Part shown: positions 1 through 64,000 of the stretch, piece after piece
Layout: every line of letters starts with the position of its first letter
How positions within the stretch are numbered: position 1 is the stretch's first letter
Assembly: GCF_026309355.1 (NCBI RefSeq)
Contig: NZ_JAPJZK010000001.1
Coordinates: 1,942,501-2,006,500 of the forward strand
DNA from: Spartinivicinus marinus
GTDB lineage: Bacteria > Pseudomonadota > Gammaproteobacteria > Pseudomonadales > Zooshikellaceae
Direction: 5' to 3'
Length of the DNA: 64,000 nucleotides
The notes under the pieces: model-generated
The model's database searches: none
What the model saw: the letters and a program-made list of their open reading frames with translations, nothing else
Told to the model about the DNA's origin: nothing
Position numbers and translations under genes: made by a program

Positions 1-213
1 ACCTTCCGTAGAAACCAAGCTAACAGGCTTTGCTTTTGCTACTGACTGAGCTTGAGCACTACCATTTTCTTCAACACAAGCGGTCAGCCACCCAGAGCCA
101 GCTGTCAGCATTGCGGCCTGCCCTAATCGTTTCATAAACTGCCGACGATTAAAGTAAGCAGATTCAGGGGTTATTTCATAGCTTTTGATATCACTGGGCT
201 TTTTGATCAACAT
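1..213 (-). CDS. msrP: MsrP (YedY), methionine-sulfoxide reductase catalytic subunit, N-terminal part only
   Basis: The reverse strand reads an open frame from ATG at 213 to the window edge, giving the first 71 residues. The start MLIKKPSDIK, the phrase ITPESAYFNRRQFMK and the twin-arginine motif NRRQFMK followed by a hydrophobic stretch match the Tat signal of the MsrP molybdoenzyme. MsrP repairs oxidised methionine in periplasmic proteins together with the haem membrane protein MsrQ. The mature enzyme and msrQ lie outside the window. It follows pssA on the same strand, as in Pseudomonas. Confidence is limited only because the catalytic part is missing. Confidence 0.85.
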   Translation of the reverse strand, partial: MLIKKPSDIKSYEITPESAYFNRRQFMKRLGQAAMLTAGSGWLTACVEENGSAQAQSVAKAKPVSLVSTEG

Positions 214-235
214 AAAGGCACTGCCTATAAAATTA

Positions 236-273
236 AAGGCATCTCCATTAACTACAAAAACCAGAGATGCCTT
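236..273 (-). terminator. Likely terminator after pssA
   Basis: A 10-bp perfect stem (AAGGCATCTC / GAGATGCCTT) with an 18-nt loop lies between the pssA stop and the msrP start. Read on the minus strand it is followed by TTTAATTTT, a weak U-tract. It probably terminates or attenuates transcription leaving pssA. Confidence 0.5.
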
Positions 274-319
274 GAGCTAAAACTCATTCTTAACAATATA
301 GACAGTGTAATTGGGAAAT

Positions 320-1159
320 TTATTTCCCTTGTGCAGCGGCTACACGCTTTTGTTTAAATCGCCATACAGCCAGAACAGGACCAGAAGCGGCATAGAGCAA
401 AAATACCACCATCAATACCCAGGGTGGATTAGTGAACACAACAGCGAATACCAGCACAATTGCAATAATTGCAACAAATGGCACTCGACCTTTAAACTCT
501 AAATCCTTAAAACTGTGGTAACGAACGTTACTAACCATCAAAATCCCTGTTAATGCCATAACCCCTGCAGTAAATATGGTCACAAGCCCGTTAGAGGCTA
601 AATCAGCCAGACTAAGCGCCCAAACCATAGCAGCAACTACTGCTGCAGCCGACGGGCAAGGTAGGCCAGTAAAATAGCGTTTATCCGCTGTTTCAATTTG
701 CGTATTAAAGCGTGCTAAACGTAGGGCTACACAAGCAACATAAATAAAAGACACCATCCAGCCGACCTTACCTAAGCTGGTTAGATTCCAGTTAAAACAC
801 ACCAAAGCTGGCGCCGCACCAAAGGCCACCATATCAGACAAACTGTCGTACTCTGCACCAAATGCACTTTGAGTATTAGTCATCCGTGCCACACGACCAT
901 CAAGCCCATCAAAAATCATCGCCACAAAAATAGCGATTGCAGCTTGCTCAAACATCTGATTCATTGAGCTAACAATGGCATAAAAGCCACAAAATAATGC
1001 TGTAGTGGTAAACAGATTAGGTAACAGATAAACCCCTTTCCGCCTTACCTTTCTACCATTTTCAGCAACTTCTTCAACATGCTCGTCGATGGGTAATATA
1101 GTTTGTGGCAATTGATCTTCGGTATCATCCGCCACTGAATTGTCTTTCTCTTGACTCAT
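320..1159 (-). CDS. pssA: CDP-diacylglycerol--serine O-phosphatidyltransferase
   Basis: This integral membrane enzyme makes phosphatidylserine from CDP-diacylglycerol and serine, the first step to phosphatidylethanolamine. The CDP-alcohol phosphotransferase signature is clear: DGLDGRVAR, then eight residues, FG, EYDSLSD (D-G-x2-D/A-R ... G-x3-D-x3-D). Several hydrophobic helices surround it. The protein (279 aa) belongs to the multi-spanning B. subtilis-type PssA family used by Pseudomonas, not the E. coli peripheral type. The frame also opens at TTG 1174, but ATG at 1159 (MSQEKDNS) is preferred. An acidic, variable N-terminal tail of about 35 residues precedes the membrane domain. In Pseudomonas the gene sits beside ilvC, as here. 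Confidence 0.93.
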   Translation of the reverse strand: MSQEKDNSVADDTEDQLPQTILPIDEHVEEVAENGRKVRRKGVYLLPNLFTTTALFCGFYAIVSSMNQMFEQAAIAIFVAMIFDGLDGRVARMTNTQSAFGAEYDSLSDMVAFGAAPALVCFNWNLTSLGKVGWMVSFIYVACVALRLARFNTQIETADKRYFTGLPCPSAAAVVAAMVWALSLADLASNGLVTIFTAGVMALTGILMVSNVRYHSFKDLEFKGRVPFVAIIAIVLVFAVVFTNPPWVLMVVFLLYAASGPVLAVWRFKQKRVAAAQGK

Positions 1160-1253
1160 AGAGTAATTGTCCAAAAAACAAACGGTTCTGGCATTATATC
1201 AAACCCGAATTAAATTGCGTGATTAACCCAAAGATTTCATCAGACCACAGAGG

Positions 1254-2138
1254 CTAGCCAAGCACTTTAGCAGTATCCCAAAAGGTTTTGACCAGTGGAT
1301 TTTGTAAACGTCGGGTTTGTATACACAAACCGATAGTAAACGGCTGCAAGACAGGGTCTACTGTTAATTGCTGTATTTTATTTGCTAATGGGCTATTAAG
1401 CAGCACCAGCTCAGGCACAATCCCCACCCCAAACCCCAGACTCACCATGCTGACTATTGCTTCATGCCCTGCAACCGATGTATAGACATTAGGCTTAATA
1501 CCTTGCTGACGAAACCACAATTGCAGCCTTTGTTTGATTAGGCCCTGCTCTGCTTGAATAATCGGGACTTTTTCCCAGTCTATCATCTCAGCATCAACAA
1601 ACTCTCTTGCCAAACAACTTACCGTTGGTGCAATAAAAACTAGGCCTGATGTTGCTATAGGCTTAAAGCTTAAACTAGCAGGCAAGTGGTCCGGCTTAGC
1701 CGCAATAACTATATCCTCCTCACCTGCCACTACTTTCGGAATAGAGTAAGCTGCATCACCAGTATGCAGCTTTACTTCCACGCTAGGCTGACGCTGCCGG
1801 TAAGTCACTAGCAAATCAGATAAAAAGCTATAGCTTGCAGTGACTGAGCAGTACATACTGATTTCACCACTTAATAAAGTTGTCTCTTCCTGCAGGGTTT
1901 CCTGAAAACGGTTCCAATTGGCAAGTGTTTCCGATGCATATTGTCGAAACAACTCACCTGCTCGAGTTAGGCTGACCTTTCTTTTGTCTCGCTCAAACAA
2001 CGGCTTCCCTACTTCCTCTTCTAGCCGTTTTATATGACGACTTAATGTGGAGGGGCTGATAAAGCAAGCTTCACTGGTTTGCCCAAAGTGCAAAGTAGAC
2101 GCCAGATGCAGAAACAACTTTAACCCTTGATAGTCCAT
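1254..2138 (-). CDS. ilvY: IlvY, LysR-type activator of ilvC
   Basis: This LysR-family regulator has an N-terminal winged helix-turn-helix (about residues 1-60; FLHLASTLHFGQTS...SPSTLSRHIKRLEEEVG) and a C-terminal inducer domain. Phrases such as SPSTLSR.IKRLEE, TGDAAYSIPKVV, AKPD.LPA, GHEAIVSMVSLGFGVGIVPE and the divergent position next to ilvC identify IlvY. IlvY activates ilvC when acetolactate or acetohydroxybutyrate, the IlvC substrates, accumulates. A longer frame starts at 2153, but ATG at 2138 (MDYQGLKLFLHLA) aligns with the normal IlvY start and gives 294 aa. A short palindrome at 2170-2184 in the shared promoter region is a plausible binding site. Confidence 0.9.
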   Translation of the reverse strand: MDYQGLKLFLHLASTLHFGQTSEACFISPSTLSRHIKRLEEEVGKPLFERDKRKVSLTRAGELFRQYASETLANWNRFQETLQEETTLLSGEISMYCSVTASYSFLSDLLVTYRQRQPSVEVKLHTGDAAYSIPKVVAGEEDIVIAAKPDHLPASLSFKPIATSGLVFIAPTVSCLAREFVDAEMIDWEKVPIIQAEQGLIKQRLQLWFRQQGIKPNVYTSVAGHEAIVSMVSLGFGVGIVPELVLLNSPLANKIQQLTVDPVLQPFTIGLCIQTRRLQNPLVKTFWDTAKVLG

Positions 2139-2169
2139 ACCACTTTCACCCAAGTATGTTTCATATTAT

Positions 2170-2184
2170 GCAATACAGTATTCG
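2170..2184. promoter_or_regulatory. Putative IlvY operator
   Basis: GCAATACAGTATTCG contains the perfect 11-bp palindrome AATACAGTATT in the ilvY/ilvC intergenic region, 32 bp upstream of the ilvY start codon and just upstream of the proposed ilvC promoter. The position and dyad symmetry suit a LysR-type site. Assignment to IlvY is inference. Confidence 0.5.
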
Positions 2185-2195
2185 AAACATATCAT

Positions 2196-2224
2196 TTTAC
2201 GCAACACTGAGAATAGGCTATCTT
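2196..2224 (+). promoter_or_regulatory. Putative sigma-70 promoter of ilvC
   Basis: TTTACG (-35, 2196-2201), a 17-bp spacer and TATCTT (-10, 2219-2224) face ilvC. They lie directly downstream of the dyad at 2170-2184, which suits activation by a LysR protein. The transcript would start near 2231, giving a leader of about 220 nt. Confidence 0.5.
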
Positions 2225-2244
2225 TCTTGTCACTACAAAGTGGA

Positions 2245-2310
2245 GTGTCTATAAAGATCTCTTGGTTCAGCATACAAATACATATTAAAGTTGAAACTTG
2301 TGATCAATAA
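2245..2310 (+). CDS. Possible isoleucine-rich leader peptide of ilvC
   Basis: A GTG-started frame of 21 codons (GTG 2245, TAA 2308-2310) lies in the ilvC leader. It encodes five isoleucines and one valine (MSIKISWFSIQIHIKVETC...). It ends 9 nt before the terminator hairpin at 2320. The arrangement resembles attenuation leaders of branched-chain amino-acid operons, but AT-rich DNA yields Ile codons by chance. The ribosome-binding site (AAGTGGAG, overlapping the start) is poor, and I see no clear antiterminator pairing. Confidence 0.25.
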   Translation: MSIKISWFSIQIHIKVETCDQ

Positions 2311-2319
2311 TAAAGTCTC

Positions 2320-2350
2320 CCTGGCGGCTATTGCTGCCAGGCCATTTTTT
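2320..2350 (+). terminator. Terminator/attenuator hairpin in the ilvC leader
   Basis: CCTGGCGGC pairs with GCTGCCAGG across a TATT loop (one G-U pair), followed by CCA and six T residues. This is an intrinsic terminator about 100 nt upstream of the ilvC start and within its predicted transcript, so it should reduce ilvC expression unless overcome. Confidence 0.65.
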
Positions 2351-2448
2351 CACCCACAAACCGAGTACAAACTAGGGCCTCTCCTAGCTGCCTTCATGGC
2401 CACCTCCCTTGCAGCCCATGCTGGCAAAAAATCTTTAAGGAGCTACAG

Positions 2449-3915
2449 ATGAATTACTTCAACTCACTGCCATTGCGCATCCAGTTAGAAGAGCTGAGCA
2501 AGTGCCGTTTTATGGACCGCGCAGAGTTTGACGCGGGTGTCGAAGCCCTAAAAGGCAAAAAAATCGTTATTGTTGGCTGTGGTGCTCAAGGCTTAAACCA
2601 AGGCTTAAATTTAAAAGATAGCGGCTTAGATGTATCTTATGCTTTGCGTGAGTCAGCCATCAAAGAAAAACGCCAGTCCTGGAAAAATGCTACTGACAAT
2701 GGGTTCACTGTTGGCACTTACGAAGAGTTAATTCCTCAAGCGGATTTAGTCAGTAATTTAACTCCAGATAAGCAACACTCATCCGTTGTTGAGCAAGTTA
2801 TGCCTTTAATGAAAAAAGGCGCTACCTTGTCTTACTCCCACGGTTTCAACATTGTTGAAGAAGGTATGAAAATTCGTGATGACATCACCGTTATCATGGT
2901 TGCACCTAAATGCCCTGGCACAGAAGTAAGAGAAGAGTACAAACGTGGCTTTGGTGTACCTACCTTAATTGCTGTACACCGTGAAAACGACCCTAATGGC
3001 GAAGGCTTAGAGCAGGCCAAAGCTTATGCAGCAGGTTTAGGTAGCCACCTTGCTGGGGTATTAGAGTCTTCATTTATCGCTGAAGTAAAATCTGACTTAA
3101 TGGGTGAGCAAACCATCTTGTGCGGCGTATTACAAACAGGCTCTATTTTATGCTTTGAAAAAATGGTTGCTGATGGTATCGATGCTGGATATGCGTCCAA
3201 GCTAATTCAGCAAGGCTGGGAAGTAATCACTGAAGCATTAAAAATCGGCGGTATCAGCAACATGATGGACCGCTTATCAAACCCTGCAAAAATTAAAGCG
3301 TTTGATCTATCTGAAGAATTAAAAGGCATCATGCGTCCGCTGTTTGAAAAGCACATGGACGATATCATTACAGGCGAGTTTTCTAAAACCATGATGGAAG
3401 ACTGGGCCAACGATGACAAAAACCTGCTGACCTGGCGTGCCGAAACGGCCGAAACAGCATTCGAAAAAGCAACTTCATCAGCAGAAATTGACGAGCAAGA
3501 ATACTTCGACCACGGTATTTTAATGGTTGCGATGGTTAAAGCAGGTGTTGAACTAGCTTTCGAAGTAATGTGCAGTTCTGGCATTATCGAAGAATCTGCT
3601 TACTACGAATCACTACACGAAACGCCACTAATAGCTAACACTATTGCTCGTCGTAAGCTGTATGAAATGAACGTGGTTATTTCTGATACTGCAGAATATG
3701 GCTGCTATTTATTTGCCCATGCTTGCGTGCCATTATTAAAAGACTTTATGGCTAAAATTGGCACAGATGTCATTGGTAAAGGCTTAACTGTTAAATCAAA
3801 CAGTGTTGATAATGCTCGCTTAGTTGAAGTTAACGATGCTATTCGTGACCATACCGTTGAGTTAATCGGTTATGAGTTGCGTGGGCATATGACTGATATG
3901 AAGCGGATTATTTAG
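2449..3915 (+). CDS. ilvC: Ketol-acid reductoisomerase, long (class II) form
   Basis: IlvC catalyses the NADPH- and Mg-dependent isomeroreduction of acetolactate and acetohydroxybutyrate in valine and isoleucine synthesis. The product is 488 aa, the class II size (E. coli 491 aa), with the GCGAQG Rossmann loop at residues 43-48, [26 protein letters not shown] and two copies of the knotted helical domain. It ends in [10 protein letters not shown] as in enterobacteria. AAGGAG lies before the ATG. It is divergent from ilvY and convergent with ilvH. Pseudomonas carries a short 338-aa class I enzyme at this locus, so the form used here is unexpected. Confidence 0.97.
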
Positions 3916-3932
3916 TTTCACTTTTTCACCAC

Positions 3933-3967
3933 AAAAAAAAGCCTGGTATAACAACCAGGCTTTTTTT
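3933..3967. terminator. Bidirectional terminator between ilvC and ilvH
   Basis: GCCTGG (3941-3946) pairs with CCAGGC (3955-3960). The stem is flanked by eight A residues on the left and seven T residues on the right, so it can stop transcription of ilvC (+) and of ilvBH (-). Confidence 0.9.
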
Positions 3968-3987
3968 GTTTTCAGTTAATTCTATAA

Positions 3988-4482
3988 TTACAAGCTAAGT
4001 ACTTTTTCCCCTCTCGCAATTCCAGACACACCCGTCCGCACAACCTCTAAAACAGACACAGGCGCAACAGCCTGAATAAAAGCATCCAGTTTATCGCTAT
4101 CACCCGTTAGCTGAATAACATAAGTTGAGCTGGTGACATCCACAATCTGGCCACGAAAAATATCTGTTGTTCGCTTTATTTCTGCTCGCTGAGCACCAGA
4201 CACTTTTACTTTCAGAAACATCAGCTCACGCTCAATATGAGACCCCTCAGATAAATCAACCAGCTTAACCACATCAATTAGTTTGTTTAGCTGTTTGGTA
4301 ATTTGCTCGATTTTATCGTCAGCACCAATAGTGGTCAGCGTAAGTCGAGACAATGTAGGATCATCGGTTGGCGCCACATTTAATGACTCAATATTGTAGT
4401 TACGCTGAGCAAATAGCCCAACTACCCGAGACAACGCACCGGGCTCGTTTTCCATTAATACTGAAATGATATGACGACGCAT
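3988..4482 (-). CDS. ilvH: Acetolactate synthase small (regulatory) subunit
   Basis: The 164-aa protein carries the N-terminal ACT domain of IlvH ([30 protein letters not shown]) and a C-terminal ACT-like domain. It activates the large subunit and confers valine feedback inhibition. The length equals the E. coli protein (163 aa). Its ATG overlaps the ilvB stop by one base (TAATG), so translation is probably coupled and the two subunits are made together. The gene ends facing ilvC across a shared terminator. Confidence 0.95.
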   Translation of the reverse strand: MRRHIISVLMENEPGALSRVVGLFAQRNYNIESLNVAPTDDPTLSRLTLTTIGADDKIEQITKQLNKLIDVVKLVDLSEGSHIERELMFLKVKVSGAQRAEIKRTTDIFRGQIVDVTSSTYVIQLTGDSDKLDAFIQAVAPVSVLEVVRTGVSGIARGEKVLSL

Positions 4483-6206
4483 TAGGTACGCTCCGTTTTA
4501 CTTAACCACATATCACGCATTGAGCCATCTTTAATTTGCATGGGATAAACATGCTCATTAGGATCAACTTTTACATCTAAAAATACCAACCGATCTTTCA
4601 GGGCAAAGGCTTCTTCCATTGCCCCTTTCAGGTCATCTGGCTTTTCGACTGTTATTCCCACATGCCCATAAGCCTCAACCAGTCGCTTAAAGTCAGGAAG
4701 TGATTCCATATAAGAGTGAGAGTAACGACTGTCGTATTGCATATCTTGCCACTGCCGTACCATACCTAGCGCTTGGTTATTCAAGGTAATAATTTTTATC
4801 GGCAGGTCATATTGCAAGCAGGTGGATAGCTCCTGAATATTCATCTGAATACTACCCTCTCCCGTTACACAAGCAACGTCATGATCGGGATAATGTAGCT
4901 TCACCCCCATTGCAGCAGGAAAACCAAAGCCCATAGTGCCTAAGCCACCTGAGTTAATCCAACGATTAGGCTTATCAAATTTATAATATTGCGCCGCAAA
5001 CATTTGATGCTGCCCCACATCTGAAGTTACAAATGCATCGCCTTTGGTCGTTTCATATAAGGCTTCAATCACCGCCTGAGGTTTAATAATGCCACCATCA
5101 CCTCGGTCATAAGGGAAGGTGCCTTTTGAGCTACGCCATTCATCTACTTGTTTCCACCAACTATTAATGGCCTCTTTGTCAGCTTCCCGCTTACTATCTT
5201 TAACCGCACCCAGCATCTCATTCAGAACCGCTTTAACTGGGCCAACAATAGGCACATCAGCGCGAATATTTTTAGAAATACTGGCTGGATCAATATCGAT
5301 ATGAACAATTTTGGCTGTTGGGCAAAACTTAGCGACACCATTTGTCACCCTATCATCAAAACGAGCCCCTACCGCCAAAATCACATCAGCATGGTGCATT
5401 GCCAGGTTAGCGGCATAACTGCCGTGCATTCCTAGCATCCCTAAAAACTGGCGATCAGAACCTGGATAACCCCCTAATCCCATTAAAGTGTTGGTAACAG
5501 GGAAATTTAGCTTTTGTGCTAACTCTGTCAGCACCTCTGCAGCCTGCCCTAAAATAACTCCACCACCACTATAAATAATGGGTCGCTTTGCCTGCATCAG
5601 TAGATCAAGCGCTTTGCGAATTTGCCCTGAGTGGCCTTTTTGCGGAGGATTATAAGAGCGAAGCTTGATCTTTTTAGGGTATACATATTCAAACTTATCA
5701 CTAGGGTTAGTGATATCTTTAGGGATATCCACTACCACAGGACCGGGGCGACCAGACTGAGCAATATGAAATGCCTTTTTAATGGTCATTGGAATATCTT
5801 CGGCTCGCTTAACCAAAAAGCTGTGCTTAACGATTGGCCGAGAAATTCCCACCATATCAGTTTCCTGAAACATGTCCGTGCCAATAAAATCTGATGGTAC
5901 CTGCCCAGAAATAACCACCATTGGAATAGAGTCCATATAAGCAGTGGCAATACCTGTAATTGTGTTTGTTGCTCCTGGCCCAGATGTAACAAGTGCTACC
6001 CCAGGTTTACCCGACGCTCGTGCATAACCATCAGCCATATGGGTTGCTGCTTGTTCATGGCGCACGAGAATATGGGTGACTCGGTCCTGGCGAAACAGCG
6101 CATCATAGACATGAAGCAGTGCACCGCCGGGATAACCATATATATACTCAACCCCTTCATCCGCTAATGAGCGGATTACCATTTCAGCACCCGATAATAG
6201 TTCCAC
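4482..6206 (-). CDS. ilvB: Acetolactate synthase large (catalytic) subunit
   Basis: This thiamine-diphosphate enzyme condenses pyruvate with pyruvate or 2-ketobutyrate, the first common step of valine/leucine/isoleucine synthesis. The 574-aa protein has the catalytic glutamate in [16 protein letters not shown] (E51), the central FAD/DHS-like domain and the TPP motif GEGS at about 449-452 continuing to [17 protein letters not shown]. The GEGS variant, rather than GDGS, is as I recall it in Pseudomonas IlvI. The start is GTG at 6206 (M-E-L-L-S-G-A-E-M), the usual family start, with AGGG upstream. The gene could equally be called ilvI. Confidence 0.95.
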
Positions 6207-6929
6207 TTGATGAACCCTCTAGAGCATCACTACATAACAAATTAGTTTAACGATCTAACAGATTATATCCATTAGCTATAGAGCAACATAAACCTATCTG
6301 ATTAGCAAGATGAACAGCTCTGCCAATGCTTGCCAAACGGTTATATCTGACCAAACACTAATGACGGGGGCGTGACTTGCTAATTTTAAGCTAGTGGTCA
6401 ATCTAGTTGAATTAAAGAGAAGAGCCACATTAGCTCTTATAATAAGAGATACACCACTACCTCGCTTCGCTAAGCATTGCTCAGCCGCCTAACGAAACTG
6501 CCAGATTGTCAGGCCCACAACATTGTACAAGCGAGCCGACCCAGCGCGAGGTAACGCGTCTTTGGGAAAAGACTGAAAATTAAGGTGTAAATTTCAGTAC
6601 AGAGTGGATGGCGATTTACGCAGTAAACATCCAAAAATAAGACCGGTAATTCTTGACAGTTTAGCGACAGAAGTCAAGGACCTGCCACGTCGTCTACAAT
6701 GGTAAGAATATTGCTGAATAACTTAGGGTTGCACTCAATAAGGGTATAAGCTCCAAGCAAAGTGCTTAAATCGTAAATATTATTTCACCTCACTTTTATT
6801 TAGTGATATGTATAACAAAACTAAGGATAGAGATGTCACATCTCTACTTATCATAACAAGTTACATATATATTCATGTGACCACTAAACTGTGGTGTTAT
6901 TGAAGATAACAGAACGTTTGGGAACACTC
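6207..6929. other. 723-bp gene-free stretch between ilvB and the DUF4124 gene
   Basis: No convincing gene was found. The stretch holds the divergent promoters (a TATAAT facing ilvB near 6265-6270 on the minus strand) and a cluster of hairpins from 6434 to 6678 listed separately. A 17-bp perfect palindrome, AGAGATGT-C-ACATCTCT, lies at 6829-6845, 84 bp before the next start codon, and looks like an operator. Confidence 0.6.
6458..6678. ncRNA. Candidate structured RNA or degraded repeat
   Basis: Five inverted repeats occur in succession. TACCTCGC (6458-6465) pairs with GCGAGGTA (6546-6553). GTCTTT-GGGA-AAAGAC has a GNRA loop (6558-6573). ACTGAAA pairs with TTTCAGT (6572-6598). TGGATG with inner TTTAC/GTAAA and CATCCA spans 6605-6633. 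CTTGAC pairs with GTCAAG (6652-6678). All arms are perfect. No known RNA family is recognised and the strand is unknown. A frame on the minus strand is open for about 50 codons, so decayed mobile DNA is an alternative. Confidence 0.35.
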
Positions 6930-7376
6930 ATGAAAAAGCTATTCCTGCTCACCAGCTTAATTTTAATCTCTACCAACCTAATTGCGGGCAAATTCTATAA
7001 GTGGGTAGACGAAAATGGCGTTACCCATTACAGCACTGAGCCTCCTAAGCAAGGCCAAGGTAAAGTTGTCAATACTCGAGCCCAAAAACCTTCCAGCCAA
7101 GAGGCTGGAGAGAAGCAACTGAAAACGATTAAAGATACAGAAGCAGCCAAACAGAAAGAGCAAACAGAGAAGGAAGAGTTTGAAAAAGACTTAGCCAAAG
7201 CCAAAAAAGAAAAAGATGAACACTGCAAGCAGGCTAAGCAAAATAAAATTCAACTAACTATCAAAAACCGGGTCAGGATGACTATGGAAGATGGCTCAGT
7301 AAAAGTTCTCAGCCAAGAGGAGAAAGAGGAGCAACTGAAAAGAGCTTATGAAGCCATCAAAGAATGGTGTAACTAA
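6930..7376 (+). CDS. Secreted DUF4124-domain protein
   Basis: A signal peptide (MKKLFLLTSLILISTNLIAG) precedes a DUF4124 domain (KFYKWVDENGVTHYSTEPP) and a highly charged Lys/Glu-rich coiled region ending in AIKEWCN. The family is periplasmic and of unknown function. The frame opens at 6891, but ATG at 6930 gives the clean signal peptide. It has a paralogue at 58302-58742 with the same domain order, a Cys-containing segment before the coil and a final aromatic-Cys pair. A perfect 17-bp palindrome lies upstream at 6829-6845. It converges with the next gene across a hairpin. Confidence 0.75.
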   Translation: MKKLFLLTSLILISTNLIAGKFYKWVDENGVTHYSTEPPKQGQGKVVNTRAQKPSSQEAGEKQLKTIKDTEAAKQKEQTEKEEFEKDLAKAKKEKDEHCKQAKQNKIQLTIKNRVRMTMEDGSVKVLSQEEKEEQLKRAYEAIKEWCN

Positions 7377-7390
7377 GCTTCGATTATATT

Positions 7391-7414
7391 GCCCAGCTAA
7401 GTTATATGCTGGGC
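7391..7414. terminator. Hairpin between convergent genes
   Basis: GCCCAGC (7391-7397) pairs with GCTGGGC (7408-7414) across a 10-nt loop between two convergent stop codons. U-tracts on either side are weak, so it may terminate poorly. Confidence 0.45.
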
Positions 7415-7437
7415 AACTACCCTTACCCTAAAATTAA

Positions 7438-7887
7438 TCACTCATCTTTACAACGTAAGCTAACGATTAAAGGCCCTTGGTACTGTAGTGCAGTATCATG
7501 TTTTAAAGTGATTAGTTGCGGCTTAAGCTGAAACTTTGGTACAGGTGCAATAAAGTAACCCTGCCCCCAGTTAATCTGCGTCGCCTTACCATGAGCATTT
7601 CCTGTATTAAACAGTCTTTCCTCAACCTGATATTCAACAAAAACAGACTTGCACTGACATTGGCTAATATCCTGAGAAGCAACCATCTCAGTAATTAACA
7701 CAACACTTTCAGGTGTATGTCTCACCCCCAAGGGTTTTATTGTTAAGCATTGAGAAAGGTAATTACGAATTCTCACTTTATCCAGCAACATAGTTGGAGC
7801 AATAAGCATTGGCTTCCGGTATATCGTCTGACATCCAGATAAAACCAACAATAGAAAAACTAGCTGAAACAATCTCACCGTACGCAT
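7438..7887 (-). CDS. Small lipoprotein of unknown function
   Basis: Starting at ATG 7887 the product (149 aa) begins MRTVRLFQLVFLLLVLSGC, a lipoprotein signal with lipobox LSGC. The following residues QTIYRK do not place Asp after the Cys, so outer-membrane sorting is expected. The rest has several Cys residues, including CQC, and no motif I recognise. The frame also opens at 7956, which would overlap the neighbouring gene by 20 bp and bury the lipobox, so the shorter start is preferred. Confidence 0.6.
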   Translation of the reverse strand: MRTVRLFQLVFLLLVLSGCQTIYRKPMLIAPTMLLDKVRIRNYLSQCLTIKPLGVRHTPESVVLITEMVASQDISQCQCKSVFVEYQVEERLFNTGNAHGKATQINWGQGYFIAPVPKFQLKPQLITLKHDTALQYQGPLIVSLRCKDE

Positions 7888-7936
7888 TGCTTTTATAAAG
7901 GCATTCTTGTTGTAGAAATGTAGTTGTTGTAGAAAC

Positions 7937-8251
7937 TTAAGAAAGATATTGATCAATTTTTGTAACTATGATCAGTAGCTTTGCACAATCATCGGACTGC
8001 TGACTACAGAACTCTTCAGCGATAGGTAGAATACTACAGTTTAAGGGTAAAGGAAGACCACCTTCAATTAAAGCACGAAGGCGAGGAATAAAAATCCACT
8101 GCAACCACTGATTCAATGCCAAGGTGTCAATACAAAAAGGCTCAGTACTTGCTAAAGCATCTACAGAAGGGGGGATAGACTCCCACATACTCAGGTGTTG
8201 AAGCTCTTGCTCCAGCTCAATTAATAACGCAGATATGTGATCAGTACTCAT
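7937..8251 (-). CDS. yqcC: YqcC-family protein (DUF446)
   Basis: The 104-aa protein matches the YqcC pattern: a helical N-terminus with LELEQELQ, then W, FCIDTLALNQWLQWIFIPRLRALIEGGLPLP. E. coli YqcC has F.MDTMEPLEWLQWVLIPRM in the same place. The function of the family is not established; in E. coli the gene neighbours truC. It is cytoplasmic with no signal peptide. The adjacent lipoprotein gene on the same strand starts downstream and may be co-transcribed. Confidence 0.75.
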   Translation of the reverse strand: MSTDHISALLIELEQELQHLSMWESIPPSVDALASTEPFCIDTLALNQWLQWIFIPRLRALIEGGLPLPLNCSILPIAEEFCSQQSDDCAKLLIIVTKIDQYLS

Positions 8252-8448
8252 AAAAAGACAAGCGCTCGTTAAGTTTGATTCAGTAATGCTTGTGTTGTGT
8301 TCTGGAAAGGATGTAACACTAGTTTAACGAGCTTGTCCATTTGATGACAATTAAAAGCTAGCCCGAATATTTCACCTGACACCAACGTTTCCGGGCATTT
8401 TTGCTAGAAATTTAACTTTATTTTTAAATAACTAATCAAGTATTCAAC

Positions 8449-9012
8449 CTATCCCCGGCCAACTGCACTTTGATCGATTATAGATTGCAGCCTGGCTCTC
8501 ATCCCAGGATCACGGGTTAAGGATAAGCCACGACGAGCTAGCTGCTCTGCTTGTGCATAATTTTGCTGGCTAAGCCGAATTGACGCTAACTCGTAATAGA
8601 CTTCTGGATCATTTGGTGCAACTCGCAGCGCTCTTTCTAAAGTGGCTGCAGCTGCTTCTAAATCACCACTAGCACGCTGCTCTAGAGCCCGATCAATTAA
8701 TCGACGAGCAGCGGGATTGTTGCTCACTCCAGAGTCTGGGTAATCAGGTGTTACATAAGCATATTGATCTTGATTTTCTTGGCGAGGTTGAGTCACTACC
8801 TGAGGCTGACGATATTCAGGACGAGCAGCAGGGGCCGGAGCAACATCCACCACTTCAGGCCGCATATCCCGACCAGGGTCTTGTGATGATGGAATATATG
8901 CGTGCTGTACACAGCCAGTTAATACAGCCAGCATTCCGCCAATAATTGCTGGTTTAAACCACGATGTTTTAAGCTGAAACTGAAATATGCTTGTTTGTTG
9001 AAACACTATCAT
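8449..9012 (-). CDS. lpoP: TPR lipoprotein, LpoP-like activator of PBP1B
   Basis: A lipoprotein signal (GGMLAVLTGC) is followed by a Pro/Gln-rich linker and tetratricopeptide helices from about residue 100 (ARRLIDRALEQRASGDLEAAAATLERALRVAPNDPEVYYELA in outline). The gene starts 9 bp after mrcB on the same strand, with GGGGG before the ATG. In Pseudomonas the TPR lipoprotein LpoP is encoded next to the PBP1B gene and activates that synthase from the outer membrane. Identity with LpoP is inferred from gene order, lipobox and fold; sequence identity was not measured. Confidence 0.75.
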   Translation of the reverse strand: MIVFQQTSIFQFQLKTSWFKPAIIGGMLAVLTGCVQHAYIPSSQDPGRDMRPEVVDVAPAPAARPEYRQPQVVTQPRQENQDQYAYVTPDYPDSGVSNNPAARRLIDRALEQRASGDLEAAAATLERALRVAPNDPEVYYELASIRLSQQNYAQAEQLARRGLSLTRDPGMRARLQSIIDQSAVGRG

Positions 9013-9021
9013 TGCCCCCGA

Positions 9022-11382
9022 CTAGCGAAACAGAGTTCTGAACCAATCTACCACCTTAGACCCTCTCCTTTGAGGTTGGTGACGAATAATGCAGGAAGAT
9101 TCTTCCTGAGGCTCAGAGCCTTTAATAAATGGTAAGTAACGTGCACCTGCACAAGACTCATTGGCAAGCATGCCACTAATTTCATCTACCCATACATAAC
9201 GAACCTGGTCAGGCACTTTTGGTCGCAGTGACTTAGGGTTTACATTAAACATAAAGTCTGTCCAAACCCTTAATGCACCACTACTACCTGTTACTGGTGT
9301 TGGTTTATTATCATCATGCCCCATCCAGACAACTGCTAAGTAGTCCTCAGAATAGCCAGCAAACCAACTATCTCTTTGCTCATTACTGGTGCCAGTTTTA
9401 CCTGCAACACGCACTTTGTTGTTTAACAACCGGTAGGCTCTTCTACCAGTTCCCTCTCGCATAACCTCTTGCATTGCATATTGTAGTAGGTGTACATATT
9501 CACTAGGAATAACTTGCTGTATAGCCAGCGGGTAACGCTGCAGTGGTTTGCCTTCAGCATCCAAAACAGCTCGTATCGTCCTGAGTGGTACTTTAAAGCC
9601 CCCCCCTGCTAGAGTTTGATAAACAGTAGCTACATCCACAGGCGACATGGCTACAGCACCTAACAGTGAAGAGGGATAGGCAGGAAACTCCTGATCAGCC
9701 CCCATTATTTTAAGTAACTGTAGTATTTTTTCCACGCCTACAGTCAGCCCTATATTCGCTGTTGCCAAGTTATAGGATTTAGCCAAAGCCTCATGTAAGG
9801 GCACTGCACCATGGCTTTTATGATCAAAGTTGTTTGGCTCCCACAACTGACCATCCTGAGTTTTAATGCTGACTTTGCTGTCATCCACAAAAGTAGCCAA
9901 AGTATACTGTTCAGGTTGTGTCAGCGCAGATAAGAACACTACTGGCTTAATTAAAGAGCCAATATGGCGCTGGGCATCTACTGCTCGGTTAAATCCTGTA
10001 TAACCTGCCTTACGATCACCAATTACTGCCAGCACATCACCGCTACCTGGTGCTGTAACCACCATAGCACCTTGTAACGCTTTATGCTTTTCATTAGATT
10101 TTCTGATTTTTTTCAGGGTTTCAGTCAGGCTTTTTTGAGCTTGCTGCTGAACGATAGGGTCGAGGTTTGTAAAGATTCTCAGCCCTTGAGAAGTTAGGTT
10201 ATCTTCATCATAGTCACGCTTTAACTGTCTTTTAACCAGGTCAAGGTAAGCATAATAGTGGTTCATTTGTACCTTGCTATGCTTCACCACGCCTAAAGGT
10301 TTCTGCTTAGCCTGGTTTGCTTCCTGCTCAGTAATTACCCCTTGTTGCGCCATTACTTTTAGCACCAGGTTACGACGCTTAAGGGCATTTTTAGGTTTAC
10401 GGCGGGGGTTGTATTGAGAAGGACCTTTAATCATGCCAACTAACAGAGCAACCTTCTCAACTGACAGCTCATTAATAGGCTGACCGAAAAAAAACTGGCT
10501 GGCTAAGCCAAATCCATGAATAGCGCGATTACCTTGCTGACCTAAAAACACTTCGTTGATATAAGTTTCGAGTATTTCATCTTTGTCGTAATGAAAATCT
10601 AATAAACCAGCCATAATAGCTTCATTGGCTTTTCTTTTCAGGCTACGCTCATTCGACAAATATAAATTTTTTACTAACTGTTGAGTTAAAGTTGATCCAC
10701 CTTGAACAGCTCTTCCTGTTTTAAAATTGATATAAAATGCTCTAATAATTGACTTGGGTGACACGCCCCAATGGTCATAATAATTTCTGTCTTCTACCGC
10801 TAATAAAGTAGGAATAAAAGTTTCAGGTAACTGATCCAATTTGGTTAACAAGCGGTCTTCATTTGAGGCAGGGTAAATGCCACCAATTAACTGTGGCTCT
10901 AGGCGTGCTAAAGCTTCTTGGCCCGTTTGATCTACTACCTTTTTAATTTGTTTATTTTGAAAAGTAATTTTTAGCAGAGCTGACTCTTCATAGCCATCAT
11001 CAAACTGAAACCCTCTGGTTTTTACAGTGACTGTATTGCCTTTTTGATGGAACTGTCCCGCACGCTCAACATAGCTAACAGGCTGATAACCAAGCTGATC
11101 CAGCTGTTGCGTCAGCTGCTTCGCGTTAATTCTTCTAGTGGAGAATAACTCCAATGGCTGAGCATAGACTTTTGCAGGAATTGCCCACTTTTTGCCTTCA
11201 AACCTGTCTGTTACTTCAATATCTAGCTTGCTGGCATAACCGGCAAATAGAACACCACCAATGACTAACAACACAGCTGTTAGCTTAAATAGCTTCTTCC
11301 AAAAGCCTCCTTTTTTGGCCTTTCCATTTGACTTCTTACTTTTGTTGGCTGGCTGCCTGCCAGTGCGAATACGTTCAGTCAT
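9022..11382 (-). CDS. mrcB: Penicillin-binding protein 1B, bifunctional transglycosylase/transpeptidase
   Basis: This class A PBP polymerises and cross-links peptidoglycan. The 786-aa protein has a cytoplasmic basic tail, one membrane anchor (about 31-50), the UB2H region, a GT51 domain with EDRNYY (Glu197), GGSTLTQQLVKN and the second Glu in NEVFLG (Glu277). The transpeptidase has SLIK (Ser476), SYN (536-538) and KTGT (662-665), all intact. Length and order match PBP1B rather than PBP1A. The LpoP-like lipoprotein gene follows immediately, so enzyme and activator are probably co-expressed. Confidence 0.96.
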   Translation of the reverse strand: MTERIRTGRQPANKSKKSNGKAKKGGFWKKLFKLTAVLLVIGGVLFAGYASKLDIEVTDRFEGKKWAIPAKVYAQPLELFSTRRINAKQLTQQLDQLGYQPVSYVERAGQFHQKGNTVTVKTRGFQFDDGYEESALLKITFQNKQIKKVVDQTGQEALARLEPQLIGGIYPASNEDRLLTKLDQLPETFIPTLLAVEDRNYYDHWGVSPKSIIRAFYINFKTGRAVQGGSTLTQQLVKNLYLSNERSLKRKANEAIMAGLLDFHYDKDEILETYINEVFLGQQGNRAIHGFGLASQFFFGQPINELSVEKVALLVGMIKGPSQYNPRRKPKNALKRRNLVLKVMAQQGVITEQEANQAKQKPLGVVKHSKVQMNHYYAYLDLVKRQLKRDYDEDNLTSQGLRIFTNLDPIVQQQAQKSLTETLKKIRKSNEKHKALQGAMVVTAPGSGDVLAVIGDRKAGYTGFNRAVDAQRHIGSLIKPVVFLSALTQPEQYTLATFVDDSKVSIKTQDGQLWEPNNFDHKSHGAVPLHEALAKSYNLATANIGLTVGVEKILQLLKIMGADQEFPAYPSSLLGAVAMSPVDVATVYQTLAGGGFKVPLRTIRAVLDAEGKPLQRYPLAIQQVIPSEYVHLLQYAMQEVMREGTGRRAYRLLNNKVRVAGKTGTSNEQRDSWFAGYSEDYLAVVWMGHDDNKPTPVTGSSGALRVWTDFMFNVNPKSLRPKVPDQVRYVWVDEISGMLANESCAGARYLPFIKGSEPQEESSCIIRHQPQRRGSKVVDWFRTLFR

Positions 11383-11979
11383 GTGTTTATGTTTTTTCCT
11401 AAAGACCGTCAGACTGCAATCAGATATTAATGCTTAGAAGCTTTTCGATAGCTCAGATACTTTACTGGCTAATTTGTCAGCACAATAAACGAGTCTAGTT
11501 ATGCTGATAATAAGGTTTGTTACTTACATGATATGTTTGGTTCACATAACACCCTGGCTACTCACTACTTCAAAGCGAAGCACTTATATTTTTCTTGCGT
11601 CAGTTGTCTTACAAAATAGTTGGCTAAAGTGTATTCGATTAGGCTGCTGATTTTCAGAGCAAACCAACAATTTGAGGGAAATTTCTCACTTTTTAAGTGT
11701 ACGGCAACTAGTGGTAGTCCTCTTAGAGAGGCTTTTAGACTGGCTATCAAAAAAGACCAAGGCTGAAAACTCAACAGGTTTACACTGATATGTAACTGAG
11801 TCACATCAAGCGATGCCCAGACCATACAATAAAAATTTAGCCGAGTTTCTGATCAATTATCATACAAGGCACAATAATCAGCTATTATTTATATCAAGGT
11901 GGCAAACTCGATGATGAATGATATGAAGTTTTGTTGTCACCTGAGCAACTTGGTATTTTCAGAGGGCAAGGACTCGAAG
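11383..11979. other. 597-bp stretch upstream of mrcB with a doubtful ORF
   Basis: An 86-codon frame on the minus strand (11565-11825) could encode a Ser/Leu-rich peptide ending YKCFALK. It has no recognised domain, no convincing ribosome-binding site and no operon partner, so it may be part of a decayed repeat. The rest is AT-rich promoter DNA for the TfoX-type gene and for mrcB. Confidence 0.35.
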
Positions 11980-12255
11980 ATGGCAACAGATTTAATCGAG
12001 CTGAAAAACCTAGGGAAAACATCCGTTCAATGGCTTAATGCCGTTGGCATTAGAGACCGCGAAACACTAGAGCAAATTGGTGCCGTGGAAGCCTATTGCA
12101 AAATTAAAACACGCGGATTCAAAGTATCTAAAGTGTTGTTATATGCACTAGAAGGTGCTCTACTCAATGCGCACTGGAACCAGCTTGACCCGTCATTAAA
12201 AGAAAGGTTGATACGGGAAGCAGAGGCCAAAGAACCCAGTGCAGTCAGCCAGTAA
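11980..12255 (+). CDS. TfoX C-terminal-domain protein
   Basis: The 91-aa product consists of a stand-alone TfoX C-terminal domain: IELKNLGKTSVQWLNAVGI, then LEQIGAVEAYCKIK and LLYALEGALLNAHWNQL. This fold contains helix-hairpin-helix-like helices. Full-length TfoX regulates competence, while the role of the isolated domain is unknown. The frame opens at 11899, but ATG 11980 is preferred because AAGGA lies 7 nt before it and the domain starts there. It precedes the cyclic-nucleotide-binding gene, a pairing I recall from the P. aeruginosa region upstream of prrF. Confidence 0.8.
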   Translation: MATDLIELKNLGKTSVQWLNAVGIRDRETLEQIGAVEAYCKIKTRGFKVSKVLLYALEGALLNAHWNQLDPSLKERLIREAEAKEPSAVSQ

Positions 12256-12287
12256 ACATGGCTTATTGTTAATTTAAGGCTACAACC

Positions 12288-13106
12288 ATGTACTTGGTGG
12301 GAGAGCAATTCCCCTATATCAGTGAAGTCATTTCAGAGCTGCAGCTAATCCCTGCCCAGCTTGTTAATGGACTGCCCAGCGAGGCAGCCAATATCTATTT
12401 AGACTCCGTTGCTGACCTTTATACTCAGCATGATCCTGACCAAGTTTTTTTAATTTGCGAGGGAAAGCTCGCAGGTTCGATTAATCAGCGTGAAGTTTTT
12501 TACATGCAAGAGGGTGACATCGTCGGGTTAAGACAAGGCTTTAACCTGCCAAAATGTAAATACAGCAGTAAAGACCCTATTGAGCTGATTCCTTATGATC
12601 GCAAGGCTTTTTTTGAACACATTCAGGCCGACCCAGCCAGACAGACTTTGCTTACTAAATATCTGGTTGGTTATGCAGCTGTATTAGCTGATGGGTTATC
12701 TCGACTCACCCCATATAGTGATAAACCTGCAACTGGTTTTCTCCAAGCAAAAGCAGGAGACACTATTATTAGTGAAGGTGAGCAAGCCGACCACGTTTTT
12801 ATCTTGATGACAGGACGCGCCGAAGTTTATGTACGTGGAGTAAAAGTAGGCAACATTTATCAGGATGAGATCTTTGGTGCCATGGCTATGTTTACTCAAG
12901 AAAAACGCTCAGCAACTGTGATCGCCAAAGATGACTGCACCCTAACGGCCGTACCTAAAGACCAGTTTATTAACCTCATTCAAACTCATCCCAGGGTTTG
13001 CCTTAACCTGATGGAAAATATGGCCAGGCGAATCAACGCACTCAACCAAAAACTAGTTTCACCAGACTCAAATGACTCTGCCAGCTCGGTTGGGATAATG
13101 AGCTAA
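12288..13106 (+). CDS. Cyclic-nucleotide-binding protein (CbpA-like)
   Basis: The 272-aa protein has a cNMP-binding domain in its C-terminal half (about 140-255): KAGDTIISEGEQADHVFILMTGRAEVY, DEIFGAMAMFTQEKRSATV, with the ligand-binding Glu and Arg of the phosphate cassette present. The N-terminal half looks like a second, degenerate copy. There is no helix-turn-helix, so it is not a CRP-type regulator. In P. aeruginosa a cAMP-binding protein gene precedes prrF1-prrF2, and here the gene likewise precedes the two sRNAs. Orthology with CbpA is inferred from this context. Confidence 0.8.
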   Translation: MYLVGEQFPYISEVISELQLIPAQLVNGLPSEAANIYLDSVADLYTQHDPDQVFLICEGKLAGSINQREVFYMQEGDIVGLRQGFNLPKCKYSSKDPIELIPYDRKAFFEHIQADPARQTLLTKYLVGYAAVLADGLSRLTPYSDKPATGFLQAKAGDTIISEGEQADHVFILMTGRAEVYVRGVKVGNIYQDEIFGAMAMFTQEKRSATVIAKDDCTLTAVPKDQFINLIQTHPRVCLNLMENMARRINALNQKLVSPDSNDSASSVGIMS

Positions 13107-13183
13107 TCATTAAGCGTTAGACAGACACAACCTTCTTACATACACAATAATTCTTTGCGGCAGGGAAATATTTAAAATAGATA

Positions 13184-13220
13184 TTGACAATGCAAATGAT
13201 AACAATTATCATTTGCATTG
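13184..13220 (+). promoter_or_regulatory. Promoter with Fur box for sRNA 1
   Basis: TTGACA (13184-13189), a 17-bp spacer and TATCAT (13207-13212) form a strong sigma-70 promoter. A 33-bp palindrome (13188-13220; 15-bp arms around CAA, core AATGATAACAATTATCATT) overlaps it from the -35 to past the -10 and fits the Fur consensus. Iron-loaded Fur should repress it tightly. Confidence 0.9.
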
Positions 13221-13343
13221 TTGTCGTTGCACAACAGATTTAATCTGTCGATACCTCTTCTGTAGGAAGTTGCTATATACAGGTTATCTCCTCATCAGGC
13301 TAATCACAGACTTTTGCCACTCTATTGAGAGTGGCTTTTTTTT
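13219..13343 (+). ncRNA. prrF1: PrrF1-like iron-responsive small RNA
   Basis: A transcript of about 125 nt is predicted from the Fur-controlled promoter to an 8-bp terminator stem with eight T residues. The 5' part folds into small hairpins (TGTTGT/ACAACA, CAGATT/AATCTG). The 30-nt segment 13278-13307, containing CTCCTCATCAGGCTAATC, is repeated exactly in the second RNA at 13517-13546. This matches the tandem PrrF1/PrrF2 design of Pseudomonas, where the shared core represses mRNAs for iron-using proteins, and the neighbouring genes agree. A 79-codon frame over the region looks spurious. Confidence 0.82.
13316..13343 (+). terminator. Terminator of sRNA 1
   Basis: GCCACTCT pairs with AGAGTGGC across ATTG, followed by eight T residues. 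This is a textbook intrinsic terminator. Confidence 0.93.
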
Positions 13344-13390
13344 GCCTGTCATTCAGCTTTTTAATGCACTAACTTCTCTCACTCTCAATA

Positions 13391-13446
13391 TGCAAATAAA
13401 AATAATTATCATTTGTGTTGACATTTATAAGCTACTTTCCTATTCT
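13391..13446 (+). promoter_or_regulatory. Promoter with Fur box for sRNA 2
   Basis: TTGACA (13418-13423), a 17-bp spacer and TATTCT (13441-13446) form a promoter. The A/T-rich imperfect palindrome at 13391-13415 (AATAATTATCATTTG on its right) resembles a Fur site placed just upstream of the -35. It is weaker and positioned differently from the first box, so the two RNAs may respond to different iron levels. Confidence 0.8.
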
Positions 13447-13452
13447 GTTTAA

Positions 13453-13580
13453 CAGTTGCCACAGGCAACTCTGATAACAACTGTAAGACGTTTACCTGGC
13501 AGTTAAACAGCTTTTTTACAGGTTATCTCCTCATCAGGCTAATCACGGTTCTAAGGCTACCTTTTGGTAGCCTTTTTTTT
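13453..13580 (+). ncRNA. prrF2: PrrF2-like iron-responsive small RNA
   Basis: The second tandem sRNA runs from its own Fur-linked promoter to a terminator at 13555-13580. It carries the same 30-nt core (13517-13546) as sRNA 1 but an unrelated 5' half. That half has AGTTGCC/GGCAACT and a longer CTGTTTAAC/GTTAAACAG stem followed by six T residues just before the core, so a short RNA lacking the core is possible. Duplication with only the core and terminator architecture kept points to selection on the core as the target-pairing region. Confidence 0.8.
13555..13580 (+). terminator. Terminator of sRNA 2
   Basis: GGCTACC pairs with GGTAGCC across TTTT, followed by eight T residues. Confidence 0.93.
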
Positions 13581-13824
13581 GTGCCGTGACTTTTCAATTC
13601 CCTTCCTCATCTAATTAATCACAGATTATTTACGACCTACGTCACCTTTTATAATGAATATTCACATAGGTGCATTAATTTCTTAATCAAATGCTTAATT
13701 TCACTGAAATAAATCAAATCTACTGATATGTTTAAAATAGGTTAAATAATAAACAAGTCGTCTGTTTTTGTAGTGTGACTTTTTTAGTTATATCTTATGT
13801 CGCTATTTAGCTAGCAGGGCACCA

Positions 13825-15288
13825 ATGATAAACACCAAAAAGGGAACTAGTCGTCTTTTTATAGGCTTATTTACATTAAGTCTGGCGGGACATGTAGCTG
13901 CTAGCTCCAGTTCGCTTACCAAACTGAACCAGTCTGTCTCGACAATTAGCCAACAGAAGCAGTCTACACAGCACATCAAACAAGTTTCACAAATAAAACC
14001 CGTTCACAAAAAATCTCTTGGCTTTGTGTACTATCTAATTGGCCAGTTTTATCAAGCTGACCAGCACCCTCAAACAGCCTGCGATTGGTTTCAAAAGTCA
14101 GCCGAACTGGCAGCACTAGAAGGGCAGTATGAATCTGCCCGCTGTATTGCTCCACACAATACGGCAAAAGCGGTATCAATGCTTAGGCAGTCAGCTCAAC
14201 AAGGCTTGGCTGAAAGCCAGGTTTTATTAGGTGAGTGGTATTGGTTCGGCAATATACTACAAAAAGATTATAACCAAGCCCTTTACTGGTTTAATCAAGC
14301 AGCTGCTAAAAAATACCCCAAGGCGATAAATAACCTAGGCATGATGCACCAGCTTGGCCAAGGCGTTGATAAAAATCTGACACAAGCCCTTAGCTATTAT
14401 CAGACTGCAGCTCAATTAGGTCATGCTGCAGCCGAAAATAACCTAGGTTATATGTACGCAACTGGCCTTGGTGTAAAGCAAGATAAAACAGTTGCAGCAC
14501 AATGGTATAAAAAAGCAGCCAAAAAAGATCATCCTGCCGCCTTAAATAACCTAGCCAAAGCTTACTTAATCGGCGATGGTGTAGCCCAAAATCCTAAAAA
14601 AGCTACATATTGGTATCAACGTGCCATTAAAAAAGGCAACAAGTATGCACAATACCGCCTTGGTATTTTGCTGATACAAGGCGAAAAAGTACCCAAAGAC
14701 AGCAAACGTGGTATTTACCTAGTCAGCCAGGCGGCACTACAAAATCACGTCAATGCCCAGTTAGTATTAGGCTCTTATTATCAACAATTTGAAGACCAAC
14801 ACAGCCAGTCACTTTACTGGTTTGAGCAAGCAGCCAAGCAAGGAAGTAAAATTGCCATGGTTAGAGCAGCAGAGCTAATGCTAGAACCTGAAAGTAGATT
14901 ATTTAACCAAGACCAAGCAGTGTTATGGTTAAAAGAGGCTGCTTATAAAGGTGACGCTAGCGCTTATAAGCAGCTGAGCGATGTTTTTCTGAGTAATCAA
15001 AGCCAGCTATTCAATTTACATGAAGGTGTATTCTGGCTGAGCCATGCTGCCAATAATGGAGATAGGATTGCCCAATGGCAGCTTGGTATGCATTATGAGC
15101 TGGGTAATGGAATTGCGAAGGATCAAACTAGGGCTGCCATGTGGTATTGGGAAGCAGCCAAGCAAGGAGTGAAAACAGCTCAGCTAAAACTCGCAGAAAT
15201 GTACCAGCAAGGCCGAGGGGTAAGTCACAATCAGCAGTTAGCTAATTACTGGTATAACCACGCTTCTGAACAAGCTTCCATCAACTAG
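13825..15288 (+). CDS. Secreted Sel1-repeat protein
   Basis: A signal peptide (ending near AGHVAASS) is followed by a run of Sel1-like repeats of about 36 residues through most of the 487-aa protein. Typical units are QALSYYQTAAQLGHAAAENNLG, YMYATGLGVKQDKTVAAQWY and AAMWYWEAAKQGVKTAQ. Sel1 repeats form alpha-solenoids that bind partner proteins. No catalytic domain is seen, so a periplasmic scaffold or envelope role is likely but unproven. It lies between the PrrF-like RNAs and tRNA-Lys. About 240 bp of AT-rich DNA with no recognised Fur site precedes it. Confidence 0.8.
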   Translation: MINTKKGTSRLFIGLFTLSLAGHVAASSSSLTKLNQSVSTISQQKQSTQHIKQVSQIKPVHKKSLGFVYYLIGQFYQADQHPQTACDWFQKSAELAALEGQYESARCIAPHNTAKAVSMLRQSAQQGLAESQVLLGEWYWFGNILQKDYNQALYWFNQAAAKKYPKAINNLGMMHQLGQGVDKNLTQALSYYQTAAQLGHAAAENNLGYMYATGLGVKQDKTVAAQWYKKAAKKDHPAALNNLAKAYLIGDGVAQNPKKATYWYQRAIKKGNKYAQYRLGILLIQGEKVPKDSKRGIYLVSQAALQNHVNAQLVLGSYYQQFEDQHSQSLYWFEQAAKQGSKIAMVRAAELMLEPESRLFNQDQAVLWLKEAAYKGDASAYKQLSDVFLSNQSQLFNLHEGVFWLSHAANNGDRIAQWQLGMHYELGNGIAKDQTRAAMWYWEAAKQGVKTAQLKLAEMYQQGRGVSHNQQLANYWYNHASEQASIN

Positions 15289-15388
15289 CATTTACACAAA
15301 GTTAGTACCGAATAAACTTAGGTTAAGCTGTGAATACAAAAAGGTGTTGACCAGGCGTAATTTAGAATAAAACAAGATGGGAGAAAAA

Positions 15389-15464
15389 TGGTGGGTCGTG
15401 CTGGACTCGAACCAGCGACCAATTGGTTAAAAGCCAACTGCTCTACCAACTGAGCTAACGACCC
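15389..15464 (-). tRNA. tRNA-Lys (UUU)
   Basis: The reverse strand gives a 76-nt cloverleaf starting GGGTCGTTAGCTCAGTTGG and ending in an encoded CCA. The anticodon loop CTTTTAA gives UUU. The acceptor stem GGGTCGT/ACGACCC and T-loop GGTTCGAGTCC are intact. Confidence 0.97.
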
Positions 15465-15565
15465 TTGATGGGCGCGCTATATTACTAAACTTTTAAAAAA
15501 TTACAACCCCTATCTTTCACTCTCTTTTATCCTATGTGGAGAGAATAAGTTTTTTAACAATGAGG

Positions 15566-16489
15566 TTAGCCACAGTCAGGACGATTAGTATCTGCTTTTG
15601 GCGTGCGCCATAGCCAGTCTCCCCACGGTTCTACTCCTTTATACCAAGGTGCACTTGTACTCCGTTTATTATTGCTGACCTCTGGCAGCTGCTCTTCATT
15701 TGCTTCAATAAATATTACACTAGCCACGTTTACATTTGGGGCAAGCCACTGAACAAATTGGGGGGAGCCTACGTCTTTCCTGGCATGAAATGAGCCAGTG
15801 ATTATTACTTTCACTCCACTTTTCATACCATCGCTGAGTTTAACAGCCTCTTCAGCCAGCTTCTTATCTCGAGCTTGTTGAATATTCACCATTGCAACCA
15901 AAGACTTCTGATCTATTTTATTGCAGTGAGCTTCTTCTATTCTCTTCGCTAAGGGTTCTCTAATAGCACCAATGTACGGGCCTTCTGCTTTAGGCTTAGT
16001 AGAACTGTGATATAACGCCATTATTTGCTTCCTGGTAATATTACCCGCCTTGAGTGGTATATTATTTTTAATAGCCAGCCACATCATTGGCCCATAAAAA
16101 TCCCACTGCCAGCCTTTTATCTGTTGCCACTCTAACCAGTTATATAGTTCTGTTTGTGAATTGACTTTGCCATAAGCCCCATCGATTTTTGCTTGCTGAT
16201 CAGAGTTAAGCATTTCCATTACCACTCCGGCCAACTCCCCTTTTGCCTGCAAATACTCAAGTATGGCTAACTGATGCTGATGATGAACGGGGTTATCATG
16301 CGCTTCACCTAAATACAAAACATCAACTTCAGGCAGTTTTTTTAATAGGTCTGCTTCTGTAATCAGCTGTGAATTTTGTTGTTGCCAAATAGGCTTTTCA
16401 GATTGCTTTTCGACAGTTGCCGCACAGCCAGAAATGACACTATAAAAGCAAAATAACCAAGACAATTTTAGTAGTTTACTCACTATCAA
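15566..16489 (-). CDS. ChaN/PhuW-family haem-binding lipoprotein
   Basis: The 307-aa product has a lipoprotein signal (CFYSVISGC) followed by a ChaN (DUF399) domain: VDVLYLGEAHDNPVHHQHQLAILEYL, VVMEMLNSDQQAKID, WQWDFYGPMMWLA, ITGSFHARKDVGSPQ. The family binds haem at an iron-regulated outer-membrane site. PhuW of P. aeruginosa, at the end of the phu operon, is the likely counterpart. It follows hmuV on the same strand but is separated by 190 bp containing a palindromic repeat, so it may be transcribed less than the genes before it. Confidence 0.85.
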   Translation of the reverse strand: MIVSKLLKLSWLFCFYSVISGCAATVEKQSEKPIWQQQNSQLITEADLLKKLPEVDVLYLGEAHDNPVHHQHQLAILEYLQAKGELAGVVMEMLNSDQQAKIDGAYGKVNSQTELYNWLEWQQIKGWQWDFYGPMMWLAIKNNIPLKAGNITRKQIMALYHSSTKPKAEGPYIGAIREPLAKRIEEAHCNKIDQKSLVAMVNIQQARDKKLAEEAVKLSDGMKSGVKVIITGSFHARKDVGSPQFVQWLAPNVNVASVIFIEANEEQLPEVSNNKRSTSAPWYKGVEPWGDWLWRTPKADTNRPDCG

Positions 16490-16527
16490 AACCCTTCTAT
16501 ATAGCTAGCAAACTGCGAATATGCTAA

Positions 16528-16622
16528 GGCTAGATGGATGATACAGAGTCTTATGAGACATGAATGCCGATTAGAGCATCCAGGGGTGGATTTACTGCGT
16601 GCTCTGTATCGTTCATGTAGCC
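16528..16622. repeat. Palindromic repeat, family 2, copy 1
   Basis: This 95-bp element has 22-bp imperfect terminal inverted repeats (GGCTAGATGGATGATACAG... / ...CTGTATCGTTCATGTAGCC) and an inner hairpin around CCGATTAGAGCATCCAGGG. It is a direct-orientation partner of the copy at 21449-21547. Differences between copies within the stems are compensated. Confidence 0.85.
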
Positions 16623-16679
16623 TTACACACAGTTTCCACAGTTATCCCATTCAAACACTAATCTTATAATACTTCCTCT

Positions 16680-17465
16680 TTACCCCAACAACACAACAGG
16701 TACTTGATAAGTAGGGTGGTTAATTATTTGGCTCTCAATATCAAAAACTTCTTTAATTAAGCCTGGCTTTAATACTTCTGGCGGTTCGCCTAGAACAACT
16801 TGTTTGCCTTCTTTTATCACCATTATCTTGTCAGCATAGCGGGCTGCTAAATTAAAATCATGAAGAATCACCAATACTGCCGTATTACTTGCAGTTAATT
16901 GCCTGGCTAGCTGGAGTGTTAAATGTTGGTGGGAGGGATCTAGTGCAGAGGTCGGTTCATCTAACAACAGCAATCTAGGAGCTTGCTGATTATCGGTAGT
17001 GATTTGTGCAATCACTCTGGCTAAATGAATCCGCTGTTTTTCCCCACCCGATAGCGACGTATAAATACGGTCGCACAAATGCCAAGCATCAACCTGTTCC
17101 ATAGCCTGCTGAATAATCTCAGCATCTTTGTCTTTGCCTGTTGCCCAGGGAATTCGTCCCATCGAGACCACTTCATAACAACTAAAAGCAAAACTCAAAG
17201 CAGAACTTTGTGGTAAAACCCCTATTTGAGTGGCTCTCAGATTATCTGAAATTGCAGATAAAGGCTGTTGATTAATTAATACCTGTCCAGTTGCTGGCAA
17301 GCGCTCTCCAGTAAGCGCTGAAAATAAAGTACTTTTACCTGCCCCATTAGGCCCCAGCACTGCCAGCACTTCACCAGGCATCACTTCAAAAGTAATATTT
17401 TCAATAATGGTTTTGTTCTGGATATTAACCGACAGATTTTGTACTTCTAGCATAGGGTTTTTCAT
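16680..17465 (-). CDS. hmuV: Haem ABC transporter ATPase
   Basis: The 261-aa ABC ATPase has Walker A GPNGAGKST (38-46), Q-loop region, signature LSGGEKQR, Walker B LLLLDEPTSALD and the switch His in VILHDFNLAARYAD. It powers import of haem from periplasm to cytoplasm with HmuU and HmuT. HmuV-type enzymes have this size and the phrase HDFNLAARYAD. It starts 11 bp after hmuU in the tonB-exbBD-hmuTUV operon. Confidence 0.92.
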   Translation of the reverse strand: MKNPMLEVQNLSVNIQNKTIIENITFEVMPGEVLAVLGPNGAGKSTLFSALTGERLPATGQVLINQQPLSAISDNLRATQIGVLPQSSALSFAFSCYEVVSMGRIPWATGKDKDAEIIQQAMEQVDAWHLCDRIYTSLSGGEKQRIHLARVIAQITTDNQQAPRLLLLDEPTSALDPSHQHLTLQLARQLTASNTAVLVILHDFNLAARYADKIMVIKEGKQVVLGEPPEVLKPGLIKEVFDIESQIINHPTYQVPVVLLG

Positions 17466-17476
17466 TGATTTACTTG

Positions 17477-18523
17477 CTATCCACTGATTGTCTGTCGTTT
17501 TTGTAGTAGTAAAAACATAAAGAATGGCGCACCAATCAGAGCAGTCACAATCCCTATGGGTAATTCAGCAGGCGAGATAATTATGCGTGCACACAAGTCA
17601 GCTAAAACCATTAACATTGCTCCTAGCAATGCTGCAGCAGGCAATAGAAAACGATGATCGGGCCCAACAATAAGCCGAATTAAATGGGGAACAACCAGCC
17701 CAACAAAACCAATCATCCCTGCAAAAGCCACTGCAACGCCTACTAACACTGCGGTTACGATAATTAGCCATTTTTTGGCTTTATCAACATTAACCCCTAA
17801 GTGTCGTGCTTCAGAGTCACCTAACAATAAAGCATTAAGTGTATTGGCATAGCGTGGTAGAACTAAAACAACAGCGGCAACCACTAAAGCCATAGTGCCT
17901 ACATTCAGCCAACTAGCGGCACCTAAACTGCCCATTTGCCAGAAAATAATACTTCTGAGCTGATTATCGTCTGCCAGATAATTAATCAGCCCTATTCCTG
18001 CCATGGCAAACGCATTAATAGCAATGCCCGCTAATAGCATCGTGGCGACGGAAGTGCCGTATGGGCTGGTGCCAATTTTAAAAACCAACCAAGTTGCAGC
18101 CAAACCACCTAAAAATGCAGCCATTGTTGTCGCCCAGTGGGCATAACCTGCAGGCCAAGCACTTTCAAATAAAATAGCCGATGCAGCACCTACTGCAGCT
18201 CCACTGGAGACACCTATAATGGCAGGGTCAGCTAATGGGTTTCGAAATAAACCTTGCATTAATGCCCCACTCACTGCCAGTGCAGCACCAATTAATGAGG
18301 CAAGTAAAACTCTGGGAGTACGAATGGACTCAATAATTAGTTGGTTTTGGGAGAAGCCATCACTTGTCGAAGTTAAGGAAAAACCTAAATTATTGAAAAT
18401 AGCAGCAACCACATCAGCTAGATCAATCGACACAGCACCATTAGCAATTCCCAACAACAAGCAAATGGGGAGCCCCACTGCCAGAACAACAATCACTGAC
18501 AGCGCTTTTTGAGATCGTTTCAT
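17477..18523 (-). CDS. hmuU: Haem ABC transporter permease
   Basis: This FecCD-family permease (348 aa) has about ten membrane segments, the hallmark RTPRVLLASLIGAALAVSGALMQG and the coupling region GMIGFVGLVVPHLIRLIVGPDHR, which contacts the ATPase. It forms a homodimeric channel for haem delivered by HmuT. It lies between hmuT and hmuV in one operon. Confidence 0.92.
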   Translation of the reverse strand: MKRSQKALSVIVVLAVGLPICLLLGIANGAVSIDLADVVAAIFNNLGFSLTSTSDGFSQNQLIIESIRTPRVLLASLIGAALAVSGALMQGLFRNPLADPAIIGVSSGAAVGAASAILFESAWPAGYAHWATTMAAFLGGLAATWLVFKIGTSPYGTSVATMLLAGIAINAFAMAGIGLINYLADDNQLRSIIFWQMGSLGAASWLNVGTMALVVAAVVLVLPRYANTLNALLLGDSEARHLGVNVDKAKKWLIIVTAVLVGVAVAFAGMIGFVGLVVPHLIRLIVGPDHRFLLPAAALLGAMLMVLADLCARIIISPAELPIGIVTALIGAPFFMFLLLQKRQTISG

Positions 18524-18572
18524 AAGAGGCAGAAGAAAACCCAGTTATACCATATCAAACACTAAATTAGAT

Positions 18573-19442
18573 TTATGGAACTTTAACAATTGCAGAATGT
18601 AAATCAGGGTATGCTTCAGCTGCTAATTTTTGTGCAGCTTCAACAACTCTAGGCCCAACACCGCCTACCAATAAACTACTATCTACAGTAATCACTCGGT
18701 TATTTTTTGCCGCTGGAGTTTGTATTAAACCTGGCTGCTGCGCAATTAATGTAGCCAGACTACTACTGTTTTTAAACATATGATCAGGCACTATGATCAC
18801 TTCAGGTGCCATTGCTATCAAGCTTTCGCTAGCCAGTTGTCGATAACCTTTAACTGACGTCGCAGCTGGATTTAATATGCCTGCTAATGCCATTAACGTG
18901 TTAGCAGAAGTACCTGTTCCCGCAACCATTGGGGAACGACCGCCCGGCTGAACCAAAAAAACTCCCTTCAAAGGCTTTTTAACAGCTTTTAATTGCTTAG
19001 CCAGCTGCTGCTGATTAGCTCTAATGCCAGCAAGTAATGCCTGCCCTTGAGGCTCTTTACTCACCAGTTTGGCAACTTCAGTTATTCGCTTCTCTAGTGC
19101 TGTTATGGTTACAGCAGTAGGCAGTTGTTGCACATTAATGTTTAAAGACTGCAACTGCTGGATAACATTCGGCGGCCCCATTTCAGCAGAGCCTAGCAAT
19201 AGAGTAGGCTTAAGACTAATTACACCTTCTAACGACAAACTACGATGGTAGCCTATTTTCGGTAGTTTACTGGCAGACTCGGGATATATACTACTAGTGT
19301 CCACTGCCACCAGTTGACCTCCCACACCTAGTGCATAAAGTAGCTCTGTCATTGCGCCACCAGCTGAAATAATGCGCTGCTGAGCTTGAAGCAATGTAGA
19401 CAGTACAACCCCTAGAATTAAAGCGGATAATTTTGCTTTCAT
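18573..19442 (-). CDS. hmuT: Haem-binding periplasmic protein
   Basis: The 289-aa secreted protein is a class III (BtuF/FhuD-like) binding protein with a helical backbone. A signal peptide (MKAKLSALILGVVLSTLLQA) precedes RIISAGGAMTELLYALGVGGQLVAVDTSS. The segment YPESASKLPKIGYHRSLSLEG contains the Tyr that is the axial haem ligand in PhuT/HmuT-type proteins. Its ATG overlaps the exbD stop by one base (TAATG), which indicates translational coupling of the energy module to the importer. Confidence 0.9.
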   Translation of the reverse strand: MKAKLSALILGVVLSTLLQAQQRIISAGGAMTELLYALGVGGQLVAVDTSSIYPESASKLPKIGYHRSLSLEGVISLKPTLLLGSAEMGPPNVIQQLQSLNINVQQLPTAVTITALEKRITEVAKLVSKEPQGQALLAGIRANQQQLAKQLKAVKKPLKGVFLVQPGGRSPMVAGTGTSANTLMALAGILNPAATSVKGYRQLASESLIAMAPEVIIVPDHMFKNSSSLATLIAQQPGLIQTPAAKNNRVITVDSSLLVGGVGPRVVEAAQKLAAEAYPDLHSAIVKVP

Positions 19443-19864
19443 TATTCTCTCTGCATAATAATGTCAGCCACCGCAATTTCATTTTCCTGCAAATAGGCTA
19501 ACAGTTTTAAGAGCTGCTCAGCCTGAGCTTGTTTATCTGCAGCCACCGTGACTTTATCCAGTTTGTTTTGCTGTAACTTTCCATCAAGCACTTTGGTTAA
19601 TTCATCCCACTCAGTAAAAGTGGCAGACTCAATTTGCCAGCCAGTGCCGTCTTTAAGTACTGCTATTTCGATAGGGTTTGGCTTTTTCTGGGGCTCTAGT
19701 GATTCAGAGGCAGCTGCTGGTAAATCAATGGGTAGCAATAACTGAGCGCTGTTTGCAGTAAGGAGAAAAAACACCAGAACAATGAACAATACATCTAATA
19801 GTGATGTTAAATCCGGTAAAAATGAGCCAGATGACTGGTCATCTTCATTGGAAAACTGAATCAT
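19442..19864 (-). CDS. exbD: ExbD, TonB energy-transducing subunit
   Basis: The 140-aa protein has a short cytoplasmic tail, one membrane helix with the essential Asp (D24 in LTSLLDVLFIVLVFFLL) and a periplasmic ExbD domain. With ExbB it converts proton-motive force into TonB motion. Start overlaps the exbB stop (ATGA), and its stop overlaps hmuT. Confidence 0.9.
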   Translation of the reverse strand: MIQFSNEDDQSSGSFLPDLTSLLDVLFIVLVFFLLTANSAQLLLPIDLPAAASESLEPQKKPNPIEIAVLKDGTGWQIESATFTEWDELTKVLDGKLQQNKLDKVTVAADKQAQAEQLLKLLAYLQENEIAVADIIMQRE

Positions 19865-20532
19865 GCTACAGCCTTTAAATTCTGGTCTGAATTGCTTTCA
19901 AGGCTGCCTTCATCATGCTCCTTCACCATCATCTGGCAATGAAACGCATTGAGCCAATGCTGAAGCCGCTGGCAATAACTATTGCTCCAAATATAAAACA
20001 GTTGTGCTCCCACAATCGCAGGCACGGCAATAACCAAGCCAAATGCAGTGGTATACATCGCCTGCCATAAGCCATCCGCAAGAATATTGGGAGTCACCGG
20101 GCCTTGATGTTGAGCAACACCTTTAAACATCACAATCATGCCTAAAATCGTACCTAACAAGCCTAGTAAAGGGCTGATCATGCCTATGAGTTGTAATAGC
20201 TTTAAGCGAGCAGTGTTAGTTTGATGTTGCTTTGCCAACCAGCAAGATAGCTGCTGCTCTCTTACAACGTTTTTACCCTGGTACTCACTTAACAGCTTAA
20301 TACCGACGGCAATACCACGCTGCTTTTTTTGCAGCCAAGCAGGCTGTTCAACCACATTATTTTTCCAGCGACTAAGCAACACAGATAATTTGCTGTCTGG
20401 AATGAGTGGTAACAGTAAAAAATAACAAAGCCGCTCTAAAATCAAAGCGATCATTAGCAGTGAACAAAAGGCCAGTGGATATAACATCCAGCCCATGGCA
20501 TTTAGGGCTTGTTGTAAATAATCAATATTCAT
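19861..20532 (-). CDS. exbB: ExbB, TonB-associated proton channel
   Basis: The 223-aa MotA/TolQ/ExbB protein has three membrane segments and the signature LLQLIGMISPLLGLLGTILGMIVMFKGV, then LADGLWQAMYTTAFGLVIAVPAIV. It forms the pentameric channel that drives ExbD and TonB. It starts 13 bp after tonB and overlaps exbD by 4 bp. It is a dedicated copy for this haem locus. Whether another ExbB/TolQ system exists elsewhere cannot be judged from the window. Confidence 0.92.
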   Translation of the reverse strand: MNIDYLQQALNAMGWMLYPLAFCSLLMIALILERLCYFLLLPLIPDSKLSVLLSRWKNNVVEQPAWLQKKQRGIAVGIKLLSEYQGKNVVREQQLSCWLAKQHQTNTARLKLLQLIGMISPLLGLLGTILGMIVMFKGVAQHQGPVTPNILADGLWQAMYTTAFGLVIAVPAIVGAQLFYIWSNSYCQRLQHWLNAFHCQMMVKEHDEGSLESNSDQNLKAVA

Positions 20533-20545
20533 AAATTAGCCATTA

Positions 20546-21328
20546 TTAATTGAGTTTAAAAACTACTGACTGGATGACTGTAGACTCAACTGGCTTACCT
20601 GCTAGCAACATGGGAGAGCATTGTGTTCTCTTTACCATTTTGAGTGCTTCCCTATCTAACACCGGATAACCAGAGCTTTTCTGAATTGAAATACTTTCCT
20701 TGCCACCCCTTTCATCTAACTCCACTTTTACTAATACCTCTCCTTGCTGATTACGACGTTTTGCTCTAGAAGGGTAATTAAGTTCAGTCTGAGAGCAACG
20801 AGGCTTTGCTTGAGCATTCTTATGACTAGAACCCAGCGATTTTTTTGCCACCACAGGTGTAGCACTTGCCACTTGAGTTTGCTTTTCTGGCTTTTTAATT
20901 GGCTTTTCAGTTTTTTTCGCAACCACAGGCTTTGGTGTTTTTGGTTTAGGCTTCGCTTTTACTACCTTTTTAACCGGTGGCTTTTTGACTGGCTTTGGTT
21001 TGACTACCTTAGCTATTTTAGGCTTTGGCTTAACTGGTTTTTTCTTAACTATTTTCTTAGCTGGTTTTTTTTTGGTAACAGGCTTAGGGGTAGGTTTTGG
21101 CTCAACTTTGGCTACTTCTTGCTTAGGTTCTAGCTGTTTTTCCTCAACAGGCTTTGCCTGAGTAGGCTCCACTACCCGCTGTTTAAAAGTGACATGCTGA
21201 AGTTTAAGAGGTGAACTTAACGCAGCCATTGCCTTCGGCGTTACTTCTGGTTGTTGCTGAAGGAACAACCAAAGCCAACCATGCAATAGAACAGACACAC
21301 TTATGAATAACAGCAACAACCGGCTCAT
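20546..21328 (-). CDS. tonB: TonB energy transducer
   Basis: TonB has a single N-terminal anchor (SRLLLLFISVSVLLHGWLWLFL), a long Pro/Lys-rich periplasmic spacer (PKPKPV, KKPVKP, VKPKPVKKPPVKK repeats) and a C-terminal TonB domain (ELNYPSRAKRRNQQGEVLVKV ... GYPVLDREALKMV). The frame begins with TTG at 21349, but ATG 21328 (260 aa) is preferred because a Fur-type palindrome sits at 21351-21370. It is the first gene of the haem-import operon, so energising and import are induced together. Confidence 0.92.
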   Translation of the reverse strand: MSRLLLLFISVSVLLHGWLWLFLQQQPEVTPKAMAALSSPLKLQHVTFKQRVVEPTQAKPVEEKQLEPKQEVAKVEPKPTPKPVTKKKPAKKIVKKKPVKPKPKIAKVVKPKPVKKPPVKKVVKAKPKPKTPKPVVAKKTEKPIKKPEKQTQVASATPVVAKKSLGSSHKNAQAKPRCSQTELNYPSRAKRRNQQGEVLVKVELDERGGKESISIQKSSGYPVLDREALKMVKRTQCSPMLLAGKPVESTVIQSVVFKLN

Positions 21329-21350
21329 AACCAACTTTATCAAAATCAAC

Positions 21351-21370
21351 TTAATGATAATGATTATTAA
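21351..21370. promoter_or_regulatory. Fur box of the tonB-exbBD-hmuTUV operon
   Basis: TTAATGATAATGATTATTAA is a near-palindrome that fits the GATAAT-type Fur consensus, directly upstream of tonB. A -35-like TTGATT lies about 16-18 bp upstream of AT-rich -10 candidates inside the box on the minus strand. Confidence 0.85.
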
Positions 21371-21448
21371 CTACAAGAAACCGCAAATCAATAGTGGACC
21401 CTCATGTGGGTTCACGTTATTTATGGAATAACTACCAGTGCTTAAGTA

Positions 21449-21547
21449 GGGGATAGATGAACAATACAGAACCTTATGAGGCAAGGATGCCGATTAGAGC
21501 ATCCAGGGAGGGACTTGATGCGTGTTCTGTATTGTTTATGTAGCCCC
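21449..21547. repeat. Palindromic repeat, family 2, copy 2
   Basis: This 99-bp element has 24-bp terminal inverted repeats with three mismatches (GGGGATAGATGAACAATAC... / ...GTATTGTTTATGTAGCCCC) and an inner hairpin GATGC/GCATC. It begins 17 bp after the receptor stop codon, in the same orientation as the copy at 16528-16622. Confidence 0.87.
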
Positions 21548-21564
21548 TTACAGGAAGCTCTTTC

Positions 21565-23550
21565 TTAAAACTTATAACTCACCGCTACTTTGGCATTAAT
21601 CCCTGATTCATCCAACTGTGAGAATGCAGTTCGATAATGGCGATCAGTAACGTTATCTATACCAAAGTCTACCCGTAGCCCTTCTAGTTTTTTCTGACTA
21701 GGCTCCCAACTGACATAAATATCAGTTACCGTATAACCATCATAATTAGACTGAGGGTTACCCACAGGCACTCGATCTTGATTCTTGGCATGAGTCACTC
21801 TTACCCCTGCAGTAACATCACCCTGCATAAAGTAACGCTCTAACCCAACCACCGTTTTATCGGCAGGAATATTCTGTAAATATTGGCCACTGTCTTTGTC
21901 TTTACCGCGAGTACGACCATAGGAAAAATTAACCCCATAATCACCTGTCTTATATTGTGAATCAAACTCATAGCCTTTTAGTTCAGCATCGCGAACATTG
22001 ACATAAGTAGTGGTAAACCTTTCAACATCCTGCTCAATGTAGTTATCCACATCATTTTTAAAATAAGTCAGACGCATACTTAAAATATCGCCCTGACTGA
22101 GCAGATCATTAAATTTAAAGCGGGTACTAAGCTCTTTATTTTTGGCTTCTTCAGGCTTCAAGTTAGGGTTTGGCACAAAGACATTGCCATAGAAGTGGGT
22201 ACCAGAAACATACAACTCTTGTAGGCTTGGTGCCCTAAAAGCCTCATCATAAAGTGCATGAAGGGTTAACCACTCAAATGGGTTATAGCTAATTGCCAGT
22301 GACTTAGATAACTCATTTTCAGTTTGATCTTTACCCACTGAACTGTCGTCTGGTCTGTTATCAAACTGATCAAAACGAAGACCTGGCTGTATCGTCCAGT
22401 AGTCACCCAAAGGAATGGCTAGCTTGGTAAATACGCCCCATACCGTGCTCCGTCCATCAGTAAATTCAGGCCGGTCTGCTCCGTTTCGCTTACCTTCAAC
22501 TCGATCCTGGTAATAGTCCAAGCCATATGTCCAATCTACCCAGCTAAGCTCCGAGGTATTGACTAGCGAAAGGCCCGTCGTGCTATAACGAATCGAGTCG
22601 TGTCTTGGTGCACCCGTTTTCTTAAATTCATTTAGCTTAGTGTAATTATGATAAAGGGTGGCATTTACATTTACCCAGTCGTTATTTTCTGGGTTTAACT
22701 CATAACCAACCACCCAGTTATTTTGCTCGGTTTTACGATTGATTAATGGATTAGACCGCGCTGAAACATTAGTAGAGGGATTGGATGGCACATTCTCATC
22801 AATATGGTTCATATGATAAGTAAACTTCAGCATTTCATCTTCAGCTAAATGCCAGCGCCATTTAGCTAGCCCACCCTTATGCCGAGACGCAGAATTTTCT
22901 AACTCTTTTCCACTGCCCAGCCTTAACTCATTACTATCTGTATAAAAGGTGCTTAGCAAATAATCGGTATTGCCTAAACGACCAGCCAGTGTCGTATTGT
23001 TGCGATTATCATGATCCGCTTTTTGATAACCCTGCTTAACCTTTACTGCAACGTTTTCATCAGGATTAAGAATGTCGTCAGCATCAATGGTTGTCAGACC
23101 AATAGCTCCGCCAATTGCACCACTACCCCACAGTGAACCTGATGCACCTTTAACTACCTCTACTGACTTCAATAATTCCGGTTCAATAAAAAATAACCCA
23201 CGGTGAGCACCGTCACTGAAATTTTGCCGAGCACCATCAATCACTTGAACAATTCTGCGCTCATCTAAACCACGAATATTCACTCGCTGGGAAGCTTTTC
23301 TTGGCCCAGCTGACACTTGTACATTCGACAAGTGCTTTACAGTATCCGCAATACTATCCGGCTGCTGTAGTGAAATAGACTCACTATCAACCTGATCTAC
23401 TGATTTAGGCTCTTTTTGAGTAGTTGTTTCTGAGCGTGTGGCGGTTACCACTACCTCATCAAATGTGACTTTTTGACTGGCCCAACTAGAAACGCTAACA
23501 GCTAATGCACTGGCTAAAGCAGTGAGCTGCCAATATGGCTGCTCTGTCAT
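21565..23550 (-). CDS. phuR: TonB-dependent haem receptor
   Basis: The 661-aa outer-membrane receptor has a signal peptide, a TonB box (DEVVVTATR), a plug domain (VQVSAGPRKASQRVNIRGLDERRIVQVIDGARQNF in outline) and a 22-strand barrel ending in aromatic Phe. FRAP (438-441) and NPNL (461-464), the haem-receptor hallmarks, are both present. The frame extends to TTG 23586, but ATG 23550 is preferred because GGGGGGAT lies just upstream and it gives a normal signal peptide. A Fur-boxed promoter lies 250 bp upstream. Substrate is haem or haemoproteins by family; the exact host is unknown. Confidence 0.9.
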   Translation of the reverse strand: MTEQPYWQLTALASALAVSVSSWASQKVTFDEVVVTATRSETTTQKEPKSVDQVDSESISLQQPDSIADTVKHLSNVQVSAGPRKASQRVNIRGLDERRIVQVIDGARQNFSDGAHRGLFFIEPELLKSVEVVKGASGSLWGSGAIGGAIGLTTIDADDILNPDENVAVKVKQGYQKADHDNRNNTTLAGRLGNTDYLLSTFYTDSNELRLGSGKELENSASRHKGGLAKWRWHLAEDEMLKFTYHMNHIDENVPSNPSTNVSARSNPLINRKTEQNNWVVGYELNPENNDWVNVNATLYHNYTKLNEFKKTGAPRHDSIRYSTTGLSLVNTSELSWVDWTYGLDYYQDRVEGKRNGADRPEFTDGRSTVWGVFTKLAIPLGDYWTIQPGLRFDQFDNRPDDSSVGKDQTENELSKSLAISYNPFEWLTLHALYDEAFRAPSLQELYVSGTHFYGNVFVPNPNLKPEEAKNKELSTRFKFNDLLSQGDILSMRLTYFKNDVDNYIEQDVERFTTTYVNVRDAELKGYEFDSQYKTGDYGVNFSYGRTRGKDKDSGQYLQNIPADKTVVGLERYFMQGDVTAGVRVTHAKNQDRVPVGNPQSNYDGYTVTDIYVSWEPSQKKLEGLRVDFGIDNVTDRHYRTAFSQLDESGINAKVAVSYKF

Positions 23551-23599
23551 TGGAATATCCCCCCAGATATTGGAGGTTGTCACCAAAATCTAGTATCCG

Positions 23600-23707
23600 G
23601 TATGAAGAAGTAACAAGCTATTCCTCGCCGCTCTAAAAGGCCATCCCTAGCCTTTAGAGCTAAAGCTGTTCCCGACAGTAGCGATTGAATATCCTGTTAC
23701 CCCATAC
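23600..23707. repeat. Palindromic repeat, family 1, copy D (diverged)
   Basis: Ends GTATGAAGAAGTAACAAGC / ATCCTGTTACCCCATAC and inner stems GCTCTAAA.GG/CC.TTTAGAGC and CTGT/ACAG match the plan of the copies at 31342, 34900 and 46474, with changed bases paired. It lies inside the predicted 5' untranslated leader of phuR. Confidence 0.7.
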
Positions 23708-23803
23708 ATCCTAGTTTTTACGACAACCCTTTTGAAAAGAAAGAAAAAACTCACTGAAGCAAATACTCCAGTGATTAAGCTAAGTGAGTAGTAGCACAAT
23801 AAA

Positions 23804-23836
23804 TGCAAATGATAATAATTATTATTTGCAAGTCAA
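23804..23836 (-). promoter_or_regulatory. Promoter and Fur box of the haem receptor gene
   Basis: A near-perfect 27-bp palindrome (23804-23830; TGCAAATGATAATAATTAT then TATTTGCA) overlaps a minus-strand promoter, TTGACT (23836-23831) and TATCAT (23814-23809) with a 16-bp spacer. It closely resembles the box of sRNA 1. It may also affect the divergent Rieske gene. Confidence 0.87.
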
Positions 23837-23932
23837 TAGCATAATTACCTAACTGCCATCCTTTGAGGTTTTAATAAGAAGTTTTAAAGTAGATATGAAG
23901 AAGCAGAGCAGCTGAAACTACTGGAAATTGAT

Positions 23933-24256
23933 GTGATTAAACTGTGCCATATAGATGAAATAAAAGAAGGGGAAAGCCGAGGCTTTAAAAGTGGCGAGTA
24001 CAATGTATTTGCAATTAAAAAGCAGGGTGAGATTTACCTTTACCACAACAGCTGCCCCCACCTGGGCATTAGCCTGGAATGGATGCCAGATCAGTTTTTA
24101 GATATAGAAGGCAGCTTAATTCAGTGTGCTACTCATGGTGCTTTGTTTTTAATCGAATCTGGCGAGTGCATCGCCGGTCCCTGCCAAGGCGAATGCTTGT
24201 TACCCTGCCCATTTTCAATCCAAGATGGGCAGATTTGTTTAAAGGTTATTGAGTAA
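23933..24256 (+). CDS. Small Rieske [2Fe-2S] protein
   Basis: The 107-aa cytoplasmic protein is a stand-alone Rieske domain with ligands C41-P-H43 and C65-A-T-H68, as in ferredoxin components of dioxygenases and NirD-type proteins. Start is GTG at 23933 with GGAAA upstream. It is divergent from the haem receptor and shares its Fur-boxed control region, and it converges with sfsA. Its electron-transfer partner is not in the window. A role in haem or iron metabolism is a guess from context. Confidence 0.8.
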
Positions 24257-24989
24257 GTCGCTCAATAACCGGTAGCGACTTTACCAGCTCAATTTGCTCT
24301 GCTGATAAATCTGCCTGATAGGCAATCACTTCAACACCTGCCTTGATAGCCTCTCTCAGTAGCTCACCATAAGTGGGATCAATAGCATCGGCTGGCGCCA
24401 CTTTCTCAATGCCATGGTGTTGCACACAAAACAACAAAACAGCTCGATGCCCAGCCTCTACCATTTCCATCAGCTCACGGATATGCTTTGCACCACGAGC
24501 AGTCACTGCGTCAGGAAAGATACCCCAGCCATCACCAATGGCTAAAGTGACGTTTTTAACTTCTACATAGCAGTCCGCTAAACCCTCACCTTTTAACAAA
24601 AAGTCTATGCGGCTGTTCTCTTTCCCGTAGCGAACTTCTTTATTAATTTCGCTATAACCTTGTAATTCGGTTATCACGCCCTTATCTATAGCTTCCCTGA
24701 CCAAATGATTCGCTCGGCCAGTGTTAATACCTGCCAAGTAATGGTCAACTTTGCCATCCTGATGAGTAATTGGGGTCTCTACAATTTCCCAGGTGTGAGG
24801 ATACTTTCTCTTCGCTTGGTTAGAGGTAGAAAACCAAACTTTGCTACCTGGCTGGCAACAGTTTTTCATTGAGCCCGTATTGGGACAGTGAATGGTAATT
24901 TGCGAACCATCCGCTAGCTCAATATCGGCCAAAAAACGCTTATAGCGTTTTATGAGGACGCCTTGTTGGCAAGCTGGAGTGAACTTCAA
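24246..24989 (-). CDS. sfsA: SfsA-family DNA-binding/nuclease-like protein
   Basis: SfsA (sugar fermentation stimulation protein) shows [62 protein letters not shown] and [19 protein letters not shown]. The conserved Asp and E-x-K pattern resembles the PD-(D/E)XK nuclease core. The frame opens at ATG 25049 without a ribosome-binding site. TTG at 24989 gives [10 protein letters not shown], matches the normal SfsA start and is preceded by AGGGATA, so it is preferred (247 aa). Its stop overlaps the Rieske gene tail by 11 bp. Function in bacteria remains poorly defined. Confidence 0.88.
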
Positions 24990-25179
24990 GCTGATATCCC
25001 TATGATTGAATTCAATCAAATGTGTGCAGTCTAACGATAAATCGACCATACTAGTTAAGTTGGCAGCAGTTCACAACACTTGGTAATAAAGGAGCAGCTT
25101 TTTATCACTTTGATAATTTGGGAAGCACAGCTTCCGCAAATAAATCAGTAGCTTCCTTTTAAGCTATCTGGTAGTTTCA

Positions 25180-25213
25180 CCGCTCCTAAAAGGAATTGAT
25201 CCGGTTGGAGCGG
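25180..25213 (+). promoter_or_regulatory. Hairpin in the dksA leader
   Basis: CCGCTCC (25180-25186) pairs with GGAGCGG (25207-25213) about 70 bp upstream of dksA. GGAAGC-ACA-GCTTCC lies further upstream. These may shape the 5' leader; no known riboswitch is recognised. Confidence 0.35.
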
Positions 25214-25285
25214 GCAGATGAACCAAAGTGACATAGCCAGCTGCTGATCGATGGGAAAATTTCTTGAATGTGAGGCTGTAAAAAT

Positions 25286-25729
25286 ATGTCAGCACAAAAT
25301 AAGACAGATACCGGCAACCTGTTAAAAAGCTTCACTCCTTACCAGGCGCAAGATGGTGAGGAATATATGAATGAGAAGCAGCTTGCCCACTTTGCAAGCA
25401 TCTTGCAAACCTGGAAAACAGAGCTGATGGAAGAGGTTGACCGCACCGTCTCCCATATGAAAGACGAAGCAGCCAACTTTCCGGATCCTGCCGACCGCGC
25501 CAGCCAAGAAGAAGAATTTAGCCTTGAGCTAAGAACGCGTGACCGCGAACGCAAACTGATTAAAAAAATCGAAAAAACACTAGAGCGAATTGAAAGTGAC
25601 GATTACGGCTTTTGTGATGCTTGTGGTGTAGAAATTGGCATTCGCCGGCTGGAAGCAAGACCAACCGCAACCCTGTGTATCGACTGTAAGACTCTGGCTG
25701 AAATTAAAGAGCGTCAAACAGGCATCTAA
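25286..25729 (+). CDS. dksA: RNA polymerase-binding transcription factor DksA
   Basis: DksA enters the secondary channel of RNA polymerase and, with ppGpp, represses rRNA and activates amino-acid promoters. The 147-aa protein has the coiled-coil tip acidic pair (D67, D70 in FPDPADRAS), the C4 zinc finger (C110, C113, C131, C134) and the usual C-terminal helix. Length matches the classical zinc-containing form (151 aa). A short frame-opening N-terminus ([16 protein letters not shown]) matches Pseudomonas-type DksA. gluQ follows, as in E. coli and Pseudomonas. Confidence 0.96.
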
Positions 25730-25757
25730 ACTAAAACACTGCTAAAAAATACATAAT

Positions 25758-25785
25758 ATGCCATGGACTCCTTTTACCATGGCAT
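25758..25785 (+). terminator. Hairpin between dksA and gluQ
   Basis: A perfect 9-bp stem, ATGCCATGG/CCATGGCAT, with a 10-nt loop. It lacks a U-tract, so it probably attenuates or stabilises the dksA message rather than ending it. Confidence 0.45.
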
Positions 25786-25806
25786 AAATGCTCTGCTATC
25801 AAGTGA

Positions 25807-26712
25807 ATGACTGCCCCGCAATATATTGGACGATTTGCCCCCTCTCCCACTGGCCCACTGCATTTTGGCTCGCTAGTCAGTGCTGTTGCCAGTTATCTTG
25901 ACGCCAAAGCCAACCAAGGCCAATGGCAAGTTCGTATTGAAGATACCGACCCTCCCCGTGAACAACCTGGTGCCGCCAGTTTAATTTTAAAAGCCCTTGA
26001 GATATATGGCCTTTATTGGGATGGCCCTGTGGTTTATCAATCAAAGCGGAGCGAGCTATATCGCGCAGCCCTGACAAACTTACAGACAGAAGGCTTTAGT
26101 TTTTTTTGCACCTGTTCGCGCAGGCAGCTGACAGGCCAGTCGGTTTACCCTGGATACTGTCATGATAAAGCCTTAGAGCCGGATGATGATCACTCTATCA
26201 AAGTCAAAACAGCCAACCATAAAGTGATTTTTGATGACCTAGTTCAAGGGATTCAACAATGTCAGTTCGGTGTAGATGATGGCGACTTTGTCGTGTTTCG
26301 TAAGGATGGCTTATTTGCTTATCAACTCGCCGTAACCGTCGACGACCAAGAACAGGGAATTACTCATATTGTTAGAGGTTCTGACCTGCTGACATCCACC
26401 CCCAAGCAGTGCCTGCTACAGCAGTATTTAGGTTATCAAACCCCTTTCTATGCCCATCACCCTGTGATTAATAAAGAGGACGGTAGCAAGCTCAGTAAAC
26501 AGACTTTTGCTAACCCACTACCACTAGACATGCCTGCTCCACAACTGCTACGCGCTTTGATTGCACTAGGGCACACCCCACCTAAAGCGCTAGCCAATAG
26601 CTCAGTAAATGAGATTATTGAGTGGGGAGTTCAGCACTGGCAACTACCAAAAGTGCCAAAGGCAATAGGAATACCTGAAGCGGCATTACAGGAAACATTT
26701 GGTCAGAGCTAA
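25807..26712 (+). CDS. gluQ: Glutamyl-Q tRNA(Asp) synthetase
   Basis: GluQ attaches glutamate to queuosine in the tRNA-Asp anticodon. It resembles the catalytic half of glutamyl-tRNA synthetase without the anticodon-binding domain. The HIGH-type motif PSPTGPLHFGSL, the zinc ligands CTCSR...YPGYC and the KMSKS-type motif GSKLSKQT are seen. Length (301 aa) is typical. The stop codon overlaps that of the flagellin gene on the opposite strand by a few bases. Confidence 0.93.
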   Translation: MTAPQYIGRFAPSPTGPLHFGSLVSAVASYLDAKANQGQWQVRIEDTDPPREQPGAASLILKALEIYGLYWDGPVVYQSKRSELYRAALTNLQTEGFSFFCTCSRRQLTGQSVYPGYCHDKALEPDDDHSIKVKTANHKVIFDDLVQGIQQCQFGVDDGDFVVFRKDGLFAYQLAVTVDDQEQGITHIVRGSDLLTSTPKQCLLQQYLGYQTPFYAHHPVINKEDGSKLSKQTFANPLPLDMPAPQLLRALIALGHTPPKALANSSVNEIIEWGVQHWQLPKVPKAIGIPEAALQETFGQS

Positions 26713-28835
26713 AACTCTAGCAGCTTTAGTGCTTGCTGAGATCTTAAGTTTGCCTGGGCTAATACGGAAATAGAGGCTTGTTGTAACAATTGGGTTTTCG
26801 CCAGATTGGCTGTTTCCAGTGCAAAGTCAGCATCCCTGATTCGAGACACTGCTGAAGTCAGGTTATCTCGCTGGCTTAGTAAATTATCCACATTTGCGAC
26901 AAAACGGTTCTGTAAAGCACCCACTTGAGCCTGTTGAAACGCCAGCCGCTGCAAGCTGTTATCCACTGCAGTGAGCACCAGGTTAGCACCAGCCACGGTA
27001 CTGATGCTGGCAAATTTGAGCGGAATGCTATCAGTCAAATCACCAAACTCTCCTACGCTAAAACCCGCATTATCTATCCCACCAGATGCAGTCGTTGAGC
27101 TTAAGGTGATTCTACCTGCCGATACCAGCTCAATAGCACTTAGGTGAGGGTTATTATTATTGATCACACTGGGGATTGGGGGCTCTACTATGGAAAAGCC
27201 AGCCTCAGCAATGTTGGCCGTTTGGTTTTCAAACACAATATTCCGCCCATCAGCGGCTTCGAGCCGAAATGAAGGGCCTATACTGCCTGCACCAAAGTGT
27301 GGGTCTACCACAAACTCCGCCACTACCCCAGTGGAACCAGTATGTTGATTGACTGAGCTAACCACTTTGCGAGCAATTTCTTCTGCGGTATCAGCCGCAC
27401 TAAAATTAACCTCAACCGTTACCCCATTAATATCCACCGACTCTTGCCGGGTATTGCCAGGGGTAATGGTATAGCCTATAACCACATTTGGCAGTGCTCT
27501 AGCAACCACTCCCGTTTGATCACTTACTGCATTAATAGCTGCCGCTTTGGCAATAGCACTGGCACTTTTTGCTGTTGAAGAGGCACTGTCATCCAAGCTT
27601 GAAGAACCCCCAACTGATACACCGTTAATCACTAAATCACCTGCAGCCAAAACCACACTAGACACACGTCGACCAAGTGCCACACTATTGCTGCCACTGA
27701 AAGTGTCAGACCGTAGCCCAGTAATTAAATGGCTATCACGAAACCGTTGGTCCAGCTCAATCAGCCCACCGGTTTGAGAGACCAAAGTAAAAGTGCCTGA
27801 GTAAACTTGCGCCGCACCACTATTACCTACCCCCACAGCGGCAGAAATCCCTGAGAAATTATCATCATACTGAATGTTCCGGCCATCCGCGGCTACTAAA
27901 GAAATCCCTGTATTGGTATTACCTGTATCAACCGCTGCAACCTGAGTTAACCCTGAAGCTCCATTAATGGCATTCACTACTCCTTGTCGGTTCACATCAG
28001 CAGACTGAGCCGAATTAGTAGAAACATTGATGGCTACGCCGTTGATATTGATAGTGGTTGCCGCAACAGTCGCATTAGTGGCTACCGGGCCTGAATAGCC
28101 GACAGTATTAGCATTCACTCTGGCAGTCACATTAGTTAAGGTAGTTGCCCGGTTAATCGCAGCGGCTTTAGCAATAGCACTGAATTCTGGGTTAACCGTT
28201 GATAGCTTGTCATCCACACCTAGGGAATCGCCAATTTCAATTCCATTAATAATCACATCACCACGGGTAAGGGGGAAAATACTCCGGGTGCCTCTGGTCG
28301 AAGAAACCCCTGCAGTGAGCGAAGTGCCAAGGGAGGCTGTAGTGGTATTAGGAATACTTAGCTGAATAACCTCACCTAAATCCACCCCAGTCTGAAATAC
28401 ATGCCGATTAAAGCTACCATCAAACAACTTCTGGCCATTAAAGTTTGCATTAGAAGCGGCACTATCAACTTCTTTTATTAATTGCTGTGCTTCTTCATCT
28501 AACGCTTGGCGATCAACTTCATTGTTATTGCCATTAGCTGCTTGCAAAGCCAATTCTCTAATACGCTGCAAGCTCTCCGTAATAATACCTAACGTACCCT
28601 CAGCAGTTTGTAGCAATGAAATACCGTCATTGGCATTACGGACACTGGCAAAGGTGCTGGAAATCGTTGTATCAAGTTGAATGGTATTCGCAAACCCAGC
28701 CGCATTATCTCTTGCGCCATTAATCCGTAGACCTGAGCCTAATCGCTCAAGCGCCGTATCCTGCGCCCGCTGGTTTTGATTAAGATGCCGTTGCACCAGC
28801 AACGAAGTGAGGTTGGTATTTATAGACTGCACCAT
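26709..28835 (-). CDS. fliC: Large orphan flagellin
   Basis: The conserved N-terminal flagellin domain (NTNLTSLLVQRHLNQNQ ... LERLGSGLRINGARDNAAG) and C-terminal domain (ADFALETANLAKTQLLQQASISVLAQAN, ending LKLLEF) enclose a long variable centre, 708 aa in all. The centre has two similar blocks (VIINGIEIGD...SAIAKAAAINRATT and LVINGVSVGG...SAIAKAAAINAVSD) of the flagellin IN type. Start ATG has GGGTGG upstream and a sigma-28-like promoter is present. No other flagellar gene is in the window. The product should be exported by the flagellar secretion system. Confidence 0.9.
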   Translation of the reverse strand: MVQSINTNLTSLLVQRHLNQNQRAQDTALERLGSGLRINGARDNAAGFANTIQLDTTISSTFASVRNANDGISLLQTAEGTLGIITESLQRIRELALQAANGNNNEVDRQALDEEAQQLIKEVDSAASNANFNGQKLFDGSFNRHVFQTGVDLGEVIQLSIPNTTTASLGTSLTAGVSSTRGTRSIFPLTRGDVIINGIEIGDSLGVDDKLSTVNPEFSAIAKAAAINRATTLTNVTARVNANTVGYSGPVATNATVAATTININGVAINVSTNSAQSADVNRQGVVNAINGASGLTQVAAVDTGNTNTGISLVAADGRNIQYDDNFSGISAAVGVGNSGAAQVYSGTFTLVSQTGGLIELDQRFRDSHLITGLRSDTFSGSNSVALGRRVSSVVLAAGDLVINGVSVGGSSSLDDSASSTAKSASAIAKAAAINAVSDQTGVVARALPNVVIGYTITPGNTRQESVDINGVTVEVNFSAADTAEEIARKVVSSVNQHTGSTGVVAEFVVDPHFGAGSIGPSFRLEAADGRNIVFENQTANIAEAGFSIVEPPIPSVINNNNPHLSAIELVSAGRITLSSTTASGGIDNAGFSVGEFGDLTDSIPLKFASISTVAGANLVLTAVDNSLQRLAFQQAQVGALQNRFVANVDNLLSQRDNLTSAVSRIRDADFALETANLAKTQLLQQASISVLAQANLRSQQALKLLEF

Positions 28836-28856
28836 AATCCACCCACACTATCCGCC

Positions 28857-28883
28857 ACCCCGGCAGATATGACAAAAACTTTA
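28857..28883 (-). promoter_or_regulatory. Sigma-28-like promoter of the flagellin gene
   Basis: On the minus strand TAAA is followed by exactly 15 bp and GCCGGGGT, against the FliA consensus TAAA-N15-GCCGATAA. The -35 and the first half of the -10 match fully. Confidence 0.65.
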
Positions 28884-29003
28884 GGATTTTTTTAAGAATA
28901 GATGGTTTGGGGAGTGTCAGCACTTTTTGATTATCAGCTTTTTTTTATTTTGATTATTTCAGATATTTCAGTTAGGCTAAACTTGTTATAGGAGGCCCTA
29001 ACA

Positions 29004-29471
29004 ATGAGTGTGAAACCAATTCCAACCGCTAATAGTACAAAGAAAAAGCAAAAGCAGTTATTGAACTCTCTAGTTAAAGTCCGATACCAGATTAGCAACC
29101 CTCAGCCTATTAAGTTTGAACTAGGAGGAGAACAATTTGAGTTTGTTGACTCTGAGATCAGTCAATCGCTAGTCACAGTTATACAAGAGGCCGCACAGGT
29201 ACTAGCTAAAAACCCCAAAGCAAAACTTCATGTTAAAGCCAGTCAATCAGACAACCCTCTAACCGCCCAAGAGGCTGCCAATATCATCGGAATGTCTAGG
29301 CCAATGGTGGTTAAAGCCATAAAAACCGGCGACTTACCTTATTTTATGGTAGGTAAGCACTATCGTATTCAAGAAAATGATGCTCTAGCATTTAAAGCAC
29401 GTCTACGTCAGCAGACAAAGCACGCATTAGAAGAAATGGCCGATTTGGACAACGAGCTAGGCATAGAATGA
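29004..29471 (+). CDS. Excisionase-type HTH antitoxin
   Basis: The 155-aa protein has a C-terminal MerR/excisionase-like helix-turn-helix (LTAQEAANIIGMSRPMVVKAIKTGDLPYFMVGKHYRI), typical of antitoxins that precede a PIN-domain toxin, and an N-terminal extension. Such pairs overlap by an ATGA. Here an ATG does overlap the stop, but the frame it opens is only 22 codons (29468-29536). It stands in the accessory segment between gluQ and cbrX. Antitoxin identity is from family resemblance; it could also regulate flagellin or Rhs genes. Confidence 0.65.
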   Translation: MSVKPIPTANSTKKKQKQLLNSLVKVRYQISNPQPIKFELGGEQFEFVDSEISQSLVTVIQEAAQVLAKNPKAKLHVKASQSDNPLTAQEAANIIGMSRPMVVKAIKTGDLPYFMVGKHYRIQENDALAFKARLRQQTKHALEEMADLDNELGIE

Positions 29472-29536
29472 CGATTACTGCAGTATTTAAACTACAACAG
29501 TTAGCAAGCTTTATTGCTCAGCACAAAGAAGAGTAG
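29468..29536 (+). pseudogene. Probable remnant of a toxin gene
   Basis: A 22-codon frame (MTITAVFKLQQLASFIAQHKEE, in two parts) overlaps the antitoxin stop by ATGA, the usual coupling of toxin start to antitoxin stop. A PIN toxin would be about 180 aa. The peptide looks like a start joined to a C-terminal end by an internal deletion. This is inference from position and size. Confidence 0.4.
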
Positions 29537-29783
29537 GCCTAGCCCACCAACTTTCATTCTTAATTAGAAGCTCTAATCCTTTGCCTCCTACCTGATATTC
29601 AAAATGACCGAGCTAATCATTAAGGATACAAATTTTTACTTAACTCTCACTGCAATAAAAACAAGCCCAGTAAATTAAGCAAGCACATACACACCAGCAA
29701 ATAAAGCCCATCACTTGTTGTATAACAATATCGCCAGATTATAATCGACGGCATTTTATTGGAGTGAAGCAAAAGGCAGTTGA
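29537..29783. other. AT-rich spacer before the first Rhs gene
   Basis: No gene is seen. GGAG lies 20 bp before the first rhs start, and the sequence is otherwise AT-rich leader DNA with no clear hairpin. Confidence 0.5.
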
Positions 29784-31322
29784 ATGCTAAATAATGTTGG
29801 AAAACCATATTTTTTGTTATTAATCGCTTGTTTTACAATCATGGTTAACCATGGGCAAGCAGAGTCAAGTGATCGTCCTTATTATGAGGTGGGAGTTTAC
29901 GCTTGGTGTTTTGGCTATGATACAAGCTGGTATATTAACTTTTGTGCCAATAACCATGTTCCTAAATACCTAGCAAACTGTAAAAAAGAGAATGGTTCAT
30001 GTTTTGTTGGAGGGAGTAACGGACGCTGCCCATCAGACAAGTCCGATTGCTCGGAACAAAATATTTATTACTCAAAGAGACTATGTGCAGATGGCCTAGA
30101 ACCAAATAAAAATGGTTCTTGTGATAGACCCTCCCCACTGGAAAATGGTCAAGGTAATTGCACAAGACCATCTGGAGGAAATCCTATCATTGTATCGAAT
30201 GGAAATAAGTTTCAATCATTTACAAATCAAATTGATAACGTACCTTTTACTATTTCATTCAATAGCTCAACAGGCAAAACATCACATAGCTTTGAATATA
30301 GATATAAAAAAATACATATAAATGCACAGGATACAACCTCCCCTGTTTATATTGATTTACACCGCCCTAGTGGTCTAGTTATTCGCTTAGTGAAACAAGG
30401 TGATAAGTGGACAAGCCCTGATCAAAATTTTGTCGCAGAGCAAGTTAATATAAAGTTAGAACCCAAAGATGGCTATATCCACAATGGTTACATAATAACC
30501 ATGAAAATAGTTTCAAATGGCAATACAGAGTATTACTTTGATAATGGTTATATATATAAAATCCAGTCACGAGGTAATACGAAATACTTTTATCAACCTG
30601 ATGGAACTTCAGATAAAGTGATTTTTTCAAGCACTCAATCTGAAAAACAAATAACTTTGCTACAGGGGAAAAACGGTATAACTTCAATAAAAGGAAAAAG
30701 TGGTCAAGAAATAAATTATAACTATGATGAGCAGGGAAGGCTTTCAGGTATTACCAATCAAAAAAGAAAATTAAAAGTCTTACATTATGAAAATGCAGAT
30801 TTCCCCTACCACCTAACTGGCATCACCGATGAAAACGGCGTTCGCTTTGCTACTTGGACCTATGACAATCAAGGGCGTGCTATCAGCTCTGAACATGCTG
30901 GTGGCAAGGAAAAAATCACCCTGGAATTTCACGACAATAATTCCACCACTGTCACTAATCCACTAGGCAAGAAAACCACTTACCATTTCCAGCAATTTAA
31001 TGGGGTAAATAAAGTGGTACGTGTTGAAGGTCATCAATCGACTAACTGTGCTGCGGCTAATAAAGAATATAGCTATTACCCCAATGGTCTGCTCAAGACT
31101 AAAACCGATTGGAAAGGTAATACCACTGAGTACAAATACAACGATCAGGGCTTACAGACTGAGAAGACAGAAGCTGCAGGTACACCGCAAGCGCGCACTA
31201 TTACTACAGAGTGGGATATTGAGAAACGCTTACCTTTAAAAACCTCAGACGGTCAACTGGAGACCCTGTATCAGTACAACGATAAAGGACTGCTGATTAA
31301 TAAAAAGCAGGTGAGTAAGTAG
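29784..31322 (+). CDS. Rhs-type protein, N-terminal half with Cys-rich head
   Basis: A signal peptide (ending near HGQAES) leads to a Cys-rich head (residues 30-125, about a dozen Cys), then an Rhs/DUF6531-like region (GNPIIVSNGNKFQSF) and YD repeats (YNYDEQGRLSGITN, WTYDNQGRAISSEH, YKYNDQGLQTEK). It stops after QYNDKGLLINKKQVSK at 512 aa, in the middle of the YD array. In full-length Rhs proteins this point continues directly into sequence such as that beginning the next gene. It is therefore half of a split Rhs protein. The head is lower in GC than the YD part. Confidence 0.75.
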   Translation: MLNNVGKPYFLLLIACFTIMVNHGQAESSDRPYYEVGVYAWCFGYDTSWYINFCANNHVPKYLANCKKENGSCFVGGSNGRCPSDKSDCSEQNIYYSKRLCADGLEPNKNGSCDRPSPLENGQGNCTRPSGGNPIIVSNGNKFQSFTNQIDNVPFTISFNSSTGKTSHSFEYRYKKIHINAQDTTSPVYIDLHRPSGLVIRLVKQGDKWTSPDQNFVAEQVNIKLEPKDGYIHNGYIITMKIVSNGNTEYYFDNGYIYKIQSRGNTKYFYQPDGTSDKVIFSSTQSEKQITLLQGKNGITSIKGKSGQEINYNYDEQGRLSGITNQKRKLKVLHYENADFPYHLTGITDENGVRFATWTYDNQGRAISSEHAGGKEKITLEFHDNNSTTVTNPLGKKTTYHFQQFNGVNKVVRVEGHQSTNCAAANKEYSYYPNGLLKTKTDWKGNTTEYKYNDQGLQTEKTEAAGTPQARTITTEWDIEKRLPLKTSDGQLETLYQYNDKGLLINKKQVSK

Positions 31323-31341
31323 CTAATTAAGTCCAGCACCT

Positions 31342-31454
31342 GATATGGAATAACAGGATATTCCTCCTCCGCTCTTGAAGTGCCATCCTTGAGCCCATCA
31401 AGAGCTAAAGCGACATCCATGTCGCAGCTCCAGAATACCCTGTTACTCCATATC
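31342..31454. repeat. Palindromic repeat, family 1, copy A
   Basis: This 113-bp element has 22-bp terminal inverted repeats with two mismatches (GATATGGAATAACAGG... / ...CCTGTTACTCCATATC). It has two inner stems, GCTCTTGA/TCAAGAGC and GCGACAT/ATGTCGC. It separates the two Rhs genes. Confidence 0.88.
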
Positions 31455-31542
31455 CATTAGCTTTGGTGCAATTTCAAAGCATTCTTTTCATTCATTTTAA
31501 GTTATTTAAATAAGATTCAACCTAAAACACGGCATTAGATGT

Positions 31543-34263
31543 ATGAAATTTAATCGGATATTTTCTGCATTATTGGCAGCAGGGTTAGCATTTTCTGCTC
31601 AGGCCAATACTTCACTCGAACGGAAATGGCTGTATCAATATGACAACCAAGGCAACATCACACAGATAGACGGCCCTCGTACGGATGTGCAAGATATTTC
31701 TCACTATGAATATGATGAGAAAGGTAATTTAATTAAAACCATTAATGCCCTTGGCCATACCACTGAATTAAAAGACCACAATTATCGTGGAAGCCCTCAA
31801 ACCCTGATTGATGCTAACGGCGTTGTTACCAAAATCACCTATAACCATGATGGCGCCGCAGAAACCTTTACGGTTAAAAGCAAATCAGGCGATATTACTA
31901 CTCGCTTTGCTTACGACAATGTTGGGCAAGTCACTCAAATCACCTTGCCAAATAGCAGTGTCATTAAATATGAGTACAGCCCTGCTCGTTATTTAATGGC
32001 CATAGAAAATAGCTTAGGTGAGCGCATTGAGTATGAGTACGACAATGCAGGCAATAAAACCAAACAAACCGTTAAATCGGCTACTGGCGAAATTGTTAGC
32101 CAACAAAACTGGGTATATGATGAGTTAAGTCGGTTATTACGTAGTGTTGGTGCCAACGAGCAAACCACTCAGCATGAATATGATGTTAATGACAACCTGG
32201 TGGGCTTTACTAACCCTAATAACAACAAAACCACCCATGGCTTTGATGCCTTAAACCGTTTAACCCAAACGACTGATGCTTTAGAAGGTGTTACCCGCCT
32301 AGAGTACAACCAACAAGATCAAATTACTAAAGTGGTTGACCCTAAAGGCACGACTACTCAGTATGAGTATGATGTATTTGGCCGCTTAATTAAACGAGTC
32401 AGCCCCGATACAGGCACCACCACTTATGAATATGACTTGGCTGACAACATCACCAAACGTACCGATGCCCGTGGTGAAGTTACAGAATACACCTATGATG
32501 CACTGAATCGCCTCACGAAAAAAACGTATCCAAGCGCCTCCGAATTAACCATCGAATATTTATACGACGATACCAGTGATAATCATCCAGGTATTGGCAA
32601 GCTGACCGGAGTTAAAGATGCAAAAGGTGTAATTGCCTATCAATATGATGATCGCGGTAATATCGTTAACTTAAGCCGTACTATTGAAACAAGTAGTCAA
32701 AGCATTCAGCAAAGCATTGGTTATCAATACAACATTAACAACCAACTCACCCAAGTCACTTATCCCAGTCATTTAAAAGTTAATTACCAACGTAATAACG
32801 AAGGACAAATTACTGGTGTGACAGCCCAATGGGGAGCAGGTGAAACTGCACAAACCATCGAGCTAGCCAAAAATATTACCAATCAAGCCTTCGGCCCAAT
32901 GACCTCACTCACATGGGGCAACGGCCTGACCTTAAACCGTCAATTCAATTTAGACAGCCAGCTAACTCAACAAACCATTGCTGGCTTACAACAGTTGAAT
33001 TACAAATATGACCCTAATGGCAATATTACCGAAATAGCCAAAAGCGAAACCGAAAAAAGGGAATTTACCTATGATCCATTAGATCATCTTTTAAAAGAAG
33101 TTGATGGTTTCAAAACCACTGAGTATACCTATGATGCAGTAGGAAATCGGTTAAGTAAAAAAGAAAGATTAAGGGATATGCTAGGTTTGCAAGAGCAAAC
33201 TTACGCAGAAAATAGCAACCGCATTGCTACAACATTTATGGGCCCTGTTCGCATAGATGCCGCAGGAAATACCACTGGTAATGGCCCTTTAAACTTTGAA
33301 TATGCCGCTAATAATCGCTTAAGCAAAGTTAAAGAAATGGACTTTCTATTAGCCAGCTACCACTACAATGCAATCGGCGAACGAGTCCATAAAACCATTC
33401 ATTATGGACCTGAACAACCCACCCACTGGATTTACACCTACAACGAAACGGGCCAAATTTTAGCGGAAACAAAATACAACAAACACTGGCGACAACAATT
33501 AACCCGCCAATATATTTGGTTAGGCAGCCTACCACTAGCCATGGTTGAGCAAACCGCTAACGGTAAAAGCTTAGCTGCACCACAAGTCACGTATTTACAC
33601 AGCGATCACCTCAATACCCCAAGACTGGCCACAAACCAGCAGCAACAAACCGTATGGGCATGGGACTCTGATGCGTTTGGAGTAGGAGAAGCTAGTGAAG
33701 ATGTGGATGGTAATGGTCAGAAGACAGTTGTTTCCTTACGTTTTCCAGGGCAACTAGCCGACGAAGAAAGCGGACTGTTTTACAACTACTTCCGGGATTA
33801 TGACCCTACACTTGGGCGTTATATTGAGAGTGATCCGATTGGGTTAAAGGGAGGGTTAAATACGTATACGTATGTAAGTGGAAATCCGCTAATTTATAAA
33901 GATCCGCTGGGTTTAGCTCAAGTTTGCTGGAGCTATAATGGGAACTTTCCTCATAAGTATATTTGTGTTCAAAATAAATGTGCGGGTAACTGGCCTTGGG
34001 AGGAAGACAATCCTAATAGAAGTTGTCCTCAAGGTGGAATTACTCTTCCTGATAAGAAAGATGATGCATTGTTTTGCACGGAGGATAAAGGTGGGGATAG
34101 TGAGTGTGAAAAAAGTGCTTTTGATCAATGTGTTTTGGTGTATATAGGAACAGCTGGCCAGTGTTCTGCATATGATGCAATCACAAATAATTGTATTCAT
34201 TGGGTAAATAATGTTAGGACAATATGCAAAAATAGAGCAAAACAGCAATGTTCAAAGAAATGA
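31543..34263 (+). CDS. Rhs-type protein, C-terminal half with candidate toxin tip
   Basis: The 906-aa product has its own signal peptide (MKFNRIFSALLAAGLAFSAQA) and resumes the YD array at LYQYDNQGNITQIDGPRTD, with about 20 repeats. The Rhs core signature (YNYFRDYDPTLGRYIESDPIGLKGG ... YVSGNPLIYKDPLGL, in outline) ends near residue 788. The last 118 residues form a distinct tip with 11 Cys and NCIHWVNNVRTIC. In polymorphic toxin systems this position holds a variable toxin. Tip function is not recognised. The next gene starts 22 bp downstream and may protect against it. Confidence 0.85.
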   Translation: MKFNRIFSALLAAGLAFSAQANTSLERKWLYQYDNQGNITQIDGPRTDVQDISHYEYDEKGNLIKTINALGHTTELKDHNYRGSPQTLIDANGVVTKITYNHDGAAETFTVKSKSGDITTRFAYDNVGQVTQITLPNSSVIKYEYSPARYLMAIENSLGERIEYEYDNAGNKTKQTVKSATGEIVSQQNWVYDELSRLLRSVGANEQTTQHEYDVNDNLVGFTNPNNNKTTHGFDALNRLTQTTDALEGVTRLEYNQQDQITKVVDPKGTTTQYEYDVFGRLIKRVSPDTGTTTYEYDLADNITKRTDARGEVTEYTYDALNRLTKKTYPSASELTIEYLYDDTSDNHPGIGKLTGVKDAKGVIAYQYDDRGNIVNLSRTIETSSQSIQQSIGYQYNINNQLTQVTYPSHLKVNYQRNNEGQITGVTAQWGAGETAQTIELAKNITNQAFGPMTSLTWGNGLTLNRQFNLDSQLTQQTIAGLQQLNYKYDPNGNITEIAKSETEKREFTYDPLDHLLKEVDGFKTTEYTYDAVGNRLSKKERLRDMLGLQEQTYAENSNRIATTFMGPVRIDAAGNTTGNGPLNFEYAANNRLSKVKEMDFLLASYHYNAIGERVHKTIHYGPEQPTHWIYTYNETGQILAETKYNKHWRQQLTRQYIWLGSLPLAMVEQTANGKSLAAPQVTYLHSDHLNTPRLATNQQQQTVWAWDSDAFGVGEASEDVDGNGQKTVVSLRFPGQLADEESGLFYNYFRDYDPTLGRYIESDPIGLKGGLNTYTYVSGNPLIYKDPLGLAQVCWSYNGNFPHKYICVQNKCAGNWPWEEDNPNRSCPQGGITLPDKKDDALFCTEDKGGDSECEKSAFDQCVLVYIGTAGQCSAYDAITNNCIHWVNNVRTICKNRAKQQCSKK

Positions 34264-34285
34264 TTGCTTCCTTGTGGATTAAAGA

Positions 34286-34732
34286 ATGAAAAAAACGATT
34301 TTTAGAGTAAATGTTTTTTTTGTCGCTCTAATAGCTATTGGGCTGATTATTAAAACAGTAGTCAGCCCTAGTAAAAATGAGTTGGCGAAGATTAAAGTTG
34401 CTGAAATTGATATCCAGATAATAGTTGAGAAATTGTATGAGTATAAAAAACTGGAAGCATTACTACCAAAAGAAGATGGATGGTATTTGGCTCTTAAAAA
34501 TAAAGAAGAGCTTGGCACTTTTTTAGAGCACATTGGCTTGGTTGACAATACTCCTGTAGATCCTTGGGGTAATAAGTACATATATCGCCGCTTAGAAAAT
34601 GGATCAACTTATGAAGTAGTTAGTTTTGGTAGTGATGGAAAAGTTGGGGGGAGTGGAGCTAGTAAAGATATAAAAATTGTGCGTGATGCATCAAATAAAC
34701 AGAGCTTTTCAAGCTCTGTGTCTCCTAGGTAA
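34286..34732 (+). CDS. Membrane-anchored GspG-like protein, candidate immunity protein
   Basis: The 148-aa protein has one N-terminal membrane segment (VNVFFVALIAIGLIIKTVV) and a C-terminal domain like the type II secretion major pseudopilin GspG: NTPVDPWGNKYIYRRLENG, then YEVVSFGSDGKVGGSG. The prepilin motif (G-FTLIE) is absent, so it is not processed as a pseudopilin. It follows the Rhs tip gene by 22 bp, where an immunity gene is expected. The Rhs protein appears to be secreted, so an anchored periplasmic partner makes sense, but this is inference. Confidence 0.6.
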   Translation: MKKTIFRVNVFFVALIAIGLIIKTVVSPSKNELAKIKVAEIDIQIIVEKLYEYKKLEALLPKEDGWYLALKNKEELGTFLEHIGLVDNTPVDPWGNKYIYRRLENGSTYEVVSFGSDGKVGGSGASKDIKIVRDASNKQSFSSSVSPR

Positions 34733-35122
34733 GCTTACGGAGCCAGTTGATCAGAAACTAAGCATAAGATTATACAGAAAAATTGGTTTTACCACATTAG
34801 CGTTATAACGAAGGCACCAGTTATGATTTTAATCTGACTAAAAAAGGGCCGATCCTACGATGATAAACGGGTAATTAACAGCCAACACCAAAGCCCAAGG
34901 ATATAGAGTAACAGGGTTTTCTGTAGCTATGACAGGATGTCATTTTAGCTCTTGAGGGCCATGGATGGCTCTTCAAGAGCGGCGGAAGAATGCCCTGTTG
35001 CTCAATATCAAACACCAGAGCACAGCAGCCCCCTACAGTCCTCAATAGCCAAAAAGTTAAGACCTTCCCCCACCCCATCTTCTGCTTTACTATGAACCAA
35101 ATATCTACAACAGGTTACGGGT
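34733..35122. other. 390-bp spacer between the Rhs segment and cbrX
   Basis: It contains palindromic repeat copy C (34900-35009) and about 110 bp of leader before cbrX. No gene is seen. It marks the right-hand boundary of the accessory segment. Confidence 0.6.
34900..35009. repeat. Palindromic repeat, family 1, copy C (inverted)
   Basis: This 110-bp copy lies in reverse orientation to A and B. Ends GATATAGAGTAACAGGG / CCCTGTTGCTCAATATC and inner stems GCTCTTGA/TCAAGAGC are kept. The second stem is ATGACA/TGTCAT where copy A has GCGACA/TGTCGC, a paired substitution. Confidence 0.87.
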
Positions 35123-35299
35123 ATGTATATTTACCGACTGGTTTTGCTTTTGGTGGTAGGCATTTACCTGTTTTCACCCGCCATTATGGATTGGTGGATT
35201 GAGTCGACGACTCAATGGTATCGGCCCTATTTGTTATGGCTGATTTTGATTGTGGTGGGTTTTTTACTGCAAACACAGCGGGGGTCTGATGAACTTTGA
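35123..35299 (+). CDS. cbrX: CbrX, small membrane protein upstream of cbrA
   Basis: A 58-codon frame encodes two hydrophobic segments (YRLVLLLVVGIYLFSPAI and PYLLWLILIVVGFLLQT). It overlaps the start of cbrA by 11 bp (ATGAACTTTGA). In Pseudomonas putida a small frame named cbrX precedes and overlaps cbrA with translational coupling, and the size and position here agree. Its function is unknown. The coupling suggests CbrA is translated mainly by ribosomes that finish CbrX. Confidence 0.75.
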   Translation: MYIYRLVLLLVVGIYLFSPAIMDWWIESTTQWYRPYLLWLILIVVGFLLQTQRGSDEL

Positions 35300-38225
35300 G
35301 CTTGGCCACCTGTTTATTATTAGTGCCGGTTATCTTGCCCTGCTGTTTATCATTGCCTATTGCGCTGAAAAAGGTGTTATTAAACGCACACTGGTAAGTC
35401 ATCCAGTTACTTATGTATTATCGCTTGGAGTTTATGCCAGCGCTTGGGCATTTTATGGTACGACAGGTTTAGCCCACCAATATGGCTTTTTATTTTTAGC
35501 CTATTTTCTGGGGATTTGTGGCGCTTACTTGCTGGCTCCAGTTTTATTAGCCCCCATTCTTAAGCTCACCCGCACTTATCAACTAGGCTCTTTGGCCGAT
35601 TTATTTGCATTTCGTTTTCGTAGCAGCTGGGCAGGTACCTTAACCACTGGTTTTATGCTGCTGGCGATGCTGCCGCTAATTGCATTGCAAATACAGGCAG
35701 TAGCAGATTCAGCAGACATTCTTAGCCAACACGGTCAACCAGAGGAATTAGCGTTAGGCTTTTGTGGCTTAATCACTTTGTTTACCGTGCTGTTCGGTAC
35801 TCGCCATATTTCCAGCCGCGACAGACATACCGGGCTGGTAATGGCCATTGCCTTTGACTCAGTGATCAAACTAATAGCCATGGGGGTGGCAGGTATTTTT
35901 GCCCTGTGGTTTGTTTTCAATGGTCCTGGTGACTTAGATCAGTGGCTAGCCAGCAATGCCGAAGCATTAACAGCTTTGCATACCCCACTGCAAGAAGGCC
36001 CATGGCGCACGTTATTGCTGATTTTCTTTGCTGCGGCAATGGTCATGCCCCACATGTTTCATATGGGGTTTATTGAAAACCCTAATCCAAAAGCGCTTTT
36101 TACCGCCAGCTGGGGATTACCACTTTATTTACTGTTATTTAGCCTGGCGATTCCTCCCATACTTTGGGCAGGGCTCAAGCTTAATAACCCCACCACCCCC
36201 GAATACTTCATTCTTGGAACCAGCTTAACCAGTGAAAGCCCCTTGCTAGTTGGCTTAATTTTTATTGGTGGCCTATCTGCTGCCAGTGGCGTCACCATCG
36301 TAGCCACTTTGGCGCTGTCGGGTATGCTGCTCAACCATGTAGTGTTACCCAGCTATCAACCTTCCAGTAAAGTAGACATATATAAGTGGCTACTGTGGAC
36401 TCGCCGTATATTAACCTTGCTGATCATTACTGCCAGCTATGGTTTTTACTGGCTGTTGGGGGCCAAGCAAGACTTGTCTAATTTGGGGATAGCTGCGTTT
36501 GTAGGGACTTTGCAGTTTTTGCCTGGCATTTTGAGTGTGCTTTATTGGCCAGCCGCCAATCGACAAGGATTTATCACCGGCTTGATCGTAGGGGCGATTG
36601 TTTGGTTTCTCACTTTAATGTTACCGCTGTTTTTAGATATTGATTCCATCACCTTCCCTATTATTAATCTGACACTATCACTGGACGAAAACAGCTGGCA
36701 TATCGCTACCATTGCATCCCTGTCAGCCAATACACTGACCTTTGTATTGGTTTCCCTGCTCACGCCTATTTCAGAAGAAGAAGTCGGTGCCGCTAATGCC
36801 TGCAGTGTGGATAACGTCAGCCGCCCTCATCGCTGGATGCTCGCCGCCCAAAGCCCTGCCGAGTTTCAAGAGCAACTGGGGAAAATCCTTGGCAGCAAAG
36901 CAGCTCAACGAGAGGTCAGCCAGGCACTGCAAGACCTTAATCTAGCAATGGACGAAGGCCGCCCTTATGCTTTGCGCCGATTGCGAGACCGCATTGAAGC
37001 CAACCTATCTGGCCTGATGGGGCCTGCGGTAGCTAAAGATATTGTTGATAGCTTTCTACCCTACAAGCTTCAAGCCGATGTGTATGTAACCGAAGACATC
37101 AACTTTATCGAAGGTCGATTTGAAGCTTACCAATCACAACTGACCGGTTTGGCTGCCGAGCTAAACAACTTACGTCGGTTCCATCGCCACACATTGGAAA
37201 ATTTGCCCCTCGGCGTCTGCTCTATTGGTAAAGACTCTGAAGTATTGATGTGGAACCGAGCCATGGCTGCTATTACCGGGATTGGCTCCAGCAAAGTGGT
37301 GGGCTCACGGTTTGAAGACATTCCTGAACCTTGGAAATCCCTATTCAATCGCTTTGCAACCAACCCTGCCCGCAACCACCTCAGCAAAGAAAAAATTATT
37401 GTTGATGGTGAACCCCGCTGGCTCAGCTTGCATAAAGCGGCCATCGGCGCCCCCTTCACCGATGATGAAGGGCTGGTTATTCTGCTAGATGATGCAACAG
37501 ACACCCAACTACTGGAAAACAAGCTGGTCCATACTGAGCGACTTGCTTCTATTGGTCAGCTGGCGGCCGGGGTTGCCCATGAAATTGGTAACCCCGTTAC
37601 GGGCATTGCCTGTCTGGCTCAAGAACTGAAGTCTGAATCTCAGGAAGACAGCACCAAGCAGTTTGCTGAGCAAATTCTTGAGCAGACCCAACGCATTACC
37701 CGTATCGTACAAACATTAGTCAGCTTTGCTCATCAAGGCAGCCAGCACCAACCAACTGATCAATATACCCGGGTGGTTGTTAAACCCTTAATAGACAAAG
37801 CCATTCAGCTGATCCAACTGGCAGATAAACAAAAACAGCTCGCCTTTCTTAATCAGTGCAACGACTCAGCTGCTGTGATGGGAGACGAACAGCGCTTGAT
37901 GCAGGTGCTTATCAATCTGCTACGCAATGCAAGTGATGCCTCTCCTGCCAAAAGCCAAATTAAAGTAACAACGGCGGCTTGTGGCTCGTTATTGAAAATA
38001 GCCGTAGTCGATCAAGGAAGCGGTATTCCCAAGCCAATTCAAAACAAATTATTTGAACCTTTCTTTACCACTAAAGACCCTGGAAAGGGCACGGGGCTTG
38101 GCCTAGCACTGGTTTATAACATTATTGAAGAACACTCAGGCCAGATAAGTATTGAAAGCCCACTTGACCTGAAGCAAAATTCGGGTACAAAAGTAACTGT
38201 GTCGTTACCACTAGTAACAGCGTAA
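35289..38225 (+). CDS. cbrA: CbrA, membrane sensor histidine kinase with transporter-like N-terminus
   Basis: The 978-aa kinase has a sodium/solute-symporter (SLC5/STAC) domain of about 12 membrane segments (1-500), a linker, a PAS domain (about 635-740), a HisKA domain with phospho-acceptor His764 (GVAHEIGNPVTG) and a HATPase (NLLRNASDAS, DQGSGIP, GTGLGLALVYNII). This architecture is diagnostic of CbrA, which controls carbon and nitrogen use with CbrB. The frame extends 39 bp further upstream, but ATG 35289 (MNFELGHLF) with GGGGG upstream is preferred. It overlaps cbrX and precedes cbrB. Confidence 0.95.
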   Translation: MNFELGHLFIISAGYLALLFIIAYCAEKGVIKRTLVSHPVTYVLSLGVYASAWAFYGTTGLAHQYGFLFLAYFLGICGAYLLAPVLLAPILKLTRTYQLGSLADLFAFRFRSSWAGTLTTGFMLLAMLPLIALQIQAVADSADILSQHGQPEELALGFCGLITLFTVLFGTRHISSRDRHTGLVMAIAFDSVIKLIAMGVAGIFALWFVFNGPGDLDQWLASNAEALTALHTPLQEGPWRTLLLIFFAAAMVMPHMFHMGFIENPNPKALFTASWGLPLYLLLFSLAIPPILWAGLKLNNPTTPEYFILGTSLTSESPLLVGLIFIGGLSAASGVTIVATLALSGMLLNHVVLPSYQPSSKVDIYKWLLWTRRILTLLIITASYGFYWLLGAKQDLSNLGIAAFVGTLQFLPGILSVLYWPAANRQGFITGLIVGAIVWFLTLMLPLFLDIDSITFPIINLTLSLDENSWHIATIASLSANTLTFVLVSLLTPISEEEVGAANACSVDNVSRPHRWMLAAQSPAEFQEQLGKILGSKAAQREVSQALQDLNLAMDEGRPYALRRLRDRIEANLSGLMGPAVAKDIVDSFLPYKLQADVYVTEDINFIEGRFEAYQSQLTGLAAELNNLRRFHRHTLENLPLGVCSIGKDSEVLMWNRAMAAITGIGSSKVVGSRFEDIPEPWKSLFNRFATNPARNHLSKEKIIVDGEPRWLSLHKAAIGAPFTDDEGLVILLDDATDTQLLENKLVHTERLASIGQLAAGVAHEIGNPVTGIACLAQELKSESQEDSTKQFAEQILEQTQRITRIVQTLVSFAHQGSQHQPTDQYTRVVVKPLIDKAIQLIQLADKQKQLAFLNQCNDSAAVMGDEQRLMQVLINLLRNASDASPAKSQIKVTTAACGSLLKIAVVDQGSGIPKPIQNKLFEPFFTTKDPGKGTGLGLALVYNIIEEHSGQISIESPLDLKQNSGTKVTVSLPLVTA

Positions 38226-38306
38226 CAACAAAAAAATCAAACAAGTTTATAGTTAGTGGGAGAGGCAGCAGAGAATTACCAATTAGTCCAGGTTCAGGTC
38301 GTAACT

Positions 38307-39692
38307 ATGAAGCATATCTTAGTTGTTGAAGATGAGTCAGTGATTCGGGCAGCCCTCGGTCGACTGCTTGAGCGCAATAAATACACTGTTAGCGAGGCGT
38401 CATCGGTAGACGATGCCTGCAGTCAATATGACTTAACCAGCGACTTTGATTTAATTATTTCGGACCTGAGACTACCCGGTGCTCCTGGTACCGACATTAT
38501 TAATATCTCGGGCAACACTCCCGTGCTGATTATGACCAGCTATGCCAGTTTGCGGTCAGCGGTTGATACCATGAAGCTTGGTGCAGTGGACTATATTGCT
38601 AAGCCGTTTGATAATGACGAGCTGCTCGACACTATCAAGAATATCCTTACCAAACATTCCAACACTTCAAACAACCAACAGTCCCCAACTTCCTCCACCA
38701 CAACAAATCAGTCGGAAGAAAACGAACCCCATAACAGCGGTATTGTTGGCAAGTGCGAAACAATGCAAACTCTCTTTAAACGGGTCAGCAAGGTTGCCCC
38801 TACCGACTCTACTGTATTGATTCTGGGTGAATCAGGTACGGGTAAAGAACTGGTTGCCAGAGCTATTCATGAAAGTAGCCAGCGTGCAGACAAACCGATG
38901 GTTTCCGTTAACTGTGCGGCCATCCCTGAAACACTCATTGAATCTGAGCTGTTTGGTCATGAGAAAGGTGCCTTTACTGGTGCTACCGCTGCGCGTCATG
39001 GACTGGTTGAGGCAGCTGACGGAGGCACGCTATTTCTGGATGAAATTGGCGAGCTGCCGTTAGAAGCACAGGCCAGGCTATTAAGGGTGTTACAAGAAGG
39101 TGAAATTCGCCGGGTTGGCTCAGTGCAATCGCAAAAAGTCAATGTCAGGCTGGTCGCGGCTACCCACCGCCAGCTTAAGCAACTAGCCCAGTCTGGCGAG
39201 TTTCGTGAAGACCTCTACTACCGGCTAAATGTTATTCAGCTTAATTTACCCCCTTTGAGAGAGCGGGGATCTGATGTTATTGATTTGGCAAAGTATTTTC
39301 TGAATAGAATCTGCGAGAAGTTGGGTAAAGAATCACACCAATTCTCACCTGACAGCCTTTATGCCATTCAGCAATACAGCTGGCCTGGTAATGTGCGTGA
39401 GCTGGAAAATGCTATTGAAAGATCAGTGATCTTGGCCGACCACTGTTTGATTACTACCGACCTGCTAGGCATCGATCTAAATACTTCCACCCCCAACCAA
39501 AGCACTGAGCCACAAAAAGCAGAAGAAGGTAAAGAGCTTACTTTAGAAGATTACTTCCAGAGCTTCGTACTAGAAAACCAAGAGCGAATGACAGAAACAG
39601 AGCTGGCTCAAAAACTGGGTATCAGTCGTAAGTGCCTGTGGGAACGTCGCCAGCGCCTGGGCATTCCTCGTCAAAAAGCAACTAACAGCTAA
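38307..39692 (+). CDS. cbrB: CbrB, NtrC-family response regulator for sigma-54 promoters
   Basis: The 461-aa protein has a receiver domain (phospho-Asp D53), a sigma-54 AAA+ domain with Walker A GESGTGKE (174-181), GAFTGA (from 221), Walker B TLFLDEIGELP and R-fingers, and a C-terminal Fis-type helix-turn-helix (ETELAQKLGISRKCLWERRQRLG). The frame opens at GTG 38256, but ATG 38307 (MKHILVVEDES) is the natural receiver start. A terminator follows. Its likely target, a sigma-54 promoter with upstream dyads, lies immediately downstream. Confidence 0.95.
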   Translation: MKHILVVEDESVIRAALGRLLERNKYTVSEASSVDDACSQYDLTSDFDLIISDLRLPGAPGTDIINISGNTPVLIMTSYASLRSAVDTMKLGAVDYIAKPFDNDELLDTIKNILTKHSNTSNNQQSPTSSTTTNQSEENEPHNSGIVGKCETMQTLFKRVSKVAPTDSTVLILGESGTGKELVARAIHESSQRADKPMVSVNCAAIPETLIESELFGHEKGAFTGATAARHGLVEAADGGTLFLDEIGELPLEAQARLLRVLQEGEIRRVGSVQSQKVNVRLVAATHRQLKQLAQSGEFREDLYYRLNVIQLNLPPLRERGSDVIDLAKYFLNRICEKLGKESHQFSPDSLYAIQQYSWPGNVRELENAIERSVILADHCLITTDLLGIDLNTSTPNQSTEPQKAEEGKELTLEDYFQSFVLENQERMTETELAQKLGISRKCLWERRQRLGIPRQKATNS

Positions 39693-39746
39693 TAAGCACG
39701 AACCTATCGTTAGCAGCAATATTTGCCACCGTTTTCACCACAACTT

Positions 39747-39770
39747 TTGCCACCCTGTGGCAATTTTTTT
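39747..39770 (+). terminator. Terminator of cbrB
   Basis: TTGCCAC-CCT-GTGGCAA is followed by seven T residues, 55 bp after the cbrB stop. Confidence 0.9.
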
Positions 39771-39840
39771 CCACACCACCTTGTAAAATCGTCTATATTT
39801 TAACCTATAAAGGTAATAATAAGTTTACCCGTTAGGACAA

Positions 39841-39912
39841 AGTGTTACCGTAACGGTAAGACAGTAACACTATGCAGTGAAATCACCTCAGATCAGGTAA
39901 CACTTTTTACGT
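39841..39912 (+). promoter_or_regulatory. Putative CbrB upstream activating sites
   Basis: AGTGTTAC (39841-39848) and GTAACACT (39864-39871) are inverted repeats, with GTTACCGTAAC nested between them. A further GGTAACAC half-site follows at about 39897-39904. They lie 115-145 bp upstream of the sigma-54 promoter, a normal distance for an enhancer-binding protein. GTTAC/GTAAC-type dyads are reported for CbrB in Pseudomonas. Confidence 0.65.
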
Positions 39913-39985
39913 ATTTATACGTACAAAAGTGCGGCTCCTACCACTTAAAAATATAAGCTATTGATTTAAAAGAATTTTATTTTTT

Positions 39986-40001
39986 TGGCACAGCAAATGC
40001 A
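39986..40001 (+). promoter_or_regulatory. Sigma-54 promoter of the CrcZ-like RNA
   Basis: TGGCACAGCAAATGCA matches the -24/-12 consensus TGGCACGN4TTGCW at 10 of its 12 defined positions, with the invariant GG and GC correctly spaced. Transcription should begin near 40012. Confidence 0.88.
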
Positions 40002-40011
40002 ATTTATTGCT

Positions 40012-40375
40012 TACAACAACAATAATAAGAATGCTTACTAATAATAAGAATAACGATTACTCCGCCAATAAAAATAATAACTGGAGTCGACAAATTGATT
40101 TTTTTGGAGAGGGGCCTTTTTAGTGGCCAACATGAGTGGCTTTCGTTAGAAAGCAGGTAAGTAAGTCAAGAACCTAAAACGGGCGAGCTTAGTTACTCAA
40201 CACACACTGTGTACACTCAGCACTGTCACACCCAGCTTCCAAAGGAATCCGTTTGTTGGTTATGGACCCGAAATTGGTTCCTGAGTCGGTTATGTAACCG
40301 ACTCTCCATCCAAGCATATAATAAAAATAATATTACCAAAGCAATATTTCGTTAGGAGGGCTAGCCCTCCTTTTT
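40012..40375 (+). ncRNA. crcZ: CrcZ-like RNA that would sequester Hfq/Crc
   Basis: A transcript of about 364 nt is bounded by the sigma-54 promoter and a strong terminator, and lies between cbrB and pcnB exactly as crcZ does in Pseudomonas (about 400 nt). It holds several A-rich AAnAAnAA elements, the Hfq distal-face/Crc target: near 40016-40028, 40040-40055, 40069-40083 and 40318-40333. A perfect 9-bp hairpin (GAGTCGGTT/AACCGACTC, 40283-40304) is also present. Under CbrB control it would release mRNAs from catabolite repression. No reading frame of note is inside. Confidence 0.82.
40354..40375 (+). terminator. Terminator of the CrcZ-like RNA
   Basis: AGGAGGG-CTAG-CCCTCCT followed by five T residues. 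Confidence 0.93.
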
Positions 40376-40661
40376 CCTTTCTATTATTTTCTAAAACAAC
40401 CCTATAGATTGCAAAAAAGCCAAGTCGCTTGCCTTTTACATCTCATATCTAAACCACCCTTTATATGTCTTGCTCTTTACTTCAATCATATATTTCTGCG
40501 AGCTGATGAAATATCCAGGCTGGCATCTATGCTTAGCAGTGATTATTATAGCCAGCTCTTTCAGGGCTCATCATTGATATTAAGGCCCTGTAACTGGTTT
40601 AGAGCCTATTAATAAGCTCTAGTAGAACTATGATTGATATAGCTAAGTTTCGATTATTACT
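40376..40661. other. Spacer between the CrcZ-like RNA and pcnB
   Basis: This is AT-rich DNA that presumably holds the pcnB promoter. A 67-codon frame at 40409-40612 has no ribosome-binding site or recognisable product and is not called. Confidence 0.5.
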
Positions 40662-42056
40662 ATGCTAAAGAAGCGGTTAGGCTGGCTACAGAGTTTTCTC
40701 GGTCGGCTATCCGGCAAACAAAAACAAGCATCCATAGGTGATGTAACAATTATTCCACGCGACCAGCACCAGGTATCTCGTAAGCTGCTAAGCCAAAATG
40801 CGCTCAAAGTATTGCGCCGGCTTGAGAGCAGTGGTTACCAAGCCTACTTAGTGGGTGGCTGTATTCGTGATATTTTAGTGGGTGGCCATCCTAAGGATTT
40901 TGATGTAGCAACCAACGCTACTCCAGAAGACGTTCGTTCTCTGTTTCGTAACTCCCGACTCATTGGCCGCCGCTTTAAGCTGGTTCATGTTCAGTTTGGT
41001 CGTGAAGTAATAGAAGTAGCCACTTTTAGAGCACACCACTCTCAAGACAGCCATGGTGATGGCAAGCACTCCCACCACTCTGATGATGGGCAAATTCTTC
41101 GCGATAATGTGTACGGTACTGTTCAGGATGACGCTTCCCGCCGTGACTTTACTATCAATGCGCTTTACTACCGACTCAGTGATTTTGCTGTTAAAGATTA
41201 TGCTGGTGGTTTAGATGATATTGATAGCCGCCTGGTGAGACTAATTGGCGACCCAGAACAGCGCTATCGGGAAGACCCAGTACGGATGCTACGGGCAATA
41301 CGCTTTGCAGCCAAACTTGATTTTACAATTGAGAAATACACGGCCAAACCCCTTTATAGCCTTGGCTATCTGCTGGAGAATATTCCTCCTGCCCGGTTAT
41401 TTGATGAAGTTTTAAAGCTGTTTTTAAGTGGCCATGCAGCAGCATCTTTTCAACTGCTACAAGACTACGGTTTACTCGAGCAGTTACTGCCAGCCACTGC
41501 TGCTGCAATTGCTGAACCGGATGGTTTTCATGCACGCTTTATTCATGCTGCATTAGTTAATAGCGATAAACGAGTCAGACAAGGCAAAAGCCTAACCCCT
41601 GCATTTTTATATGCTGTGTTTCTCTGGTATTCCACGCTTGCTTACACCCGGCAAATTGAAGAGCAGGATATACCAACACTGCCCGCATTAAACCAGGGTG
41701 CAATGACTGCTATTGAAAATCAAAACCAACGGACTACCATTCCCAAACGTTTTGCCATCCCAATGCGGGAAATTTGGGAGCTGCAATATCGTCTCACCCG
41801 ACGGTTTGGTAAGAAAGCAGATCAAGCCCTTAACCACCCAAGATTCAGAGCAGCCTATGACTTCTTATTACTAAGAGAACAAGCAGGTGAAGACTTAGGG
41901 GGGCTAGGCCAATGGTGGACAGACTACCAAGAAGCAGACGAGTTTGTACGTCGCCAAATGGTTAAGTCACTACAAAGTGGCAAGTATAAAAAGTCCAGAA
42001 AACCACGCCGCCATCATCGCAAGCATCACCATCGTAAACCCAATGAGAATGAGTAG
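40662..42056 (+). CDS. pcnB: Poly(A) polymerase I
   Basis: PcnB adds poly(A) tails that promote RNA decay. The 464-aa protein shows the class II nucleotidyltransferase core AYLVGGCIRDILVGGHPKDFDVATNA, with the catalytic Asp pair in DFD. It continues with RRDFTINALYY and RYREDPVRMLRAIRFAAKL, and ends in the usual basic tail (KSRKPRRHHRKHHHRK). The catalytic core distinguishes poly(A) polymerase from CCA-adding enzyme by overall length and tail. Its stop overlaps the folK start by one base, beginning the pcnB-folK-panBCD group. Confidence 0.93.
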   Translation: MLKKRLGWLQSFLGRLSGKQKQASIGDVTIIPRDQHQVSRKLLSQNALKVLRRLESSGYQAYLVGGCIRDILVGGHPKDFDVATNATPEDVRSLFRNSRLIGRRFKLVHVQFGREVIEVATFRAHHSQDSHGDGKHSHHSDDGQILRDNVYGTVQDDASRRDFTINALYYRLSDFAVKDYAGGLDDIDSRLVRLIGDPEQRYREDPVRMLRAIRFAAKLDFTIEKYTAKPLYSLGYLLENIPPARLFDEVLKLFLSGHAAASFQLLQDYGLLEQLLPATAAAIAEPDGFHARFIHAALVNSDKRVRQGKSLTPAFLYAVFLWYSTLAYTRQIEEQDIPTLPALNQGAMTAIENQNQRTTIPKRFAIPMREIWELQYRLTRRFGKKADQALNHPRFRAAYDFLLLREQAGEDLGGLGQWWTDYQEADEFVRRQMVKSLQSGKYKKSRKPRRHHRKHHHRKPNENE

Positions 42057-42571
42057 TGATTAAGAACGGTGCCTCCATCCGTTGCTATCTTGGGCTTGGC
42101 AGCAACCTATCCAGCCCAACCCAGCAATTAGCTGAAGCAGTAAGTGCTATTGAGCAACTGCCCAGCACTACTCTGGCAGCGGTTTCGCCAGTATACCAAA
42201 GCGATCCTGTAGGGCCTGAAGGCCAACCAGACTATATAAATACAGTCGTTGCCATTGATACTTTACTTGCACCACTGGAGTTACTGGATCACACCCAAAC
42301 CATTGAGCTGGAGCAAGGGCGTGTTCGTGATATTCGTTGGGGGCCTCGTACACTGGATATCGACTTACTGCTTTATGGTGAAGAGGTTATCAGCTCAGAG
42401 CGATTAACTGTTCCCCATTATCAGCTGACTGTTCGCAACTTTGTACTGCTTCCTTTGCAAGACATCGCTCCAAACTTGCAGCTACCGACTGGGGAGTCTG
42501 TTAAAGAATTAGCTGCAAACTGTTCAAAGGCTGGCATTAGCCTATTAGAAGGGGTAACGTTGACCCGCTAG
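42056..42571 (+). CDS. folK: 2-amino-4-hydroxy-6-hydroxymethyldihydropteridine pyrophosphokinase
   Basis: FolK transfers pyrophosphate from ATP to the pterin precursor of folate. The 171-aa protein has CYLGLGSNLSSP, SPVYQSDPVGPEGQPDYINTVV and the signature RWGPRTLDIDLLLYGEE. The start is GTG at 42056, overlapping the pcnB stop (TAGTG). Length is normal for the family (about 160 aa). Confidence 0.93.
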   Translation: MIKNGASIRCYLGLGSNLSSPTQQLAEAVSAIEQLPSTTLAAVSPVYQSDPVGPEGQPDYINTVVAIDTLLAPLELLDHTQTIELEQGRVRDIRWGPRTLDIDLLLYGEEVISSERLTVPHYQLTVRNFVLLPLQDIAPNLQLPTGESVKELAANCSKAGISLLEGVTLTR

Positions 42572-42650
42572 GGCCAGCTAGCCCGATGTGACACCCTAAT
42601 AACATTTCGTATAATCCAGCCTAAATTCTACAAAAGTCTGTGAGTTTGTT

Positions 42651-43448
42651 ATGGCCAATATCACCCTAACTACACTAAACAAAATCAAGCAAAACAAGGA
42701 AAAGTTTGCAACGTTAACTGCTTACGACGCAACCTTTGCTCATGTTGTTAGCACTGCTGGTGTGGAAGTAATCTTGGTGGGTGATTCGCTGGGTATGGTG
42801 TTACAAGGCAACGACTCAACTCTGCCTGCCACCATAGAAGACATGTGTTACCACACCACATGTGTGGCAAAAGGTAACCAAGGCTCTCTTATTATTGCTG
42901 ATCTGCCTTTTATGACCTTTGACACCCCAGCTAATGCCCTGAAAAATGCCGCCAAGTTAATGCGTGCAGGTGCTCAAGTCGTGAAATTCGAAGGGGGAAG
43001 ATGGCTGTGTGAAACCGTACAACAGTTAAGTCGTAACGGTATTCCCAGTTGTGTACACCTTGGCTTAACTCCCCAGTCGGTGAACGTTTTTGGTGGTTAT
43101 AAAGTACAAGGGCGAGAAGAACAAGCTGCCCAAACCATGCTGGAAGATGCTAAGGCACTAGAACAAGCGGGAGCATCATTATTTGTTCTTGAGTGCGTGC
43201 CTAGCCCACTGGCTCAAGCCATTACTGAGTCAGTGTCAGTTCCAGTGATTGGCATTGGCGCTGGTGCAGCCACCGATAGCCAGGTATTAGTGTTGCACGA
43301 TATGTTAGGTATCTCTCCAGGGAAATCCCCCCGCTTTGTGAAAAACTTTATGGCAGAAGCTGATTCTATTCAGGCTGCTATCGAAAACTATGTCGCTGCC
43401 GTTAAAAGCCGTACATTTCCTGCCGCAGAGCATGAGTTTAAAGCATGA
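42651..43448 (+). CDS. panB: 3-methyl-2-oxobutanoate hydroxymethyltransferase
   Basis: PanB adds a hydroxymethyl group to 2-ketoisovalerate to give ketopantoate, the first pantothenate step. It uses a valine-pathway intermediate made by the ilv genes. The 265-aa protein has [32 protein letters not shown] and [21 protein letters not shown], ending [23 protein letters not shown], all family hallmarks with the metal-binding Asp residues. It overlaps panC by 4 bp (ATGA). Confidence 0.96.
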
Positions 43449-44293
43449 AGACTGTTTATAGCATTGATGAAGTACAGGCCTTTATTAACGAAGCCAAGGC
43501 TACTGGCAAAACCATTGGCTTTGTTCCCACCATGGGCAATCTGCATGATGGGCATTTATCGTTAATTCATAAAGCCCGAGAAAAAACCGATATAGTGATT
43601 GCCAGCATTTATGTAAACCCGCTACAGTTTGGAGCCAATGAAGATTTAGAGTCTTACCCTAAAACGCTAGCGGAAGACCAAGCGCAATTAAAAGAACAAG
43701 CGGTTGATTTATTGTTCGCACCATCCAGCAACGAAATCTACCCCCACGGGATGGAACACCACACTTCAGTTGCCGTCGTCCATTTATCGAATTTACATTG
43801 TGGTAAAAGCCGTCCTAGCCACTTTACCGGTGTCGCGACGATTGTTTGTAAACTTTTTAATATCGTGCAACCCGATGTAGCGGTGTTTGGAGAAAAAGAT
43901 TTTCAACAACTGGCTGTCATTCGTAGTATGGTCAATGACCTGTGCATGCCAGTTAAAATTGTTGGCGCGCCCATCGCTAGAAATAGTGAAGGCTTGGCGC
44001 TAAGTTCTCGGAATGGATATCTCACCCGGCAGGAATTAGCTATTGCTCCAGCATTAAATCAAATGCTGGAAAATGCCAAACAAGAAGTGCTTTCAGGCCG
44101 ACCTTACGACCATATTTTACGGGATGGTATCGCTCGTTTAGCCCAAGCTGGGTTTAAGCCTGATTACCTCGATATTTGCAACCGCGAAACACTGCTACCT
44201 GCGACCCAGCAGGATAAATCCCTGGTTATTTTAGCCGCTGCTTACTTGGGTAAAGCCCGCTTAATTGACAATATTCAAGTAGACATCAACTAA
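43445..44293 (+). CDS. panC: Pantothenate synthetase
   Basis: PanC joins pantoate and beta-alanine using ATP. The 282-aa protein has the HIGH-like motif [38 protein letters not shown] and the KMSKS-like SSRNGYL. It starts inside the panB stop and is followed 16 bp later by panD, which supplies the beta-alanine. Confidence 0.96.
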
Positions 44294-44309
44294 CTTAGGA
44301 CCCATTTCC

Positions 44310-44690
44310 ATGCAATCTATTATGCTAAAAGCTAAGCTTCATCAGGCTCGCGTCACTCACGCTGTACTAGAATACGAAGGTTCTTGTGCGATTGATGGTG
44401 AGCTATTGGATATGGCAGGCATCCGCGAATACGAACAAATTCAGATTTACAACTTGGCCAATGGCGAGCGTTTTACAACCTACGCCATTCGCGGTGAAGA
44501 AGGCTCAAAAATTATCTCTGTAAATGGTGCCGCAGCCCATAAAGCCAGTGTCAGTGATCGCGTGATTATATGTGCTTACGCTAATTTTGAAGCTCATGAG
44601 CTGGAAAACTTCAAACCTGCTTTAATCTATATGGCAGAAGGAAATGAAGTCAGCCACACAGCTAATGCCATTCCAGTACAGTTAGCTTAA
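44310..44690 (+). CDS. panD: Aspartate 1-decarboxylase
   Basis: PanD makes beta-alanine from aspartate for pantothenate. It is a 126-aa proenzyme with self-cleavage between G24 and S25 (YEGSCAID), which generates the pyruvoyl group. [11 protein letters not shown] and [18 protein letters not shown] are conserved. It completes the panBCD operon. Confidence 0.96.
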
Positions 44691-44701
44691 TTAAGGAATA
44701 G

Positions 44702-46390
44702 ATGGATATGATTAATCAGAGTAATCGTACTATTAGTGGTGTCACTCCCCTTAGCCAATACCCATCATCTGAGGCCTTGTTACAAGAAAAACAAGCCATT
44801 GATCAAACCAATTTAAAAGCCCTATTTGCTGAAGATAGCAAACGGTTTGAACAGTTTTCGTTGAAAGCTGCTGGGCTGTTTTTAGATTACTCTAAAAATC
44901 TGATGACGCCAGAAACACTGCAGTTGCTGGGCAAGCTGGCAGAAGAAGCTAAATTACCTGAAGCTATCAAACGCTTATTCCAAGGAGATAAAGTCAACCA
45001 CACTGAGCAACGCCCTGCTTTACATATGGCACTCCGTAAGCAGGATGATGAAGCTATTTGGGTTGATGGCCAGGATGTAATGCCTGAAATTAAAGCCACA
45101 TTAGCAAAAATTGCAACGCTCACTCAGCAGGTGCATTCTGGTAAATGGCGCGGTTACACTGGCAAGCCGATTACGCATATTATCAATATTGGAATTGGTG
45201 GTTCTTTCTTAGGCCCTAAAATGATTATTGAAGGGCTTACGCCTTATATTAAGCCTGATATTAAACATCATTATATTGCTAATATTGACCCTAATGATGT
45301 TGCCGAAGCCTTTAAGCATATTGATCCCGAAACCAGTTTATTTATAGTGGCTTCCAAATCATTTTCCACTATTGAAACTAAACTCAATGCCGAAACCTGT
45401 CGTCAGTGGATGCTGGATCAAGGCGCTAAAGCCGAAGATATTGCCAAACACTTTTTAGCGGTTTCCAGCAATGTGGATAAAGCCGTCGAGTTTGGTATTC
45501 ACCCCGACAATATTTACCCGATGTGGGATTGGGTGGGTGGCCGCTATTCACTATGGTCTGCTATTGGTTTACCCATTGCACTGACTCTGGGTTTTGATAA
45601 CTTCGAAGCCTTGCTGAAAGGTGCTTATCAAATGGATGAGCATTTTCGTACTGCCCCTATCACCGAAAATATGCCGGCTTTATTAGGCTTAATTGGTGTG
45701 TGGTACCACAATTATCATGGTGCTACTGCACATGCCGTATTACCTTACGACCAGTATCTCAGCGAATTACCCAACCATTTACAACAAGTAGATATGGAAA
45801 GTAATGGTAAGTCAGTTAATCATGATGGAGAGACGCTGTCTTATAGTTCTGGCCCAGTTATTTGGGGTGATACTGGCACCAATGGCCAACATGCTTACCA
45901 TCAGTTACTGCATCAAGGCACCCTGTTAATTCCTGTGGATTTTGTGGTACCCGCTCAAAGCCATAATGATATTGGTGACCACCACCCTTGGTTATTTGCT
46001 AATGCACTCAGCCAGAGCCAGGCATTAATGGCTGGTAAAACGTTAGATGAAGCCAAGGCAGAATTAGCCGAACAAGGCTTAAGCACTGAAGAAATTGAAA
46101 AGCTAGCCCCCCATAAAGTCATCCCAGGCAACCGCCCCAGCAACACCATTTTAATGTCGAAAGTGACACCTGAAACCCTAGGTGCTTTGGTTGCGCTTTA
46201 TGAGCACAAGGTATTTACCCAAGGCATGTTGTGGCAGGTTAATTCGTTTGATCAATGGGGTGTGGAATTAGGCAAGCAACTAGGCAACACCTTATTCCCT
46301 AAATTAAAAGATACTGATAGCCCGTTGGACCAGGATAGCTCCACTAATGGATTAATCTCACTATTTAGAGAAATTAATCAGGGGGAATAG
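44702..46390 (+). CDS. pgi: Glucose-6-phosphate isomerase
   Basis: Pgi interconverts glucose-6-phosphate and fructose-6-phosphate. The 562-aa protein has NIGIGGSFLGPKM, ASKSFSTIETKLNAET, the signature FDNFEALLKGAYQMDEHF and GNRPSNTILM, ending QWGVELGK. AAGGA lies just before ATG 44702, and a second ATG at 44708 is also possible. Its order after panD is as in Pseudomonas. Repeat copy B lies 84 bp after the stop. Confidence 0.96.
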   Translation: MDMINQSNRTISGVTPLSQYPSSEALLQEKQAIDQTNLKALFAEDSKRFEQFSLKAAGLFLDYSKNLMTPETLQLLGKLAEEAKLPEAIKRLFQGDKVNHTEQRPALHMALRKQDDEAIWVDGQDVMPEIKATLAKIATLTQQVHSGKWRGYTGKPITHIINIGIGGSFLGPKMIIEGLTPYIKPDIKHHYIANIDPNDVAEAFKHIDPETSLFIVASKSFSTIETKLNAETCRQWMLDQGAKAEDIAKHFLAVSSNVDKAVEFGIHPDNIYPMWDWVGGRYSLWSAIGLPIALTLGFDNFEALLKGAYQMDEHFRTAPITENMPALLGLIGVWYHNYHGATAHAVLPYDQYLSELPNHLQQVDMESNGKSVNHDGETLSYSSGPVIWGDTGTNGQHAYHQLLHQGTLLIPVDFVVPAQSHNDIGDHHPWLFANALSQSQALMAGKTLDEAKAELAEQGLSTEEIEKLAPHKVIPGNRPSNTILMSKVTPETLGALVALYEHKVFTQGMLWQVNSFDQWGVELGKQLGNTLFPKLKDTDSPLDQDSSTNGLISLFREINQGE

Positions 46391-46473
46391 GCTAAGCAAA
46401 ATCGGACAGTAGGACTCCTCTACCTTATCAGGGTGTTGCAAAAGGGTGCAGAAAGTAAATTTAGTGTCCGATT

Positions 46474-46575
46474 GGAATAACAGGATATTCTTCCGCCGCT
46501 CTTGAAGTGCCGCCCCTGGCCCATCAAGAGCTAAAGCGACTTCCTTGTCGCAGCTACAGAACACCCTGTCACCCC
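46474..46575. repeat. Palindromic repeat, family 1, copy B
   Basis: This copy of about 102 bp has the same orientation as copy A. Ends GGAATAACAGGATATTC / CACCCTGTCACCCC, inner stems GCTCTTGA/TCAAGAGC and GCGAC/GTCGC. The flank TAGCTTT after it is shared with copy A. Confidence 0.86.
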
Positions 46576-46680
46576 ATACCCGCTAGCTTTTTGCGACAAT
46601 CTGAAAGACGATAGGGCATGAGAAACAGTAAAGGGACCTTACCAAGCAACTGGAGTGCAAAATGAGCTATACCAATACTC

Positions 46681-47454
46681 ATGAAAACCAAAAAAACTGC
46701 ACACACTATTTTTAATCCAACCTATTTTATTTACTGGCTGGCCATTATTATTGGTGGGCTTTTTACTGGAACAACCAGTTACTCAGAAACCCAAAAAGTC
46801 ATTACTTTAGCAGGCGGAAAAGGAACCAAAAACTCTTTTTATGGAAGGTGGTTAGCCTTGATTTACAATGAGGCTTTTAACAGGCTTGGCTACACTCTGG
46901 TATACAATGGATACCCAGCAAAACGAGCCAGCCAGCTTTCTGACCAGGGCATTGTCGATGGTGAAATTCACCGAGTAGCAGACTATGCCAATAAGCACCC
47001 CAACCTTGTCAGAGTGGATGAACCCCATTTCTCTGTCTACTTTTCTGCCTACGGAATTGACCCCAGCATCCATCTTGATGGCTGGGAAAGCCTAAAAAAT
47101 AACAGCTACAGAGTTGGCTATCGCAGAGGCGTCAAAAAGTGCGAAACAATTCTACCTGCACTACTCCCCCCAAACAGGCTGATGATTTCAGAGTCTTCAC
47201 TACAGGGACTGGAGCAAGTTGTTGCTGGAAGAACTCAGGTATTTATAGATGTTCAACAAAACATCACATTTCACCTTAATCAAAGTGAGTTCCAAAAGGT
47301 CGTGTTTTATCGAGTGGGTATCATGGAGAAAACACCCGCCCATGCTTTTTTACATAAAAAACATAAGTCACTAGCCCCTAAGCTCTCTTTGGTTCTGAAA
47401 AAAATGAAACAAGAAGGTCTGATTGAAAAATATAAAGCTAAGGCGGAAAGATAG
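46681..47454 (+). CDS. Periplasmic solute-binding-like protein
   Basis: The 257-aa product has an N-terminal membrane/signal segment (FIYWLAIIIGGLFTGTTSYS) and resembles the SBP_bac_3 (amino-acid binding) fold: GRWLALIYNEAFNRLGYTLVYNGYPAKRASQL, then VDGEIHRVADYANKHPNLVRVDEPH. No permease or ATPase gene adjoins it, so it may be a stand-alone sensor-like protein rather than part of a transporter. Such orphan proteins are common in marine gammaproteobacteria. Ligand unknown. Confidence 0.6.
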   Translation: MKTKKTAHTIFNPTYFIYWLAIIIGGLFTGTTSYSETQKVITLAGGKGTKNSFYGRWLALIYNEAFNRLGYTLVYNGYPAKRASQLSDQGIVDGEIHRVADYANKHPNLVRVDEPHFSVYFSAYGIDPSIHLDGWESLKNNSYRVGYRRGVKKCETILPALLPPNRLMISESSLQGLEQVVAGRTQVFIDVQQNITFHLNQSEFQKVVFYRVGIMEKTPAHAFLHKKHKSLAPKLSLVLKKMKQEGLIEKYKAKAER

Positions 47455-47618
47455 CCCCATACAGATGATAAGTTGCTTCTTGGCTTGACCAAAATTTAGA
47501 GTATTGGTTAGGGTATGTTCTATAGCATTCTTAGTCAGAGTATCAGAACGATTAATAACTATTAGTGAAGCTTAATTTTCAATAATAATTTTTCAAGAAC
47601 AATCTGGCCATATGAAAA

Positions 47619-47632
47619 AATAACAACAAGGA
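47619..47632 (+). promoter_or_regulatory. Hfq/Crc target motif overlapping the acs ribosome-binding site
   Basis: AATAACAACAAGGA fuses an A-rich AAnAAnAA element with the AAGGA Shine-Dalgarno, 10 nt before the acs ATG. This is the arrangement through which Hfq and Crc block translation in Pseudomonas. Confidence 0.6.
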
Positions 47633-47642
47633 TTACAGCGTT

Positions 47643-49580
47643 ATGTACCAAATTAAAAACCACAAGGTTAAGGATTCAATAAAAGCTCAAACCCATATTA
47701 CCAATGAGCAATATCAACAAATGTACCAAGCCTCTATCGAACAGCCAGAAACCTTTTGGGCTGAGCAGGCTGAAAAGTTTTTAACCTGGTTTACTCCTTG
47801 GGAAAAAGTGCATGAAAGCAACTTCGGTGAAGGTAAAGCAGCCTGGTTTATCGGCGGCAAGTTGAATGTCAGTTACAACTGTATTGACCGCCACCTGCCT
47901 GAAAAAGCCAATGATATTGCGATTATTTGGGAAGGCGATGACCCAAAAGATGACAAGAAAATTACCTATCAGGAGTTGTATGAAAACGTCTGCCGGTTCG
48001 CCAATGTACTAAAAGAGCGTGGGGTCAAAAAAGGCGACCGAGTATGTATTTATATGCCAATGATCCCTGAAGTTGCTTATGCCATGCTGGCTTGTACTCG
48101 AATTGGTGCTATCCATTCCGTAGTGTTTGGAGGCTTCTCTCCAGAGTCATTGAAAGATCGCATTCTTGATGCTGATTGCCAAACGGTTATTACAGCTGAT
48201 GAAGGCATTCGTGGCGGAAAAACCATCCCATTAAAACAAAATACCGATACTGCCTTAGAACACTGCCCTAATGTAAATACGGTAGTTGTAGTCAAACACA
48301 CTGGCAGCAAGATTGACTGGCATGAAAAACGAGACATCTGGTATCACCAATTAAGTGATCATGTGGCTTCATCTTGCCCACCAGAAATTATGGATGCTGA
48401 AGACCCACTATTTATCTTATATACCTCCGGCTCCACCGGAAAACCTAAAGGCGTACTACATACGACAGGTGGTTATATTCTACAAGCAGCCATGAGTCAT
48501 AAATATGTGTTTGACTATCAGCCCGGTGAAATTTACTGGTGTACGGCCGATGTCGGCTGGGTAACAGGCCACTCTTATATTGTTTATGGGCCTTTAGCTA
48601 ATGGCGCAACCACTTTAATGTTTGAAGGAGTACCCACTTATCCTAATGCCTCTCGTTGCTGGGAAGTAGTTGATAAACATCAGGTTAATATTTTTTATAC
48701 GGCACCTACCGCTATTCGCGCCTTAATGGCCAAAGGCAATGATTATGTTACCAGCGCTAAGCGCGACTCCATTAGAATTCTTGGTACTGTGGGTGAGCCT
48801 ATTAACCCGGAAGCCTGGGAGTGGTATTACAATGTAGTAGGCGAAACCCGTTGCCCAATTGTGGATACCTGGTGGCAAACCGAAACTGGCTCTATTCTTA
48901 TTACCCCATTACCTGGTGCCACCGATTTAAAACCCGGCTCTGCCACTCGGCCTTTCTTCGGGGTAAAACCCGCCTTGGTGGATAATGATGGAAAACTTAT
49001 TGAGGGACCAGGCTCTGGCAACTTAGTCATCACTGGCAGCTGGCCCAGCCAAATCCGCACTGTGTATGGAGACCATCAACGCTGTTTTGACACCTATTAT
49101 TCCACCTATCCTGGGATGTATTTTACGGGTGATGGCGCCCGCCGTGATGAAGATGGTTATTACTGGATTACTGGTCGAGTGGATGATGTACTGAATGTTT
49201 CTGGCCATCGGTTAGGTACCGCTGAAATAGAAAGTGCTTTAGTACTACATGATGCTGTAGCAGAAGCTGCTGTTGTAGGGTATGAACACCCTATCAAAGG
49301 CCAAGGGATTTACGCTTATATTATGCCGATGCATGATGCAAACCCATCAGAAGAGCTTGTAAAAGAGTTAGGTGATTTTGTTACCAAAGAAATAGGTGCT
49401 ATAGCCAAACCCGACCTGATTCAGTGGACAGCGGGTCTACCTAAAACCCGTTCAGGAAAAATTATGCGGCGAATTCTGCGTAAAATAGCCAATAATGAGC
49501 TGGAAAACTTAGGCGATACCAGCACCCTGGCGGACCCTTCAGTGGTGGATTCATTAATTAAGGACAGGAAAAATACATAA
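47643..49580 (+). CDS. acs: Acetyl-CoA synthetase
   Basis: Acs activates acetate to acetyl-CoA through acetyl-AMP. The 645-aa protein has the AMP-binding motif [74 protein letters not shown] and the acetylation-controlled lysine in [11 protein letters not shown] (Lys606). Length matches Acs (652 aa in E. coli). An Hfq/Crc-type site covers its ribosome-binding site, so its translation may be under catabolite repression. Confidence 0.96.
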
Positions 49581-49595
49581 TTACTATTTTATGCT

Positions 49596-49628
49596 TATGG
49601 ACACCGCCAATTATTAGAGGTGTCCATA
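49596..49628 (+). terminator. Hairpin after acs
   Basis: TATGGACACC pairs perfectly with GGTGTCCATA across a 13-nt loop, 16 bp after the acs stop. It lacks a U-tract. A second inverted repeat (CTAGTGGGCCATG / CATGGACCACTAG, 49660-49710) follows before the LysR stop and may serve the opposite strand. Confidence 0.55.
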
Positions 49629-49737
49629 TTAAAGACCAATCAGAACCTTTAAATAAGGCCTAGTGGGCCATGTGCAAAATAAGGTAACAACTTTACGCAT
49701 GGACCACTAGCTTCAAAAGATTACTCATTAAGCTCTT

Positions 49738-50595
49738 TTAAACACAATTCAAAAAAACATTTGCTTCCAGCGAAGCAGGGCGGCCCAACAGCCGAAAAAT
49801 TCCAATCTGCCGCTTCACAATAGGATCTTTTAACGGCAGCCACACCAGACTGGTTGAATCATCAGGAAATGCTAACTTAGGGAGTGTCGTCACCCCTATT
49901 CCGCGAGCTAATACAGAAAATAGTGAAACAATATTTTTGACTGAATAAATTGCTTTTTCAGCTAATTCCGAAGCGGCAGTATGACTTAATAATTCACAGG
50001 TACCATTTTTTATAAATGGATAAGATGAAACTTGTTGCCAGCTTACTCCCTCTTCCCATTCAGCTAGTGGATGATTATTCAAGCACACCACTCCGATTGG
50101 GTCTGAAAATAAAGGGGTAAATGCTATACGTTCATCATTAGTATGCAAGCAATTACCTAGTGCAAGATCTACTTCACCGGCTAATAATCTGGCTTCCACA
50201 CCTGCTGCATTATCATCAATTAATGACACTTCTACTTTGGGGTGACTTTTCGTAAATGTTGCTAATAGTCCGGGAATTAGTTTAGCTGCCACAGAAGGCA
50301 CACAAGCAACTGCCAACTTACCTCGCTGTCCTTCTGCTGCCGCTCGTAAATCTGCCTCTAATGTTTGATACTGATGAAAGAACTGTTTGACTTTAGGCAA
50401 GCAAAACTCCCCAAAAGGCGTTAGTTTAGCTTTATGTCCAGTTTCGAACAGGGCTTGTCCAAGATTTCTTTCCAGCTCTTTTACTGATGAAGATAACGCG
50501 GCTTGTGAACGACTTGCTTTAGCAGATGCAGCACGAAATCCCCCCTCTTCTGCAACCAGCAAAAAATGTTTTAGCTGTTGTATTTTTATGTCCAT
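49738..50595 (-). CDS. LysR-type regulator of the adjacent catabolic cluster
   Basis: The 285-aa LysR protein has an N-terminal helix-turn-helix (LKHFLLVAEEGGFRAASAKASRSQAALSSSVKELERNLG) and an effector domain (KLAVACVPSVAAKLIPGLLATF...). It is divergent from the Rid gene, the usual placement for a regulator of the neighbouring operon. The inducer is unknown and presumably related to the substrate of the BCCT transporter encoded downstream. Confidence 0.85.
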   Translation of the reverse strand: MDIKIQQLKHFLLVAEEGGFRAASAKASRSQAALSSSVKELERNLGQALFETGHKAKLTPFGEFCLPKVKQFFHQYQTLEADLRAAAEGQRGKLAVACVPSVAAKLIPGLLATFTKSHPKVEVSLIDDNAAGVEARLLAGEVDLALGNCLHTNDERIAFTPLFSDPIGVVCLNNHPLAEWEEGVSWQQVSSYPFIKNGTCELLSHTAASELAEKAIYSVKNIVSLFSVLARGIGVTTLPKLAFPDDSTSLVWLPLKDPIVKRQIGIFRLLGRPASLEANVFLNCV

Positions 50596-50838
50596 CGCAT
50601 ACTAACTCTAAGGCGCTTCTACTCGCATACAATTAATACTTACTTAGGATGCATATGTAAAACAACTCTTTAACATCCATACCAATTGTTTAGCTGATTG
50701 ATAAATAAATCTTATCATTTGTCAAAAATAAACCATTCGACTGATCAGTCTTTTGTCGGCAGTATAAGCTCATATACACAAATTGCAGGATATGCACTCC
50801 AAAGCGAAGGGCATCCTTACTCATATAATAGGTGGCAT

Positions 50839-51273
50839 ATGTCTGGCACTTTTCATAAAAACTCTAGTTATAAGACCTCTGATCATAAACCCTCTAATAA
50901 AACGCCTGTAGAGACATCACTTTATGCATCAAAAGCCCCTTTAGAGTGGGCAGTGATTGGCAATAACACACTCTATACAGCTCAAATCCCTATCGATAAC
51001 AAAGGTGATGTGGTTGAAGGTGGTATTGAGGCGCAAACACGCCAAACGCTGAATAACCTTGTACACACATTAGAGTCTGCGGGTGTAACAACGGATGCAG
51101 TTATCCAGGTGTTAATTTATGTCACAGACAGAACCTATTTAACCACTGTTAATCAGGTTTATGCAGAGTATTTTAATGCCCCCTACCCCAACCGCGCAGC
51201 AGTTGTGGTTGCAGGATTGGCTCGAGAAGAAATGCTGGTTGAGCTTGTTGTATACGCCGCAATCGACAACTAA
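50839..51273 (+). CDS. Rid-family (YjgF/YER057c) protein
   Basis: The Rid domain covers the C-terminal 118 residues: ASKAPLEWAVIGNNTLYTAQIPIDNKGDVVEGGIEAQTRQTLNNL, then VLIYVTDRTYLTTVNQVYAEYF and PNRAAVVVAGLAREEMLVELVVYA. Rid proteins hydrolyse reactive imines or enamines, or act on related intermediates. The Arg of RAAV is present. The frame extends to TTG 50698, but ATG 50839 with GGTGG upstream (144 aa) is more plausible. It is the first gene of the cluster, followed by an aldehyde dehydrogenase. Confidence 0.8.
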   Translation: MSGTFHKNSSYKTSDHKPSNKTPVETSLYASKAPLEWAVIGNNTLYTAQIPIDNKGDVVEGGIEAQTRQTLNNLVHTLESAGVTTDAVIQVLIYVTDRTYLTTVNQVYAEYFNAPYPNRAAVVVAGLAREEMLVELVVYAAIDN

Positions 51274-51296
51274 TAAGTTAGCTCCTCAGCAGATTA

Positions 51297-51304
51297 AACA
51301 ACAA
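51297..51304 (+). promoter_or_regulatory. Possible Hfq/Crc target upstream of the aldehyde dehydrogenase gene
   Basis: AACAACAA lies 52 nt before the ATG at 51356. It matches the Crc target element but is further from the start than in proven targets. Confidence 0.3.
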
Positions 51305-51355
51305 AAGATAGCGTTTTAAAAAAATAATTATTTACAAGGGGCCAAAGGATTTCGT

Positions 51356-52816
51356 ATGACGTTTATAGCTGAAGTTATAGCAGAGAAAGCACTATACATT
51401 GCAGGTGAATGGCAGCCTGGAACCTCTACCATCAAAAATATTAATCCATCCGATATTTCTCAGCATTTAGGCGATTTTGCCCAAGCCAGTCAGCAGCAAG
51501 TACAACAGGCTATTGATGCTGCAAAATCTGCACAACCCATTTGGGGAAAAACGCCGTTAGAGCAAAAGCAAAAAGTTCTACAAGCAATTGGTGATGAATT
51601 AATTGCCCGTTGTGATGAGTTAGGTAAGTTGCTATCCAGCGAAGAGGGCAAACCTGTTGCTGAGGGGCGAGGTGAAATTTACCGCGCAGGCCAGTTCTTC
51701 CAATATTATGCTGCCGAAGTGTTGCGCCAAATGGGCGATATTGCTGACTCCGTGCGCCCCGGTGTTTCGGTTGAAGTCACTCGTGAAGCGGTTGGTGTAG
51801 TGGCTATCATTTCCCCCTGGAACTTCCCTACTGCCACTGCTGCTTGGAAAATAGCCCCCGCTCTGGCATTTGGTAACAGCGTGATTTGGAAGCCTGCGAA
51901 TTTAACGCCAGCAAGCGCTGTTGCGCTTACTGACATCATTCACCGACAAGGCTTGCCTACTGGCACTTTTAACCTGGTTTTGGGTAGCGGTGCAGAAGTA
52001 GGCAACAGTTTAATTCATTCAGACCAAATCAATGCGGTAAGTTTTACCGGCTCAGTTGATGTCGGTCGCCAGGTGGCTGCGGCTAGCGCGCCTAATTTTG
52101 TTCGTTGCCAGCTAGAAATGGGCAGTAAAAACGCATTAGTGATTGCCGAAGATGCTGATATCAACACAGCTGTAGAAGCTACGATAATGGGATCTTTTTC
52201 AGGCACCGGCCAAAAATGCACCGCGTCTTCCCGTCTGGTTGTACTGGAAAGCATTCATGATGCCTATGTAGATGCCTTAATTAAGCGCATGGGACAGTTA
52301 AAAGTTGGCCATGCTCTGGAAGAAGGTGTGTTTATGGGGCCGGTTGTTGATGATAAGCAATTGGCATCTAACCTGAGCTGGATTGAAAAAGCCCGAGCCC
52401 ATGGTGGCGAATTGGCCTTCGGGGGCGACAAGCTTTCAATGGCTCATGAAGGCTATTACATGTCTCCAACCTTATTTCTCAATACTCAGAATCAGTGGGA
52501 TGTTAACCAGGAAGAAATCTTTGCGCCCATGGCTTGTGTAATTAAGGCTAGTGACCTGGATGAAGCCATCGCCACTGTAAATGACACCCGTTTTGGCTTG
52601 ACCGCCGGCATTATCACTCAGAGCCTCCGCACCAGCGCATTATTCAAGCAACAAGCACAGACCGGCTGTGTCATGGTGAATCTGCCTACCGCAGGTACTG
52701 ATTACCATGTACCTTTTGGTGGCCGTAAGCAGTCAAGCTTTGGTCCGCGAGAGCAAGGCCAGTATGCAAAAGAGTTTTATACCGTTGTGAAAACTGCGTA
52801 TCAGCGGGCTTATTAA
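51356..52816 (+). CDS. NAD(P)-dependent aldehyde dehydrogenase
   Basis: The 486-aa ALDH has the substrate tunnel and cofactor motifs SPWNFPTATAAWKIAPALAFGN, WKPANLTP, VSFTGSVDVG, the general base Glu in LEMGSKNALV and the catalytic Cys in GTGQKCTASSRL. The wording around the Cys (GQKCTASSRLVV...IHDAYVDAL) resembles alpha-ketoglutaric-semialdehyde dehydrogenases. It probably oxidises an aldehyde formed from the imported substrate of this cluster. The exact substrate cannot be told from sequence. Confidence 0.85.
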   Translation: MTFIAEVIAEKALYIAGEWQPGTSTIKNINPSDISQHLGDFAQASQQQVQQAIDAAKSAQPIWGKTPLEQKQKVLQAIGDELIARCDELGKLLSSEEGKPVAEGRGEIYRAGQFFQYYAAEVLRQMGDIADSVRPGVSVEVTREAVGVVAIISPWNFPTATAAWKIAPALAFGNSVIWKPANLTPASAVALTDIIHRQGLPTGTFNLVLGSGAEVGNSLIHSDQINAVSFTGSVDVGRQVAAASAPNFVRCQLEMGSKNALVIAEDADINTAVEATIMGSFSGTGQKCTASSRLVVLESIHDAYVDALIKRMGQLKVGHALEEGVFMGPVVDDKQLASNLSWIEKARAHGGELAFGGDKLSMAHEGYYMSPTLFLNTQNQWDVNQEEIFAPMACVIKASDLDEAIATVNDTRFGLTAGIITQSLRTSALFKQQAQTGCVMVNLPTAGTDYHVPFGGRKQSSFGPREQGQYAKEFYTVVKTAYQRAY

Positions 52817-52821
52817 TCACT

Positions 52822-53841
52822 ATGAGTCAACCCCAAACATACCAAAACCAGATCATTATTGACGGCTTACAGTATTGCCGTTGGGACCGCGCTTATTTCG
52901 AAACCTTGAAGGCCAGCGGGATCACAGCTGTCCACGCTACATTGGTGTATCACGAAACCGCTCGGGAAACCTTGTCACGCTTTGCTGAGTGGAATCAACG
53001 CTTTGAGCAAAACAGCGATTTGATTATGCCTGTGATGAACATGGCGGATGTAGAAACAGCTAAGGTGACAGGCAAAGTCGGTATTTTCTTTGGCGCTCAA
53101 AACTGTAGCCCCATTGAAGATGATATTGGCTTGGTGGAAGTCATGCGCAAGCAAGGGCTGCTGATCATGCAACTGACTTATAACAATCAAAGCCTGCTGG
53201 CCACCGGCTGTTATGAGCAGCAAGACAGTGGAGTCACCCGCTTTGGTAAGCAGGTGATTGCGGAGATGAACCGGGTGGGCATGATTATCGACATGTCCCA
53301 CAGTGCAGAACGTTCCACCTTAGAAGCGATTGACCTGTCAGCTCGCCCGATCTGTATCAGCCATGCAAACCCCAGCTTTGCTCATCAAGCATTGCGTAAT
53401 AAATCAACTGCTGTCATTACAGCTCTAGCCAGCCGTGGGGGGCTGATTGGGTTTAGCCTCTACCCCTTCCATTTACCAAATAGCAGCCAGTGCACATTGG
53501 AAGCGTTCTGTCAGATGATCGCTACCACTGCTGATATGGTGGGAGTGGATCATTTGGGTATTGGCAGCGACCTGTGTCTTAATCAGCCACAAACCGTTCT
53601 GGAATGGATGCGCAATGGTCGCTGGTCAAAAGCCATGGACTATGGCGAAGGTTCAGCTAGTAATGCCAGCTGGCCAGATGCTCTTCCATGGTTTTGTAAC
53701 AGCACTGGGATGGAAAATATTTATAACGGTTTATTCCAACAGGGGTTCAACGCATCAGAAGTCGGCCAAATTATGGGTGGCAACTGGTTCAATTTCCTTA
53801 AAACAGGTTTATCACCAGAAAGCCAGCAAACAAGTAAGTAA
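52822..53841 (+). CDS. M19 (renal dipeptidase)-like protein with altered metal site
   Basis: The 339-aa amidohydrolase-fold protein resembles the M19 subfamily found near quaternary-amine genes in Pseudomonas (IIDGLQYCRW, FFGAQNC, LTYNNQSLLATGCYE, GMIIDMSHSAERS, ICISHANPS, HLGIGSDLC). The HxD pair of true dipeptidases is replaced at DGLQYCRW, and the bridging Glu is not evident at FGAQN. The later His residues (MSHS, ISHA) and the Asp of IGSD remain. It starts 5 bp after the ALDH gene. Peptidase activity is doubtful; a role in catabolism of a small amine or amide is inferred. Confidence 0.75.
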   Translation: MSQPQTYQNQIIIDGLQYCRWDRAYFETLKASGITAVHATLVYHETARETLSRFAEWNQRFEQNSDLIMPVMNMADVETAKVTGKVGIFFGAQNCSPIEDDIGLVEVMRKQGLLIMQLTYNNQSLLATGCYEQQDSGVTRFGKQVIAEMNRVGMIIDMSHSAERSTLEAIDLSARPICISHANPSFAHQALRNKSTAVITALASRGGLIGFSLYPFHLPNSSQCTLEAFCQMIATTADMVGVDHLGIGSDLCLNQPQTVLEWMRNGRWSKAMDYGEGSASNASWPDALPWFCNSTGMENIYNGLFQQGFNASEVGQIMGGNWFNFLKTGLSPESQQTSK

Positions 53842-53886
53842 TAAGATACTATCGCGCGCCAACCTGATATTGCCGGGAGGCATAGA

Positions 53887-55449
53887 ATGTCTGAACTACT
53901 TAATGCTGCCAATACGGAGCATATTACAACTCAACAACCTATTGCAGCTAAGCTAGAGCTGGACAACCCCACTCAATGGCTGAGTGGCGGTTTTATTGCG
54001 CTGTTTGTCGGGCTAGCCCTTTTTGACGATAAGCTTCTCTCCAGTATTGTTAATACAGGATTTGCCTGGTCAGTTCAAGTATTTGGCCCTTATTGGCAAA
54101 TACTGCTGTTGCTTACTTTTTTGATTAGTCTGTTTCTAGCCGTTGGCAGAACAGGTCATGTCAAACTGGGTAATCTAGACAAACCAGAAATGAGCAGTTT
54201 CCAGTGGCTATCTATTATTCTTTGTACTTTACTTGCCGGTGGCGGCGTATTCTGGGCAGCGGCTGAACCCATCGCCCACTTCGTTTCTCCTCCACCCTTA
54301 TATGGACCACAAGAAAATACAAATCAAACGGCAATCAATGCTCTGTCACAGTCTTTTATGCATTGGGGGTTTCTAGCCTGGGCTATTTTAGGCACTCTGA
54401 CCGCCATTGTATTAACACATCTTCACTATGATAAAGGCTTGCCACTAAAGCCACGTACTCTGCTTTACCCCATATTGGGTGAGCGAGCACTAAAAGGGAT
54501 GACAGGCGCAACAGTTGATGCCTGCTGCATTGTTGCCGTGGCTGCTGGGACTATTGGGCCTATTGGGTTTCTTGGGTTGCAGGTAAGCTATGCATTAAAT
54601 GCCTTATTTGATTTACCTGATAACTTCACCACCCAGTTCATCATTATTTTGCTCGCTATTGCTATGTATACCTTGTCTGCCCTCAGCGGACTGAATCGTG
54701 GCATTCAAATTCTCAGCCGTTACAACATTATTCTTGCGGTTGGTTTAATGGTTTACATCCTGGTAGTTGGCCCCACCCATTTTATTATTAATGGTTACCT
54801 GCAAGGGGTAGGCACCATGCTGGATAGCTTTATCCCCATGGCTACTTACCGAGGTGATGAAGGCTGGCTCAGCTGGTGGACGGTGTTTTTCTGGGGCTGG
54901 TTCCTAGGCTATGGCCCCATGATGGCAATATTTATTACTCGAATATCTCGTGGCCGCACTATTCGCCAGCTGGTATTAGCGGTTGCAGTGGCTGCACCAC
55001 TAATTACCTGTTTCTGGTTTACCATTGTGGGAGGCTCAGGTTTAGCCTTTGAGATTGCAGATCCTGGTTCTGTGAGCAAAGCATTTGAAGGGTTTAATTT
55101 ACCTGCATCATTGTTGGCCATTACTCAGCAACTGCCTATGCCCTTATTAACCTCTATTTTGTTTTTGGTGCTGACCTCAATATTTATTGTTACCACCGGG
55201 GATTCGATGACTTATACCATTAGCATGGTCGTTAGTGGAAAAGCAGAGCCTAATGCATTTATCAGGACTTTCTGGGGCGTAATGATGGGCCTGACTGCCA
55301 TTATGTTGATTTCCCTCGGCTCCGGTGGCGTATCAGCACTGCAATCCTTTATTGTAATTACTGCAGTACCTGTATCGTTAATTCTATTGCCATCACTTTG
55401 GAATGCACCGCAGTTAGCAATAAAAATGGCAAAAGCCCAAGGTTTATAA
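53887..55449 (+). CDS. BCCT-family (betaine/carnitine/choline-type) transporter
   Basis: The 520-aa permease has 12 membrane segments and BCCT hallmarks: GGGVFWAAAEPIAHF, the conserved FFWGWFLGYGPMMAIFITRISRGRTIR stretch around TM8 and its amphipathic helix, and SGGVSAL. BCCT carriers import quaternary ammonium or related zwitterionic solutes by Na+ or H+ symport or by exchange. GGGAGG lies before the ATG, 45 bp after the M19-like gene. The substrate is unknown. It lacks a long C-terminal osmosensing tail, which suggests nutrient uptake. Confidence 0.88.
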   Translation: MSELLNAANTEHITTQQPIAAKLELDNPTQWLSGGFIALFVGLALFDDKLLSSIVNTGFAWSVQVFGPYWQILLLLTFLISLFLAVGRTGHVKLGNLDKPEMSSFQWLSIILCTLLAGGGVFWAAAEPIAHFVSPPPLYGPQENTNQTAINALSQSFMHWGFLAWAILGTLTAIVLTHLHYDKGLPLKPRTLLYPILGERALKGMTGATVDACCIVAVAAGTIGPIGFLGLQVSYALNALFDLPDNFTTQFIIILLAIAMYTLSALSGLNRGIQILSRYNIILAVGLMVYILVVGPTHFIINGYLQGVGTMLDSFIPMATYRGDEGWLSWWTVFFWGWFLGYGPMMAIFITRISRGRTIRQLVLAVAVAAPLITCFWFTIVGGSGLAFEIADPGSVSKAFEGFNLPASLLAITQQLPMPLLTSILFLVLTSIFIVTTGDSMTYTISMVVSGKAEPNAFIRTFWGVMMGLTAIMLISLGSGGVSALQSFIVITAVPVSLILLPSLWNAPQLAIKMAKAQGL

Positions 55450-55564
55450 GTTCAGATCAACTTTGTAAAACCATTAATTAATAATTAAAAAACAGATAAC
55501 AACAACTTATAAAAACGAATAAAGCGTCTAACCACAGCAACTAGCAAAAACAACCAAAAAAGGT

Positions 55565-55591
55565 GAGCGGCCAGATTTATAACGGCCGCTC
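55565..55591. terminator. Strong hairpin after the BCCT gene
   Basis: GAGCGGCC pairs with GGCCGCTC across an 11-nt loop. U-rich sequence follows only on the minus strand, so on the plus strand it may attenuate read-through into the next gene. Confidence 0.5.
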
Positions 55592-55603
55592 TTAATAACA
55601 ATA

Positions 55604-57391
55604 ATGAGTAGCCTGACACTCAAGCAACATTCAAGAGTGAGCAATATGGATGCACGTCTTTGTACCAAGAATCGTTCTCCATTCCGACATCCCAATACTG
55701 TGATGAACCCCGGCAGGTTAGGTGCCATGCACCAAAGTCGCTTAAGCTTTGTTCGCAGTTTAATTCGTCGTATGGCCAAACAACAGTGGACAGCTGACTT
55801 ATCTCTCTGGAATATGTCAGCACAAGGCTTTGGTACCGTTATTTATCGGCTGGACACACCTAACCACCATTACCATCTCGTTATTTTTTGTGATGAAATC
55901 AGTGATGAAGAACGCAATGATCGAGTAATTGCAGAAAAGTGGGATGTTACCTTTGCCTTTGTAAAAGGAAGCATTAGCAGTACTCAACTTGCGCAGCTGC
56001 GTCATAATGTCCCCCGACAAGAAGCTGGAAGAAACAACAGTCAGGTGCTTGTATTAGCTCGCGCCAATAAAAGTGTTCGTGTATTTGAACATCTTGTCGC
56101 CTCACTAGCGAAAGGTCAGCAGCCCGATCCACAAATTCTAGCTACTGTCGGCTATATCCTGCGTACCACTGCCGTTTATGGCAATGGTAAATTCGGTATT
56201 GCTGACTTTGAATTACTACAAGCAAACCCCGATTTTAACCTCTCGTTTAGCGCACAAATGTGTGCCGTCTATTTACTGCGCCAATTCAGCATTGACTGGG
56301 TTCACTATCTTGCCCAGCAGCGGGGGGGAAATAAAGCAGCCTTTTTAAGCCGTCCATTGCAACGTTATTTGGGTATTGGCAATGCAACAGGGCTAGGCAT
56401 GGCCCCTTATTTAATTAACCATCCTCGTATTGTTGACCAGTGGCTATCGGTTCGGGAACAAGCATTAGCAGAGATTGTGTCTTATGCCATTACCGAAGAC
56501 AAGTGTAACCAAATCAACTTATTACTTAGTCGGGCTGCTGTACACCTGCAACAAGTGATTACCATTGACGAGCACCAGCAGCAGCTCAATAAGCATTGTG
56601 TTGGGGAAATTCAAGCTGTTATTGAGCAGGCACAACACGCTTGCCTACAACAGTGGACGTGGAAACAGCTGATAGAACAAAGCGAACAATACAGCATGGA
56701 AACCCAAGAGGTCATCCTGTCTTGCTTATTAGAGCTTTATCCAGAGCAAGTTGATCAGCATGAAAATAATATGAATACTGATGAAACCCTGTCATTAACA
56801 CCCGGGATTACCGTAGCTGATGCACAACAGGTGTTAACTGATCATTACCAATGGGCATTAGCAATTGATTTTAGCCAGCCTGAAAATTGTTACTGGTTCT
56901 GGTATCGCTCAGAAGATAAAGAAGAGCCTAGACTTGGCATCCGTGGCAATGAGCCTGGCGAAGAACGTGAACTGCCACTAGATATAGGTCGCCAGGTCTA
57001 TCGTTTTCATCAAGCACTTATTAATGAGCCTGAAACCACACCACTCTCTGAATTCCTTCTTCAGCACCCCCAATACCGCTCTATTGCTAGACGAGTGTGG
57101 ACAATGGGCCGTTGCATAATGGGTGATATCCAAATCAATGTATTAAGCAAAGATGCCCTGCCGATGCATTTACTGCGCTGCAAGCTTGCTATGTTTGGTG
57201 CTACCAAGTTTGACCCGAGGTCTGATCGATGGGTACGTGTCACCCTGTTCCAGGGTGCTCCCTTACTGGATGAACTACATGAAAATGAGTGGTTATTTCC
57301 TCTTTTACCTGATACGGAAGGTGTAAATAATACTCATCAATTTCAATCAACTACATTATTGGACCCAGCCAAGGAGGAGGCAACTGTATAA
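55604..57391 (+). CDS. Conserved hypothetical protein, about 595 aa
   Basis: No domain is recognised. The protein is soluble, without signal peptide or membrane segment, and is rich in Gln, His and Trp. Its N-terminus (MNPGRLGAMHQSRLSFVRSLIRRM) and phrases such as GIGNATGLGMAPYLINHP and RRVWTMGRCIMGDI look conserved rather than random. An alternative ATG lies at 55646 (MDARLCTK). Its stop overlaps the next start by one base (TAATG), so the two products are probably partners. Position after the BCCT gene suggests a role in use of the same substrate. Confidence 0.65.
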   Translation: MSSLTLKQHSRVSNMDARLCTKNRSPFRHPNTVMNPGRLGAMHQSRLSFVRSLIRRMAKQQWTADLSLWNMSAQGFGTVIYRLDTPNHHYHLVIFCDEISDEERNDRVIAEKWDVTFAFVKGSISSTQLAQLRHNVPRQEAGRNNSQVLVLARANKSVRVFEHLVASLAKGQQPDPQILATVGYILRTTAVYGNGKFGIADFELLQANPDFNLSFSAQMCAVYLLRQFSIDWVHYLAQQRGGNKAAFLSRPLQRYLGIGNATGLGMAPYLINHPRIVDQWLSVREQALAEIVSYAITEDKCNQINLLLSRAAVHLQQVITIDEHQQQLNKHCVGEIQAVIEQAQHACLQQWTWKQLIEQSEQYSMETQEVILSCLLELYPEQVDQHENNMNTDETLSLTPGITVADAQQVLTDHYQWALAIDFSQPENCYWFWYRSEDKEEPRLGIRGNEPGEERELPLDIGRQVYRFHQALINEPETTPLSEFLLQHPQYRSIARRVWTMGRCIMGDIQINVLSKDALPMHLLRCKLAMFGATKFDPRSDRWVRVTLFQGAPLLDELHENEWLFPLLPDTEGVNNTHQFQSTTLLDPAKEEATV

Positions 57392-58113
57392 TGCAAGTTT
57401 CGCATAATGAGTTAGTTACACTTTGTGAAAAAGCGTTTTCTGGATTACAACGTCATTGTGGTGAGCCAAACATCATTGCCAACATGGTAGTTGACCTAGA
57501 GATGGTCGGGTTAAATGGCATTCAGCATTTTGTTAAAGCACTAACTTTCTTACAAAACGACAGCGATTTACCTCCGCAGGTAGACTCTTCGTCTCCATCC
57601 CAGCTCGTCGCAGACCTAAAAGGCAGCAGTATTTTAGGTTATTTGCCTATTTTGCTGGACTATGCCCAAGAACAGCTGGCAAATAAAAATAGCATCACAC
57701 TATCAATTGAACACTGCCATAATCGCTGGCTGGCTTTTGGGGTTCTGATTAATCTGGCTAATCAAGGTCTTTCCGTTAAGGCCGCGTGGAGTAATGGCAG
57801 TCACCCACAACATGTGGTGTACCTCATCACCCCTAGTAACCAGCTACCAGAGATTTATATTGCTGATGTACCAACAGACTGCTTACACTCACTAACTATT
57901 GAAATTAGCAAAAGCCCCATTCAGCCACCCCAGCAAAAAGAATACAACCAGCATATTACTTCCGACGAACTTAACAGCGCTAAACAGCACGCCTGGGCAA
58001 ACGGTATCATGGTTAGTGAGTCTGACTGGGATAAGTTAAAGCAGCATGCTAAAGCGATATTGGTTGCAACAAATGAGATATCTCAGCTAGGAGCTGGCGA
58101 GCAGGTTGCTTAA
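57391..58113 (+). CDS. DUF3726-like protein
   Basis: The 240-aa protein begins MQVSHNELVTLCEKAFSGL and continues with NMVVDLEMVGLNGIQHFVKAL. This resembles the DUF3726 N-terminus, which itself is reminiscent of the helical start of malate/lactate-type (Ldh_2) dehydrogenases. The rest has no motif I can name. Translational overlap with the upstream gene suggests a two-protein unit. The DUF assignment is from memory and tentative. Confidence 0.55.
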   Translation: MQVSHNELVTLCEKAFSGLQRHCGEPNIIANMVVDLEMVGLNGIQHFVKALTFLQNDSDLPPQVDSSSPSQLVADLKGSSILGYLPILLDYAQEQLANKNSITLSIEHCHNRWLAFGVLINLANQGLSVKAAWSNGSHPQHVVYLITPSNQLPEIYIADVPTDCLHSLTIEISKSPIQPPQQKEYNQHITSDELNSAKQHAWANGIMVSESDWDKLKQHAKAILVATNEISQLGAGEQVA

Positions 58114-58144
58114 TCCCTTCACCCCGTTCCAGCTAGCGCTCTTA

Positions 58145-58197
58145 TTAAAGTTATATTTAGCACCCTCTCCCTCAGGGTGAGGGTGAAGTTACTTTAA
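58145..58197 (+). terminator. Compound hairpin after the DUF3726-like gene
   Basis: Outer TTAAAGT/ACTTTAA encloses CACCCTC/GAGGGTG and inner CCCT/AGGG pairs, making a long stem about 30 bp after the stop. The CCCTCTCCCTCAGGG part is like the repetitive extragenic hairpins of many gammaproteobacteria. Confidence 0.6.
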
Positions 58198-58244
58198 AGC
58201 CACCGTTACACAGAACAGCCAGCACTTCTATTTCAATGAATGCA

Positions 58245-58281
58245 GCTGTCGCTAGTCTTGCTGTAGCAAACTAGCGACAGC
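58245..58281. terminator. Long near-perfect hairpin between convergent genes
   Basis: GCTGTCGCTAGT pairs with ACTAGCGACAGC, and TTGCT with AGCAA inside, leaving a 2-nt loop and one bulged C. It lies between the convergent 57391 and 58742 genes and lacks a strong U-tract. Confidence 0.6.
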
Positions 58282-58301
58282 CTCAAAAAGGGCGAAACAT
58301 T

Positions 58302-58742
58302 TTATTTACAATACTTTTTAATCTGCTGCTCTAGAACCTTGGCTCGTTGCTGTCTTTCTTTTTCAGTGACTTTCAGCTCCTTGCCCTTTTTATCCACAAA
58401 CACCACTCTACCTTGCAGTTTACTTAAGCGTTGTTTGGCACTTTGGCAGGCTTTCTTGCGTGGATTCTCTTTTTTCTTGGCCTGTTGCTGATCCTGCTGC
58501 TGCTTTTGAATAGACCGATTTCTGTTAATCTGTTGTTGTTTACGTTTAGCATTTTCATCTAAGTAGTTAAAGTCGGTATTCTGTACCTTAACTTCCACTT
58601 TTTCTGTTTGCTGCTGAGCATTAACAGGCGGCTTATCACTGTAATGAACATTCCCTTGCTTATCTACCCACTTATACAGCTCTGACATGGCTGGCACAGC
58701 AACCAATAACAACATTAAACTAATAATCCGACCAACTTTCAT
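58302..58742 (-). CDS. Secreted DUF4124-domain protein (paralogue)
   Basis: From ATG 58742, with AGGA upstream, the product has a signal peptide (MKVGRIISLMLLLVAVPAMS), a DUF4124 domain (ELYKWVDKQGNVHYSDKPP) and a Gln/Lys-rich coiled region with CQSAKQ, ending KKYCK. The frame extends to 58811 but would bury the signal peptide. Its layout matches the protein at 6930-7376 throughout, including the Cys near the coil and the terminal aromatic-Cys. Function is unknown; it is probably periplasmic. Confidence 0.75.
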   Translation of the reverse strand: MKVGRIISLMLLLVAVPAMSELYKWVDKQGNVHYSDKPPVNAQQQTEKVEVKVQNTDFNYLDENAKRKQQQINRNRSIQKQQQDQQQAKKKENPRKKACQSAKQRLSKLQGRVVFVDKKGKELKVTEKERQQRAKVLEQQIKKYCK

Positions 58743-58851
58743 TATTCCTAACTCATCAATATATCTAGCTTTATACCCTTTACGAATGACTTTTGGGTTT
58801 GTTGTTATCATCCCCTAGAAAACCCTTCATATTGGCTATACGTATGCACAG

Positions 58852-59382
58852 TTAGTATATCGCGATTAATAAAAATAATAGGTAAGTTTTGAAGATTTTA
58901 TAGAAATAAAGAAATGGTGTACCCAGTAAGAAACCTAACAACATCCAAATAGCTGGAGAGTTTGGCCTTGGTGGCGCTCCATAGCGATTTGGCTGTTTTT
59001 GCCCTGCTCCAATAAACAAATGGACCAGCACTAGCAAGTTAACAAAGGGAACAACCAACCCTACACTAAGCCAAGCTGGCCAGCCAAAATCATGTAAACG
59101 CTGAATCACTAACGGTAAAATAGCAACAACCGCAACAGCAATAATCACCCAAGGAATATAGGATTCTCGCATTAGGTTATCCAGCAGACCTGGCTGATGA
59201 GTTTTTGCCAAAAGCTGTAGTACATCAATAGCTATGAGGATAGGCAGAACTACCAATAGAAAGTAGCAAGCAAACCTTGCCCGCCCTAGTCGCCCTTTAA
59301 CAGAAAACCATCTGGCTTTTGCATAATCTTGCGCTTCTACAAGGGGGTCCCCAGAAATAACTTGTTGCTTATTGCTAAACAC
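58852..59382 (-). CDS. DUF805-family membrane protein
   Basis: The 176-aa protein has four membrane segments and the DUF805 hallmarks: F.VKGRLGRARFACYFLL near the start, QRLHDFGWPAWLSV in the middle, and a polar GQKQPNRYGAPP segment after the third helix. The family (YhaH/YhaI-like) has no established function. An extra C-terminal helix follows the usual end. It lies on the same strand as the DUF4124 gene, 109 bp upstream of it. Confidence 0.85.
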   Translation of the reverse strand: MFSNKQQVISGDPLVEAQDYAKARWFSVKGRLGRARFACYFLLVVLPILIAIDVLQLLAKTHQPGLLDNLMRESYIPWVIIAVAVVAILPLVIQRLHDFGWPAWLSVGLVVPFVNLLVLVHLFIGAGQKQPNRYGAPPRPNSPAIWMLLGFLLGTPFLYFYKIFKTYLLFLLIAIY

Positions 59383-59522
59383 TCAACAAATACCTTCTAC
59401 TTTAACAAGCTACTATCTTATGCAAGCAAAAAGTATATGTTGACAAGATTCAGGCTGTTTTGTGAACAGCTTCAGTGGGGAGGTAACAAAGCTTACAATA
59501 GGGAGCTTAAGTAAACCTAACT

Positions 59523-59551
59523 AAAAAAAGTGCTGCCCCCGAAGAGGCAGC
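59523..59551 (-). terminator. Intrinsic terminator behind the gene remnant
   Basis: Read on the minus strand, GCTGCC pairs with GGCAGC, followed by A, C and seven T residues. It lies 27 bp after the stop of the remnant frame. Confidence 0.85.
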
Positions 59552-59577
59552 TAACATCAACGCTAGGTTTAGGGAAC

Positions 59578-59760
59578 TATTTCCACCTTGGATCTGCACC
59601 AAAGTAGTTATCACCCTCGGTACCAGACCAAGTTAAAATAACCTTGTTTTTTCAGTGCCTTATTTTTTTCAGTAACTGTTTGCTTTCCTACAACATTATC
59701 AATATCGAGTATTATCAATATCGAGTGACATCCACTGAGGGTGATTAATCATAAGAACCT
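59578..59760 (-). pseudogene. Decayed 3' end of an unidentified gene
   Basis: The minus strand ends in ...LTWSGTEGDNYFGADPRWK and a stop, followed by an intact terminator. Upstream the frame is lost, but a neighbouring frame reads DIDNVVGKQTVTEKNKALKKQG, as if one or two small shifts had broken it. A 16-bp tandem duplication (around CTCGATATTGATAAT, 59700-59731) is one visible cause. The original product is not recognised. Confidence 0.4.
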
Positions 59761-60213
59761 TTCTTAGGTAACCCTTCAAGCACTATTGATCAAATATCAG
59801 TAGAATTAAATAGCAAACAATAAATTCAATAATAAACCACTTAAATAATTAAACTACGCTGAGAAGAAGGATAATATAAATCCCCCACATAAAAAGATAA
59901 CCAGTTCAAATTAGTATAAAGTATTTGTTGTATATTTTAACAGCAAATACAAGTACGCCTGTTCGAATTCAAATTAACCTCAACAGCAGTACTCCAACAA
60001 AAAATTTTAGTATTACTGCCATTAAATTTTACTGTAAAAAAAATGAAACCAGTACATAAACAATCAATTGGATTAATTGCTCATTGTCAGCCTAATTAAC
60101 AACCATTAGGATGCAAACTACACAAAACATGTTAACTACTTCAAATTAAACCATTTTTCTAAGCTGGAACGGGCTTTGCGTTATATTCTGTGACCTACTT
60201 CCTAACGACTTTT

Positions 60214-60240
60214 GCCCTGCTCCTGCAGGGCTTCTTTTTC
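60214..60240 (+). terminator. Terminator just upstream of the 60261 gene
   Basis: GCCCTGC pairs with GCAGGGC across TCCT, followed by TTCTTTTTC, 20 bp before the GTG start of the next gene. It could end a short upstream RNA or act as an attenuator. Confidence 0.8.
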
Positions 60241-60260
60241 TTAACCGTCAGGAGAGCGCA

Positions 60261-60617
60261 GTGAAGTTGTTGCATACTTTAGTTATAGCAGTTATTTTTT
60301 TACCAACGACTGTTCAAGCCATTCCTACTTATCTTGTTAATCTGGATACTCCGTACCCCAAAATATTTTCAAATTATTATTTTTTCAGCCCAATGAAAGT
60401 GCCACTTCTTACGATGCATATGCCCCCCTATCGGATACAAGAAGAGCAATCATACAATACAAATGACTTATTTATTTTCAACACATCAGCTCCAGCAAAA
60501 AAACAGGACCTAAGCACTCCACCAAAGAAAAAAATAAAAAAACAAGAAAATTTTATTAAGATCTTGGCTGCAGGAATAATTTCGATGAAACTGTTAGGCA
60601 GCAAATCTGCAAATTAG
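60261..60617 (+). CDS. Small secreted protein of unknown function
   Basis: The 118-aa product has a signal peptide (KLLHTLVIAVIFLPTTVQA) and a Tyr/Pro-rich middle, then a Lys-rich segment (PKKKIKKQENF) and a short hydrophobic end (IKILAAGIISMKLLG). Start is GTG with AGGAG 7 nt upstream. No family is recognised and base composition is AT-rich. It stands alone between long non-coding stretches, which fits recently acquired or fast-evolving DNA. Confidence 0.55.
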   Translation: MKLLHTLVIAVIFLPTTVQAIPTYLVNLDTPYPKIFSNYYFFSPMKVPLLTMHMPPYRIQEEQSYNTNDLFIFNTSAPAKKQDLSTPPKKKIKKQENFIKILAAGIISMKLLGSKSAN

Positions 60618-61458
60618 TTTTTAGCTACAGAATTCATAACATCGAATTATTTACTATTAACTACACAGCCAATCACAGCTCACTCTAACGCATATAAAAT
60701 ATGCTATACCTAGGGCGAAGAGCTCAACAACAGCAAAATCTTACAGACTAACAATTCTACTTACTAAGATGTTAACCGGTATTTTTTTGAGAGTTAACTG
60801 CCTACTTTCAACAATCATTACAACCACCAGCCAAACTACAACTTTTGTATAAAAAGCTGCGCCACCAAATTAAAGCACCTGCATCAAAAACAAGCACTCA
60901 AATACTAAAAGAGCAGCTTTTTTTCACTTCTGAGCTGGCCTAGCTTTTGCTTACGATAAAAACAACAACTGTAGTCATCTTTAATTCGATACACAAAACC
61001 TAGAGTATAAAAAATGACTAAAAAAACCGTAGTTACCATGTCAAACAATCGTACTAACACTAACAAAATAAGACTAATGATATTCAATAAAATAATTTGA
61101 CATTGATCAATTTTTAATTAACTCTTATTCGGGGCCATCATAATAACAATAATGAATACAAAGAATACTATCTATGCCTCAAAAGAGAGCTTGTGCAGTA
61201 AGGTAGCCGTATAATCGACGTAACTTGTATTCAGGGGAGAGTTTAAGTTTACAGCTGTTAGCGCTACTTCCCGCCTGGTATAACAAAAATACAACAAATA
61301 AATACTCAAGACGTAGAAGTTTAATTTAGGAAAGCTAGTAGTTGCGTTTTTTCAGTTTTCGAAAAAATGTTGACTGAAATTCATTATTTGACGTGCTTGC
61401 CAAAAATTTTTCGTCACGAGCATACAGGTTGAAGAAAATTATTATAAGGAGTGAGTAA
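60618..61458. other. 841-bp AT-rich stretch upstream of the subtilase
   Basis: No supported gene. A 60-codon minus-strand frame at 60905-61087 encodes a hydrophobic peptide but starts with TTG and lacks a ribosome-binding site. The last 150 bp presumably hold the subtilase promoter; no sigma-70 pair stands out. Confidence 0.5.
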
Positions 61459-62958
61459 ATGAACCCTAAGAAATTGTTTGCTGTTGTTTCTGCGTCACTG
61501 TTAGCGACTTATGGTGCAACCTCTCTAGCTGATATTGCACCAGCCACTGATAGAATCATAATTAAATATAAAAAAGTGCAAAGTAACGGCTCTTCTGTAG
61601 CTGATGTAAATTTAAACAGACCTCTTATGGTCGCAGGAAAACCATTAAAGCATTTACGTCGTACGAGTACTGGCGCACAAGTATATAAAATTGGAGAGTC
61701 AGTTGATCTAGCAACAGCTGAAAAAATAGCCAAGGAGCTTAGTAATAAAAGTCATGTGATGTATGCTGAACCTGATTATATAATGACCAAACAACAAGTC
61801 CCTAATGACTCTCGTTTTAGTGAGCAATGGAATTATCATGATTCAACTGGTGGCATCAATTTACCAAAAGCCTGGAATATTTCCACTGGCAGCAAAGATG
61901 TTGTTATAGCTGTTGTTGATACTGGCGTTCGCCCTCATGCCGACCTAAGAGCCAATTTAGTATCTGGTTATGATTTTATATCTGACAGTGATAATGCTAA
62001 CGACGGCAGCGGCAGAGATAGTAATGAATATGACCCAGGAGATGCTGCTCGTGCAGGTGAATGTGGTTTCAATAGTCCCTCAAGAGATACCACAAGCTCA
62101 TGGCACGGAACTCATGTGGCAGGCACCATAGCAGCCACATCTAATAATGGCAGCGGAGTTTCTGGCGTTGCTTGGAACGCTAAAATACTACCTGTTCGTG
62201 TGTTAGGTAAGTGCGGCGGTTATACCTCAGATATTACTGATGGTATGCGTTGGGCTGCTGGTTTTAAAGTACAGGGAGTTCCTACTAACAGTTATCCAGC
62301 TCAAGTCATTAATTTAAGTTTAGGGGGTTATGGTCGTTGCTCTTCAACCTATCGATATACCATTGAAGATATTGTCGAAAAAGGCGTCACAGTAGTAGTT
62401 GCTGCCGGAAATGAAAGCATGAATGCCGCAAATGCATCGCCAGGTAACTGTCCAGACGTTATCAATGTTGCCGCTACCAATCGCGATGGCAATAAATCCT
62501 GGTACTCTAACTATGGCAGCAAAGTCACTGTAGCAGCTCCAGGTGGTGAAACAAACTATCGAAACAGTGATAACGAGTTAGTTTGGGAAGACAAATCCCA
62601 AGGCATTTTATCTACTTTAAATAGTGGCGATGATCGCCCAGGTTCAGATAACTATGAGTTTTATCAGGGAACAAGTATGGCTGCTCCCCATGTGGCAGGT
62701 GTAGTAGCATTAATGTACTCAGTTAATCCTGATATTACCCCAAGCCAAGTGAAGTCTATTTTAACTGATACTGCCAGAGATTTTCCAAATAACAGCAAAT
62801 GCCATAGCTATGGTTGTGGAGCAGGCATTATTGATGCGTATGCTGCTGTGAAAAAAGCTAAATCATTAGTGAGAAGTACTGAAACTGAACCAGGCTCAGG
62901 TGGTACTGGTGGTAACTGTTACTTTGATACATGGGATTGGCGCTGGGTTTGTATTTAA
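61459..62958 (+). CDS. Secreted subtilisin-family (S8) serine protease
   Basis: The 499-aa preproprotease has a signal peptide (ending SLADIA), an inhibitor I9-like propeptide (about 30-110; RIIIKYKK ... VMYAEPDYIM) and an S8 domain with the complete triad: D154 (VVDTGV), H216 (HGTHVAGT) and S406 (GTSMAAPH). It resembles extracellular proteases of Xanthomonas and Vibrio. A Gly-rich linker and a short aromatic tail (NCYFDTWDWRWVCI) replace the usual pre-peptidase C-terminal domain. AAGGAG lies before the ATG. It should be exported by Sec and then type II secretion to degrade extracellular protein. Confidence 0.92.
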   Translation: MNPKKLFAVVSASLLATYGATSLADIAPATDRIIIKYKKVQSNGSSVADVNLNRPLMVAGKPLKHLRRTSTGAQVYKIGESVDLATAEKIAKELSNKSHVMYAEPDYIMTKQQVPNDSRFSEQWNYHDSTGGINLPKAWNISTGSKDVVIAVVDTGVRPHADLRANLVSGYDFISDSDNANDGSGRDSNEYDPGDAARAGECGFNSPSRDTTSSWHGTHVAGTIAATSNNGSGVSGVAWNAKILPVRVLGKCGGYTSDITDGMRWAAGFKVQGVPTNSYPAQVINLSLGGYGRCSSTYRYTIEDIVEKGVTVVVAAGNESMNAANASPGNCPDVINVAATNRDGNKSWYSNYGSKVTVAAPGGETNYRNSDNELVWEDKSQGILSTLNSGDDRPGSDNYEFYQGTSMAAPHVAGVVALMYSVNPDITPSQVKSILTDTARDFPNNSKCHSYGCGAGIIDAYAAVKKAKSLVRSTETEPGSGGTGGNCYFDTWDWRWVCI

Positions 62959-63117
62959 CATACGTGCCTAAATGTCAACCACTATCACCTTGACTGATCA
63001 ACTCGACTCAAAATAACAATTTAACTGATAATGCCTCATTCTTTATGTAGTGAATGGGGTTTAGCCAAAACCATATTATACACTCTACTAGCTGCATAAT
63101 TTACTTCAGACAGCCCA

Positions 63118-63150
63118 TAAAAAAACCCCCGCTATAGTTAATAGCGGGGG
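63118..63150 (-). terminator. Terminator of the acyl-CoA dehydrogenase gene
   Basis: CCCCCGCTAT/ATAGCGGGGG is a 10-bp perfect stem. On the minus strand it is followed by seven T residues. It is the first terminator downstream of the 63390 stop. Confidence 0.88.
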
Positions 63151-63312
63151 GAGTATCTTACCAGACCCTACTCCATAAGAAATCCGCTTTCTTTAATCCA
63201 CGTCCTAAACAACATCCCTGTTGCTACGGGCAAAGAAAACTGGCTGCTATGGTAGCTTAAAATAGAAAACTCTCAATCAGATATACACGCCAATTGTCGT
63301 AAGAAATATCTT

Positions 63313-63345
63313 ACAACTCTCTTCCAACTCTCTTCCAACTCTCAT
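63313..63345. repeat. Short tandem repeat, 11-bp unit
   Basis: The unit CTCTTCCAACT is repeated two to three times in tandem between the dehydrogenase gene and its terminator. Confidence 0.75.
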
Positions 63346-63389
63346 TCGCGCAACAATTTATCGCTCAAACTCGACCATTAAGCGCATTT

Positions 63390-64000
63390 CTAAAAGTGCT
63401 CTTCTCCAAACTCATACATCGGCCCACAACCAGATCGGATAGCCTCTGCCAGCCCATATACCCTGGGTAATAATCGCTGATTAAAGTAGTTAGCTGTTAA
63501 CAACTTACTTTGTGAAAATTCTCCCTCAGTTTTTTTCTCAAGTGCCGTCTTCACCATCAGCGCCCACATATAGCTGTATGCGGTATAACCAAATACATGA
63601 AGATATTCAACAGATGCGGCCCCAACTTCGTTAACATCATTTGCCGCCTGCTCAATAATCCAGTTCGTTAATTCCACCAGGTTATTTAATGCTCTATCTA
63701 ATGGCTCAATATACTTAATTAATGCAGTATTATTTTTTTCACTATTGATAAAAGCTTTTACTTCTTCAGCAAAACAATTAAAAAACTCACCCTTGTTATG
63801 CACTACTTTTCTGCCCATCAAATCAAGTGCTTGAATACCATTAGTACCCTCATAAATTTGAGCAATTCTCACATCTCGTACCAGCTGCTCTTGCCCCCAT
63901 TCTCTAATGTAACCATGCCCACCGTATACTTGTTGACCTAATACACAATTATCTAGCCCGATATCAGTGAAAAATGCTTTAGTGATCGGAGTTAGTAATG
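63390..64000 (-). CDS. Acyl-CoA dehydrogenase, C-terminal part (cut by window edge)
   Basis: The minus-strand frame is open from 64000 to a stop at 63390, about 202 codons. It shows VYGGHGYIREWGQEQLVRD then RIAQIYEGTNGIQALDLMGRK, the C-terminal core of flavin acyl-CoA dehydrogenases, followed by an extra helical domain ending GPMYEFGEEHF. This is the large (about 600 aa) type related to DmdC and FadE-like enzymes, which oxidise acyl-CoA to enoyl-CoA. The N-terminus and start are outside. An internal Met at 63872 is not the start. Confidence 0.9.
   Translation of the reverse strand, partial: LLTPITKAFFTDIGLDNCVLGQQVYGGHGYIREWGQEQLVRDVRIAQIYEGTNGIQALDLMGRKVVHNKGEFFNCFAEEVKAFINSEKNNTALIKYIEPLDRALNNLVELTNWIIEQAANDVNEVGAASVEYLHVFGYTAYSYMWALMVKTALEKKTEGEFSQSKLLTANYFNQRLLPRVYGLAEAIRSGCGPMYEFGEEHF

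Follow-up and report, generated by a model that had tools for sequence, protein, structure and literature searches.

Tandem PrrF-family small RNA genes, probably under Fur control, beside a haem uptake locus in Spartinivicinus marinus, and PrrF-like loci across the Pseudomonadales

The window analysed here, a stretch of 64,000 nt from the Spartinivicinus marinus genome, carries two small RNA genes in tandem whose identification as PrrF homologues is very well supported by homology; their function is predicted. We are highly confident that the locus encodes two PrrF-family sRNAs that are Fur-controlled, Hfq-aided and iron-sparing, a description in which transcription, Fur repression, Hfq dependence and target repression are all deduced from sequence. 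When iron is plentiful, Fe-Fur would occupy both promoters and both genes would be silent. When iron is scarce, sRNA A and sRNA B would be transcribed, each ending at its own terminator. With the help of Hfq, their shared core UUAUCUCCUCAUCAGGCUAAUCAC would pair with mRNAs of dispensable iron proteins (sodB, sdhC, the aconitases, leuC and bacterioferritin) at their ribosome-binding regions; this would block translation, promote mRNA decay and thereby spare iron.

The two units lie on the + strand of a 718-nt intergenic region between a gene for a cyclic-nucleotide-binding protein (12288–13106, +) and a Sel1-repeat gene (13825–15288, +). Unit 1 starts with a sigma-70-like promoter at 13184–13212 (TTGACA at 13184, a 17-nt spacer and TATCAT at 13207; 11 of 12 consensus positions), overlaid by an unstranded Fur box at 13187–13221 that is a near-perfect palindrome (16-bp inverted repeat, 3-nt centre; 15/19 to the E. 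coli 19-mer). The predicted sRNA A of ~125 nt (13219–13343, its 5′ end placed from the promoter; fold z −2.4) comprises a 5′ hairpin (13219–13236), the putative target-pairing core (13278–13307) and an intrinsic terminator (13316–13335 with eight Ts; predicted extent 13316–13343). In unit 2 the likewise unstranded Fur box (13390–13420, 14/19 to the same 19-mer) precedes a sigma-70-like promoter at 13418–13446 (TTGACA at 13418, 17-nt spacer, TATTCT at 13441; 10 of 12 consensus positions). The predicted sRNA B of ~129 nt (13452–13580; fold z −3.7) again has a 5′ hairpin (13454–13470), a putative target-pairing core (13517–13546) and an intrinsic terminator (13553–13574; predicted extent 13553–13580). 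The Fur box thus differs in position, lying over the spacer and −10 element in unit 1 and upstream, overlapping the −35 element, in unit 2. With the unit 2 promoter taken downstream of its Fur box, the presumed RNA start falls exactly at the hairpin, the situation also seen in unit 1; this agreement supports the two 5′ ends. On the − strand, neither a terminator nor a promoter-like site was found between 12900 and 13900.

A first-pass annotation of this DNA had proposed two promoter-to-terminator units, each with a Fur-type palindrome and an intrinsic terminator, that share an exact 30-nt core and little else. All of these elements were located, and the identity between the two core copies extends over exactly 30 nt. 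This is the longest exact repeat in the intergenic region; 1000 first-order Markov simulations gave a maximum of 14 nt (mean 9.7 nt). The remark that little else is shared holds for the sequence and fails for the architecture, because the units also have in common the Fur box and a 5′ hairpin with covariation. We also considered a small protein gene in place of RNA, as an open frame of 79 codons is present at 13213–13452. Its start codon is TTG, it crosses the sRNA A terminator and enters the second promoter, and conservation follows the core and the hairpins, with insertions and deletions separating the species, so that a coding gene is scarcely credible here.

The 5′ hairpin covaries across copies A and B, Zooshikella, family f2 and Pseudomonadaceae: 96% of cells are paired, and three pairs carry changes on both sides. 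None of 500 shuffles was as good, and slid versions of the hairpin collapsed. The set consisted of eight sequences hand-picked from an alignment, and we regard the covariation as supportive, not decisive. Minimum-energy folding predicts that the core is partly paired, fairly strongly in sRNA B, which counts against the proposed mode of action.

Searched against Rfam at gathering threshold, the window as a whole gave only a tRNA, a result that alone would have suggested refutation of the PrrF assignment. A permissive search of 601 bases at the locus then matched both units to the PrrF covariance model RF00444 over its full length (positions 1–150 of 150), at 13184–13343 for sRNA A (66.2 bits, E 5.3e-11) and at 13385–13581 for sRNA B (67.7 bits, E 2.5e-11). 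The first-pass annotation had proposed comparison with this model; both RNAs match it significantly and throughout, at scores under the Rfam gathering score of 90 bits. We file them as PrrF homologues, even though Rfam itself would not list them, because the gathering score is a curated cut-off against noise that reflects no biological feature. These two are the only RF00444 matches in the 6.88-Mb genome, and 14 control genomes gave none. Other permissive Rfam matches (mir-374, Phe leader, rliG and others) lie far under their cut-offs and were dismissed as chance.

Both units have the core, a Fur box at the promoter, the 5′ hairpin and the intrinsic terminator of PrrF. The PrrF core UCUCCUCAUCAGGCUAAUCAC is exact in both copies, and identity to Pseudomonadaceae prrF runs letter for letter over 24 nt. 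A 26-nt form of the core occurs exactly in 104 genome-contig stretches, and nearly all of those among the matches listed are from Pseudomonadaceae, with Zooshikella in addition. Non-homologous RNAs of the RyhB or NrrF type that had converged on the PrrF mode of action would account for scores under the cut-off and for whole aligned units that are only about 34–52% identical to copies of other families. We consider such convergence very unlikely in view of the 24 identical core letters, the intermediates in Zooshikella and family f2 (79–84 bits) and, above all, a synteny shared in the same orientation, which already largely refutes it. Up to E 10, the permissive search at the locus gave no match to the RyhB or NrrF models.

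The published prrF neighbourhood lies beside cbpA and the phu haem operon (PMC7948967, PMC6922518), and the first-pass annotation had noticed the same neighbours here, a cAMP-binding protein gene and a phu haem locus. This observation was borne out in order and orientation by tblastn of the window proteins. Upstream of the pair, a conserved mrcB gene (PBP1B; 9022–11382, −) and a gene for a TfoX C-terminal domain (11899–12255, +) are followed by the cyclic-nucleotide-binding gene, a cbpA orthologue (PF00027) with 47–51% identity to those beside prrF in G097, G191, G024 and G005. Downstream lie, all on the − strand, a gene for a ChaN-like haem-binding protein in the position of phuW (15566–16489; PF04187), the haem ABC transporter genes phuV, phuU and phuT (16680–19442; the ATPase above the cut-off of NF010068) and, completing the haem locus, the genes for an ExbB-like protein, TonB and a TonB-dependent haem receptor (19861–23586; the receptor with 566 bits to TIGR01785). 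The series formed by the gene at 8449 (−), mrcB (−), tfoX_C (+), cbpA (+), two prrF copies, chaN (−), phuV (−), phuU (−) and phuT (−) is the same in G097, a genome of family f21 with tandem prrF copies of 140–141 bits. Most of this order also occurs in G191 and G024 of f21, which we take to be the Pseudomonadaceae from its PrrF scores and gene order, and in G005 and G050 of another family (50–51% CbpA identity). In Spartinivicinus, the Sel1 gene and a tRNA-Lys gene are inserted between prrF and chaN.

The synteny also bears on the possibility that the sRNA genes were recently acquired from a Pseudomonas by horizontal transfer, for which the identical core in Pseudomonadaceae could be cited. 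That identity is limited to the core while the remainder has diverged, the flanking genes stand in unchanged order at 31–57% protein identity, intermediates occupy the same position in Zooshikella and f2, and searches of phage and plasmid collections with the core found nothing. Recent transfer is quite improbable.

Elsewhere in the 64-kb window, just two other strong Fur-like sites reach 15/19, one at 21350–21374, just upstream of the tonB and exbB-like genes, and one at 23805–23829, just upstream of the haem-receptor gene, so that the whole haem locus looks Fur-controlled. A flagellin gene elsewhere in the window (26709–28835, −) encodes a protein of 708 aa whose N- and C-terminal domains are ordinary and whose middle ~480 aa lack any Pfam match.

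The first-pass annotation had suggested pairing of the core to the start regions of sodB, acn and sdh mRNAs. We compared the start regions of iron genes chosen a priori with those of 357 other genes of the same genome, taken from 20 stretches and the window. Start codons and 5′ UTRs were set by rule, and target identities were checked with NCBIfam. Predicted core pairing was far above chance, ranking in the top 0.6% of the 357 genes for sodB, 0.8% for sdhC, 0.6% for leuC, 1.7% for acnA, 4.5% for acnB, 1.1% for bacterioferritin and 2.2% for a Dps-like gene, with the reservation that the CUCCU in the core lets any Shine-Dalgarno sequence add to pairing, for which the 357-gene ranking controls only in part. 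None of 400 dinucleotide-shuffled cores reached the mean target pairing, and the non-core 5′ halves of the two RNAs gave no signal in the same test (39% and 53%). Complementarity to the core takes the form of short, telling stretches such as CCUGAUGAGGA in bfr, over the Shine-Dalgarno sequence, and GAUGAGGAUAAC in leuC. The predicted pairing of sodB, leuC, bfr and acnB is found again in congeners, and also in Zooshikella, where the positions are shifted. Both fur and hfq genes are present in the genome. The predicted pairing supports a RyhB/PrrF mode of action.

Among three Spartinivicinus genomes, copies A are 81–86% and copies B 85–89% identical, far more than copy A is to copy B (about 40%), which places the duplication before the split of the Spartinivicinus species. 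Zooshikella has one copy. The two tandem copies of Pseudomonadaceae share 74% identity, and neither stands closer to A than to B in particular. On these sequence comparisons, the Spartinivicinus duplication is probably separate from that of P. aeruginosa, although gene conversion in Pseudomonas could produce a similar picture. A separate duplication makes the Spartinivicinus copies co-orthologues of the PrrF locus and not of PrrF1 and PrrF2 singly. The first-pass annotation's phrase 'true PrrF orthologues' is accordingly upheld by the full-length RF00444 match, the 24-nt core and the synteny, and needs amending where it implies one-to-one correspondence. In one congener, a third, dispersed copy was seen on contig 46 of G001 (L144:7166–7230, −); in this minimal PrrF the 5′ hairpin is missing and the core and terminator follow almost directly after the Fur box.

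Tandem arrangement raises the question of whether a single copy is active, or whether the main product is a read-through RNA over both (~360 nt). In P. aeruginosa, terminator read-through yields PrrH (PMC2851614), and the spacing is similar, with ~108 nt between the sRNAs here and 95 nt there. Of the PrrH system, in which read-through past the first terminator responds to haem, the present locus displays the tandem arrangement. Each unit nevertheless has an intact promoter, Fur box and terminator, and both copies have been retained in three species at 81–89% identity. We therefore regard either possibility as unlikely and favour two separately terminated sRNAs.

At E ≤ 0.001, RF00444 had matches in 58 of 391 genomes of the order Pseudomonadales (31 of 142 genera), and the Rfam cut-off was exceeded by family f21 only, at loci with the Pseudomonas-type gene order. 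A second model, R1, which describes the core and terminator without the Fur box, matched 64 of the 391 genomes (32 of 142 genera); R1 was built partly from loci found with RF00444, so its count is not independent of the first; the weakest matches of either model in the order (E near 1e-3, partial) are doubtful. R1 is almost a sequence model, because terminators of unequal length do not align by sequence and the RNAalifold structure of the core and terminator alignment kept only 3 pairs. Across the class, R1 matched 5 of 369 genomes, four of them belonging to the order. The fifth match (G750; model positions 33–68 of 68, E 2e-4) covers the core end and terminator and is a probable chance hit. 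A Fur-like site of at least 13/19 within 150 nt upstream was found at 92% of 61 core loci and at 4% of control stretches, the former figure leaning high since some of the 61 loci had come from the Rfam model, which includes the Fur box. Even in distant families, prrF has a CbpA homologue (34–42% identity) as its neighbour, and sometimes phuUV.

Several of these loci depart from the common form. At L146, L147, L094 (Zooshikella) and L050, prrF directly follows tfoX_C with no detectable cbpA homologue, and cbpA seems to have been lost. Arrays of five and three tandem PrrF-like copies, each copy with its own Fur-like box and terminator, were seen at L152:7550–8839 (G259), L159:7649–8500 (G366) and L158:8240–8930 (G105); three of the copies in G259 are nearly identical, and its array lies between cbpA and phuUV homologues. 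At L165:8286 + (G297), L176:8464 − (G199) and L170:8352 − (G061), an inserted hairpin splits the core between a UCUCUCAUC half and a GCUAAUCACGG half, suggesting two separable pairing segments. In family f20, Fur-box RNAs at L171:8391 −, L172:8731 − and L177:7989 − keep the first core half only, with UCUCUCAUCAGGAGCU, and are possibly a related but different iron RNA.

Taken together, we lean towards the view that PrrF, rather than having arisen in Pseudomonas, is an iron-sparing RNA shared by much of the Pseudomonadales and anchored beside cbpA and the haem locus. It would have a near-invariant two-part core, UCUCCUCAUCA plus GCUAAUCACGG, split by an inserted hairpin in some lineages, and would have undergone several independent tandem multiplications (two copies in Spartinivicinus, three or five elsewhere). 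The Spartinivicinus pair itself is RNA of an ordinary kind, found where it was not expected; of greater interest is a family that would extend across the order and have grown in tandem repeatedly. PrrF, described as specific to Pseudomonas, would then range through the wider order, with most of its distribution hidden by the Rfam cut-off, and a marine tandem with the same neighbours, together with PrrF-like loci in 32 of the 142 sampled genera, would date the system much earlier. The published tandem has been linked to haem signalling and infection. It has been described as restricted to P. aeruginosa (PMC2851614), or as present in P. aeruginosa and single strains of two other species (PMC4211561). 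If the order-wide view is true, the tandem, and perhaps PrrH-type read-through, is not special to P. aeruginosa. The natural variants (split cores, one to five copies, a minimal copy lacking the 5′ hairpin) offer test material for the target-pairing parts and for the purpose of the tandem. Our literature search found PrrF described in Pseudomonas and ArrF in Azotobacter and none elsewhere, a picture from which subscription papers and Rfam listings could differ.

Azotobacter lies within the Pseudomonadaceae, whereas Spartinivicinus belongs to the Zooshikellaceae. Like the RNAs described here, ArrF of Azotobacter vinelandii is a PrrF homologue outside the genus name Pseudomonas, and it is iron-repressed (cited in PMC2851614). 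RyhB of Escherichia coli and NrrF of Neisseria serve the same purpose: both are repressed by Fur and turn off sodB, sdh and further iron proteins. PrrF and RyhB have no sequence homology (PMC4211561). The closest counterparts are PrrF1 and PrrF2 of P. aeruginosa (RF00444), which agree with the Spartinivicinus RNAs in their Fur box, 5′ hairpin, identical 24-nt core, intrinsic terminator and tandem arrangement, in their location between cbpA and a haem uptake operon, and in predicted targets (sodB, sdh, acn and ferritin-type genes). In contrast to P. aeruginosa, the Spartinivicinus pair has a probably separate duplication, scores below the Rfam cut-off and a unit 2 Fur box upstream of the −35 element, and is separated from the phuW counterpart by a Sel1 gene and tRNA-Lys; its two copies are ~40% identical, compared with 95% in P. 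aeruginosa (PMC4211561).
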